The translations under genes and the position numbers were made by a program. Below the pieces are notes generated by a model. That model searched no databases and was not told where the DNA came from. It saw only the letters and a program-made list of their open reading frames with translations. A stretch of DNA of 41,311 nucleotides from Opitutaceae bacterium (lineage in GTDB: Bacteria > Verrucomicrobiota > Verrucomicrobiia > Opitutales > Opitutaceae): the NCBI GenBank assembly GCA_024711005.1, contig JANJTQ010000173.1, positions 1-41,311 on the forward strand, in the 5' to 3' direction. Shown here piece by piece: positions 1 to 41,311 of the stretch (its first letter is position 1; every line of letters begins with the position of its first letter).

Positions 1-2
1 AA

Positions 3-296
3 GGCATCGCCGGCTGGATAACACAGGCCGATATTCTGCAACCTCTGGCACCCGTCCTAACCGCCCGCAGCGACACGTTCCTTATCCGTACCTACGGCGA
101 AACCCGCAACCCCGCGACCGGCGATCTCAACGGCCGGGCATGGTGCGAGGCCACCGTGCAGCGCCTCCCCGACTACGTATCCGACGCCGAAGATGCGACG
201 ACCCCGGTGACCGCTCTCACCCGCACCGACAACCAACGCTTCGGCCGGCGATTCGTCGTCATCGATTTCCGTTGGCTCTCCCCCGAAGACATCTGA
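3..296 (+). CDS. Verru_Chthon cassette protein A, C-terminal fragment (5' end outside window)
   Basis: The reading frame is open from the window edge to TGA at 294-296 and gives 97 residues, beginning GIAGWITQADIL. The features I recognise are the run around SDTFLIRTYGETRNP, then GRAWCEATVQRLPDYV and finally NQRFGRRFVVIDFRWL. These match the end of Verru_Chthon cassette protein A (TIGR02600 type), a large protein encoded with pilin-like partners B, C and D in Verrucomicrobiota; its function is unknown. Only the tail is visible, so domains and start cannot be judged. The next gene starts 8 bases downstream, suggesting co-transcription. The family call rests on remembered motif similarity. Confidence 0.7.
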   Translation, partial: GIAGWITQADILQPLAPVLTARSDTFLIRTYGETRNPATGDLNGRAWCEATVQRLPDYVSDAEDATTPVTALTRTDNQRFGRRFVVIDFRWLSPEDI

Positions 297-304
297 TTCC
301 CGCC

Positions 305-1084
305 ATGAACTCCTATCAAATCGGCATGCTCAGGATTTTCCGCCTCGCACTCCTCCCTCTGCTTTCCTTCTGCGCAGTCGCCACGCTGTCCGCACAGCAA
401 TCCACCAAAGCCGCGCCTCCGGTCTCCTTTCGCTTCATGAGCTGGGAACAGCCGATCGGAGGTCTCTACGTCACGTCCGACGGCAAAAACTTCAGTCCAA
501 TCCACGCCCCCGCCAACAATTGGGGACGCAACCTCGATCTCTTTCTCACGTCCGCCAACAACCAGATCCTCCGCCTCTATCGTCAAGTCCAGCGCGACGG
601 CAAAACCGTTTACGACGTCGTCGCCGAGGCCCCCCTCGCCGGGGACTGTCTCGACTTTCAAATCGCGGTCCTTCGTCAAAATGGTGACACCCCCTACCGG
701 ATGATCGTCCTGCCCAACGACCCAGGCCGGTTCCAAGCCGGCACGCTCCGCGCGTTCAATTTCAGCGCGCACCCCGCCGTCGTAAAAATCAACGACACCG
801 TGGTCTCCCTCGCGCCCCTCGAATGGCGCATGGTCCCCGTTAAACCCGACCGCAAATACCGGATCATGCTGGCCGCCGCCCTGCAGGTCTCCAACGACTG
901 GATCAACGCCGGTCGTGAAATCCTCACCCTGCGCCCGGGCCACCGCGGCGAGCTCACCGTTTTCTTCACCGCCGGCAGTGTCGGCGACTACGTCGAGGCT
1001 CTGGTCCCCGGCAACTCCGCCCGCGCCCTGACCATCACCGCGTCCCAGTACGCGCCGTCGTCGCAAGATACCATGGTCAATTGA
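305..1084 (+). CDS. Secreted protein of unknown function, 259 aa
   Basis: The start at ATG 305 lies 8 bases after the preceding stop; an in-frame ATG at 326 would place the signal peptide right at the N-terminus. A hydrophobic stretch (FRLALLPLLSFCAVATL) followed by SAQQ looks like a type I signal peptide, so export is likely. The mature part is rich in beta-strand-like alternation and contains no cysteine motif or catalytic signature that I recognise. Its tight spacing behind the Verru_Chthon A fragment suggests a role tied to that cassette rather than to glycan degradation. No function is assigned. Confidence 0.75.
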   Translation: MNSYQIGMLRIFRLALLPLLSFCAVATLSAQQSTKAAPPVSFRFMSWEQPIGGLYVTSDGKNFSPIHAPANNWGRNLDLFLTSANNQILRLYRQVQRDGKTVYDVVAEAPLAGDCLDFQIAVLRQNGDTPYRMIVLPNDPGRFQAGTLRAFNFSAHPAVVKINDTVVSLAPLEWRMVPVKPDRKYRIMLAAALQVSNDWINAGREILTLRPGHRGELTVFFTAGSVGDYVEALVPGNSARALTITASQYAPSSQDTMVN

Positions 1085-1100
1085 CCGCCTTCCTCTCCGT

Positions 1101-2168
1101 ATGAAATCCCACCGCCTCCTCCTCGGCCTCCTTGCGGCCGCCGCCGCCTTTTCTTCGACGCTCTTCGGCGCCGAAATCAAGCCCACCGATCCGTCGGTGC
1201 GCTACATCGGTCGGTTCGACACGTCCGATGCTGCCGGCCCCAAGTGCTCCTGGTCCAACAGCACCGTCGCCTTCACCGTTTCCGGCGGCTCGGTCGATGT
1301 GACGCTCAAGGACACCAACAAGAGCCACTGGCAGGTCGTGATCAACGGCAAGCCCACCGAGGTCCTCGCCCTCAAGGCCGGCGAAGACACCTATCCCGTC
1401 GCCGCCAATCTCTCCCCCGGCCGCCACACCGTCGAACTCGTCAAGCGCACCGAACCGTCCCAGGGCGTCACCCAGATCACCGGTCTGCGCATCGACGACA
1501 CCGCCAAACTCCTGCCCACTCCCGCCCGTCCTCGCCGCATCGAGATCATCGGCGACTCCATCACCTGCGGCTTCGGCAACGAGGCCCCCAACAAGGAGGC
1601 GAAATTCACCGCCGCCACCGAAAACGCCTGGCTCACCTACGGCGCCGTCGCCGCCCGCGAAGTTAACGCCGACTACGTCGCCATCGCCGTCTCCGGAAAA
1701 AAACTCTGGCCCGACAACACCATCGTCTCCCTCTACGATCGCGTCCTCACCAACTCCGCCACACCCAAGTGGGACTTCGCTTCATGGACGCCCGACGCCG
1801 TCGTGATCAACCTCGGCACGAATGATTTTGCCAGGGAGAACCCCGACGAAGCCGGCTGGATCGCCGCCTACGTCGACTTCATCAAGCAAATCCAGGCCCG
1901 CTATCCCAAGGCCGTCGTGTACTGCACCCTCGGACCCATGATCAGCAACTGGCCCGGCGATCGCACACCGCGCACCGTCGTCCTCGGCCACTTCGAAAAA
2001 ATCATCTCCCAAGCCAACGCCGCCGGCGGCCGGCCCGTGCACTTCGTGGACTTCGGCACACAGGCCCAGCACCACGGCATCGGCGCTCAGTGGCACCCCA
2101 GCGTAAAGACCCACTCCCTCATGGCCGAGAAACTCGTCGCCGCCTTCAAGCGCGACCTCGGCTGGTAA
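1101..2168 (+). CDS. Secreted SGNH acetylesterase, carbohydrate esterase family 2 type, 355 aa
   Basis: The protein has a signal peptide (about residues 1-23), an N-terminal jelly-roll-like domain (about 30-135) and a C-terminal SGNH hydrolase domain (about 145-355), which is the two-domain layout of CE2 esterases. The nucleophile lies in GDSITCGFG (Ser153), the block N/G motif is NLGTND (237-242) and the catalytic His is in WHPS (His332). The residue before WHPS is Gln rather than the usual Asp, consistent with CE2 enzymes that work with a Ser-His dyad. CE2 enzymes remove O-acetyl groups from xylo-, manno- or gluco-configured sugars. The position directly before two GH5 genes suggests it strips acetyl groups so that the backbone can be cut. 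The exact substrate is inference. Confidence 0.85.
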   Translation: MKSHRLLLGLLAAAAAFSSTLFGAEIKPTDPSVRYIGRFDTSDAAGPKCSWSNSTVAFTVSGGSVDVTLKDTNKSHWQVVINGKPTEVLALKAGEDTYPVAANLSPGRHTVELVKRTEPSQGVTQITGLRIDDTAKLLPTPARPRRIEIIGDSITCGFGNEAPNKEAKFTAATENAWLTYGAVAAREVNADYVAIAVSGKKLWPDNTIVSLYDRVLTNSATPKWDFASWTPDAVVINLGTNDFARENPDEAGWIAAYVDFIKQIQARYPKAVVYCTLGPMISNWPGDRTPRTVVLGHFEKIISQANAAGGRPVHFVDFGTQAQHHGIGAQWHPSVKTHSLMAEKLVAAFKRDLGW

Positions 2169-2213
2169 GCCCTCGCCTGCCGACGCCTCGTTCTTCGTTC
2201 TCGTTCTCTTGCT

Positions 2214-2249
2214 CGTTCTCTTTTTTCCGGCAGCCCGGGAAAGAGAACG
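2214..2249 (+). other. Intercistronic hairpin in a TTCTCG-rich leader
   Basis: In the 126-bp gap between the CE2 and first GH5 genes, CGTTCTCTTT (2214-2223) pairs perfectly with AAAGAGAACG (2240-2249), with an inner CCGG/CCGG pairing. The left flank is a repetitive pyrimidine stretch of TTCTCG-like units from about 2191. There is no T-run after the stem, so an mRNA-stabilising or processing hairpin is as likely as a terminator. Confidence 0.45.
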
Positions 2250-2294
2250 GAGTAAGGGCGGGACTCCCGTCTACCCTTTCTCGTCCGTCAGGCT

Positions 2295-4124
2295 ATGCCG
2301 ATTCACCCCATCGTCCGCCTGGTCGCCACCCTTCCGCTCGCGGCCGCACTCCTCTCCGCCGGTCCCGTCAACTCGCCGCCGATGCTCGGCATCAACCTCT
2401 CGGGCGCGGAATTCGGCAACGAGTGGCCGGGGACTTTCGGACGCACCTACACCTACCCGGGCGCGGCCGATCTCGATTACTACAAGGCGCGCGGACTCGA
2501 GTTGATCCGCCTGCCTTTCCGTTGGGAACGCATCCAGCCCATCCTCGAGGAGCCGCTCGCCCCCGAGGAACTCGCCCGCATGGACGCCTTCCTCGACGCC
2601 GCCGAAACCCGCGGCATGCGCGTCGTGCTCGATATGCACAACTACGCGCGTTACCACCTCCACGGAAAATCGCGCATCATCGGCTCGCCCGAACTCCCCC
2701 GCTCCGCGTTTCGCGACGTCTGGGAACGACTCGCCGCCCACCTCAAGGACCGCGACTGCATCTGGGCCTACGGGATCATGAACGAACCGCACAGCCTCGG
2801 CGAATTCACCTGGTTGGAATCCGCCCAGAGCGCCATCGACGGTATTCGAAAACACGATACACGCCACGCCGTCCTTGTCCCCGGCGAGTTTTTCAGCGGC
2901 GCTCATCGCTGGCTTCAAGCCAGCGCGCACCTCATCAAGATCAAGGACCCCGCCAACAACCTCATCTTCGAGGCGCACCAGTATTTCGATCGCGACCACT
3001 CCGGCAAATACCGGGGCGACTACAAGGACGAGGGCGCCCGGCCGGACGCCGGTGTCGAACGCACCCGCGACTTCCTTGCTTGGTGCCGTTCCAACCAGGT
3101 GCGCGGCTTCATCGGCGAATACGGCGTGCCCGACAACGATCCCCGCTGGCTCGTCGTCCTGGATCGCACGCTCTCCCGCATGAAGGCCGCCGGCATCTCC
3201 GGCACCTATTGGTCGGGCGGCCCGTGGTGGGGCAACTACACCCTCGCCGCCGGTCCGCGTTCCTTGCACGACGAAGCTCCGCAGATGGCCGTCCTCGCCA
3301 AATACGCCGAAGGTCCCGGCACCCGCCACTGGCCCGCGTTTGTCTGGCATGGCGACGCCGATCCCCGCCGCAGCCGGCGTCCCGCGGTTGTCCCCTATCA
3401 GTCCAAAGGCGCGTTCCTGTTCGCCGATGCCGAATCCGACACCGCCGCCTTCGCCGGCGCCACCGGACTGTTCCTCAACTACACCATTCCGGAGGGCGGA
3501 CACGGTGGCGTCAGCCTTGATCTTGAAGGCGAAGGCGCGGCCCTCGCCCGCAACTTTGCCCTCGGCCACGAACTCACGTTCCACGCCAGCGGCACCAGCG
3601 GATCGTCACTCGGCCTCCTTCTTGTCACCGCCAAAGGCGTGAAGAGCGCCCCCGTGAGTCTCGCGGACTTCACGTCCCTTGACCGGAACTGGCGCGAGGT
3701 TCGCATCCCGCTGACCCGCTTCCTCACGCCGGCCTTCAACGGCGCCGATCGCATCGCCCGACTCATCATCGAAGGCCGCCCCTCCGACGGTCGCGCCTAC
3801 ACCGTGGAGATTGACGAGTTGATGGTAAAAAGCCCGCAGGCTCCCCCGATCGTCACCTTGGAAATCGCCGGTGGCGATCGTTCCCGTTTCCCCCTTCGCA
3901 CCGCGTTCGAGGTCACCGTTTCCGCCAAAGGCGCCGACGGCGGCCCCGTCGACTTCGTGGAATTTATCCTCAACGGCGAACGCGTCGCCCTCTCTCGCGA
4001 TGCCCCCCACACCGCGCGCATCACCCCGCCCGTGGCCGGGACCTACCGTCTCGCCGCCATCGCCTACGACCGCCACGGCAACCCCGCCCGCTCCCCGGTG
4101 AAAACCCTCACTCTTACCCCCTGA
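2295..4124 (+). CDS. Secreted GH5 glycoside hydrolase with C-terminal beta-sandwich and Ig-like domains, 609 aa
   Basis: A short signal peptide (about 1-23) is followed by a GH5 TIM barrel (about 28-340). The acid/base Glu164 sits in IMNEP and the nucleophile Glu275 in GEYGVP; a conserved DMHNYARY segment lines the active site. The barrel resembles endo-beta-1,4-glucanase-type GH5 proteins starting with GINLSGAEFG. Residues about 365-510 form a beta-sandwich resembling carbohydrate-binding or CIA30-like modules, and about 515-609 an Ig-like domain (VDFVEFILNGERV...HGNPARSP). It is closely related to the next gene over the barrel and both C-terminal domains but lacks that protein's N-terminal module. 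The likely job is internal cutting of a beta-glycan backbone outside the cytoplasm; the exact linkage cannot be read from sequence. Confidence 0.88.
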   Translation: MPIHPIVRLVATLPLAAALLSAGPVNSPPMLGINLSGAEFGNEWPGTFGRTYTYPGAADLDYYKARGLELIRLPFRWERIQPILEEPLAPEELARMDAFLDAAETRGMRVVLDMHNYARYHLHGKSRIIGSPELPRSAFRDVWERLAAHLKDRDCIWAYGIMNEPHSLGEFTWLESAQSAIDGIRKHDTRHAVLVPGEFFSGAHRWLQASAHLIKIKDPANNLIFEAHQYFDRDHSGKYRGDYKDEGARPDAGVERTRDFLAWCRSNQVRGFIGEYGVPDNDPRWLVVLDRTLSRMKAAGISGTYWSGGPWWGNYTLAAGPRSLHDEAPQMAVLAKYAEGPGTRHWPAFVWHGDADPRRSRRPAVVPYQSKGAFLFADAESDTAAFAGATGLFLNYTIPEGGHGGVSLDLEGEGAALARNFALGHELTFHASGTSGSSLGLLLVTAKGVKSAPVSLADFTSLDRNWREVRIPLTRFLTPAFNGADRIARLIIEGRPSDGRAYTVEIDELMVKSPQAPPIVTLEIAGGDRSRFPLRTAFEVTVSAKGADGGPVDFVEFILNGERVALSRDAPHTARITPPVAGTYRLAAIAYDRHGNPARSPVKTLTLTP

Positions 4125-4161
4125 CCTCAAGAGTTCACCGCCCCCCGCTTTCTTCCACCCC

Positions 4162-6786
4162 ATGAAAACAAAAATCCAAAAAACACACCCACGCCTCACC
4201 AGGCGTTGTTATCTACCCCGCGTCCTCGGCACCCTTTCGGCGATCGCCGCCTTGGGACTCGCAGTCGTCGCACACGCCCAGACAGCCCTCGTCAACGATG
4301 ACTTCAACGCCACGTCCCTCAACACCGGGAAATGGGCGAACGGCAGCACCAATTCGGTTGGTGTCACCACGTTTGCCAATGGCGCGATCGCCCTGGACAC
4401 CAATCTGGAGACCACGGCGCGCAACACGCTCCTAGCGCACGCGACCAACATCAATCCGTTCACCAAAGAACTCACGATCACCCTCGACGGCCTCGCGCTC
4501 GCGGGTATTCCCGCCGGCAATCCCATCTCGCTCTTCGCGGTCGTTGGTCGCCTGCCGACCGACACCGGAGGTGCCGCCACCTCAACACTCGCGGCGGCCT
4601 ACACCACGGGCGGCGGCGTGTATTACACCGGTGGCGGCACGGGCGGCGCGCTCGGCCTCTCCATCCTGCGCTACAGTAGCGGATCCATCCAACTGCAGGT
4701 CCTGGACTCCGGCGGCATAAACGGAACCGGCGGCTACGCCAACGCCCTTGGCAGCAATCGCGTGCTGAGCGCGGTTCCCTCCAAGATCGTCTGGATCATC
4801 AATGGACAAACCTCGTCCTTCACGGTCGTCTTGACCGGTGCAACCTTCACCAACGGGGCCGAAGCCGGCACCGGCACGATCACCGGCTCGTTCTCGCGCT
4901 TCACCGCCGCGACTCTGGGAGGCTCTCCGGTCGCCCGGTTCGCGATGGGCGCCTTCAACACCGGCACCGGAATCACCGATGGCGCCGCCGCCACGTTCAA
5001 CAACGTCATGGTCTCCACTCCTGCCTCATTATCCGGCCCGCCCACGATGATGGGCGTCAATCTCGCCGGCGCCGAATTCGGCGAAGTGTTCCCCGGAACC
5101 TTCAATCAAGACTACGTTTATCCCGGAGTCGCCGAGCTCGACTACTACAAGGCCCGCGGCATCGAACTCATCCGCCTGCCGTTCAAATGGGAACGCATCC
5201 AGAACACGCTTAACGGAGCGCTCAATACCGCCGAACTCGCCCGCATCGACACGTTCCTCAATCTCGCCGAGCAGCGCGGCATGCGCGTGATCCTCGATAT
5301 GCACAACTATGCGCGTTATCGGATCTCCGGCACCCCCTACATCATCGGCAGCACACAGGTGCCGCGCTCGGCCTACGCCGATGTGTGGTCAAAGCTCGCC
5401 GCACACGTCAAAAACCGCGACTGCATCTGGGCCTACGGCATCATGAACGAGCCCTACGACGTGGGAACCTACACGTGGAAGGACAGCGCCCAGGTGGCCG
5501 TGAACGCGATTCGCGCCCACGACACCCGCCACACCATTCTCCTCCCCGGAGACGCATACAGCGGCGCTCATTGGTGGCTCACCCATGGAGCCAACCTCAT
5601 CACGATCACCGATTCCGCCAACAACCTGATGTTCGAGGCGCACCAGTATTTCGACAGCAACAGCTCCGGAAAATACCTCGGCACCTACGACTCCGAGGGC
5701 GCCACTCCGACGAGCGGCATCGCCAGCCTCACCGACTTCGTGAACTGGTGTAACACCAACGGTGTCCGCGGCTTCATCGGAGAATACGGCGTGCCCGACA
5801 ACGACCCGCGGTGGATCACCACCCTCGATAACGCCCTCGGTTATCTCGCCAGCAACAACATCAGCGGCACCTATTGGGCCGGCGGTCCGTGGTGGGGTTC
5901 CTACGCCCTCTCCTCCGAGATGCGCCGCGTCGGCGAGGAAGCACCGCAAATGGCGGTTCTCATCCCCCGCGGCAGTGGTGTCGGCACCCGCTACTGGCCG
6001 CCCTATGTCTGGTACAAGGACGCCGTCTCCAGCAGCCCGTCGGGTTCCTACACCTATAACTACAAATCGAGCACCGCCTCGGTCGCGGTCAACTTCGACG
6101 ACGGCACCTCGGCCTACGGAGCCTACGACGGGGCCCGAGGTATCCGGTTTTCCTATACGGTGCCTTCAGGCGGCTGGGCCGGAGCCGGCATGCACCTCAA
6201 TGGCGGAGTCAAAGTGGCTCCCAGCTTCGAACGCAATCACGTGCTCACGTTCTACATCAAGGGCACGACCGGTTCCTCGGTGCGCGTCTTCTTCCGCGAC
6301 CTCAACGGGGTCACCAGCGCGAAGGTGAACACCGCCTCCTATGTCACCACCAGTGGTTCCTGGCAGCAGGTGCGGATCCCGCTCTCGCAATTCCTCACCT
6401 CAAGCTTCACCGGCACGGCGCGCGCCGATCGACTCGCGTTCGAAGGGCTCCCGATGGACAACACCGCCCGCGTCATCCAGCTCGACCAGTTCTCCATCGA
6501 AAAACCCGAAAGCATCTCGCCCGTCACCAGCGTGGCTTCGCCCGGAGGCACCACCTTCGCCGCGAACGCCTCGTTCACCGTCACGGCCACCGCCAGTGAC
6601 GCCAGCGGTGTCGATTTCGTGGAGTTCCTGATCAATGGCGAACGTGTCGTCGTCGACGAGACCTCCCCGTACTCCGCCACCATTTCGATCCCGGTGGCCG
6701 GTCAGCACCGGCTCACCGCGATCGCCTACGACAACCACGGCAACCCCGGCCGTTCTTCCGTCCAGACAATCACGATCAACCAATAA
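4162..6786 (+). CDS. Secreted four-domain GH5 glycoside hydrolase, 874 aa
   Basis: A long signal peptide (about 1-39, ending AHAQ) precedes an unknown all-beta module (about 41-290), a GH5 barrel (about 293-610), a beta-sandwich (about 625-775) and an Ig-like domain (about 780-874). The catalytic pair is Glu430 in IMNEP and Glu541 in GEYGVP. From the barrel onward it is a paralog of the gene 37 bp upstream, with long near-identical blocks such as LDMHNYARY and GEYGVPDNDPRW. The N-terminal module is homologous to almost all of the PEP-CTERM protein at 7291 and to the N-terminus of the esterase at 11317. The extra module probably alters targeting or glycan binding. A palindromic repeat begins directly after the stop codon. 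Confidence 0.88.
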   Translation: MKTKIQKTHPRLTRRCYLPRVLGTLSAIAALGLAVVAHAQTALVNDDFNATSLNTGKWANGSTNSVGVTTFANGAIALDTNLETTARNTLLAHATNINPFTKELTITLDGLALAGIPAGNPISLFAVVGRLPTDTGGAATSTLAAAYTTGGGVYYTGGGTGGALGLSILRYSSGSIQLQVLDSGGINGTGGYANALGSNRVLSAVPSKIVWIINGQTSSFTVVLTGATFTNGAEAGTGTITGSFSRFTAATLGGSPVARFAMGAFNTGTGITDGAAATFNNVMVSTPASLSGPPTMMGVNLAGAEFGEVFPGTFNQDYVYPGVAELDYYKARGIELIRLPFKWERIQNTLNGALNTAELARIDTFLNLAEQRGMRVILDMHNYARYRISGTPYIIGSTQVPRSAYADVWSKLAAHVKNRDCIWAYGIMNEPYDVGTYTWKDSAQVAVNAIRAHDTRHTILLPGDAYSGAHWWLTHGANLITITDSANNLMFEAHQYFDSNSSGKYLGTYDSEGATPTSGIASLTDFVNWCNTNGVRGFIGEYGVPDNDPRWITTLDNALGYLASNNISGTYWAGGPWWGSYALSSEMRRVGEEAPQMAVLIPRGSGVGTRYWPPYVWYKDAVSSSPSGSYTYNYKSSTASVAVNFDDGTSAYGAYDGARGIRFSYTVPSGGWAGAGMHLNGGVKVAPSFERNHVLTFYIKGTTGSSVRVFFRDLNGVTSAKVNTASYVTTSGSWQQVRIPLSQFLTSSFTGTARADRLAFEGLPMDNTARVIQLDQFSIEKPESISPVTSVASPGGTTFAANASFTVTATASDASGVDFVEFLINGERVVVDETSPYSATISIPVAGQHRLTAIAYDNHGNPGRSSVQTITINQ

Positions 6787-6843
6787 TGGCATAGGCACCC
6801 CCGCCCATGGGATTGAGCCTCATGGGCGGGAACGCCGATGCCA
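6787..6843. repeat. 57-bp near-perfect palindromic repeat, copy 1
   Basis: The arms TGGCAT-GGC...CGCCCATGGG and CCTCATGGGCGG...GCC-ATGCCA fold back on each other with a loop of about six bases, starting one base after the GH5 stop. A second, diverged copy lies at 6924-6976. The layout resembles bacterial REP/RAYT-type intergenic palindromes. It may also act as a 3' processing or stop structure for the GH5 transcript. No T-run follows. Confidence 0.6.
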
Positions 6844-6923
6844 CATCGATCGCGAACGCACGAGCCTGAGTTTTGACCCGGTGCAATCCTCGTGCCCGCG
6901 CGGTGAACCGAGGTCGAAAAAGT

Positions 6924-6976
6924 GGCATGGTCATCCTGCCCATGGGATCGAAACTCATGGTCAGGCTGCCCATGCC
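6924..6976. repeat. 53-bp palindromic repeat, copy 2
   Basis: The ends GGCATG...CATGCC and the inner CCATGGGAT...CTCATGG are shared with copy 1. The arms (GGCATGGTCATCCTGCCCATG against GGCATGGGCAGCCTGACCATG on the other strand) pair with a few mismatches. The core CCCATGGGAT(T/C)GA..CTCATGG is common to both copies, so this is a family and not a chance hairpin. Confidence 0.6.
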
Positions 6977-7290
6977 GCGCCGGGCGCGGAAGTGGCCAAC
7001 CCCTGCTACCGGAGAGGCTCAAGACCCGTTCAGGCTGCAATTTAATGGCCTCACTCCATACACGAGCCACTCGTGAAAAAAGCTCGTGTTTAGCAGGGAT
7101 AAACAGCCCGCCGATTTCAGCTGACGCAGGGCAAATACCCATTGACCGCGTTCTGTACTAGCATAGAACTCATCCCAGTGGATTATCCACATTCCGGCGC
7201 TCGTTACTCACGCGTCATTTGCCGAAACGGCACTCGTGCACAGCCCCCGGCTTTTACCGCCCCGCCTGCCCTCTCCCCACCCCCGCCAAC
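6977..7290. other. Non-coding stretch between two glycan-degradation transcription units
   Basis: Apart from the two palindromes upstream and a weak promoter candidate at 7142-7169, I see no convincing coding sequence here. Short frames in this stretch are composition driven, without a start context or family motifs. It probably holds the 5' regulatory region of the PEP-CTERM gene. Confidence 0.5.
7142..7169 (+). promoter_or_regulatory. Candidate sigma70-type promoter upstream of the PEP-CTERM gene
   Basis: TTGACC (7142-7147) and TAGAAC (7164-7169) are separated by 16 bases and match the -35 and -10 consensus at five and four of six positions. The site is about 120 bp upstream of ATG 7291 in the only long gap of the glycan locus, where a promoter is expected. 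Confidence 0.35.
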
Positions 7291-8217
7291 ATGAATACAT
7301 TACCCGTAGCCCCATCGCCGATCATCAGGTATTCCACCGGCCTTCGCCTTGCGATGTTCGCCGCCACGCTCGGGCTCACCACCGCCTCCGCCGCCCAGGC
7401 AGCCCTGTTCTCGGATCCCTTCGAAAGCAGCTTCCTCAACACCGCAGTCTGGACCTTGGGCAGCACGAGCTCCCTCGGCACCGCCACCGTGGGCTCCGGG
7501 AATCTTGTCCTCGACGTGAATCAAGAGACCACCAGCGCTCGCACCGCCGTCGTCACGGACGCCCATAATTTCAACCCGTTCGGCAGCCCCGTCACCGTGT
7601 CACTTTCGGGTCTCTCTCTCGGTGGCAATCCCGGCGCATCGTTCAATACGCTCTACTCCGCGATCGGACGCCTCTCGACGGATACGGGCGGCGAGGCCAC
7701 GGGCGCCTTCGCGGCCAGCTACTCCGCCGGCGGCTCTTATGGGACCGGCGGTGCCTTCGGCGTCTCACTCCTCGGTTTCTCCTCCAACTACCGTATTCAA
7801 GTTTTGGATAGCGGGTCCGACGTGGCCGTAAAACAGGTCCAGATCGCCCTGAGCGGTGCGCCGACCGGCATGAGCTACACCGTGGACGGCGTCAATGCCA
7901 CCTGGACCCTATCCGTCACCGGCGCCACCTTCACCGGAGCGTTTATCACCAACGGCCTGGAGGCGAACTTGGCGGACGCGACCACGATTAACGGAAGCCT
8001 CATCAACTTCACTGCAGCCAGCCTCGCCGCGGGCGAAGGCGTCGTCTCGCGCGTCATCCTCGGCGCCAGCAACGGCACCGGTGTCAGGGATGGAGCCATC
8101 GCCACCTTCGGCGGGGTTAATGTCGCGTCCTCCGCCATCCCCGAGCCCTCGTCCTTCGCGTTCCTCACGTCCGTCTTGGACGACGGCCCGACCATCGGGC
8201 ATCTCCGCCGGCAGTAA
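7291..8217 (+). CDS. Secreted PEP-CTERM-type protein with the shared beta-rich module, 308 aa
   Basis: The start at ATG 7291 gives an export signal ending near SAAQA; upstream in-frame starts would bury it. The body (about 35-280) is homologous to the N-terminal module of the GH5 at 4162 and of the esterase at 11317. Shared blocks are RLSTDTGGEAT, VTGATFT..F.TNG and VSRVILGA.NGTGVRDGA. The C-terminus has PEP at 284-286 followed by SSFAFLT and a terminal LRRQ, which is the order of a PEP-CTERM sorting tag. The hydrophobic segment between them is interrupted by DDGP, so the tag looks degraded. It has no catalytic domain. A cell-surface or matrix glycan-binding role is inference. Confidence 0.75.
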   Translation: MNTLPVAPSPIIRYSTGLRLAMFAATLGLTTASAAQAALFSDPFESSFLNTAVWTLGSTSSLGTATVGSGNLVLDVNQETTSARTAVVTDAHNFNPFGSPVTVSLSGLSLGGNPGASFNTLYSAIGRLSTDTGGEATGAFAASYSAGGSYGTGGAFGVSLLGFSSNYRIQVLDSGSDVAVKQVQIALSGAPTGMSYTVDGVNATWTLSVTGATFTGAFITNGLEANLADATTINGSLINFTAASLAAGEGVVSRVILGASNGTGVRDGAIATFGGVNVASSAIPEPSSFAFLTSVLDDGPTIGHLRRQ

Positions 8218-8408
8218 CTCCTCGGCAGTGCGTCCTCTCCCGCCGCCCCATCGCCAATGGCTGCTGCTCCATTACCCCGCCGATGCGCTCTCGTCACATG
8301 CGTCGGTTCGTGGCACCCGCCAGGCGTCGGCAAACCCGAATAGCCCCGCCCGCCTTCTTCCCTTCGCCGTGCTCGCCCCTGTGCGCGGTGCTCGTCCCCC
8401 CAAATAAC

Positions 8409-11201
8409 ATGAACTCCCCATACCCCGTGCGGCGAAGCCTCGCTTCCACCGCACTCCGCCACTGCGTTGCCCTCGCCGGCCTCTTCACCGCCTCCGTCGT
8501 CGCCCACTCTCAAACCGTCGGCTATTGGCGGCTCGAATCCCCCGACACCCTCGCCGACTCCGGGCCCTTCGGCCTGCATCTGGCCCTCACCGGCAGCACC
8601 GCCACCTCGCACATGCTTCCCGCCAGCGGCGCCGGTTCAAGTTTCCCCACCACCGTCGCCCGCACCGGCCTCCCGGACGACTTCTGCGTCCGAGGCTCCG
8701 CCGCCAACAACTCCTTCGGATCTTCCAATTACACTGTCGGCGACGCCCCCGCCTTTTCCATCTCCTCGTCCGAGGGAATCACCGTCGAGGCCTTCGTAAA
8801 TCTCACCGCCGGCTCTTCCGCCACCAAACACATCGCCGCCCAAGGGAGCGGTCAGACGGACGGTTCCTGGGGCTTCGGTGTCTCCGGCGACGGCTCCGGC
8901 CTCGGTGCCCGACGCCTCTTCTTCCAGTTCCGCACCACCGCCGGCGGCTGGGGCGCGACCGGTATTCACACGATCAACTCGAACGTCGAGATCGTGCCCG
9001 GCAAGGACTACTACGTCGCCGCCGCGATCAAGCTCTCCGACACCTCCGCCACCGGCGCCGTCTTCTACATAAGAAACCTCACCGACAATACCGCCCTGCA
9101 GACGGTCTCCGTCGCCCGTTCCTCCGCCGCGACCGCCCTCCATGACACCGCCCTCGCCTTCACCATCGGCAACTCCGTCACCTCCGCCCCCTGGCTCGGC
9201 TTGATCGACGAGGTCCGCGTATCGAAGGCGCAACTACCGCCTTCGAAGCTCCTCATCGCCTCCCGCAATCCCGGCCCCGCCGATCCCGAACACCTCTTCG
9301 GCATCAACGTCTCCGCCGCCGAGTTCGCCAGCTTCTCCAACGCCGCCGCCACCATCCCCGGCGTGTACGGACAGACCTACTTCTACCCCACCGCCGCGGC
9401 CATGGACTACTATCAGGCCAAAGGCTTTCGCCTCATCCGATTCCCCTTCCGTTGGGAACGCATCCAATCCTCCCTCGGCGGCCCCCTGAACTCCGTTGAG
9501 ATGCGTCGCATGGATGCCGTCATGCAGATGGCCGCCGATCGCGGCATGAAAGTCGTGTTCGATATGCACAACTTCTCCGACTACTACATCGCCGGCGTGA
9601 AACATAAGATCGGCATGCCCGGTTCCGCCGCCACCGCCGCCCACTTCACCGACGTCTGGCGCAAACTCGTCCGTCACTACCAGGCCATCCCCGAGTTCTC
9701 CGAGATCATCTACGCCTACGACGTGATGAACGAACCCACGTACTACAACGGCGACCCCACCACCGTCACCGTCTGGCCCGCCCTCGCCCAGCAGGTCGTC
9801 GACGCCATCCGCGAGACCGACTCCGTCAGCTACATCATGATCAGCGGCGATGGCTACAGCCAGGCAACCAACTGGGAACTCTACAACGAGGGTCTCAACG
9901 TCGCCGATCCTTCCGACCGCATCATCTACCAGGCCCACACCTACTTCGACAAAAGCCGCGGAGGCTTCTACAACCTCGGCGGCTACGACGCCGAACAGGC
10001 CTACCCCGAGGTCGCCCTTGACCGCGTCCGCCCTTTCATCGACTGGCTCCAAAAGAAAAACGCCCGCGGCTTCGTCGGCGAATACGGCGTTCCTCGCGAC
10101 GATGCCCGCTGGCTGACCGTCCTCGATAAGCTCCTCGTTTACCTCAAAGACAACGGCGTGAGCGGCACTTACTGGTGCGCCGGCCCCAACACCGTCAACA
10201 ATCAGCTCAGCTGCGAGCCTGCCAACGGCGTCGATCGCCCCCAGATGGCCGTTCTCACCGCCCGTCTCGAAGGCAACGGCGGCGTTGGAGTCGGCACCGG
10301 CCTCCGCGCTTTCTACCACAGCGCCTACAACCTCACCGGCACGGTCGTCACCACCGTCGATCCCACGATCAACCTCAACCTCGGCACCTCTCCGCCCCCT
10401 GGCACCGGCTTCGGAGCCAGCTGGAGCGCCCGCTGGATCGGCAAGGTCAAGGCCCCCGCCACCGGCACCTATACGTTCTACGCCAACTCGGACGACGGCG
10501 TCCGCGTCTGGGTCAATGGAAAGCTCGTCGCCAGCGGCTGGACCACCCGCACCGCTCCCGTCGAGGTCTCCGGCACGGTCAAGTTGTATCAAGGTATCAA
10601 ATACGACATCCGCGTCGAATACTACAAGGTCTCCGGCGACGCCGTCTGCCAGCTCCGCTGGTCCGGCCCCGGCCTCGCCAAACAGATCATCCCCGCCGCC
10701 CAGTTCTACCCGATCGGCGACGGACTCCGCGCCACCTACTACGACGTCGAGACGCTCTCCGGCACGCCGCTCTATCGCATCGAGTCGCAGATCTTCAAAC
10801 CTTGGTACGGTCGCTCCCCGCTCCCCGGCATGGGATCCACCAGCTTCAGCGTCCGCTGGGAGGGCTGTTTCAGCGTGCCGACCAGCGGCACCTATCGCCT
10901 CACCACCACCACCGACGACGGCGTGCGTCTCTGGTTCAACGGCACCCAGTACGTGAACAACTGGACGACCGCCGGCGCGGCTCGCAACAACGCCCTCACC
11001 GTCACCCTCTCCGCCGGCGCCTTTTATCCGCTCACCATCGAGTACTATCATCTCAACGCCGCGCCCGACAGCTCCCGCGCGTTCCTCCTCTGGCAACCCG
11101 TCGTCGGCGGCACGCCGTCCGGACCCGCCATCAACGTTCCCGAAGAGTGGCTTTACAGCGCATCCCCCGGCGTCAGCCCCGGCGCCCACATGAACTGGTG
11201 A
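8409..11201 (+). CDS. Secreted LamG-GH5-PA14-PA14 protein, 930 aa
   Basis: ATG 8409 is chosen because it places a signal peptide at the N-terminus (about 1-37, ending VVAHSQ); the frame is open further upstream but that part looks non-coding. Residues about 38-285 form a LamG/concanavalin-like domain (GYWRLESPD...IDEVRVSK). A GH5 barrel (about 290-620) has acid/base Glu442 in VMNEP and nucleophile Glu558 in GEYGVP. Two PA14 domains follow at about 629-770 (DDGVRVWVNGKLV) and 770-915 (DDGVRLWFNGTQY). The barrel is more diverged from the two other GH5 proteins than they are from each other. PA14 domains often bind sugars, so this enzyme probably grips the same polysaccharide by different modules. 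A hairpin terminator candidate follows. Confidence 0.87.
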   Translation: MNSPYPVRRSLASTALRHCVALAGLFTASVVAHSQTVGYWRLESPDTLADSGPFGLHLALTGSTATSHMLPASGAGSSFPTTVARTGLPDDFCVRGSAANNSFGSSNYTVGDAPAFSISSSEGITVEAFVNLTAGSSATKHIAAQGSGQTDGSWGFGVSGDGSGLGARRLFFQFRTTAGGWGATGIHTINSNVEIVPGKDYYVAAAIKLSDTSATGAVFYIRNLTDNTALQTVSVARSSAATALHDTALAFTIGNSVTSAPWLGLIDEVRVSKAQLPPSKLLIASRNPGPADPEHLFGINVSAAEFASFSNAAATIPGVYGQTYFYPTAAAMDYYQAKGFRLIRFPFRWERIQSSLGGPLNSVEMRRMDAVMQMAADRGMKVVFDMHNFSDYYIAGVKHKIGMPGSAATAAHFTDVWRKLVRHYQAIPEFSEIIYAYDVMNEPTYYNGDPTTVTVWPALAQQVVDAIRETDSVSYIMISGDGYSQATNWELYNEGLNVADPSDRIIYQAHTYFDKSRGGFYNLGGYDAEQAYPEVALDRVRPFIDWLQKKNARGFVGEYGVPRDDARWLTVLDKLLVYLKDNGVSGTYWCAGPNTVNNQLSCEPANGVDRPQMAVLTARLEGNGGVGVGTGLRAFYHSAYNLTGTVVTTVDPTINLNLGTSPPPGTGFGASWSARWIGKVKAPATGTYTFYANSDDGVRVWVNGKLVASGWTTRTAPVEVSGTVKLYQGIKYDIRVEYYKVSGDAVCQLRWSGPGLAKQIIPAAQFYPIGDGLRATYYDVETLSGTPLYRIESQIFKPWYGRSPLPGMGSTSFSVRWEGCFSVPTSGTYRLTTTTDDGVRLWFNGTQYVNNWTTAGAARNNALTVTLSAGAFYPLTIEYYHLNAAPDSSRAFLLWQPVVGGTPSGPAINVPEEWLYSASPGVSPGAHMNW

Positions 11202-11226
11202 ACACCTCCGGATATCCATCCTCTGC

Positions 11227-11258
11227 GGAACGCCCGGCAAGCCCGGGCGTTCCCCTTT
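11227..11258 (+). terminator. Hairpin terminator candidate after the LamG-GH5-PA14 gene
   Basis: GGAACGCCCGG (11227-11237) and CCGGGCGTTCC (11243-11253) form a perfect 11-bp stem with a 5-base loop, followed by CCTTTT. The T-run is short, so termination may be partial and allow read-through into the esterase gene. Confidence 0.55.
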
Positions 11259-11316
11259 TGCCCACGAGGGACCCGATGTCTCTTCGGCTCTCGCCACCGC
11301 CTCGCCCGACACACTC

Positions 11317-14300
11317 ATGAAGTTCGCCCTTGTCTCCCTGACCGCCCTCCTCGCCTCCTCCGCCGTCGCCGACACCATTGTCCAAGACGATTTCGCCGGG
11401 TTCGACTCGTCGAGGTGGACCTACGCCGCGCATGCAGGCGGCGCCGCCACTTCCCCCGGCATCGAGGACGGCGCCATCGTTCTGGACACCGGCACCCACA
11501 GCTCCAGCAACCGCGCCGCGCTTGGCTCGACCGTCACTCGCGCCAATCCCTTCTCCCACGCCACCACGCTCACCATCACCGGTATCTCCCTCGACAGCAC
11601 CTCGACCACCGGAACCAGCGTCGGCTATCTCATCCTCGGTCGCGAAGAAACGGATACCGGCGAAGCGCTGACCGCCACGCAGGTCAAAAGCTACAGCAGC
11701 ACCGCCCATGCACCCTACGACGGTCTCCCGTCCGGCACTCCCGCAGGCGCGCTCGCGTTGAACCTTTTTAAGAACAACGCCACCGGCGCACACTCCATCA
11801 CCGTCTACGATCTCGGGGCCAGCGCCAGCTCCGCCACATGGACCTTGGACGCCGCGCCGGACGCCATCACTTGGGTCGTCAATGGCACCGGCTCGGAGAA
11901 CACCTACTCCTTCACCCTCGTCGGTGCCGCCATCACCGGCGGTCCGAACGGCGTCAGCACGTCCTCCGCCTCCGGCACGTGGGCCAAGGACACCCGCTTC
12001 GGCGCGAGCGATCTGACCGTCGGTGACAAGACCGTCTCGCGGATCATCCTCGGAGCGATCAACGCCGGGAACCTCGACACCGGCTCGACCACGCGCTTCA
12101 GCGTCGGCGAGATCCAGGTGAGCGACACCAGCGCGTCCGCGCCCGAACCACCGCTCCCGGAGGGCGCCACCACTTCGCAGATCATGTTTGGTTTCGATGT
12201 CGACGGCTCAACCCCTCTCGCCCTCTTCCCCGGCGTCTCCATGGGAGTCGAGTGGGGCTCGGGTAACTACAGCACCCAGTCCAGCGGCGCCCTCAGCGGC
12301 GATGTCGAGGACCTCAATTCCGGCGCCGTCGGCCAGCTCGCCCTCCCCGCCATCGCCGCCTTCACCTCCGGCCTCACCCTCAATGCCACCGCCTACGACG
12401 GCACCGCGCCGGTGCTCGTCGGAACCCCCGCCACCCTCAACCCCATCGTCGCCGGCGGACTCTCCTTGCTTCGTCCGCAAACCGCCCTCGGCGCAGCGTT
12501 CTACACCGGCGATTACATCGAGTTTCGCTTCGATCACGACGTGGAGATTAAGAGCGTGTCGTTCCATTCCGCCGCACCGTCCGAGTTGGTCGATATCTAC
12601 GCCAACGGCGTCCTGATCTATCGCGGAAGCGCCTACCATCTCGCCTCGAATCCCCTCAACCTCGGCCGTGTCCCGCTCGCCGCCGGCCAGGTGTTCGTCG
12701 TCCAGGCCAACAGCTCCAGCGACGGCTTCCACCTCGCCACGCTCACCGTCGCCGCCCCCGGCTCCCCCGAACCCGTTTTTCTCCCGCGGATCTTCGGCAG
12801 CGGCACCGTCCTTCAACGCGACACCCCCGTCCCCGTCTGGGGCAAAGGCAAACCCGGAGACACCATTACGGTCTCGATCGCCGGCCAAACTCAAACCACC
12901 ACCGCCAACAGCCAGGGTGCCTTCGAGGTCACCCTTGCACCGCAGCCCGCGGGCGGTCCTTACGAACTGGTCGTTTCCGGCAGCCACAGCGTCGCCGTCA
13001 CCTCCACCGATGTTTGCTTCGGCGACGTCTGGCTCTGCGGCGGCCAATCCAACATGTGGTATCGGTTGATGGATCACCTCCCTCAATACCCGGGAGTCTA
13101 CGGCACCATTCCCAACTCGACCGACAACTTCGACGACATGCGCCTCTGCTTCGTCGCCAACGACACCTCCACAAGCCTGCGGTCCGACGTCACGCTCACC
13201 ATCCCGTGGAGCCGTTGGAAAAACGTCCCGCTTCCTTTCGGCACCAACCTGAACTGGATGCCGACCACTCCCTACTTTTTCGCGCGCGCCCTCAAACAGG
13301 CACTCAACGCAAACGGTCTCTCCAAGGTCCCCATCGGCATCCTCATCTCGTGCCAGGGCGGCACCAACATCGAGCAGTGGATCTCCCAGGACGCCCTCGC
13401 CGCCGCCGGCCCCTGGCCCAGCGGCTCCATCATCCCCACCACCGCCTCCGACTGCTACAACGCCATGCTCGGCCCGATCGAACGCTTCCCCGTCAAGGGC
13501 GCCGTCTGGTATCAGGGCGAAAACAACTCGGGCAACTACATCCGCGTCGACGCCTACAAAAAACTCAAGGAAACCCTCGTCGACTCCTGGCGCGCGGCCC
13601 GTGGCTCCGACTTCCCGTTCTACTTCGTCCAACTCGCCAGCTGGATGACCCACTCGCCCATCCCCACTGACGACGACGCCCCCGGAACCGCCTACCGCTC
13701 AAGCTGGGCCTGGATGCGCGAAGCCCAGACCGACTGTCTCGACATCCCGCGCACCGCCATGGCCGTCACCATCGACACCGGTGATCAAACCAACATTCAT
13801 CCTTCCGGCAAAGATCTCGTCGGCCAACGTCTCGCCCTCATCGCCCAAGCCGACGCCTACGACCTTCCCGTCGTCAGCCGCGGCCCGACGCTCGCCAGCT
13901 ACGTCGTCGACGGCTCAAGCATCATCCTGACCTTAGACAACGTTGGCGGAGGACTCACAACCCGCGAGGTCGACGCACAACCCGACGCGACCGAAACCTC
14001 ACGCGCTCTTCCCGCCGTGCACGCCAATGCCAACGAACTCCTCGGCTTCACCCTCTGCGGAGCGGACAAGGTGTTCTTCCACGCCACCGACGCCGAGATC
14101 ATCGCGCCCAACCAAATCCGCCTCTCGAACTCCGCCGATGTCCCCGCTCCCGTCGCCGTGCGCTACGCCTGGCAGAGCTTTCCTCTCTGCAATCTCTTCG
14201 GCGGCACCGGCCTCCCCGCCGAGCCGTTTCGCACCGATTCTTTCGCCCGCGACTCGGCCGGCGGAGCGGATAGCACCCCCGCCCATGTCGGCCCGACCGG

Positions 14301-14997
14301 CGCATCGCTCTACACCGCCGGCGCACGTCTCGTGATCGACCTTGACACCGTCTTCCGCGACATCGAGGACCGGACGAACGGCGTCGCCCTAACCTACGCG
14401 CTCACCGGAAACGACTCACCGTCCGTCGCCACCGCCTCCCTCGACGGCGATCAGCTCACCCTCACCGCCGGCGACGAACCCGGCTCCACCGAGGTCACCG
14501 TCACCGCCACCGATTCCACGAATAAAACCGTCAGCTCCGCACTCCACTTCTCCGTCGAGTTCACCACCTTCGCCGCCTGGCAGCATCGCCACTTCGCTCC
14601 CGTGGAACTCGCCGATCCATCCTTGGAAGCCACCGTGTGGGGAGCCTCCGCCAATCCCGACGGCGACCGTTTCGAGAACCTTCTCGAATACGCCATCGGC
14701 ACCAATCCCAACGCCGGGGACCCTGTCATCGAGCCGATCTCGATCCAGGTGCGGAACGGGAACCTGATGGTGCGCTACCGCCGCTCGAAGGACGTCGACA
14801 GCGATCCAAGCATCCTCCTGCTCGTGGAGACGTCCACCGATCTCGTCGCTTCAAGCTGGTCGCCTTTGGACGGCCCGGAAACAGTCCACACCGATCTGGG
14901 CGAAGCCGAACTCCGCGAAATTCTCCTGCCCAACAACGAGCCTCGTCGCTTCGCCCGCCTGTCCGTCCATCGCGTCGACAGCCCCGAAGCTCCGTGA
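11317..14997 (+). CDS. Secreted multi-domain sialate O-acetylesterase-like protein, 1226 aa
   Basis: A signal peptide (about 1-19) is followed by the shared unknown beta module (about 20-270), a second beta-rich module (about 285-490), an SGNH esterase core (about 490-980), an Ig/cadherin-like domain (about 1000-1090) and a C-terminal region with NPDGDRFENLLEYAIGTNP, typical of secreted Verrucomicrobiota proteins. The core has GGQSNMWY (nucleophile Ser578), GAVWYQGENN and TNIHPSGKDLVGQRL (His828), the signature of sialate-O-acetylesterase / DUF303 enzymes. Family members are usually about 500-650 residues, so this is a heavily extended form. In this locus the substrate is more likely acetylated plant or microbial polysaccharide than sialic acid. 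The 42-bp gap to GH3 suggests joint transcription. Confidence 0.85.
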   Translation: MKFALVSLTALLASSAVADTIVQDDFAGFDSSRWTYAAHAGGAATSPGIEDGAIVLDTGTHSSSNRAALGSTVTRANPFSHATTLTITGISLDSTSTTGTSVGYLILGREETDTGEALTATQVKSYSSTAHAPYDGLPSGTPAGALALNLFKNNATGAHSITVYDLGASASSATWTLDAAPDAITWVVNGTGSENTYSFTLVGAAITGGPNGVSTSSASGTWAKDTRFGASDLTVGDKTVSRIILGAINAGNLDTGSTTRFSVGEIQVSDTSASAPEPPLPEGATTSQIMFGFDVDGSTPLALFPGVSMGVEWGSGNYSTQSSGALSGDVEDLNSGAVGQLALPAIAAFTSGLTLNATAYDGTAPVLVGTPATLNPIVAGGLSLLRPQTALGAAFYTGDYIEFRFDHDVEIKSVSFHSAAPSELVDIYANGVLIYRGSAYHLASNPLNLGRVPLAAGQVFVVQANSSSDGFHLATLTVAAPGSPEPVFLPRIFGSGTVLQRDTPVPVWGKGKPGDTITVSIAGQTQTTTANSQGAFEVTLAPQPAGGPYELVVSGSHSVAVTSTDVCFGDVWLCGGQSNMWYRLMDHLPQYPGVYGTIPNSTDNFDDMRLCFVANDTSTSLRSDVTLTIPWSRWKNVPLPFGTNLNWMPTTPYFFARALKQALNANGLSKVPIGILISCQGGTNIEQWISQDALAAAGPWPSGSIIPTTASDCYNAMLGPIERFPVKGAVWYQGENNSGNYIRVDAYKKLKETLVDSWRAARGSDFPFYFVQLASWMTHSPIPTDDDAPGTAYRSSWAWMREAQTDCLDIPRTAMAVTIDTGDQTNIHPSGKDLVGQRLALIAQADAYDLPVVSRGPTLASYVVDGSSIILTLDNVGGGLTTREVDAQPDATETSRALPAVHANANELLGFTLCGADKVFFHATDAEIIAPNQIRLSNSADVPAPVAVRYAWQSFPLCNLFGGTGLPAEPFRTDSFARDSAGGADSTPAHVGPTGASLYTAGARLVIDLDTVFRDIEDRTNGVALTYALTGNDSPSVATASLDGDQLTLTAGDEPGSTEVTVTATDSTNKTVSSALHFSVEFTTFAAWQHRHFAPVELADPSLEATVWGASANPDGDRFENLLEYAIGTNPNAGDPVIEPISIQVRNGNLMVRYRRSKDVDSDPSILLLVETSTDLVASSWSPLDGPETVHTDLGEAELREILLPNNEPRRFARLSVHRVDSPEAP

Positions 14998-15039
14998 CGC
15001 AACATCTCCGGACACACCGCCCCTTTCTCGATCCCGTCC

Positions 15040-16647
15040 ATGTCCTCCCGCTTCCGCCTCTCCATCTCCGACCGCGCCCGTTCCCTCGCGGCCGCACTGC
15101 CGATCCGTGACCTGATTCTTCAGGTCACCGTACCCGCCCTCGTGCACTTGGATCCGCAAAAACTCGATGGCTACGGAGGCATATTCCTCCACGGCTCCAC
15201 CCAGGCCGAGCGCGACGAACTCCTCGCGCGCCTGCGCCCGTTGTGTCCCGTGCCTCCGTTCGTCGTCGCCGACATCGAGGCCGGGCCGGGCGATCTCCCC
15301 GCCGCCCTCGATGTCGAGTTCGGCACGATGATGAGCAACGGCGTCGCCAACGACCCGGACCTCACCGCCACGCTTGGCGACATCACCGGACGCCTTTCCG
15401 CCGCCCGCGGTTTCAATTGGTCCCTCGCCCCGTGCGTCGACCTCGCCGTCGAGCCCGACTCGCCCATGGTAGGAACCCGCAGTCCCGGCCGCGACCCCGA
15501 ACACGTCGCCCGCATCACCTGGGCCTTCGCCTCCGGCCTTCAAAAACACGGCGTCCTCGCCACCGCCAAACACTTCCCGGGTGATGGTTTCGGCACGCTC
15601 GACCAACATCTCACCACCGTCGTCAATCCGCTCTCCATGGACCAATGGCGCGCCGGCCCCGGCCTCGCCTTTCAGCGCATGATCGACCACGGCATCCGCG
15701 CCATCATGCCCGGTCACATTTCGCTGCCGGCCTACGACGAGCCCGATCCGGTCCTCGGCCTCTGTCCACCCGCCACGCTCTCGCGTCGCCTCATGACCGA
15801 CCTCCTCAAAAACGAAATGGGCTTCGACGGCCTCATCGTTTCCGACGCCGTCAACATGACCGGCTTCTGCGGGTTCATGAATTACTACAATGCCTGCGCC
15901 CGTTTTCTGGAAGCCGGCGGCGACGTGATTCTCTTCGCAAAAATCGACGAACGCTTCTTCACCGAAATGCACCGTTGTCTCGACGAGGGAAAACTCACCG
16001 AGGCCACTCTCCGCGACCGCGCCGCGCGCATCATCGCCGTGAAGGAGTCCATGGGCTTGCTCGATGCACCCTCGCCCGGCCTCCCGCCCATGCCCGATCT
16101 CGCCACGCTCAACCTTCCCGCGCTCTCCGACGAACTGGCCGCCAAAGCCACCGTTGTCCTCCGCGATCGCGCCGGCCTGCTGCCTTTGCGCATCGAAAAA
16201 TCCACCCGTGTCCTCCACCTGGTGGTTTATAACAACTACGAGCGCCACAAACCGCTCCTGGACTACTTCACCGCCCGCCTCGGCGAACACTCCGACCACG
16301 TCACCGAGTGGGTCGATCCCGGCTGCGACCGTCTCTTCCAGGCCGCCCGTAACCGCGAGTTCGACGTCATCATCTGCTCCCTCGGCGGAGCCATCGAATA
16401 CGGCGCCAACGTCCTCCGTCTCCACGGTCCCGTCGCCCGCAACTTGATGTATGGCTGGATGCGTCTCGGCGTTCCGGCAGTGTTCGTCGCCCACCATCAT
16501 CCGTATGCAACCTACGAATACGATGCCGCCATCGACTGCTGCCTCGCCACGTTCGGCGGCGGTCGCCCGGCGGTCCGTCGTCTCGTAAGCGGCCTGATCG
16601 GCGAGGTCACCCTGCCGCACGTGAACACCCGGGGCGCCATCGCGTAA
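15040..16647 (+). CDS. GH3 family beta-N-acetylhexosaminidase-like protein, 535 aa
   Basis: No signal peptide is visible, so the enzyme is probably cytoplasmic. The N-terminal GH3 barrel has KHFPGDG (from Lys177) followed by LDQH, the flexible-loop Asp-His pair of NagZ-type GH3 enzymes, and the nucleophile Asp269 in VSDAVNMTG. Beyond about residue 350 there is an alpha/beta domain resembling GH3 C-terminal domains, ending at a histidine-rich VFVAHHHPYATY segment. NagZ-type enzymes release N-acetylglucosamine from the non-reducing end of glycans, some by phosphorolysis using the same His. Its place behind secreted depolymerases suggests trimming of imported oligosaccharides. Peptidoglycan recycling is an alternative, but the neighbours argue against it. 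Confidence 0.82.
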   Translation: MSSRFRLSISDRARSLAAALPIRDLILQVTVPALVHLDPQKLDGYGGIFLHGSTQAERDELLARLRPLCPVPPFVVADIEAGPGDLPAALDVEFGTMMSNGVANDPDLTATLGDITGRLSAARGFNWSLAPCVDLAVEPDSPMVGTRSPGRDPEHVARITWAFASGLQKHGVLATAKHFPGDGFGTLDQHLTTVVNPLSMDQWRAGPGLAFQRMIDHGIRAIMPGHISLPAYDEPDPVLGLCPPATLSRRLMTDLLKNEMGFDGLIVSDAVNMTGFCGFMNYYNACARFLEAGGDVILFAKIDERFFTEMHRCLDEGKLTEATLRDRAARIIAVKESMGLLDAPSPGLPPMPDLATLNLPALSDELAAKATVVLRDRAGLLPLRIEKSTRVLHLVVYNNYERHKPLLDYFTARLGEHSDHVTEWVDPGCDRLFQAARNREFDVIICSLGGAIEYGANVLRLHGPVARNLMYGWMRLGVPAVFVAHHHPYATYEYDAAIDCCLATFGGGRPAVRRLVSGLIGEVTLPHVNTRGAIA

Positions 16648-16700
16648 ACAACGATTCTTTTTTCGCTCTTTTGCGCCGTTTACGGTCATCTCCTCCACCA

Positions 16701-19061
16701 ATGCCGACTTTCTCGTTTTCCATTTTCTCACGCTCCCGCTGGATCTGGCCCGATAGCCATCACTGGGACCTCCACAACAGCTACGCGCTCTTCCGGAAAA
16801 CCTTCGATCTCTCCGTCGTTCCGGCGCGAGCCTCGTTGTGGATTACCGCAGACCAATCCTACCGGCTCCACATCAACGGGCGTTTCATCGCCCGCGGTCC
16901 CGCTCGCGGTTTCCAATCGAGTTGGCCCTACGACGAGCTCGACATTGCCGAGCACCTCCGTCCCGGCCGCAACGTCATCGCCGTTCGCGCCTACAATCCC
17001 GGCTTCAGCAATTTTCAATACATCACCCAGGGCTTCGCCGGCCTGCTCGTCGCCGCGCGTTGGAAAGACTTCGAATTGGTCAGCGACTCCACCTGGCGCG
17101 CCCGTCGTCAAACCTCCGTCTCCGGCGACACCGTGCCTTCGAGCGTGCAACTCTTCCCGCAGGAACACATCGATCTCCGACTGGAACCGTCCGGCGACTG
17201 GACCGCTTCCGACTTCGACGACTCCACGTGGTCCTCCCCGCCCGAGCGCCCGTGGAACAGCGGCCCTTGGTTCTCCCTTGCGTCGCGCGGAATTCCGATG
17301 ATGGACGAACGCGACCGCTCGCCGGTCGCTCTCCTCGGCTCCGGCTCCGGGCCATGCGCACCTCATTACATGCGCGTCCGCGACGTCGTCGCGTTGCGGA
17401 TGACCGAAGACCGTTCGCATCGCCCGATCACCCCGCCTGTCGACTTCACGCCGCTCGTCATCACCACCTCCGGGCCCGGCATCTTTCGCAGTTACCTTTT
17501 CGATTTTGGGAAAACCACCGTCGGCAATCTCGTCTTCACCGTCGAGGGCGCGATCGGCGGCGAGATCATCGACACCCACCTCGGCGAAACACTCGACGCC
17601 GCGTCGCTCACCATCGACCAGAGCAACTCCAGCGGCTCTCGCATCGCTTTCGGCGACCGTCTCATCTGTCGTGCCGGAGACCAATCCCACCGTTTCCATC
17701 ACCACTACGGTTTTCGTTATCTCGAACTCACCGTGCGCGACGCATCCGCCCCGTTGCGCGTGACCGTCGCCCTCAACTGGGTCGGCTACCCGCTCCCCCG
17801 TCACGGCGCCTTCTCCAGTTCCAATCCCGCGCTCGAACGCATCTGGGAGGCCTGTGCGTGGACCCAACAGTGTTGCAGCCTCGACGCCTACGTGGACACG
17901 CCGTGGCGCGAACAGGCCCAATGGTGGGGCGACGCCCGCGTGCAGGCATGGAACACGTTTTATCTCAACGGAGACACCCGGCTCTTCCGTCGCGGCATCG
18001 CCCAGATCGCCGCCCAAACCACGCCCGACGATCTCACCTACGGACACGCGCCGACCATGGCGCACAGCTGCGTCCTGCCCGACTTCACCGTCATCTGGTT
18101 CCTCACGATCTGGGACTATTTCTGGCAAACCGGATCCACCGAGCCATTCCTCGCCCATCGTGAAACCGTCCTCGGCGCCTTGGATTATTTCAAACGCAAG
18201 ACCGACCCGGACTCCGGCCTTGTCACCTACGACGATCGTTTCTGGCTCTTCCTCGACTGGACCGAAATCCACAAGGACGGTACGCCAACGTTGCTCAATC
18301 TCTGGCTGCTCCTCGCGCTCGACAAACTCGTCATCCTTCACCGTGAAGCCGGCCTGCACATCGACGCCGCCCCGCTCGAAGCCCGGGCCGCCCTGCTTCG
18401 CTCCGCACTCGCCAAGCTCGTCGGCGCCGATGGACTCCTCCGCGACGGACTCGACCGTCAAAACCAACTCGTCGACAGCTCCAGCATTCACAGCCAGGTG
18501 CTCGGCCTCGCCGCCAACATTCCAGGTCTCGATGCCACGGCCATTGAACAAACGCTCCTGCTCCCGTTCATCCGCGACGAACTCCGCCCCAAGGCCACGC
18601 CTTCAGCCTATTGGATCACCTACGTGTTCACCGCTCTCACCGAGCGCGGTCACGGCGCCGAGGTCGTCCGATTCATCGAACGCCACTGGTCCGCCATGGC
18701 CGACCACGGCACCACGTGGGAAAACTTCACTCCGGAGCGCGGCGTCGAAAGCCATTCCCACGCTTGGTCCGCGCACCCGTTGTTCCACCTCATGCAGACC
18801 GTCGGCGGTGTCGCTCAAGCCGAACCCGCTTGGAAGAAAATTGCCTTCCGCCCGATTTTTATCGGCCACCACGCCCGCACCATCGTGCCCACACCTCACG
18901 GCCCCATCACCGCCGCCTGGCAACGCACCGCCGCCGGCAGGATCGACGTCGAACTCTCCCTGCCCGCAGGCATCACCGCGGAGGTTATCCTGCCGGGACA
19001 ACCAGCCCTGACCACCACCGGGACCTACGTCGCCACCGTTCAAGAAATCGTGCCGGCGTAG
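16701..19061 (+). CDS. GH78 alpha-L-rhamnosidase-like protein, 786 aa
   Basis: ATG 16701 is preferred over the in-frame ATG 16671, which adds an arginine/proline-rich lead with no family resemblance. No signal peptide is seen. N-terminal beta domains (about 15-370) include ITADQSYRLHINGRFIARGPARG, shown here only in part, which is typical of GH78 accessory domains. The (alpha/alpha)6 catalytic domain (about 375-700) carries DTPWREQAQWWGDAR with Asp399, Glu404 and Asp411, the GH78 acidic cluster. A C-terminal beta domain ends in a PAGITAEVILPG-like loop. The enzyme probably removes terminal alpha-L-rhamnose from oligosaccharides in the cytoplasm. It is the last gene of the + strand glycan locus and is convergent with the next gene. 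Confidence 0.83.
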   Translation: MPTFSFSIFSRSRWIWPDSHHWDLHNSYALFRKTFDLSVVPARASLWITADQSYRLHINGRFIARGPARGFQSSWPYDELDIAEHLRPGRNVIAVRAYNPGFSNFQYITQGFAGLLVAARWKDFELVSDSTWRARRQTSVSGDTVPSSVQLFPQEHIDLRLEPSGDWTASDFDDSTWSSPPERPWNSGPWFSLASRGIPMMDERDRSPVALLGSGSGPCAPHYMRVRDVVALRMTEDRSHRPITPPVDFTPLVITTSGPGIFRSYLFDFGKTTVGNLVFTVEGAIGGEIIDTHLGETLDAASLTIDQSNSSGSRIAFGDRLICRAGDQSHRFHHHYGFRYLELTVRDASAPLRVTVALNWVGYPLPRHGAFSSSNPALERIWEACAWTQQCCSLDAYVDTPWREQAQWWGDARVQAWNTFYLNGDTRLFRRGIAQIAAQTTPDDLTYGHAPTMAHSCVLPDFTVIWFLTIWDYFWQTGSTEPFLAHRETVLGALDYFKRKTDPDSGLVTYDDRFWLFLDWTEIHKDGTPTLLNLWLLLALDKLVILHREAGLHIDAAPLEARAALLRSALAKLVGADGLLRDGLDRQNQLVDSSSIHSQVLGLAANIPGLDATAIEQTLLLPFIRDELRPKATPSAYWITYVFTALTERGHGAEVVRFIERHWSAMADHGTTWENFTPERGVESHSHAWSAHPLFHLMQTVGGVAQAEPAWKKIAFRPIFIGHHARTIVPTPHGPITAAWQRTAAGRIDVELSLPAGITAEVILPGQPALTTTGTYVATVQEIVPA

Positions 19062-19080
19062 GCGGGTGGCTCGTGCAACA

Positions 19081-19545
19081 CTAAACGGTTGCAAAATCCA
19101 GCACCACCGGGTCGGCCAAGGCCGCGAAGTCGGAGAACGACATCTTGATCACGTCACGATGGGTGCCTGCATTGAATGCGATCTCCGGCTCCCTGGCCAA
19201 GGTATGCGCGACATAAACACGGAGTCCGTAGAGATTGCCGAAGGGCGGCATCGCACCGAGCTCGCAGTCGGGAAACCGCTCGATGAACTCATCCTCGGTC
19301 GCAAGCCTCACGCTCCGGTCGTCGAACATCTCGCGCAGATCGGAGAGGACAATCTTACGGTTGGCCGGCAGCACCACCATCGCGAGATCACCGCCGATTT
19401 CCACGATCACCGTCTTCGCGAAATCCCGGCCCGTGATGTGCGCCGAGGCCGCGACCTCGGGAGCGGTGTAGGCGGGGGAATGCTCGATCGTCACATACTT
19501 CACTCCGCGGCTATTCAAGAAATCCTTTAATTTCGATGCTATCAT
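19081..19545 (-). CDS. YbaK/aminoacyl-tRNA deacylase-family protein, 154 aa
   Basis: The start at ATG 19545 is set by GGAGGGG just upstream on the minus strand, one of the few clear ribosome-binding sites in the window; a longer frame to 19623 lacks family similarity. The protein is one YbaK/EbsC domain: HSPAYTAPEVAASAHITGRDFAKTV holds the typical T.E.AA..H..G..F.KT pattern (here split: HSPAYTAPEVAAS, then GRDFAKTV). GAMPPFGNLYG matches the conserved GxxxPfG loop. Such proteins hydrolyse mischarged tRNAs such as Cys- or Ala-tRNA(Pro). It stands alone and converges with the GH78 gene 19 bp away. Confidence 0.85.
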   Translation of the reverse strand: MIASKLKDFLNSRGVKYVTIEHSPAYTAPEVAASAHITGRDFAKTVIVEIGGDLAMVVLPANRKIVLSDLREMFDDRSVRLATEDEFIERFPDCELGAMPPFGNLYGLRVYVAHTLAREPEIAFNAGTHRDVIKMSFSDFAALADPVVLDFATV

Positions 19546-19697
19546 AACCCCTCCATTGGTTTGAATGTTGGCTTTGGGATCCACGCACACCGAAGACCCG
19601 GCACGCGTCATCATCTGCGGCAAAGATATTCCCTTTTTCGCTCGTGCAAACCCGACGCACAGAAATCAAAGACCGGCATTACGGCGACCCGATCGAC

Positions 19698-20195
19698 CTA
19701 CGCCGCGAGGTGTCGACCGAAGCTTCGGCGGGAGTACGCGACACGCGCCGCATTGGAACCTTCCGTACAGGCCAGCGGAGGCTGGTTGAATCGGAGCCAT
19801 TGTTTGATGAAACGCGCAAAGTCCGTGCGTTCGGCCAGCGAGGGCGGCTTCACGACAAAACCATTCGCACCGAGAAAATAGGCGTGCTCGATGTCTCCGC
19901 GATTGGCCGATGACGAAAAGAGAATCACCGGGAGACAACACAACGCCGGCTGCTCCCGCATCCACTTCAGCACGTCCAGGCCGTCGCGACGCGGCATCTT
20001 CAAATCAAGGATGACCAAGGCGGGCAAACGATCGTCCGGCGTGGTGCGATTCCGGCTCAGGAACTCGACCGCCTCCTGCCCATCGGAAACGACATGAAGC
20101 GGATGCTGCATGTCCGCCTCTTTGAAGGCGCGACGTAGGAGCAACACATCGTTGTCGTCATCTTCGGCCAAAAGAATGCTGGAGGGTTCGTCCAT
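19698..20195 (-). CDS. Single-domain response regulator, CheY/Rcp1-like, 165 aa
   Basis: ATG 20195 gives MDEPSSILLAEDDDNDV, the expected receiver start; codons further upstream belong to another frame. The receiver has the acidic pair Glu11/Asp12, phosphoacceptor Asp64 in VILDLKMPRRDG and Lys116 in VVKPP. The DNDVLLLRRAFKEA helix is typical of Rcp1-like regulators that partner bacteriophytochrome or PAS kinases. There is no DNA-binding domain, so the output is by protein contact. The roughly 30 residues after the receiver are basic and of unknown role. Just upstream lies what appears to be the tail of a histidine kinase whose body is missing, making this an orphan. Confidence 0.85.
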   Translation of the reverse strand: MDEPSSILLAEDDDNDVLLLRRAFKEADMQHPLHVVSDGQEAVEFLSRNRTTPDDRLPALVILDLKMPRRDGLDVLKWMREQPALCCLPVILFSSSANRGDIEHAYFLGANGFVVKPPSLAERTDFARFIKQWLRFNQPPLACTEGSNAARVAYSRRSFGRHLAA

Positions 20196-20203
20196 GATGG
20201 TGA

Positions 20204-20317
20204 TCAGCACAATTCGACCCGAAAAATGCGGCCCGGTCCCGGAAGATTTTGAACGTAAACATCCCCGCCTTCGGAGACGTGAAAGCCGTAGGTGCACGAC
20301 TCGCCGCCGGCCGGCGA
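20204..20317 (-). pseudogene. Possible C-terminal remnant of a histidine kinase
   Basis: Read on the minus strand from just after the VOC stop to TGA at 20204-20206, the frame ends GGDVYVQNLPGPGRIFRVEL plus one Cys. This resembles the last beta strands of a HATPase_c domain (GG.V.V.N.PG.G..F.VEL). No start codon and no upstream kinase body exist, because the VOC gene stops in the same frame directly before it. The position, 8 bp before an Rcp1-like regulator, is where a partner kinase normally ends. A deletion or replacement joining the VOC gene to the kinase tail would explain it. The match is short, so chance cannot be excluded. Confidence 0.45.
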
Positions 20318-20791
20318 TCAGCTCTTCGCGTGGGCTGCCTGCAGGCGCTTGATGTCGAGTTTGACCATTTTGAGCATGGCCTGGGTTACGCGTGCCGCTT
20401 TGTCGGGATCCTTGTCGCCAATCAGCTTGAACAGCACGGCGGGTACCACCTGCCAGGAGATGCCGTATCTGTCCTCAAGCCAGCCGCATTGAATTTTCTT
20501 CCCACCCGCCGAGAGTTTCTTCCAATAGAAATCAATTTCCTCCTGAGTCTCGCAATTTACCACAAACGAGACTGCCGAATTGAACTGGAATGCCGGGCCG
20601 CCGTTGAGCGCGGTAAAGTCCGTCCCGAGAATACGAAACCGGATTGTCATCACCGCACCCTCGGGGCCCGGCGCTCCTTTGCTGTACCGGACAACATTCA
20701 GAATCTTCGAACCCTTGAAAACCGAGGTGTAGAATTTAACCGCCGCTTCGGCGTTGCTGTCGAACCAGAGGAAGGGAGTGATTTTTTGCAT
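20318..20791 (-). CDS. VOC superfamily protein, PhnB / 3-demethylubiquinone methyltransferase-like, 157 aa
   Basis: The start at ATG 20791 gives MQKITPFLWFDSNAEAAVKF, shown to its limit, the standard opening of PhnB-like VOC proteins; longer frames add unrelated residues. Conserved features include FYTSVFKGSKI, a FTALNGGPAFQFNSAVSFVV segment with the usual phenylalanine-rich strand, and CGWLEDRYGISWQVVP near the end. Members form dimers with paired beta-alpha-beta-beta-beta units; the substrates of this branch are mostly unknown. The gene ends exactly where the kinase-like remnant begins. No partner gene is evident. Confidence 0.85.
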   Translation of the reverse strand: MQKITPFLWFDSNAEAAVKFYTSVFKGSKILNVVRYSKGAPGPEGAVMTIRFRILGTDFTALNGGPAFQFNSAVSFVVNCETQEEIDFYWKKLSAGGKKIQCGWLEDRYGISWQVVPAVLFKLIGDKDPDKAARVTQAMLKMVKLDIKRLQAAHAKS

Positions 20792-21002
20792 AAGATTGAG
20801 CGGGTTCAACCCGGGCGGACACATAAACGTGTCCGCTGGTTCAACGAACAGATCGTCACGGCGCGGAAAGTGCGTCTGTTTTTTCATCTCCACTCAAAGA
20901 GATGTCAGCGCAGCTGAGGATTAATCCCCGTCGTCTGGCGCGTGAAATCCCCGGAGGTGGCCGGGCGAGTTGCGAGCGGCGCGGAAAGAGTTTCGTTGTC
21001 CC

Positions 21003-21494
21003 ATGAACACGACAACGACACTTCCCAAGGCCAAGGATCTTATGCAAGAACCCCCACGTAGTCCGCGACTGCGCCTTGGTGGTTACGCCATTTTGGCGAG
21101 AATGGCCGACAAGGGCCGCGCGACGCTGAATGGCACCAACGGCGAATACCATTTCAACTGTCCGCTCGATAACATGCTCTTCGGATTCAAAGGCATCGAG
21201 GGCGAAGACGTGCGCAATGTTCTCCTGTCAGGCGCCAGCGACGAGGAGGTCGTCAACTGGATCGACGAGCACGGCACGCCCCGAACGCCCGAGGAAATCA
21301 ATGATTGGTCCGACGACATGGAGCGTCTGAGTTATTACAACGTCCCGGAGAAAAAAGAGTGGTTTGTCGACGAGTGCCGCCAACTCGGGCTCGATCCGGC
21401 ACGAGTGACTCTGTTCGACCTGCTGGAAACCGACGACAGGGAAAGCCACAAGCTCATGCTGGCAAACAAGCAGTCGAGAGCGCGCGGCCGCTGA
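21003..21494 (+). CDS. DUF5069 domain protein, 163 aa
   Basis: The start is ATG 21003. The sequence has the DUF5069 hallmarks: AKDLMQEPPRSPRLRLGGY near the N-terminus, ILARMADKGRATLNGTNGEY and then a DNMLFGFKGI segment, followed by an acidic helical C-terminal half. The function of DUF5069 is unknown; members are common in Verrucomicrobiota and relatives, often as one-domain cytosolic proteins. No signal peptide or membrane segment is present. It is separated from the divergent VOC gene by about 210 bp with no feature I can name. Confidence 0.8.
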   Translation: MNTTTTLPKAKDLMQEPPRSPRLRLGGYAILARMADKGRATLNGTNGEYHFNCPLDNMLFGFKGIEGEDVRNVLLSGASDEEVVNWIDEHGTPRTPEEINDWSDDMERLSYYNVPEKKEWFVDECRQLGLDPARVTLFDLLETDDRESHKLMLANKQSRARGR

Positions 21495-21685
21495 GCCGAC
21501 GCATTCCAAGAAAAAGAGCCCGACGAAGGCCCTATCGGAGGTCCGCGCTGGGGTTTCTCCCACCATACATTCGGAGGCGGGGCGGAGAGACACCAAGCGC
21601 CGGCACCGCTAGAATAACAAGCCAACCCACCCACCTCGCCGCAGCGGCCGTCCGCGCGCGCGATCAACCTCAAACCTACTCTCGC

Positions 21686-22171
21686 ATGAACAGCAGTCAT
21701 TACATCGTCATCGCCGACCGCGGTCATCTTAAAATCTTCCTTGAACGTTCCGCCCCAGGGCAATCCACCCCCGGTCTGGATGAAGTTCAAGCCATGGACT
21801 TTCCCCAAGGGCGCGTGAGTTACGTGGACAACGAATCCGATATGGCCGGACGCTTTCAGGGCTCCAAACATCAAGGCCGCGGCGGCGCAGGTGCTCCCAC
21901 CGCCCGCACCGGCATGTCGATCGACGAGCGGATGCCCATGGAACGCGAAGCCGTGCGACGTCAGGTCGATGATGTCGCCAAAGCAATCGAGTCTTTTCTA
22001 CAGGACCACCCCACGGCCACTTGGGATTTCGCGGCAGGACCGTCGGGGCACAATGCAATCCTCGACCACCTCTCGTCGCAAACGAAGTCCCGGCTGCGTA
22101 GCTCCATCCCCAAGAACCTCGTTAATCAGCCCACCGCGGAGCTACTCGGACACTTCAGCCACTCCGGGTGA
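21686..22171 (+). CDS. Host attachment (baeRF-like) family protein, 161 aa
   Basis: ATG 21686 begins MNSSHYIVIADRGHLKIF, matching the 'vvvADrgraRif' opening of the Host_attach family, which belongs to the broader eRF1-domain-1-like baeRF group. A low-complexity stretch DMAGRFQGSKHQGRGG and then an EREAVRRQVDDVAKAIESFL helix are also typical, as is the late LR.SIPKNLVNQPT pattern. The name comes from an Agrobacterium plant-attachment screen; a translation or stress-related role is more likely for the family. No signal peptide. The neighbouring genes give no further hint. Confidence 0.75.
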   Translation: MNSSHYIVIADRGHLKIFLERSAPGQSTPGLDEVQAMDFPQGRVSYVDNESDMAGRFQGSKHQGRGGAGAPTARTGMSIDERMPMEREAVRRQVDDVAKAIESFLQDHPTATWDFAAGPSGHNAILDHLSSQTKSRLRSSIPKNLVNQPTAELLGHFSHSG

Positions 22172-22268
22172 TAGCTTCGAGTGCCGGCGTGCGGCAATGG
22201 GCCGGTACCGTCGAGCGCCGACCGACATAAACGCGTTGTGTCGTGTGTACAAGACAGGACGCCGACGG

Positions 22269-22436
22269 ATGAACACCAAATTGTCTCCCTCGCAGGCACG
22301 CTTCGATGCCAAGACCTGCGCGGCGGATGAAATCGACCCCGCCATCCCGGCAACCGCGCCAGGCGTCGCGGTCGTCTATGCAGAGCCGGAGCTCAAAGTG
22401 TCATTCAAAAAGCAGCGACCGGCGCCTCAGCCGTAA
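22269..22436 (+). CDS. Small unknown ORF, 55 aa
   Basis: ATG 22269 opens a 55-residue frame beginning MNTKLSPSQARFD and ending KKQRPAPQP. An AGGA about 8 bases upstream could serve as a ribosome-binding site. Codon use is like that of neighbouring genes, but there is no recognisable domain, signal peptide or membrane segment. It may be a genuine short cytosolic protein or a chance frame. Confidence 0.35.
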   Translation: MNTKLSPSQARFDAKTCAADEIDPAIPATAPGVAVVYAEPELKVSFKKQRPAPQP

Positions 22437-22696
22437 AAATCCAGTCGGAGGCGGAGTAGCGGGGTGAGATGGCGAGCAGATTTCGGTGGTGAATGACCAT
22501 GGAATACCCGGCAGGTATTTCGCCGGGAATGAAACACCGAAAGGTGTCGTCAGATTACCTCGATACGACCCTCCCGACTGAATTTCTACGCTCGGCCGCC
22601 GACCGAACCGCCGAACACCGACGAGCCGGATCGGATGAAGATTCGAGCCGCGCTCAACGTAACCGCCATCCGCTCACCCGATCGAACGCCACTCCA

Positions 22697-23314
22697 TCAA
22701 GGCGTCACCATGCCATTTGCCCGCTCGAAAGCCCGTTGCAAACGCTCCCAAGCGAGAGACACTTTTTCTCTTCGATCGTCCCAGTTGACGGTGGTCGCCT
22801 TGGCAAGATCGGCGGACGTCGATTTCAGATAAATGCGCGCGTCCTCGAGTCGCTTCATCTCGCTATCCCATGCATTCGGATCGCCCGTGAAGGTGGCCCG
22901 CTTGGCCTTCAACGCGGTGATGGATTGTTCCATCTGCGCATCCAACTGCGACAGCGAGGAGATAAACTCTCCTCGCTGCTCGAACGTGTAGTCTCGAATC
23001 TGAGCCCACGTCTGATCGCCCGTTGTCTGGATCGAAACACCTGTGGCGGGATCGACTCCGGGCGGCGTGGTTTGTGTCGATGGCGGAGGGGTATTCGGTG
23101 AGGGCGGAGGCGTGGTGGGCGGATTCACCGGGCGAGTATCAGGGGAAACAGGTGCATTGTCATTCGAGGTGCCCGTCCCTGTTCCGGCATCGGTTCCGGT
23201 GCCCGTCCGGCTTCCGGAGTCAGTTCCACTCCCGCCCCTTCCGGTTTCGGCGACTAGAAACGAGCCCGCTGTCAAAAGAGCCGTAAGCAGGAATAAAAAT
23301 CTCAGGGTTGTCAT
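22697..23314 (-). CDS. Secreted proline/threonine-rich protein with helical C-terminus, 205 aa
   Basis: A signal peptide (about 1-22, [16 protein letters not shown]) leads into a low-complexity linker of Gly-Thr-Ser and then Pro-Thr repeats (about 24-90). The C-terminal half (about 95-205) is helical and charged, with [15 protein letters not shown] and heptad-like leucines, and may form a helical bundle. The GTGTGT-rich run is tandem-repeat DNA and could vary in length. No family is recognised. It is divergent from pgi, with about 240 bp between. Confidence 0.75.
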
Positions 23315-23510
23315 AAAAAGAAGATCCGACGCGGCAGCGCCGCCTTTCTAAAAAGAGTATACAACGTTCGGACGGGTTGGCCATCGGGCGAAATGCGCCA
23401 AAGCGCGTCAGGCGTCCACTTGAACCCAAGCTTGCCCGGAGGGTCCGAGGAAGCGCTGCTTCATCGTAAGCACAGAATCTTTTCATCATGCGCATCTTTC
23501 TCATCCTCGC

Positions 23511-23538
23511 TTGTCCTTCGGTTGCGTGACTTTATAAC
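23511..23538 (+). promoter_or_regulatory. Candidate promoter for pgi with a very short leader
   Basis: TTGTCC (23511-23516) and TATAAC (23533-23538) are spaced by 16 bases and match the sigma70 boxes at four and five of six positions. Transcription would start near 23545, only about ten bases before ATG 23555, fitting a nearly leaderless mRNA; no Shine-Dalgarno sequence is present there. Confidence 0.45.
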
Positions 23539-23554
23539 CGCTCCTTTTAACTCT

Positions 23555-25129
23555 ATGTCTACCTGGTCTCGTTTCAAAACCCACTACTACCAGAACTCCA
23601 AGCTCGGCCTTGCGCTCGACATCAGCCGCATTCCCTTCCCCGAAGACTTTCTCGCCTCGAAGGAAACCGCGCTTCAGCAAGCCTATGCCGACATGGCCGC
23701 CCTCGAAAAAGGCGCCATCGCCAACCCCGACGAGAACCGCATGGTGGGCCATTATTGGCTGCGCGCCCCCCAACTCGCCCCCACTCCCGAACTGACCAAA
23801 GAAATCACCGACACGCTCGCCGCCATCAAGGCGTTCACCAGCGACGTCCACTCGGGTAAAATCACCGGCTCCACCGGAAAGAAATTCACCCAACTTCTGG
23901 TGATCGGCATCGGCGGTTCCGCCTTGGGGCCGCAACTCGTCAACCACGCCCTCGGCCGTCCCGCCAGCGACAAGCTCACGGTTTCCTTCTTCGACAACAC
24001 TGATCCGGATGGCATCGACTACGTCCTTGCCGGGCTCGCAGGCAAGCTGCCCGAAACCCTCGCCGTGGTCATTTCCAAGTCCGGCGGGACCGCCGAAACC
24101 CGCAACGGCCAGCTTGAAGCCGCCGCCGCGTTTAAGGCCGCCGGCCTCGACTTCACCAAACACTTCGTCGCCGTCACCGGCGCGGGCTCCAAACTGGAGC
24201 AAACCGCCATCGCGCAAAACTGGCTCGCCCGTTTCCCCATGTGGGACTGGGTCGGCGGCCGCACCAGCGAACTCTCCGCCGTCGGCCTCCTGCCCGCCGC
24301 GCTTCAAGGCATCGACATCCAGGCGATTCTCGACGGCGCCGCCGCTGTGGACGTTGTCACCCGGTCCACCAAGACGCTCGAAAATCCCGCCGCACTCCTC
24401 GCGCTGATGTGGTATTACGCCACCGACGGCAAAGGCACCAAGGACATGGTTGTCCTCCCTTACAAAGACCGCCTGCTGCTCTTCTCCCGTTATCTCCAAC
24501 AGCTCATCATGGAGTCGCTGGGCAAGGAGTTCGACCTGAAGGGCAACGTCGTCAACCAAGGCATCGCCGTTTACGGCAACAAGGGATCGACCGATCAGCA
24601 CGCCTACGTGCAACAGCTCCGCGAGGGCGTGAACAACTTCTTCGTCACCTTCATCGAAGTCCTCAAGGATCGCGAGGGCACCTCGTTCGACGTCGAGCCC
24701 GGCGTCACCACCGGAGACTTCCTGCAGGGTTTCTATCTCGGCACCCGTGATGCACTCAGCGAAAAGGACCGCTCGTCCATCAGCATCACCATCGCCGATG
24801 TCTCGCCCCGTTCGCTGGGCATTCTGATCGCCCTCTATGAACGCGTGGTCGGTCTCTACGCCTCGCTCGTGGGCATCAACGCCTACCATCAGCCTGGCGT
24901 CGAAGCGGGCAAAAAGGCCGCTGGAGGCGTGATCGCGCTGAAACTCCAGATCACCGAAAAGCTCAATGCGTCCGCCGGCCAGGCGTTCACCGCCGAGTCA
25001 CTGGCGATCGCCCTCGGTGCGCCCGAGAAAGCCGAGCTTGTATTCAAAGTGCTCGAACACTTGGCGGCCAACGGCTCCATAAAGAAGACTGCGAAGACCC
25101 CTTGGTTCGAATCCGTCTACGCCGCCTAA
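23555..25129 (+). CDS. pgi: Glucose-6-phosphate isomerase, 524 aa
   Basis: The enzyme interconverts glucose 6-phosphate and fructose 6-phosphate in the cytoplasm (glycolysis and gluconeogenesis). Family marks are [12 protein letters not shown], the phosphate-binding [41 protein letters not shown] and the late [13 protein letters not shown] signature. ATG 23555 is the first start matching the family; the frame is open further upstream but that part lacks similarity. The length is normal. The downstream hairpin at 25166-25198 may end the transcript. Confidence 0.95.
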
Positions 25130-25165
25130 CTCCCTCCACCCCCTCAGCAGCGCCCGGGATGTACC

Positions 25166-25198
25166 GCCAGCCGAATGTATCTGGCTGGCAATTATTTT
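25166..25198 (+). terminator. Weak terminator candidate after pgi
   Basis: GCCAGCC (25166-25172) pairs with GGCTGGC (25183-25189) across a 10-base loop and is followed by the AT-rich AATTATTTT. It lies about 37 bp after the pgi stop. The T-tract is broken, so strength is uncertain. Confidence 0.4.
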
Positions 25199-25258
25199 AG
25201 GGCAACTTTTCCCTTTTCAACACGGTCTGCGCTGCTGAGACTCAATTTCCATCCTCTT

Positions 25259-26053
25259 ATGAAATCCCTTACCCTCGTCTTGTGTGTGATTGCGATTCTC
25301 GGATCCGCGGCATCCACATATTTTTACTTCGAAATCGGCAACACCAAGGAACAGCTCAAGCAAGAGAAGGCTGCGGTTGAAACGCACGCCAACGAGCTTC
25401 AGGCCAAACTGAAAGAAAGCACGGACCAAGGCGAAGCACTCCAAAAGCGCCTCGCGGCCCTCGACAGCGACTTGGGAGAAGCCAAGTCCAAATCCACCGC
25501 CGCCGAAACCCGCGGTGCCCAACTCACCCGTGACGTCGCCCAGCTGCGCAATCAGCTCACCGCGAAGAACGACGCCGAGCAGGCCCTCAACCGCGAGATC
25601 AGCGATCTCAAGCGCGAACTCGCCCAAGCCAAGCTGTCCGCCTCCGCCGCCACCCCCGAGGAAATCGAAGGCTACAAGACCACCATCGCCACTCTCCAAG
25701 CCCGCGTGAGCGACCTTGAATCGACCAGCAGCAGCACCGTCGCACGCATGGCGGACACCACCGTCAGCACCACTGCCGGCAAGACCGATGACACTGGCGC
25801 CTCCAAAACCCCCGTCCCCGATATCTCCGGCGAGGTTATGAGCGTCGGCGCCCAAAACGCCTTCGTCGTTCTGAACATCGGTTCCGCTCAAGGCGTGCAG
25901 GTCGGTCACAATGTCGCAATCAGCCGTGCCGGCACCCCCGTCGCCACCGCACAAGTAAGCAGCGTTCAGGAAAAGTACTCGATCGCCCAAATCGCCGGCA
26001 AATCCCTCCGCGGCGGACTGACCAAGGGCGATACCGCTGCGATCACCAAATAA
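25259..26053 (+). CDS. Membrane-anchored coiled-coil protein with C-terminal beta domain, 264 aa
   Basis: ATG 25259 gives an N-terminal hydrophobic segment (about 3-25, no cleavage site obvious), so the protein is probably anchored in the inner membrane. Residues about 28-180 form a long heptad-rich coiled coil (LKQEKAAVETHANELQAKLK in part). A Ser/Thr-rich linker leads to a small beta domain (about 210-264: GEVMSVGAQNAFVVLNIGS, then GVQVGHNVAISR and GLTKGDTAAI). This coiled-coil plus beta layout recalls MreC-like periplasmic proteins, but it is not MreC. It overlaps functionally with the next gene by a 1-bp spacing. The function is unknown; an envelope role is inferred. Confidence 0.75.
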   Translation: MKSLTLVLCVIAILGSAASTYFYFEIGNTKEQLKQEKAAVETHANELQAKLKESTDQGEALQKRLAALDSDLGEAKSKSTAAETRGAQLTRDVAQLRNQLTAKNDAEQALNREISDLKRELAQAKLSASAATPEEIEGYKTTIATLQARVSDLESTSSSTVARMADTTVSTTAGKTDDTGASKTPVPDISGEVMSVGAQNAFVVLNIGSAQGVQVGHNVAISRAGTPVATAQVSSVQEKYSIAQIAGKSLRGGLTKGDTAAITK

Positions 26054-26054
26054 C

Positions 26055-26237
26055 ATGTCACGCCTGAAGAAGCTGCTCATCGCCTCACTCGCCCTGTCGG
26101 GAGGCTCGCTCTTCCTCACCGGTTGCACCAGCAAGACCGAGGCGGACAGCTCCATTCCGTGGAGCCGTCCCGCCAGTTGGGAAGGCGGTATTCCCGGCAT
26201 GGGCGGCATGGGCTCGCCCGGCGGCGGCTATCGCTGA
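26055..26237 (+). CDS. Small lipoprotein, 60 aa
   Basis: ATG 26055 follows the preceding stop by one base, so translation is probably coupled. The N-terminus KKLLIASLALSGGSLFLTGC is a lipoprotein signal with lipobox LTGC (Cys24). The mature part is short, with a WSRPASWEGG segment and a Gly-Met-rich tail. It may act with the coiled-coil protein upstream. A strong intrinsic terminator follows 7 bp after the stop. Confidence 0.75.
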   Translation: MSRLKKLLIASLALSGGSLFLTGCTSKTEADSSIPWSRPASWEGGIPGMGGMGSPGGGYR

Positions 26238-26243
26238 ACACTC

Positions 26244-26278
26244 AAAAAAATCCGGCCTCGCACAGGCCGGATTTTTTT
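26244..26278 (+). terminator. Strong bidirectional intrinsic terminator
   Basis: AAAAAAATCCGGCCT (26244-26258) and AGGCCGGATTTTTTT (26264-26278) form a perfect 15-bp stem with a 5-base loop, ending in seven T. It closes the coiled-coil/lipoprotein unit just before rsmI. Confidence 0.92.
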
Positions 26279-26296
26279 GTGCCTGTTGACCCCGAT

Positions 26297-27019
26297 ATGG
26301 CCCACTCCACGCCCAATACCTCGCTCACGCCGCAGCCCGGCCACCTTTACGTGGTGGCCACGCCGATCGGCAATCTGGCCGATCTCACCGAGCGCGCCCG
26401 TGCAATCCTCGGCGCCGTGGACCTCGTCGCATGTGAAGACACCCGTACCACGGGTTCTCTGCTTACTCGCTACGGGCTGCGCCGGGACCTCGTCGCCTAT
26501 CACGACCATAACGAGACGGAGATTGCCGAGAAACTGGCCGACCAAATCGCCGCCGGAAAATCCATCGCCGTCGTATCGGACGCCGGCACGCCCGCCATCA
26601 GCGACCCCGGCTTCCGACTCGTACGCGCCTGCCGCCGTCGCAATCTCCCCGTCGTACCCGTGCCCGGTGCCTGCGCCGTCGCCGCCGTACTCAGCGTCAG
26701 CGGATTACCGACCAACGGCTTTCTCTTCGCCGGCTTTCTCGTTGCCAAGACCTCCGCCCGCACCGCGTTTCTGGAAAAGTACCGCGACTTCGAGTTCACC
26801 CTCGCGCTGTACGAGAGCTGTCACCGCATCGACAAATTCGCCGACGAAATCGTCGCGACCTTGGGCCCCGACCGGGTCATCTGCATCGCCAAGGAAGTCA
26901 CCAAACTTCACGAAATGTTCTACGTCGGCCGCGCCGCCGACGTTCGCGACCGCCTCAAAAAAGGCAGCCTCAAGGGTGAGTTCGTGGTCCTGATCGCCCC
27001 GGCGGATTTCGAGCTGTAA
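26297..27019 (+). CDS. rsmI: 16S rRNA (cytidine(1402)-2'-O)-methyltransferase, 240 aa
   Basis: The enzyme methylates the ribose of C1402 in 16S rRNA using SAM. The tetrapyrrole-methylase fold is clear from LYVVATPIGNLADLTERA at the start, ACEDTRTTGSLL, VSDAGTPAISDPGFRLV and PVPGACAVAAVLSVSGLP. ATG 26297 is 18 bp after the terminator; promoter elements must then lie inside or just before it, or transcription reads through. The length is slightly below the usual 270-290 because the C-terminal extension is absent. A KGEFVVLIAP ending is as expected. Confidence 0.93.
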   Translation: MAHSTPNTSLTPQPGHLYVVATPIGNLADLTERARAILGAVDLVACEDTRTTGSLLTRYGLRRDLVAYHDHNETEIAEKLADQIAAGKSIAVVSDAGTPAISDPGFRLVRACRRRNLPVVPVPGACAVAAVLSVSGLPTNGFLFAGFLVAKTSARTAFLEKYRDFEFTLALYESCHRIDKFADEIVATLGPDRVICIAKEVTKLHEMFYVGRAADVRDRLKKGSLKGEFVVLIAPADFEL

Positions 27020-27036
27020 ACGAAGAGGTACAATCG

Positions 27037-27828
27037 ATGAGAACCCCGTCGTTACCCCCGCGACAGACCGTCGTGCGATTCGCGAAACGGACGGGTCTTT
27101 CGCTGCTGCGCATCTATGTATTGCTATGCTTGGGGGTGATGATCTTCCAGCGAAAGCTCCTCTATTTTCCAACCCATGAACCCGCGACGTTGGCGAAAGG
27201 CTACGGATTGGCCGAATGGGTGTGGCAAGGGGCCATCATCGGGTTCAAGCGTGAAGCTCCTTCCCCCGCGCGCATCTGGCTTTTTTTGCACGGGAACGGC
27301 GGGCAGGCGTTGGATCGAGCCTATGCACTCCAGTCGTTCAGCGACCGCGACAGCGTCTTCATCTTGGAGTATCCCGGCTATGGCAGCCGTCCCGGCGCCC
27401 CCTCTCAAGACGCGTTCAACGAGGCTGCAAAATCCGCCTATGAGGCGCTTCGTGAAACGTTTCCCAACGACGAAATCAATGTTCTGGCCGAATCGTTGGG
27501 AAGCGGCCCCGGGTGCTTTCTCGCAAGCCAGCCAAACCCACCCACGCGCTTGGTGCTGGTCGTTCCCTTCGACGCGCTCGTTCATGTCGCCCAGAACAAA
27601 TTCCCGTTCCTGCCGGTCGGATTGATGCTGTTTGATCGATGGAATAATATTCAGGCGCTCAACCGCTATCCGGGTCGCGTCGATATTTACGGAGCCACCC
27701 ACGACGACATCATACCGATCTCGCATGCCAGGAACCTCGCCGCCGCCCTCAAGGGCAGCCGTTTCACCGAAATCAATTGCGGCCACAATGACTGGACGGA
27801 TCGCCCTTGGGTCGACCTCGGCCGATAA
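27037..27828 (+). CDS. Membrane-anchored alpha/beta hydrolase, 263 aa
   Basis: The start at ATG 27037 has AGAGG about 8 bases upstream, a usable ribosome-binding site. A single N-terminal membrane segment (about 21-38) anchors the protein. The hydrolase core shows HGNGG (oxyanion loop, 85-89), the nucleophile Ser153 in AESLGSG, Asp223/224 in GATHDDIIP and His250 in NCGHNDW. The order and the PGYGSRPG segment match BEM46/FrsA-like serine hydrolases of unknown substrate. It lies 17 bp after rsmI and probably shares its transcript. Confidence 0.85.
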   Translation: MRTPSLPPRQTVVRFAKRTGLSLLRIYVLLCLGVMIFQRKLLYFPTHEPATLAKGYGLAEWVWQGAIIGFKREAPSPARIWLFLHGNGGQALDRAYALQSFSDRDSVFILEYPGYGSRPGAPSQDAFNEAAKSAYEALRETFPNDEINVLAESLGSGPGCFLASQPNPPTRLVLVVPFDALVHVAQNKFPFLPVGLMLFDRWNNIQALNRYPGRVDIYGATHDDIIPISHARNLAAALKGSRFTEINCGHNDWTDRPWVDLGR

Positions 27829-27854
27829 CACACCCCTCCCAAACATCCCGCATA

Positions 27855-28316
27855 ATGAAAAACCTGCTCATCTCCCTGATCGCCTTGCTGCTGCTTGCAG
27901 GGTGTAGTTTCGATGTCCCGCTTACCGAGAAGCCGACTCGCGAAATCGACCCGTCGCTCTTGGGTTCTTGGTTCTCATTGGCCAACGGCGAATCGCTCGA
28001 CGTCTATAAGCTCGCCGATGACCAATACTTGGTGATGGACGACGGCGCCCCGTATGTCTGCACCCATTCGGATTTATCCGGAGTCTCGTTCATCAGCTGC
28101 AAGGCCATCGGCAATACCGATCATTACGGAAAATACGCCTACATCGCCTATAAAACCGATGCCGACACCTTGGTGCTGATGGCGCTGAATGACTCACTTA
28201 CCCTTGGCGATAAATCCTCCGACGAAATTCGTTCAATCGTCGCGAAAGCCGCCGAAGACGGAACTGCGCTGAACCCCGATCCCAAAACCCAAAAGCGGTA
28301 CAAGAAAAAGGAGTGA
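27855..28316 (+). CDS. Lipoprotein of unknown function, 153 aa
   Basis: MKNLLISLIALLLLAGC is a lipoprotein signal with lipobox LAGC (Cys17). The mature part has a GSWFSLANGE segment and beta-strand-like alternation, suggesting a small lipocalin-like or beta-sandwich domain, and a Lys-rich end (KRYKKKE). No family is recognised. It follows the hydrolase by 26 bp and converges with the next gene. Confidence 0.75.
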   Translation: MKNLLISLIALLLLAGCSFDVPLTEKPTREIDPSLLGSWFSLANGESLDVYKLADDQYLVMDDGAPYVCTHSDLSGVSFISCKAIGNTDHYGKYAYIAYKTDADTLVLMALNDSLTLGDKSSDEIRSIVAKAAEDGTALNPDPKTQKRYKKKE

Positions 28317-28360
28317 TCGCGACCCGGAGGCCGAGCGCGAACGGGCTGCACCGACGGAGC

Positions 28361-29095
28361 TTATCGCTTGGCCGCTTTTCGCTGACTGTGACCTTTCGGA
28401 GGCGCCGCCTCCGACTCGGTGGCCGGCTTGTCGCCGACGTAGATCACATAGGCGCTCCGCTTGGCGGTCGGAAAGAGCTTGGCCGGGATCGCCTGCGCCA
28501 CGAAACCCGCGGCCCGCAGGCGTTTTTCAAAGGTGTGATCGGGGCTTGCCGACCAGATCGCGAGGCGTCCGCCGGGTTTCAATTTGCCCTTCATCGCCTC
28601 AAGACCGCGTGGGCCGTAGAGGCGAACATTGCCGGCCTGCACCATCGGCGTCGGACCGTTGTCCACATCAAGCAGGATCGCGTCATAGGAGTTTGGCCGA
28701 CTCTTCGCGATCGTATCCACCACGTCACCCAGACGCACTTGCACGCGCGGATCGGCGAGAAGGTGGCCGTTGAGCTTGGCCATGTGAGTGCGATTCCACT
28801 CCACCACCTCGGGCATCAGCTCGGCGACCTCAACGACCGCCTTGGCGCCGGCCTTCGCAAGCACGGCTTTCAAAGTGTAGCCGAGCCCCAGGCCACCGAT
28901 GAGGACGCGCGTCGGCGCCTTGGTGTCGACGCGGACGTGCGCGAGTTCGCCGAGGAGCACCTCCGAGGCGCTCGTCATCGAATGCATCAGGTCCTGGCCG
29001 TTGAGGCGGATGCAGTAGGTGCCGTCGTGCTCGTGGAGCGACAGACGGGCTCCGTCGGGCGTGCGGGTTTCGGCCAGGTTATGATGCGGTTTCAT
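28361..29095 (-). CDS. Spermidine-synthase-like SAM-dependent methyltransferase-fold protein, 244 aa
   Basis: The start is taken at ATG 29095 (MKPHHNLAETRTPDG); an upstream ATG at 29140 adds an Arg-rich lead. The Rossmann core contains VLIGGLGLGYTLKAVL (SAM/dcSAM binding motif I), then VVEVAELMPEVVEWN and an AILLDVDNGP strand, the pattern of spermidine-synthase-fold proteins. Several polyamine-binding residues of true spermidine synthases cannot be identified, so the substrate is open. The C-terminus is Lys/Arg-rich. The first bases are divergent from the lipoprotein gene at 29177. Confidence 0.82.
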   Translation of the reverse strand: MKPHHNLAETRTPDGARLSLHEHDGTYCIRLNGQDLMHSMTSASEVLLGELAHVRVDTKAPTRVLIGGLGLGYTLKAVLAKAGAKAVVEVAELMPEVVEWNRTHMAKLNGHLLADPRVQVRLGDVVDTIAKSRPNSYDAILLDVDNGPTPMVQAGNVRLYGPRGLEAMKGKLKPGGRLAIWSASPDHTFEKRLRAAGFVAQAIPAKLFPTAKRSAYVIYVGDKPATESEAAPPKGHSQRKAAKR

Positions 29096-29176
29096 CGGAG
29101 GACGACGACGATGCGGTCCGGCGTTCAGCATGCAAGACACGGAACTGCGTTCTCCCCCGCGGGTCTCGGCAAAATC

Positions 29177-29581
29177 ATGCCTCGTCCCTCCCTGAACGTG
29201 CTGTGTTTAATTGTTGGCCTGGTTTTGCTGCTCGCAGGCTGCGCCTCGACCCGCTCCGCGACCAAAAAAGACCTGAGCGTGCTTCAGCCCGGCGTATCGC
29301 GCGCCGCGGTGATCGATGAACTCGGAACACCCGTTTCATCGACGATCAGCCGGGCGGGTTTGCCGGTGGACATTTTCACGTTCGTGCAAGGCACAGCCCC
29401 GAGCAAAAAACCTCCGCGGCCCGTCGAGCCCGAGCAGGCGGATGCAGCCGAACTGTTGGTGATCCTGGAACAAACCGGACGTTCGCCCACCGCCATGCTC
29501 ACCGGGAAAAAACTCACGCTCCAGGTGAACTACGACGCCGAAGAACGCGTGAAAGACACGGTCTTGCTGCGCATGGAATGA
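29177..29581 (+). CDS. BamE/SmpA-like small lipoprotein, 134 aa
   Basis: ATG 29177 gives a lipoprotein signal ([15 protein letters not shown], Cys22 region) followed by [20 protein letters not shown]. The pattern [19 protein letters not shown] is that of SmpA/OmlA folds (the BLIP-like 'G.t...v...lG.P' motif). These proteins sit in the outer membrane and some belong to the Bam complex; assignment to BamE itself is not supported. The frame is open far upstream but lacks coding character there. Confidence 0.72.
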
Positions 29582-29771
29582 GGTCGGGCCGTCGCGCGGG
29601 TGCCGTGCCAAGGACCACGTCCGTGTGATCCCGCATGTGGGATCGAGGCACTTGAGCAAACCACATTTTTGGAACGTAGCCGCGAGCGTGAGCGAGTGGT
29701 CGAACCTCCCCCCGCACCCGCCCGCGCCTACCACCAAGTCGAAGCGAGCTTCGGAGACAACTCGTTCGAAC

Positions 29772-29800
29772 AAAAAAAGACCCGACGATCTCGTCGGGTC
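29772..29800 (-). terminator. Intrinsic terminator of purH built on a repeated palindrome
   Basis: GACCCGACGA (29779-29788) and TCGTCGGGTC (29791-29800) form a perfect 10-bp stem; on the minus strand it is followed by seven T (29778 down to 29772). It lies 40 bp after the purH stop. The same arms recur at 36178-36199. On the + strand an A-rich run follows, so it acts for purH. Confidence 0.85.
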
Positions 29801-29839
29801 TTCGAAAAAAAAAGCGAAACGCGTGACGCGCGGCGCGGC

Positions 29840-31387
29840 TCAGTGCTTGAAGTGGCGGATACCGGTGAAGACCATCGCCATGCCGCGTTCGTCGGCGGCC
29901 TTGATGACTTCCTCGTCACGCACGCTGCCGCCGGGCTGGATCGCGGCGGTCGCACCCGCATCGGCGGCGGCGATCAGGCCGTCGGCAAAAGGGAACAACG
30001 CCTCGGACACAACGACCGAACCCGTGAGGTCGAGCTTGGCCTCGCCGGCTTTCCAAACGGCGATACGCGAGCTGTCCACGCGGGCCATCTGGCCGGCGCC
30101 GACACCGAGCGTCTGCTCGTTTTTGACGTAAACGATGGCGTTCGACTTGACGTGTTTACACACGCGCCAGCCGAACATCATGGTGTCCCACTCCTCGGCG
30201 GTGGGCTGCCGTTTGGTGACGACCTTGAAATCACGCGGGTTGCCGAGGAGCTTGTTGCGATCCTGCACGAGCAGGCCGCCGACCACCGAACGAACATCCT
30301 GCAGCGAGTCGGAGCCGAGTCCCTCCTTGGCGATCATCAGGCGCAGGTTTTTCTTCTTTCCGAAAATCGCCAGCGCCTCGTCGCTGAAACGCGGAGCAAT
30401 GATGACCTCGGTGAAAATGTCGGCGATCTTGGAGGCAAGTCCGGCCTCAAGCGTGCGATTGACGACGATGATTCCGCCAAAGGGCGCCTGGCGGTCCGTC
30501 GAATAAGCCTTTTCCCAAGCCGTATCCAAATCTTCGGCACTGGCGACGCCGCACGGATTGGTGTGCTTGAGAATGGCCAGGGTCGGCTTTTCAAACTCGC
30601 CGATCAGGTAGGTCGCCGACGTGATATCGAGAATATTGTTATAGGAGAGTTCCTTGCCCTGGAGCTGTTGAAAATGGTCGTGGAAGGTGCCGTAAAGGGC
30701 GGCCTGCTGGTGGGGGTTTTCGCCGTACCGGAGAGACTGGGCCTTCTTATAACTGAGCGTGAGCGTCTCGGGGAGGCCGCTAAGCGCGGCAAGGTTGGGC
30801 TCGTCGGCCTGCGATTCGAGGTAGCGGGCGATGGCGGTGTCGTAGGCTCCGGTGCGCTGAAAGACCTTGAGCGCGAGCTTGCGACGGAGCGCGGGCAACG
30901 CGGCGGGATTGGCGAAGGCGGAGAGGACGGCAGGGTAATCGTTGTGGTCCACGACGACGGTGACGCTCTCGTGATTCTTGGCGGCGCTGCGCAGCATCGA
31001 GGGACCGCCGATGTCGATATTCTCGATGGCTTCCTCAAAGTGGACGTCCTTCTTGGCGACGGTCTGCTCGAAGGGATAAAGGTTCACCACGACGAGATCG
31101 ATCATGTCGATGCCGTGCTCCTTGGCCGCGGCCTGGTGATCGGCCTTGTCGCGACGGGCGAGCAGGCCGCCATGGATTTTCGGGTGCAGTGTTTTCACGC
31201 GACCTTCCATCATCTCGGGAAAGCCGGTGTGTTGGCTGACCTCGGTGACCGGGAGGCCTTTTTCAGCGAGGAGCTTCGCGGTGCCGCCAGTCGAAAGCAG
31301 CTTGTAGCCATGCTGCTTCACGAGGGCGGTGGCGAAGTCCACCAAACCGGATTTGTCGCTCACCGAAAGAAGGGCCAGTTTTTCCAT
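29840..31387 (-). CDS. purH: Bifunctional AICAR formyltransferase / IMP cyclohydrolase, 515 aa
   Basis: The enzyme catalyses the last two steps of de novo IMP synthesis. The N-terminal MGS-like cyclohydrolase domain (about 1-195) starts [19 protein letters not shown] and has [13 protein letters not shown] and [17 protein letters not shown]. The C-terminal formyltransferase part (about 200-515) has [11 protein letters not shown] and [17 protein letters not shown] 31387 fits the family start; longer versions add only eight residues. The length is normal. The gene is divergent from apaG across 51 bp containing an inverted repeat. Confidence 0.96.
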
Positions 31388-31396
31388 AAAAGGGCG

Positions 31397-31414
31397 TTTG
31401 TGCGCCTGCACAAA
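31397..31414. promoter_or_regulatory. Inverted repeat between purH and apaG, possible operator
   Basis: TTTGTGC (31397-31403) and GCACAAA (31408-31414) form a perfect 7-bp inverted repeat with a 4-base centre inside the 51-bp divergent gap. It does not match the known PurR box. An operator or a hairpin in either leader are both possible. Confidence 0.35.
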
Positions 31415-31438
31415 AGCGGAAGCAAGCCCGCAGTGACC

Positions 31439-31921
31439 ATGACCGACAACTCCGCGTCCGCCTCAAACGATCCGGTTGCAATGACCGCTCCCGTGCGTTG
31501 GTTGTTGGCCGTGCCCGCTTCGTTCACGCTTCCCGGCCTCACCGCCCATCTCGACAAACTCGTGTATCATCACGGGGGGAAGAGCCTGCCGCCGGACAAG
31601 CCGCACGCCTTCGTTTACTTCATCACGATTCATAACGGCTCCGAGCACACCGTCACCTTGCTCGGTCGCAAATGGGTCGTCACCCACGCCGACGGCAGCC
31701 AACTCGTGATCGAAGGCGACAAGATCGTGGGCGAGACCCCTCGGCTGGCCCCCGGCGAACAGTTTTCCTATAACAGCTACCATGTAACCGCCGGCCCCGC
31801 CCGTTCGTGCGGGAGCTTTCACGGGGTCGACGATCTGGGCAGACACATCCATGTGATTCTGCCCGCCTTCGAGATGACGATTCCCTACGGACTGCGCGGC
31901 GACACCCCGCGCGAACTCTGA
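31439..31921 (+). CDS. ApaG-domain protein, 160 aa
   Basis: ATG 31439 is the start; residues about 25-160 form an ApaG (DUF525) domain. Conserved features include the [20 protein letters not shown] strand pair, then WVVTHADGS, a GEGD-like [18 protein letters not shown] turn and late FSYNSYHV...SFHGV. ApaG is a small Ig-like fold protein of unclear biochemical role, linked with Co/Mg resistance in enterobacteria and often near RNA or nucleotide-metabolism genes. Here it is divergent from purH. The N-terminal 25 residues are an extension over the typical 125. Confidence 0.85.
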
Positions 31922-32057
31922 CGCTTTCCACCCGACGAAAACCGGGGAACGGGGTTCGTCGTCCACCGGTCTTGTCACGCCAGTGTTATTCATCAGCGTG
32001 CGTCCAAAGTTGCGCTTGCGCCCACTCGTAGCGTTTGTCTGTCTGACCGTTTACTAA

Positions 32058-33416
32058 ATGAAGTTAATTGATTTGAATCCCCAAGGTGGGATCGGTGCCA
32101 ACTCACTCTATGTGCGGATTGGCGATGTAAATATCCTCATCGATAGCGGATTGAATCCCAAGGAGGCCGGGCTGCTGGCCATGCCGGATTTTTCGCTGAT
32201 CAAGGATATCAGTCTCGATCTCATCATCATCACTCACTGCCACTTGGATCACATCGGCAGTCTGCCCGTGGTCATGCGCCAGCATCCGAATGCGAAGGTC
32301 ATCATGACCCATTCGAGCAAGATGATTCTCGATCGCATGCTCCACAACTCGGCCAACGTCATGTTGCGCCAAAAGGAGGAGAACAACATCCCCGATTATC
32401 CGCTCTTCACGCATGAAGAAGTGGATCGCTGCGTCCCCCGGTTCACCGGCATGGAATTTCTTCAGCCGAAAACCTTCAAGGGCAAGACCGACGAAGTCGA
32501 AATCATGTTGCACCACGCCGGTCACGTGGCCGGTGCCTGCGCCGTCGAGATTCACCACAAGCACCGCCACATTTTCGTGACGGGTGACGTGCTCTTCGAG
32601 AACCAGCGCACCCTCCGCGGCGCGCAGTTCCCCTCGGGGCACTTCGACACCGTCATCATGGAGACGACTCGCGGCACCACCGAGCGCCAGGTCGGCAAGG
32701 AGCGCGTTCACGAGGTCTCCCGCCTGATCACCTCGATCAACGATACGATCAATCGTGGCGGTTCCTTCCTCCTGCCCGTTTTCGCATTGGGCCGCATGCA
32801 GGAAATCCTCTCGATCATCCACGACGCCCGTAAATTCGGCCGTCTCGTGAAGTGCCCGATCTACGCCGCCGGCATGGGCATGGCCCTCGCCGACTACTTC
32901 GACGAGATCTCCCGGAAGTATCAGCACGTGCAGTTCAACCGGAACATCATCAAGGAGCTCAATATCCAGCCCACCGCCCGCAAGCTCGAGGCCGGCAAGG
33001 ATCTGAAGCAAAACGCCCTCTACATCATCAGCTCCGGCATGCTGGTTGAGCGCACTCCCAGTTACACGCTCGCCTCCGGCCTGATCGAGCACGCCCGCAA
33101 CACCATCGGCTTCGTGGGTTATTGCGATCCCGACACCCCCGGCGGCAAGCTCCTGCAAACGAAGACCGGCGAAGAGTTCCTTTTCGCAACCGCCAACGTC
33201 AGTGCCAAGCTCAATGCCCGGATCGAACGCTTCGAACTCAGCGGCCACGCCGATCGTGAGGAGCTCGCCGAGTTCGCCATCCAAACGCAGGCCCGTTGTG
33301 TGATCCTCACCCACGGCGACCAAGCCGCCCGTGATTGGTTCGTGAAGGAACTGGAGACCAAGATGCCCGGTACTCGCGTCATCGACCCGGTTCCTCTCCA
33401 GACCTATCAGGTCTGA
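32058..33416 (+). CDS. MBL-fold / beta-CASP metallo-nuclease-like protein, 452 aa
   Basis: The metallo-beta-lactamase domain has motif 2 HCHLDH (60-65), a later HAGHVAGA and TGDV segments that supply metal ligands, and a terminal SGHADREEL motif. The middle beta-CASP insertion (about 200-350) has FLLPVFALGRMQEIL, and KCPIYAAGMG. Proteins with this layout (CPSF73/Ysh1-like, RNase J-like) cut or trim RNA; some relatives are of unknown substrate. It starts at ATG 32058 after a 136-bp gap and ends at a strong terminator, so it is a single-gene unit. Cytoplasmic, no signal peptide. Confidence 0.88.
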   Translation: MKLIDLNPQGGIGANSLYVRIGDVNILIDSGLNPKEAGLLAMPDFSLIKDISLDLIIITHCHLDHIGSLPVVMRQHPNAKVIMTHSSKMILDRMLHNSANVMLRQKEENNIPDYPLFTHEEVDRCVPRFTGMEFLQPKTFKGKTDEVEIMLHHAGHVAGACAVEIHHKHRHIFVTGDVLFENQRTLRGAQFPSGHFDTVIMETTRGTTERQVGKERVHEVSRLITSINDTINRGGSFLLPVFALGRMQEILSIIHDARKFGRLVKCPIYAAGMGMALADYFDEISRKYQHVQFNRNIIKELNIQPTARKLEAGKDLKQNALYIISSGMLVERTPSYTLASGLIEHARNTIGFVGYCDPDTPGGKLLQTKTGEEFLFATANVSAKLNARIERFELSGHADREELAEFAIQTQARCVILTHGDQAARDWFVKELETKMPGTRVIDPVPLQTYQV

Positions 33417-33437
33417 TTCACGAAACCGCTTCGCCCC

Positions 33438-33467
33438 AAAGCGCTCCCTCAACGGAGCGCTTTTTTT
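33438..33467 (+). terminator. Intrinsic terminator after the beta-CASP gene
   Basis: AAAGCGCTCC (33438-33447) and GGAGCGCTTT (33454-33463) form a perfect 10-bp stem with a 6-base loop and a run of seven or more T. The A-run on the other side suggests it also helps to stop the convergent gene at 33484. Confidence 0.9.
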
Positions 33468-33483
33468 CGCGCCGTCCGCCTCC

Positions 33484-34284
33484 TCACACCTTCAACAACG
33501 CGCGCAGTGTCGCGCATGCGGCCGCGTTGCCCGCAATGAACTGAATACGGTCCATCTTCAGATTAAACACCTTCATCGGGAACTGTTCGCCGTTGAGAAA
33601 CCGTACCTCTCCCCCGGCGGCCCACACCAGCGGCACGGCCGCGGCGATGTCCCAGACGCGCACGTTGTGATCCACCGTCGCGTCAAACAGACCGACGGCC
33701 ACATACGCCAGATGAAGCGTGCTGCTGCCGAGTCCGCGCAGTTTGAAATTTTCCACCAGCGCGACCGCATGATGCGAGAAGGCTTTGTCGACCGGACTGT
33801 GGAATCCCAGCATGCTCTGCGAATCGGGCGGCGTGGATTTTACGCGTGCCTCCACCTCGCCGTCCTTCACTCCGAATCCCGGACCGCCATGCATCAACAC
33901 CCGGCGCGCCATATCGTAAATGATGCCGTAAACGGGCATGCCGTTTTCAAGCAAGGCCAGGGAGATCGCGCAGTACGGTATGCCGGCGGCGTAATTATTG
34001 GTACCGTCGATCGGATCGAGCACCCACGCGAAACGCCGCGTGAGCGGAGTGGGCTTATCGGTCTCGGCGAGTTCTTCGCTGAAGAGATGATCTTCGGGAA
34101 ATTGCGCGCCAAGTTGCCTGAAAATAGCCTCCGATATGGCGACGTCCGCGGCGGTCACGCGCGTGCCGTCGTATTTCCAGGTACTCTCCGCATGGCCAAA
34201 CTCACGGTGCATGAATTCGGTCTGCGCGAGCACGGCTTTTTTACCGGCGTCGATGCGGGCAAGCAGTTCGGGAGAGGATGACAT
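33484..34284 (-). CDS. Inositol monophosphatase family protein, 266 aa
   Basis: The Mg-dependent phosphatase signature is complete: Glu70 in SEEL, Asp90/Asp93 in DPIDGTNNYAAG and Asp212 in VWDIAAAVPLVWAAGG. The N-terminal segment WKYDGTRVTAADVAI corresponds to the usual 'K.D.tpVT.aD' block, and substrates could be inositol-1-phosphate, histidinol-phosphate or 3'-phosphoadenosine nucleotides; the sequence does not decide. The length is typical. Convergent with the beta-CASP gene. Confidence 0.88.
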   Translation of the reverse strand: MSSSPELLARIDAGKKAVLAQTEFMHREFGHAESTWKYDGTRVTAADVAISEAIFRQLGAQFPEDHLFSEELAETDKPTPLTRRFAWVLDPIDGTNNYAAGIPYCAISLALLENGMPVYGIIYDMARRVLMHGGPGFGVKDGEVEARVKSTPPDSQSMLGFHSPVDKAFSHHAVALVENFKLRGLGSSTLHLAYVAVGLFDATVDHNVRVWDIAAAVPLVWAAGGEVRFLNGEQFPMKVFNLKMDRIQFIAGNAAACATLRALLKV

Positions 34285-34494
34285 TCGTCATGTCATCCCA
34301 AGGAACGCCGGGGATGGAAAGCAGGGAGTGGCGAAAGCCGTGAAAGAATGAAGAGACATCCGCCAACGATGGCCTGCCATTCACTCGCTTGACTCCTCCA
34401 GCACCGCCCGCGCATTAGAACGTCGTTGTCGCAGAGATGCTGCGCCACCGTCCGGATTTCAACTCCCCTTCCGTCAACACCTCCCTCCCCGACC

Positions 34495-35457
34495 ATGTAT
34501 TACACCCATCTCGGCCGCTCCGGCCTCAAGGTTTCCCGACTCTGTCTTGGCACGATGAACTTCGGCCCCAAGACCCTCGAGGCGGATTCATTCGCGATCA
34601 TGGATCGCGCGCTGGAGCTTGGGCTGAATTTTTGGGACACCGCCGACGTTTACGGTTGGAAAAAGGGAGAAGGAATCACCGAGCGGATTATCGGCCGCTA
34701 CTTCGCCCAAGGCGGCGGACGTCGCGAAAAGGTGGTCCTCGCAACCAAGGTCTACGGTGACATGGGCGAATGGCCCAACACCAGCCGGCTTTCCGCACTC
34801 CACATTCGCCGGGCATGCGAGGCATCGCTCGAACGCCTGCAAACGGACTACCTCGACCTATACCAAATGCACCACGTCTGGCGCGAGGCCCCGTGGGAGG
34901 AGATCTGGCAGGCCTTGGAGCTGTTGGTTCAACAGGGGAAAGTCATCTACACCGGCTCGTCCAATTTCGCCGGATGGCACATCGCCAAGGCCAACGAGGC
35001 CGCGCGCCGTCGTCATTTCCTCGGACTCATCTCGGAACAGAGTCTCTATAATCTCAATGCCCGCACCGTGGAGCGGGACCTGCTTCCCGCGTGTGAAGAC
35101 TACGGCCTCGGTGTGATTCCATGGAGCCCCTTGGGAGGCGGTCTGCTCGGCGGCATTCTTTCCGATGTCGAAGCCGGTTCGCGCCGCGCGGGTATCACGC
35201 TGTCCGAAACCGATCGCCCCAAGATCGAAAAATGGGAGGCCCTATGCGCCACGCTCGGCGAAAAACCCGCCGACGTCGCCCTCGCGTGGCTCCTTCATCA
35301 AAAAGCCGTCACCGCACCGATCATCGGTCCGCGCACCGTCGACCAGCTCAACGGCAGTCTTCGCGCCTTGGATATTCAACTCTCCTCCGAGACGCTCGCG
35401 CAGCTCGACATCATCTTCCCCGGCCACAAACCCTCGCCCGAGGGCTACGCGTGGTAG
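34495..35457 (+). CDS. Aldo/keto reductase, 320 aa
   Basis: NAD(P)H-dependent reductase with a TIM barrel. The catalytic tetrad is Asp48 and Tyr53 in FWDTADVYG, Lys85 in LATKVYG and His126 in YQMHHV. The C-terminal cofactor loop has IIGPRTVDQLNGSL. The opening MYYTHLGRSGLKVSRLCLGT is typical of the AKR11/12-like branch (YajO/YghZ relatives), with unknown physiological substrate. ATG 34495 was chosen for that reason. No Shine-Dalgarno sequence is visible. Confidence 0.92.
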   Translation: MYYTHLGRSGLKVSRLCLGTMNFGPKTLEADSFAIMDRALELGLNFWDTADVYGWKKGEGITERIIGRYFAQGGGRREKVVLATKVYGDMGEWPNTSRLSALHIRRACEASLERLQTDYLDLYQMHHVWREAPWEEIWQALELLVQQGKVIYTGSSNFAGWHIAKANEAARRRHFLGLISEQSLYNLNARTVERDLLPACEDYGLGVIPWSPLGGGLLGGILSDVEAGSRRAGITLSETDRPKIEKWEALCATLGEKPADVALAWLLHQKAVTAPIIGPRTVDQLNGSLRALDIQLSSETLAQLDIIFPGHKPSPEGYAW

Positions 35458-35547
35458 GGCATGCGACATCGATTCTTTTCCCGCCAATCGCCCGATGAAT
35501 TCCAACCCATGCAAGATCATCTCGGTCCGGAACACGGAGGCCGTTGA

Positions 35548-36093
35548 GTGAAACGTCCGCTCCTTATCCGCCTGGGGATCGCCTTCGTGGTCACGGCCGT
35601 CGTTGTGGTGATCATCTCTCGGCAGCGGCCACGTCCACCCGCCACCCCCGAACCCATCACGGGTTCAACCCACGCGACATCCGACCACCCGCCACAAGCT
35701 ACGTCCTCCGCCATCGCGACGGCCCCCGGCGAATCCGTGGCGACTTCGGAGCCGCACGCAACCCCTGCACAACCTCTCGTATCCACATCCCGGTTACCGG
35801 TGGGCGAAGCCGCGCATCAGATGATCGAAACGCTCACGGTGACTTACGACGCCGCGTCCGTTCCATCCTTGGCTCGTTTCCTGGCCCACACCGATCCGGA
35901 GATCCGCGCCGCCGCACGTGAAGGACTGGTTCAACTCGGCGAACGCGCCGCGATACCGTTTCTCGAAGAGGCGGCCAAAACCGCCCCCGGCGACGAGGCG
36001 GTCGCCTTGCGCGAAGCCGCCGAGTTTCTCGCCTTGCCCACTTGGACGGAACGTCGAGCCGCCGAAAAAAAACGCGCATCCTCGGGCAGCTAG
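35548..36093 (+). CDS. Membrane-anchored HEAT-repeat-like protein, 181 aa, GTG start
   Basis: The start is GTG 35548, supported by CGGAGG eight bases upstream. One N-terminal membrane segment (about 8-24) is followed by a Pro/Thr/Ala-rich linker (about 28-85) and a helical domain (about 88-165). SVPSLARFLAHTDPEIRAAA and then LVQLGERAAIPFLEEAA are HEAT/PBS-lyase-like repeats, usually protein-binding. The C-terminus is Lys/Arg-rich. The protein probably faces the periplasm with its helical domain. No partner can be named. Confidence 0.75.
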   Translation: MKRPLLIRLGIAFVVTAVVVVIISRQRPRPPATPEPITGSTHATSDHPPQATSSAIATAPGESVATSEPHATPAQPLVSTSRLPVGEAAHQMIETLTVTYDAASVPSLARFLAHTDPEIRAAAREGLVQLGERAAIPFLEEAAKTAPGDEAVALREAAEFLALPTWTERRAAEKKRASSGS

Positions 36094-36135
36094 CACTGTT
36101 CCATTAAGTTCGAGCGGAAGGCTTGGCTTGGAGGG

Positions 36136-36199
36136 CCCGACGACCTCGTCAGGCTTGATCGGCGCGCTCTCCCAACCGACCCGACGAGGTCGTCGGGTC
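36136..36199. repeat. Two copies of the CCCGACGA-TCGTCGGG palindrome
   Basis: The unit at 36178-36199 has arms GACCCGACGA and TCGTCGGGTC, identical to the purH terminator stem at 29779-29800 with a different 2-base centre. A shorter copy with one mismatch is at 36136-36153. Both lie in the 160-bp gap between the HEAT-repeat gene and the convergent gene ending at 36258. Without a T-run they look like dispersed repeats that can double as transcript ends. Confidence 0.6.
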
Positions 36200-36257
36200 T
36201 CCCTCTCGGACGCCGGGCGCAGGCTTAGCAGAGTCGTGCCAATGCCTGCGAGACTCC

Positions 36258-36551
36258 TTACCCAACGCGGTAAAGCGGCGTCCCGCTCAACGCACTGCGG
36301 AGGGCGATCTCATCCGCATCCGTCGCCGCCTCGCTCAACAAGGGAAACAGAATCACCGCTTCGAAGCGCGGCGTCCCTTTTTCAGCCAACAGTTGTTTCG
36401 AGCCGGGATACCAAACGGCCTCCACCTCCTCACCTTGCTTGGCAAACTGCGTCGCAATTTCACCCGCTTGCGCCTCATTACCAGCTATTACCGCAAGCAC
36501 ACGCCGAGAAACACCTGCGCTACCCTTAACATTATTATCACGAATCGTCAT
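36258..36551 (-). CDS. Unknown small protein, possibly receiver-like fold, 97 aa
   Basis: The frame starts at ATG 36551 and ends at 36258. The order of hydrophobic strands and amphipathic helices (RRVLAVIAGN, EAQAGEIATQFAKQG, VEAVWYPGS, FEAVILFPLL) resembles the first half of a receiver or other Rossmann-like domain, but the position where a receiver has its phosphorylated Asp reads VILFP. No catalytic motif is present. The first 20 codons are less GC-rich than neighbours. The receiver comparison is inference only. Confidence 0.55.
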   Translation of the reverse strand: MTIRDNNVKGSAGVSRRVLAVIAGNEAQAGEIATQFAKQGEEVEAVWYPGSKQLLAEKGTPRFEAVILFPLLSEAATDADEIALRSALSGTPLYRVG

Positions 36552-36783
36552 GGGGACAGGTTATCATCTTAACAATTATTTTACACCGGGGCTTGCTTGG
36601 GATTTTCCGGTTATGATCACCCAGTTCTCCAGCGTAGAATCCCCTATGCCTCGTCTCAAAAAGAATGCCGTCTGAAGATGCGGCGCCTCCCTCAACCGCT
36701 TCCGGCTCACACCCGCCGCATCCGTTCATCCTGATCAAGTTTTTCGTTGCCGCGCTTCCTCCGAAGCCAAGCATCGCCCGACC

Positions 36784-37668
36784 GTGGTTCCCGACGCCGA
36801 TTATCGCATCAAACTCCCTGTCTTCGAGGGACCTCTCGACCTCCTCCTTTTCCTGATCAAAAAGAACGAGATCGATATTTACGACATCCCGATCGTCTCG
36901 GTCACACGCCAGTACATCGATGTTTTGCACTCGATGAAGGAGCTCAACCTGGAGATCGCCGGGGATTTTTTCGTCATGTCCGCCACGTTGATGGAGATTA
37001 AAAGTCGCATGCTCCTCCCGCGCGGTCAGGCCGCGGTCGATCCGAACGCGACCGAAGAGGAGATGGACCCGCGCTGGGAGCTCGTCCACCAGCTCCTTCA
37101 ATACAAAAAATTCAAGGAGGCCGCCGCCAAGCTCGACGAACTCGCGGTTTTCCAACGCGACCTCCTCGCCCGCCACGTCTCCGAACTGGCAGTCAGCGAT
37201 TCCGATCGTCCGCTCAAAAACGTCGACCGCATCGAACTCTGGAACGCCTTCAACATCGTTCTTCGTCGCCTCGCCGAGAAACTCGTCGTCGGCCAGATTC
37301 AAGACGAACAGATCACCGTCTCCGACAAGATGGAGGAGGTTCTCGAATTTATCCGCACGCGAAAGACCTTCGTGTTCACCGAACTTTTCGGCGATCAACC
37401 CGTCACCGTGCGCCTGCTCGTGGCGACATTCATCGCGGTGCTCGAACTGACCCGACTCGGCAAACTTCGCGTGCGTCAGAACGATGCGTTCACCGACATT
37501 GAATGCAGCGCTCGCGACGACTCGCAACCGCCCTCGCAGCCTGAACCGCAGGCGGAGACGCCACCACCTTCGCATGCCCCCGACGGCCCCGCCACACCCG
37601 AGGCGCCGGATGGCAATTTCGAAAAGCCGCTTGAAACACCTGCGGAAGCAAGCACGGTAACCGCGTGA
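36784..37668 (+). CDS. scpA: Segregation and condensation protein A, 294 aa, GTG start
   Basis: ScpA is the kleisin that joins Smc and ScpB in chromosome condensation. The sequence has YRIKLPVFEGPLDLLLFLI near the N-terminus, KNEIDIYDIPI, a FVMSATLMEIKSRMLLP helix and the C-terminal winged-helix part ending near LTRLGKLRVRQ. GTG 36784 is the first in-frame start matching the family. The last 50 residues are a Pro/Glu-rich tail not usual for ScpA. No scpB is present in the window; instead a small gene overlaps the stop. Confidence 0.93.
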   Translation: MVPDADYRIKLPVFEGPLDLLLFLIKKNEIDIYDIPIVSVTRQYIDVLHSMKELNLEIAGDFFVMSATLMEIKSRMLLPRGQAAVDPNATEEEMDPRWELVHQLLQYKKFKEAAAKLDELAVFQRDLLARHVSELAVSDSDRPLKNVDRIELWNAFNIVLRRLAEKLVVGQIQDEQITVSDKMEEVLEFIRTRKTFVFTELFGDQPVTVRLLVATFIAVLELTRLGKLRVRQNDAFTDIECSARDDSQPPSQPEPQAETPPPSHAPDGPATPEAPDGNFEKPLETPAEASTVTA

Positions 37669-37931
37669 GCAAGAAACCGACCCGTCCCCACCGAAAAGCA
37701 CCGGCCAAATCAGCCGGCCTGGTTGGCGTCGGCCTCGACAATCACGACGGCCACAAACGAGTCACCCAAGGCGAACAATTTGTGCTCGTCGGCGGCTCTG
37801 AAGAGACCCACGGCCGCATGACCGAAACAGTCGTCAAGACGTTTGAGGAACTCAAACGTCGCGACAAACGACTGGAGAGCGTCGACCCACGCGAGCTCGC
37901 TGATATCGTCCACAAGTCCACCCCGCGTTAA
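37665..37931 (+). CDS. Small basic unknown protein coupled to scpA, 88 aa
   Basis: GTG 37665 overlaps the scpA stop as GTGA, which points to translational coupling. The first 20 residues are Lys/Arg/Pro-rich (KKPTRPHRKAPAK). The rest is polar with a LVGVGLDNHDGHKRVTQGE segment and a C-terminal helix (ETVVKTFEELKRRDKRLES). No domain is recognised. The linkage to scpA might reflect a nucleoid-related role, but this is inference. Confidence 0.65.
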   Translation: MSKKPTRPHRKAPAKSAGLVGVGLDNHDGHKRVTQGEQFVLVGGSEETHGRMTETVVKTFEELKRRDKRLESVDPRELADIVHKSTPR

Positions 37932-37947
37932 CCCCTTTTCCCCTACC

Positions 37948-38322
37948 ATGAGTGTAACACCCGAAGATTCCGATCTCTCCGCCCCGAAGCCGCCCGTGCC
38001 GTCTCCCTTGCCGGCACCCACCCCGGTCGCACCGATCGCACCGCTCACCACGCCGCCCGTTTCCACGGCCGCCGTCCCCGGCAAGTCTGCACTCAAGCTT
38101 CCGACGCCCCCCTCCGGCGGGCTCCGTCCGCCCGCCTCGCCGGCTCCCGCCCCCAGCGGTACCGCCGCTTTCAACAAGCTTCCGGAGTCCCCCAAGTTTG
38201 TGTCGCCGATGCCGACGATCGAGCACGCGGACGATGCCATCCCGGCGTTCCTCCCGATCGTCGCGGGCTTCGCGGCCGCGGCTTCCATCGCTTTCGCCGT
38301 TCTCCTCTACCTGAAACGCTGA
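37948..38322 (+). CDS. Proline-rich protein with C-terminal membrane anchor, 124 aa
   Basis: ATG 37948 opens a protein whose first 90 residues are Pro/Ala/Ser-rich and probably unstructured. A single membrane segment (about 101-121, FLPIVAGFAAAASIAFAVLL) ends in LKR, so it is tail-anchored with the disordered part in the cytoplasm. It starts 16 bp after the preceding gene and 10 bp before trxA, consistent with one scpA-trxA operon. No function is assigned. Confidence 0.7.
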   Translation: MSVTPEDSDLSAPKPPVPSPLPAPTPVAPIAPLTTPPVSTAAVPGKSALKLPTPPSGGLRPPASPAPAPSGTAAFNKLPESPKFVSPMPTIEHADDAIPAFLPIVAGFAAAASIAFAVLLYLKR

Positions 38323-38332
38323 TCATTTCACC

Positions 38333-38656
38333 ATGTCCGATAAAATCGCCCACCTGACCTCCGACAACTTCAAGACCGCCATCGCCTCGCCCGCCCCTGT
38401 CCTCGTGGACTTCTGGGCTCCGTGGTGCGGCCCTTGCAAAGCCATCGCACCGATTCTCGCCGAGCTCGCCGACGAACTCGACGGCAAGGTCACGATCACC
38501 AAGGTCAACGTGGACGACAACAACGCCATCGCCACCGAGTACGGCGTTCGAGCCATCCCCACCATGCTGCTCTTCAAGGGGGGCCAACTCGTGGAGACCC
38601 TCGTCGGCATGATGCCCAAGGCCACACTCAAGGAAAAGCTCCTCTCCAAGATCTGA
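38333..38656 (+). CDS. trxA: Thioredoxin, 107 aa
   Basis: A standard one-domain thioredoxin with the redox pair Cys32-Gly-Pro-Cys35 in FWAPWCGPCKA and the cis-proline in VRAIPTMLLFKGG. It reduces disulfides in cytoplasmic proteins using thioredoxin reductase, which is not in the window. The length is normal and the start has no Shine-Dalgarno sequence. A strong terminator follows 40 bp after the stop. Confidence 0.96.
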   Translation: MSDKIAHLTSDNFKTAIASPAPVLVDFWAPWCGPCKAIAPILAELADELDGKVTITKVNVDDNNAIATEYGVRAIPTMLLFKGGQLVETLVGMMPKATLKEKLLSKI

Positions 38657-38696
38657 GTTTTCCCAACTCACGCCGGAAGCCGCTCGCTTCCCGTCC

Positions 38697-38726
38697 AACC
38701 GCCGCTTCACCCGCGGCGGTTTTTTT
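38697..38726 (+). terminator. Intrinsic terminator after trxA
   Basis: AACCGCCGC (38697-38705) and GCGGCGGTT (38713-38721) form a perfect 9-bp stem with a 7-base loop, followed by a run of T to 38726. It ends the scpA-trxA unit. Confidence 0.88.
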
Positions 38727-38811
38727 GCGCGCGCATCAGGGGACTCGGAAGGCGGGAGCGTTTTGAGCGTGAGCGACAAGTCCGCCATTTGCGCGCGAGG
38801 ATCGGAATCGC

Positions 38812-38825
38812 GAGCGAGCTCGCTC
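38812..38825. repeat. 14-bp perfect palindrome GAGCGAGCTCGCTC
   Basis: A perfect self-complementary 14-mer in the gap between trxA and menA, close to a GAGCGTGAGCGA 12-mer (38765-38776) that also occurs at 29684-29695. These look like pieces of dispersed intergenic repeats. A role as the menA transcript end is possible. Confidence 0.35.
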
Positions 38826-38857
38826 CCACTCCCAAGTCACGCACGCTCCGCATCTTT

Positions 38858-39769
38858 TCAGCCCCAAACCAAGCCCACCGCCAGCACCAGCGCGTAAAAC
38901 GCGAGGTACATGCCGGTCGCACCCAGAAGCCGAATCAGCTCGGCCGGGTTGGTCGATCGCGCGAGACGAACGGATTGTATCCATCCCACCGTTACGCACA
39001 TCGCCGCTCCACCGATCACAAAAGCAGGATTCCAGTCGCCCGCGCCCACCGCCACCAGCGCCGCCACCGCGAGGCCGTGCGATACCATGAATTGCGTCCG
39101 CGCAAATCGACGGCCAAACCGCACCACCAGCGTCCGTTTGCCCGCGCGGGCGTCCGTCTCCACGTCGCGATAGTTGTTCACGACGAGGATATTCGCGGCC
39201 AGCGCGCCGATACCGGCCCCGACGATCCACGCCTCCTGCGTGACCACACCGGTCTGGACAAAATACGTCGCCCCGACGGCCACGAGTCCGAAGAAGATGA
39301 AGACAAACACATCGCCCAGTCCGTTGTACCCGAGTGGATACGGACCGCCCGTGTAGGCGATTCCACAAACGATGCTGGCGATGCCGATCAGCAACAGCGG
39401 CCAGCCGCCGTAGCCGAGCAACGTGAGCCCGATGGCAAAAGCCAGGGCGAACATCCCGATCATCGCCCGCTTCATTGTAGCCGGAGCCACCAGTCCCGAA
39501 GCCACCGCGCGGCGCGGCCCCACCCGCTCCTCGGTATCGGCGCCCTTCACGAAATCATAGTAATCGTTGGCGAAGTTGGTGCCGACCTGGATCAACAGAG
39601 CAAAGGCCAGACATGCAAGGGCGGCGGGCGCCACGAAATCGCCATCGCGCCAGGCCAGTGCCGAAGCGGCAAGCACGGGTGCCACCGCCGCGGGCAACGT
39701 GCGCGGGCGCGACGCATCCAGCCAGATCCACAACGATGACGATTTCGGCGCACCGGTCATGATACTCAT
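38858..39769 (-). CDS. menA: 1,4-dihydroxy-2-naphthoate polyprenyltransferase, 303 aa
   Basis: Integral membrane UbiA-family enzyme that prenylates DHNA in menaquinone synthesis. The two Asp-rich motifs are present: NFANDYYDFVKGAD (65-78), the MenA-specific form, and NNYRDVETDARAGKRTL (from 198). About eight to nine membrane segments are visible. A GPRRAVASGLV motif follows the first Asp motif, as in MenA. The start ATG 39769 overlaps the stop of the upstream gene by four bases (ATGA), so both are probably translated together. Confidence 0.93.
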   Translation of the reverse strand: MSIMTGAPKSSSLWIWLDASRPRTLPAAVAPVLAASALAWRDGDFVAPAALACLAFALLIQVGTNFANDYYDFVKGADTEERVGPRRAVASGLVAPATMKRAMIGMFALAFAIGLTLLGYGGWPLLLIGIASIVCGIAYTGGPYPLGYNGLGDVFVFIFFGLVAVGATYFVQTGVVTQEAWIVGAGIGALAANILVVNNYRDVETDARAGKRTLVVRFGRRFARTQFMVSHGLAVAALVAVGAGDWNPAFVIGGAAMCVTVGWIQSVRLARSTNPAELIRLLGATGMYLAFYALVLAVGLVWG

Positions 39770-40413
39770 TCGGACCCCGTTCGGGTCTTCTTCTTGTTCA
39801 GTCGCACCAGCCGACGCTTCGCCATCGCGCTCAGCAGGACCGGCACCATGGCCAGAAATGCCATCAGGATCACCCGCTCGCGCGGAGCCGGCGACAAGAG
39901 CAGGCCAAAACCGACGACCAACGCCGCGAAGACAAAGAGAAACAACCCCTGGCCCGACAGGACTCCGCTAAAAATCCAGATGGTGATGAACGCAAACAAG
40001 GCGGCCTCCCATCCCAACAGATCAAAGCTCAAACCCAGGATAAAAAACACGGGAGCGACCAACGTGAAGCGACCGCCCCCACGGCGGGCGGTCTGAATCA
40101 ACATCGCGATTAAAAGCACCGTCCATCGCAACGCGACGATCTGAAGGTGGTCTCCGGACGTCGCGTCCGGCAGCTCTTTGGCCGACAAACCAATCAGGAA
40201 CGCGCCCGCCAGTGCCCGGACAAAATCCACCCAGTTACGTGGCTTCGCGAGTTCATCCCGGAATTTCAGCGCAACCGCCCTCGACTCCTGGCCGGTGCGC
40301 TTGGACGGCTTGAAGCGCGGCGAGGTGATTCCCTTGCGACGAAAGCGAAGCCACTGGCGGGGACACCAGAGAAGGAGCAACGCGAGCGTCAGCAGCCAGG
40401 GATTGAGGGTCAC
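39766..40413 (-). CDS. Polytopic membrane protein of unknown function, 215 aa
   Basis: A hydrophobic N-terminus (about 5-17) is followed by a basic cytoplasmic-looking loop and then several membrane segments (about 66-76, 92-106, 115-135, 137-170, 178-195), ending in a Lys/Arg-rich tail. No motif identifies a family. The 4-bp overlap with menA suggests a link to quinone metabolism or simply co-transcription. Start at ATG 40413. Confidence 0.72.
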   Translation of the reverse strand: MTLNPWLLTLALLLLWCPRQWLRFRRKGITSPRFKPSKRTGQESRAVALKFRDELAKPRNWVDFVRALAGAFLIGLSAKELPDATSGDHLQIVALRWTVLLIAMLIQTARRGGGRFTLVAPVFFILGLSFDLLGWEAALFAFITIWIFSGVLSGQGLFLFVFAALVVGFGLLLSPAPRERVILMAFLAMVPVLLSAMAKRRLVRLNKKKTRTGSE

Positions 40414-40456
40414 TTGAGTTGAAAACCAAGTCGCGACAGGGACCGCCTTTCCGGAA

Positions 40457-41311
40457 TCAAAGGATCATGCCCGCCGCGACCGTCGCGTTGGTGAACTCGT
40501 CGACCAGGATGAAACTGCCGGTGTTGCGATTGCGCTGGTAGGGATCGGCGATCAGCGGAATCGCCGAGCGCAACACGATCCGACCAATGTCGTTCATACC
40601 GATCTCGGTGTCGCCCTCGAGCTTGTGGAGCGTGTTGATGTTCACCTTGTAGCGCACGGCCTTGATCACCGACTTCGCCTCGCGCGTCGTGTGGCGGATG
40701 ACGTATTTACCGCCCGGCACGAGTTTCTTTTCGGAGAACCAGCAGATCATCGCCTCGATGTCCTGGGTGACGTGCGGCGGATTATTGACCTTGGTGATCG
40801 TGTCGCCGCGGGAGACGTCGATCTCGTCCTCCAGCGTCATCACAACCGACATGGGCGCGAACGCCTCGCCAATCTCGCCGGTTGGACCGTGAATGGACTT
40901 GATGCGCGAGGTGAGGCCGGACGGCTGCGAGACGATTTCGTCGCCAGGTTTGAATACGCCGCCGGCGACACGACCCGCGAAGCCACGGAAATCGTGGTGC
41001 TCGTTGCTGTTCGGACGGATCACGGTCTGCACCGGGAAACGTGCGTCGATGTGGTTCACATCGCTGCCGATATAAACCGTCTCCAGCGTGTAGAGCAGCG
41101 GGCTGCCTTGATACCACGGCGTCTTGTCGGAGCGATCGACGACGTTGTCGCCGTGCAGGGCGGAAATCGGAATGAACTTGATGTCGGGAATCTCCAGACG
41201 GGACGCGAACTCGGAGTAGGTCGCGACGATCTCGTTGAAGCGGGCCTCGGAGAAATCAACGAGGTCCATCTTGTTTACGCAGACAACGACGTGCGGGATG
41301 CGCAGCAGCGA
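40457..41311 (-). CDS. cysN: Sulfate adenylyltransferase subunit 1 (CysN), C-terminal part, runs off the right edge
   Basis: The frame is open to the window edge (285 codons seen). It begins in the GTPase domain with SLLRIPHVVVCVNKMDLVDF, containing the G4 motif NKMD, followed by the SALHGDNV (G5-like) region. The translation-factor beta-barrel domains follow: PVQTVIRPNS, FRGFAGRVAGGVFKPGDEI and a C-terminal barrel ending ATVAAGMIL. The GTP-driven subunit activates sulfate to APS together with CysD, which should lie beyond the edge. The protein stops without a fused APS-kinase domain, so it is CysN and not CysNC. Confidence 0.93.
   Translation of the reverse strand, partial: SLLRIPHVVVCVNKMDLVDFSEARFNEIVATYSEFASRLEIPDIKFIPISALHGDNVVDRSDKTPWYQGSPLLYTLETVYIGSDVNHIDARFPVQTVIRPNSNEHHDFRGFAGRVAGGVFKPGDEIVSQPSGLTSRIKSIHGPTGEIGEAFAPMSVVMTLEDEIDVSRGDTITKVNNPPHVTQDIEAMICWFSEKKLVPGGKYVIRHTTREAKSVIKAVRYKVNINTLHKLEGDTEIGMNDIGRIVLRSAIPLIADPYQRNRNTGSFILVDEFTNATVAAGMIL

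Follow-up and report, generated by a model that had tools for sequence, protein, structure and literature searches.

A module of about 250 residues recurs in three neighbouring secreted proteins of an Opitutaceae bacterium, two of them unrelated enzymes, and belongs to a family that is without a model in Pfam or NCBIfam. Structure prediction supports well, as a prediction, a two-sheet jelly roll of the concanavalin A-like lectin/glucanase superfamily. We propose that the module is probably a non-catalytic, glycan-binding, lectin-fold domain, which would target enzymes when fused to them and serve as a secreted or anchored lectin when free; we infer binding from the predicted fold and the genes with which the module keeps company.

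Three proteins of one gene run share a homologous module

The window, by which we mean the whole stretch of 41,311 nucleotides that was analysed, is C96:1-41311 of a source genome (G000) of 5.0 Mb in 351 contigs. It holds a run of genes on the forward strand, starting at 1101, 2295, 4162, 7291, 8283, 11317, 15040 and 16671, in which Pfam finds CE2, three GH5, SASA-type, GH3 and rhamnosidase-like genes. The run and its module copies are as follows.

1101..2168, +, CE2-type esterase (Pfam PF17996, 2.2e-30)
2295..4124, +, GH5 paralogue without the module, a natural control (Pfam; similarity to the 4162 product)
4162..6786, +, GH5 enzyme with N-terminal module, 874 residues (PF00150, 2.6e-44, residues 326-573); domain order module, GH5, CBM11/30-like region (PF03425, 7.3e-06, 26.6 bits, just below the cut-off of 27), Big_7 (PF17957, 5e-13, residues 787-853)
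4276..5031, +, module copy A, residues 39-290 of the GH5 protein
7291..8217, +, stand-alone module protein, 308 residues (no Pfam family at E ≤ 1 and no NCBIfam family up to E 10)
7399..8160, +, module copy B, residues 37-290 of the 7291 product as aligned
8134..8214, +, degenerate PEP-CTERM-like tail of the 7291 product, PEP box kept and hydrophobic segment lost
8283..11201, +, GH5 protein with two PA14 stretches and no module (Pfam)
11317..14997, +, SASA-type esterase with N-terminal module, 1226 residues (PF03629, 2.1e-13, residues 570-840)
11371..12144, +, module copy C, residues 19-276 of the esterase
15040..16647, +, GH3-type protein (PF00933, 4.3e-55)
16671..19061, +, alpha-L-rhamnosidase-like protein (PF17389, 4.8e-22, scanned from 16704)

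The homology of the three regions, which the original prediction had proposed from shared motifs, is borne out by three lines of evidence. Pairwise BLASTP among copies A, B and C gives E values of 4e-47 (42% identity), 1e-20 (30%) and 2e-16 (30%), and the local alignment scores of the pairs lie 34, 20 and 17 standard deviations above those of 1000 shuffles each. The profile comparison that had been suggested as a check, run with hhalign on three separate sub-alignments, aligns all three pairs (100% and 1.8e-41, 98.2% and 4e-14, 97.6% and 4.6e-12). The Pfam architectures likewise confirm that the module is attached to two unrelated enzyme types, a GH5 enzyme and a SASA-type esterase. Judged by eye, each copy begins at the apparent mature N-terminus, directly after the signal peptide. 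The proposed order of shared blocks holds, although the esterase copy follows it only approximately, with DSSRW in place of LNT..W and TDTGE in place of TDTGG. The TDTGG block is not diagnostic of the wider family, a loose form of the pattern fitting 11 of the 23 module copies compared. Thirty columns are conserved in at least 17 of these 23, among them 11 glycines, three Asp, two Asn and one Arg, and they look more like the core of a fold than like a binding pocket.

The module is predicted to have a concanavalin A-like fold

The original prediction had also proposed searches of Pfam and of predicted structures. Pfam gave no match across the module in the three proteins at E ≤ 1, and for eight module members scanned to E 10 it listed three chance-level lines, the best at 0.34. 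Curated Pfam and NCBIfam lectin families likewise had no match to the eight members at E up to 10, a range in which HMMER filters discard most matches above about 0.1. We therefore did not assign the module to any catalogued CBM family. NCBIfam returned one line over the module of the three proteins, a beta-glucanase model at residues 147-191 of the esterase, with an E value of 0.066 (0.03 when the esterase module was scanned alone); the single PHROGs match among the eight members (E 0.39) was disregarded. When a profile of the eight members was searched against PDB sequences, 11 matches appeared up to E 10. The best eight (E ≤ 1) were all beta-glucanases, several of them variants of one enzyme, with a best whole-sequence E of 0.0034 and a best single stretch of 0.042, and the other three (E 1 to 10) were unrelated. 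These GH16 sequence matches are weak and come from what is nearly one protein family. In a literature search that covered few subscription journals, the text available described neither the module nor a prepilin/PEP-CTERM pairing in Verrucomicrobiota.

An AlphaFold2 model of copy A, made together with seven relatives, has a pLDDT of 77.9 and a pTM of 0.84, with poor confidence at residues 94-103 and 110-116. Foldseek matched this model to 44 PDB chains at E ≤ 1e-3, the top one being the YwfG cell-surface protein (3.7e-6), followed by legume lectins, Emp46/47 and staphylococcal lectin domains. By VIA it aligned to winged bean lectin with Z 16.8 and rmsd 3.5 over 205 residues; AgaC (16.6), a lichenase (16.4), ERGIC-53 and further lectins came out level with this. 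The model of copy C, which is about 30% identical to copy A, has a pTM of 0.80; Foldseek gave 156 chains at E ≤ 1e-3, with 8.3e-8 to Emp46p and pea lectin, and VIA gave Z 16.2 and rmsd 3.3 over 204 residues. The two models are not independent inputs, since the same eight sequences were used for both in a different order. Both are placed with concanavalin A-like folds over the whole module, and a search of viral structures added 61 matches at E ≤ 1e-3, of which most are uncharacterised and one is named as concanavalin A-like. Thus, the original view that the module resembles no nameable carbohydrate-binding family stands as far as Pfam CBM models are concerned, but must be amended by a predicted fold that is shared with lectins and glucanases.

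Lectins and GH16 enzymes are equal in Z as structural neighbours of the module. With the L-type lectins (legume lectins, ERGIC-53/Emp46-47, staphylococcal SasG/Aap/PLS and YwfG) it shares the predicted fold along its whole length at Z of about 16. It differs from them in structural-alignment identities of mostly 6-16%, in matching no Pfam lectin family and in the legume-lectin metal-site signature, which is present in 0 of 23 modules. The TDTGG ... GGALGL stretch is presumably reminiscent of the sugar loop of legume lectins. We dropped it as a candidate sugar site because divergent copies do not have TDTGG and the model of copy A is poor there.

With GH16 (lichenases, agarases and carrageenases) the module has in common the same predicted fold and a weak profile similarity, but it differs in catalytic residues. 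The strict motif E-x-D-x-(x)-E occurs in 0 of 23 copies. A looser form, E-x-D-x(1,2)-E, occurs in two of the 23, both from esterases; there it reads ETDTGE, lies in the TDTGG loop and stands about 20 residues ahead of the strand that corresponds to the GH16 motif in the alignment. In the PDB beta-glucanase alignment, the strand that carries the E-x-D-x-E acids is matched by module residues without those acids. We therefore dropped an active GH16 enzyme as a candidate identity for the module. Some concanavalin A-like domains bind no sugar, and the shared fold alone does not show what the module does.

The module occurs beyond this locus, free and fused

The original prediction regarded the module as specific to this type of locus, a form of novelty that copies elsewhere rule out. 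Five clear copies are present in the source genome, three in the window and two, both stand-alone, on contigs C97 and C164, and others lie in further genera and families of the order. Matches were found in 5 of 252 genomes of the family (one weak, G601), 8 of 372 of the order (one in part only, G273) and 5 of 387 of the phylum (four in part only), each count including the source genome itself, and in 5 of 10 genomes of the family to which G657 belongs. These counts are lower bounds because in the large searches no more than 6 to 10 candidates were scored for each genome; a first profile (A1) had found 2 of 387 genomes in the phylum and 2 of 61 in the family, and broader profiles found more. 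The weak partial matches G601, G358, G261 and G371 were excluded from copy counts and trees; the partial G273 copy was excluded from the trees and included among the 16 neighbourhoods described below. Close relatives are also found in records of Opitutaceae bacterium UBA4094 (L017, L018) and Verrucomicrobiota bacterium CSMAG_1311 (L019), and the stand-alone protein of L019 is also encoded in genome G505.

Fusions to GH5 or GH5-like domains number six proteins in five genomes by Pfam (the window, G565 twice, G505, G648 and G657). Those of G648 and G657 are GH5-like, with partial Pfam matches of 3.8e-6 and 5.8e-6, and one of the G565 proteins (G565a) was assigned to GH5 by a catalytic domain 89% identical to that of the 4162 product. 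SASA-type fusions are found in the window and in G565, the latter assigned by likeness (module 81% identical). Both enzymes also occur without the module: the 2295 GH5 is 52% identical to the 4162 product over residues 294-872 of the latter and has no match to the part ahead of these, and a related esterase in L019 matches the window esterase only from residue 287 on (57% identity, 943 columns). The module is thus like the CBMs of carbohydrate-active enzymes in architecture, as a discrete domain without a hydrolase motif that sits beside a GH5 enzyme and an esterase, the GH5 of 4162 having in addition its CBM11/30-like region just below cut-off. It differs from them in that no Pfam CBM model covers it and in that it also occurs on its own.

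Several other features of these loci deserve mention. The N-terminal 250 or so residues of the GH5+PA14 protein (8283-11201) look LamG-like by eye and have no Pfam match at E ≤ 1. In the window esterase another stretch of some 200 residues, approximately 287 to 495 (12175-12800), draws no Pfam match above cut-off, and this stretch is retained in the module-less L019 esterase. A secreted-looking protein lies upstream of the CE2 esterase at the same position in the window (302-1081) and in L017 (3830-4597); the window protein has no Pfam or NCBIfam match at E ≤ 0.01, and its L017 counterpart no NCBIfam match. Further upstream of the orthologous cluster in L017 (261-3824) is a protein of 1187 residues whose N-terminus weakly matches GspK / Verru_Chthon cassette protein A. 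In a genus-mate, locus L068 has an extra module-GH5 gene (2334-5036) after a rhamnosidase-like gene that was recognised by eye, a position at which the window, after 16671-19061, has none.

Most stand-alone copies carry a PEP-CTERM tag and lie beside a prepilin-like gene

Among 13 stand-alone copies inspected, 11 end in a PEP box, a hydrophobic segment and basic residues. Their best 15-residue hydropathy ranges from 1.67 to 2.64, as against 1.05 in the window copy and 0.57 in its G565 orthologue, both of which have kept the PEP box and lost the hydrophobic segment. NCBIfam listed TIGR02595 for all eight of the 11 tagged copies that were scanned, in five over the 16-bit cut-off, and gave 0 families at E up to 10 for the window copy and its G565 orthologue. 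Outside the count of 13 are the copies of G665 and G273, which look tagged by eye, that of G695, which does not, and the L037 copy, cut at a contig end. At E ≤ 1 the source genome yields 76 matches to PEP-CTERM, 73 of them above cut-off, and it also has four exosortase matches above cut-off; the 7291 product is not among the 76. The stand-alone protein had originally been described as a PEP-CTERM protein, free with a sorting tag, a description that does not hold for this copy. The L019 (G505) copy, with a module 78% identical to copy B, has an intact tail. No frameshift was seen behind the loss: the tail equals that of its L019 relative in length, and no tag appears in either of the two remaining forward frames. 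We conclude that the 7291 copy has lost its tag and is probably released. Most free copies share the tripartite tail with known PEP-CTERM/exosortase proteins (PMC1569441), and the window copy and its orthologue depart from them in having no hydrophobic segment.

A prepilin-like gene adjoins 11 of the 16 scorable stand-alone copies, namely those on C97 and C164, three in G005, G565 C224, G505 C144 and C218, and those of G703, G648 and G657. In G703 the prepilin-like gene is on the divergent strand, and in G648 and G657 only the fused gene separates it from the free one. The remaining five, the window copy, its G565 orthologue, G695, G665 and G273, have no such gene beside them; the G565 C163 copy, at a contig end with undetermined bases, was excluded from the scoring. 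TIGR02532 (NCBIfam) confirmed the prepilin identity in 7 of 7 cases tested, the other four being recognised by a motif scan. Regulators of the LacI and GntR types were confirmed at L008 and L019, that of L019 several genes away. Around the C164 copy (L066 3574-9092), an FAD-dependent oxidoreductase, a prepilin-like gene and the free module stand in a row, with a TonB-dependent receptor behind them on the opposite strand.

This pairing is a wider theme, not peculiar to the module. In the source genome, which has 46 prepilin-type matches, 11 of the 76 PEP-CTERM sites have a prepilin match no more than 2 kb away, in every case on the same strand, where 2.7 would be expected under an even spread, and two of the 11 are module proteins. 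In another Opitutales isolate, with 67 homologues of a pulG-like pseudopilin in its genome, one such pseudopilin lies in a cluster upregulated on alginate, with one replicate per treatment (PMC13274419), which makes a substrate-induced cassette plausible here. The likeness is that of a prepilin-like gene inside a substrate-specific degradation cluster; the difference is that the available part of the report makes no mention of the module and its main text has 0 occurrences of PEP-CTERM.

Free and fused modules are interleaved in the module tree

In a tree of 23 modules, in which support is good for 9 of 20 inner branches, GH5-fused and free copies are interleaved. The GH5 modules of the window and G565 group with the free copies of C97 and C224 (100/99), the G505 GH5 module with the free C164 copy (98/97, falling to 91/93 in a tree of 11 rows), and the fused modules of G648 and G657 with their free neighbours (98/98). 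The supported branches force four changes in the 23-row tree and two in the 11-row tree; the groups were fixed by architecture ahead of the trees, and some rows are long-branched. Holding the six GH5-fused modules together was rejected (p-AU 1e-31), as was holding together the four from Opitutaceae (p-AU 5e-6). A single fusion event is thus rejected for the modules, though the same grouping was not rejected for the catalytic domains of the module-bearing GH5 enzymes (p 0.318). It seems that enzymes and stand-alone proteins have exchanged the module, and gene conversion or fission could yield the same pattern as repeated fusion.

Discussion

The predicted fold and the architectures make it plausible that the module binds glycans. 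We propose that it would bind carbohydrate without cleaving it, by a concanavalin A-like jelly roll of the L-type lectin or GH16-like kind. Fused to a GH5 or SASA-type enzyme, it may play the part of a CBM and hold the enzyme on its polysaccharide. Free copies would be exported and, being mostly PEP-CTERM-tagged, handled by exosortase, to act as lectins on the cell surface or within the outer matrix, the 7291 copy probably being released rather than anchored as its tag is lost. Such copies often stand in cassettes with a prepilin-like protein and, where this was checked, a sugar-type regulator, and we infer both their surface location and a cooperation with the prepilin-like protein. Modules may have moved between free proteins and enzymes. 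The likeliest guess for the ligand is a beta-glucan or glucomannan type of polymer, since the solved relatives of the module-less 2295 GH5 are endoglucanases and cellulases (best 4ee9, 2e-76).

The module could instead be structural, binding no sugar and making protein contacts, for example a homotypic pairing that tethers enzymes to an anchored free copy. Legume lectins commonly dimerise. All five genomes with fused copies (G000, G565, G505, G648 and G657) also have an intact-looking tagged free copy, in the tree of 23 modules the sister of three GH5-fused groups is a free copy, and the core-like rather than pocket-like conserved residues fit such a role as well. We consider it unlikely, however, as free copies occur without a fused partner in G005 and G703 and glycan binders are usually found linked to carbohydrate-active enzymes. 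Less likely again is that the module is ballast, in the sense that a mature N-terminal domain with no role of its own was carried along with signal peptides when neighbouring genes for secreted proteins recombined. Its position at the mature N-terminus in all three proteins (by eye), the scatter of GH5-fused modules outside one clade and the lost tag of 7291 can be read in this way, but its core residues are conserved from one family of the order to another and at least two enzyme types have received fusions. That the module is itself a divergent, possibly active GH16-like glycoside hydrolase is highly improbable: a lichenase and GH16-type agarase/carrageenase are among its nearest folds (3i4i, 6hy3 and 9xlc, with Z 16.4, 16.6 and 16.3) and beta-glucanases are its only PDB sequence matches up to E 1, but the strict motif is found in no copy and the loose form is displaced in the two esterase copies that have it.

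On our preferred reading, that of a non-catalytic glycan-binding domain, a module unmodelled by Pfam and NCBIfam gains a predicted fold and a role that can be tested, with GH5 enzymes and esterases with and without the module as natural controls. It also brings to light a recurring neighbourhood in Opitutales, made of a prepilin-like protein, a PEP-CTERM protein with a lectin fold, enzymes and a regulator, which may help to explain the 46 prepilin-type and 76 PEP-CTERM matches in one genome. A bolder and rather improbable extension would have a surface-sorted free lectin cooperate with enzymes that bear the same lectin module, either by docking through lectin-lectin pairing, in a scaffold unlike that of cohesin and dockerin, or by crosslinking on one and the same polysaccharide, while a substrate-induced pseudopilin aids export or display. 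If this were true, the Opitutales would possess a modular, recombining apparatus for degradation at the cell surface, built from lectin-pseudopilin cassettes.
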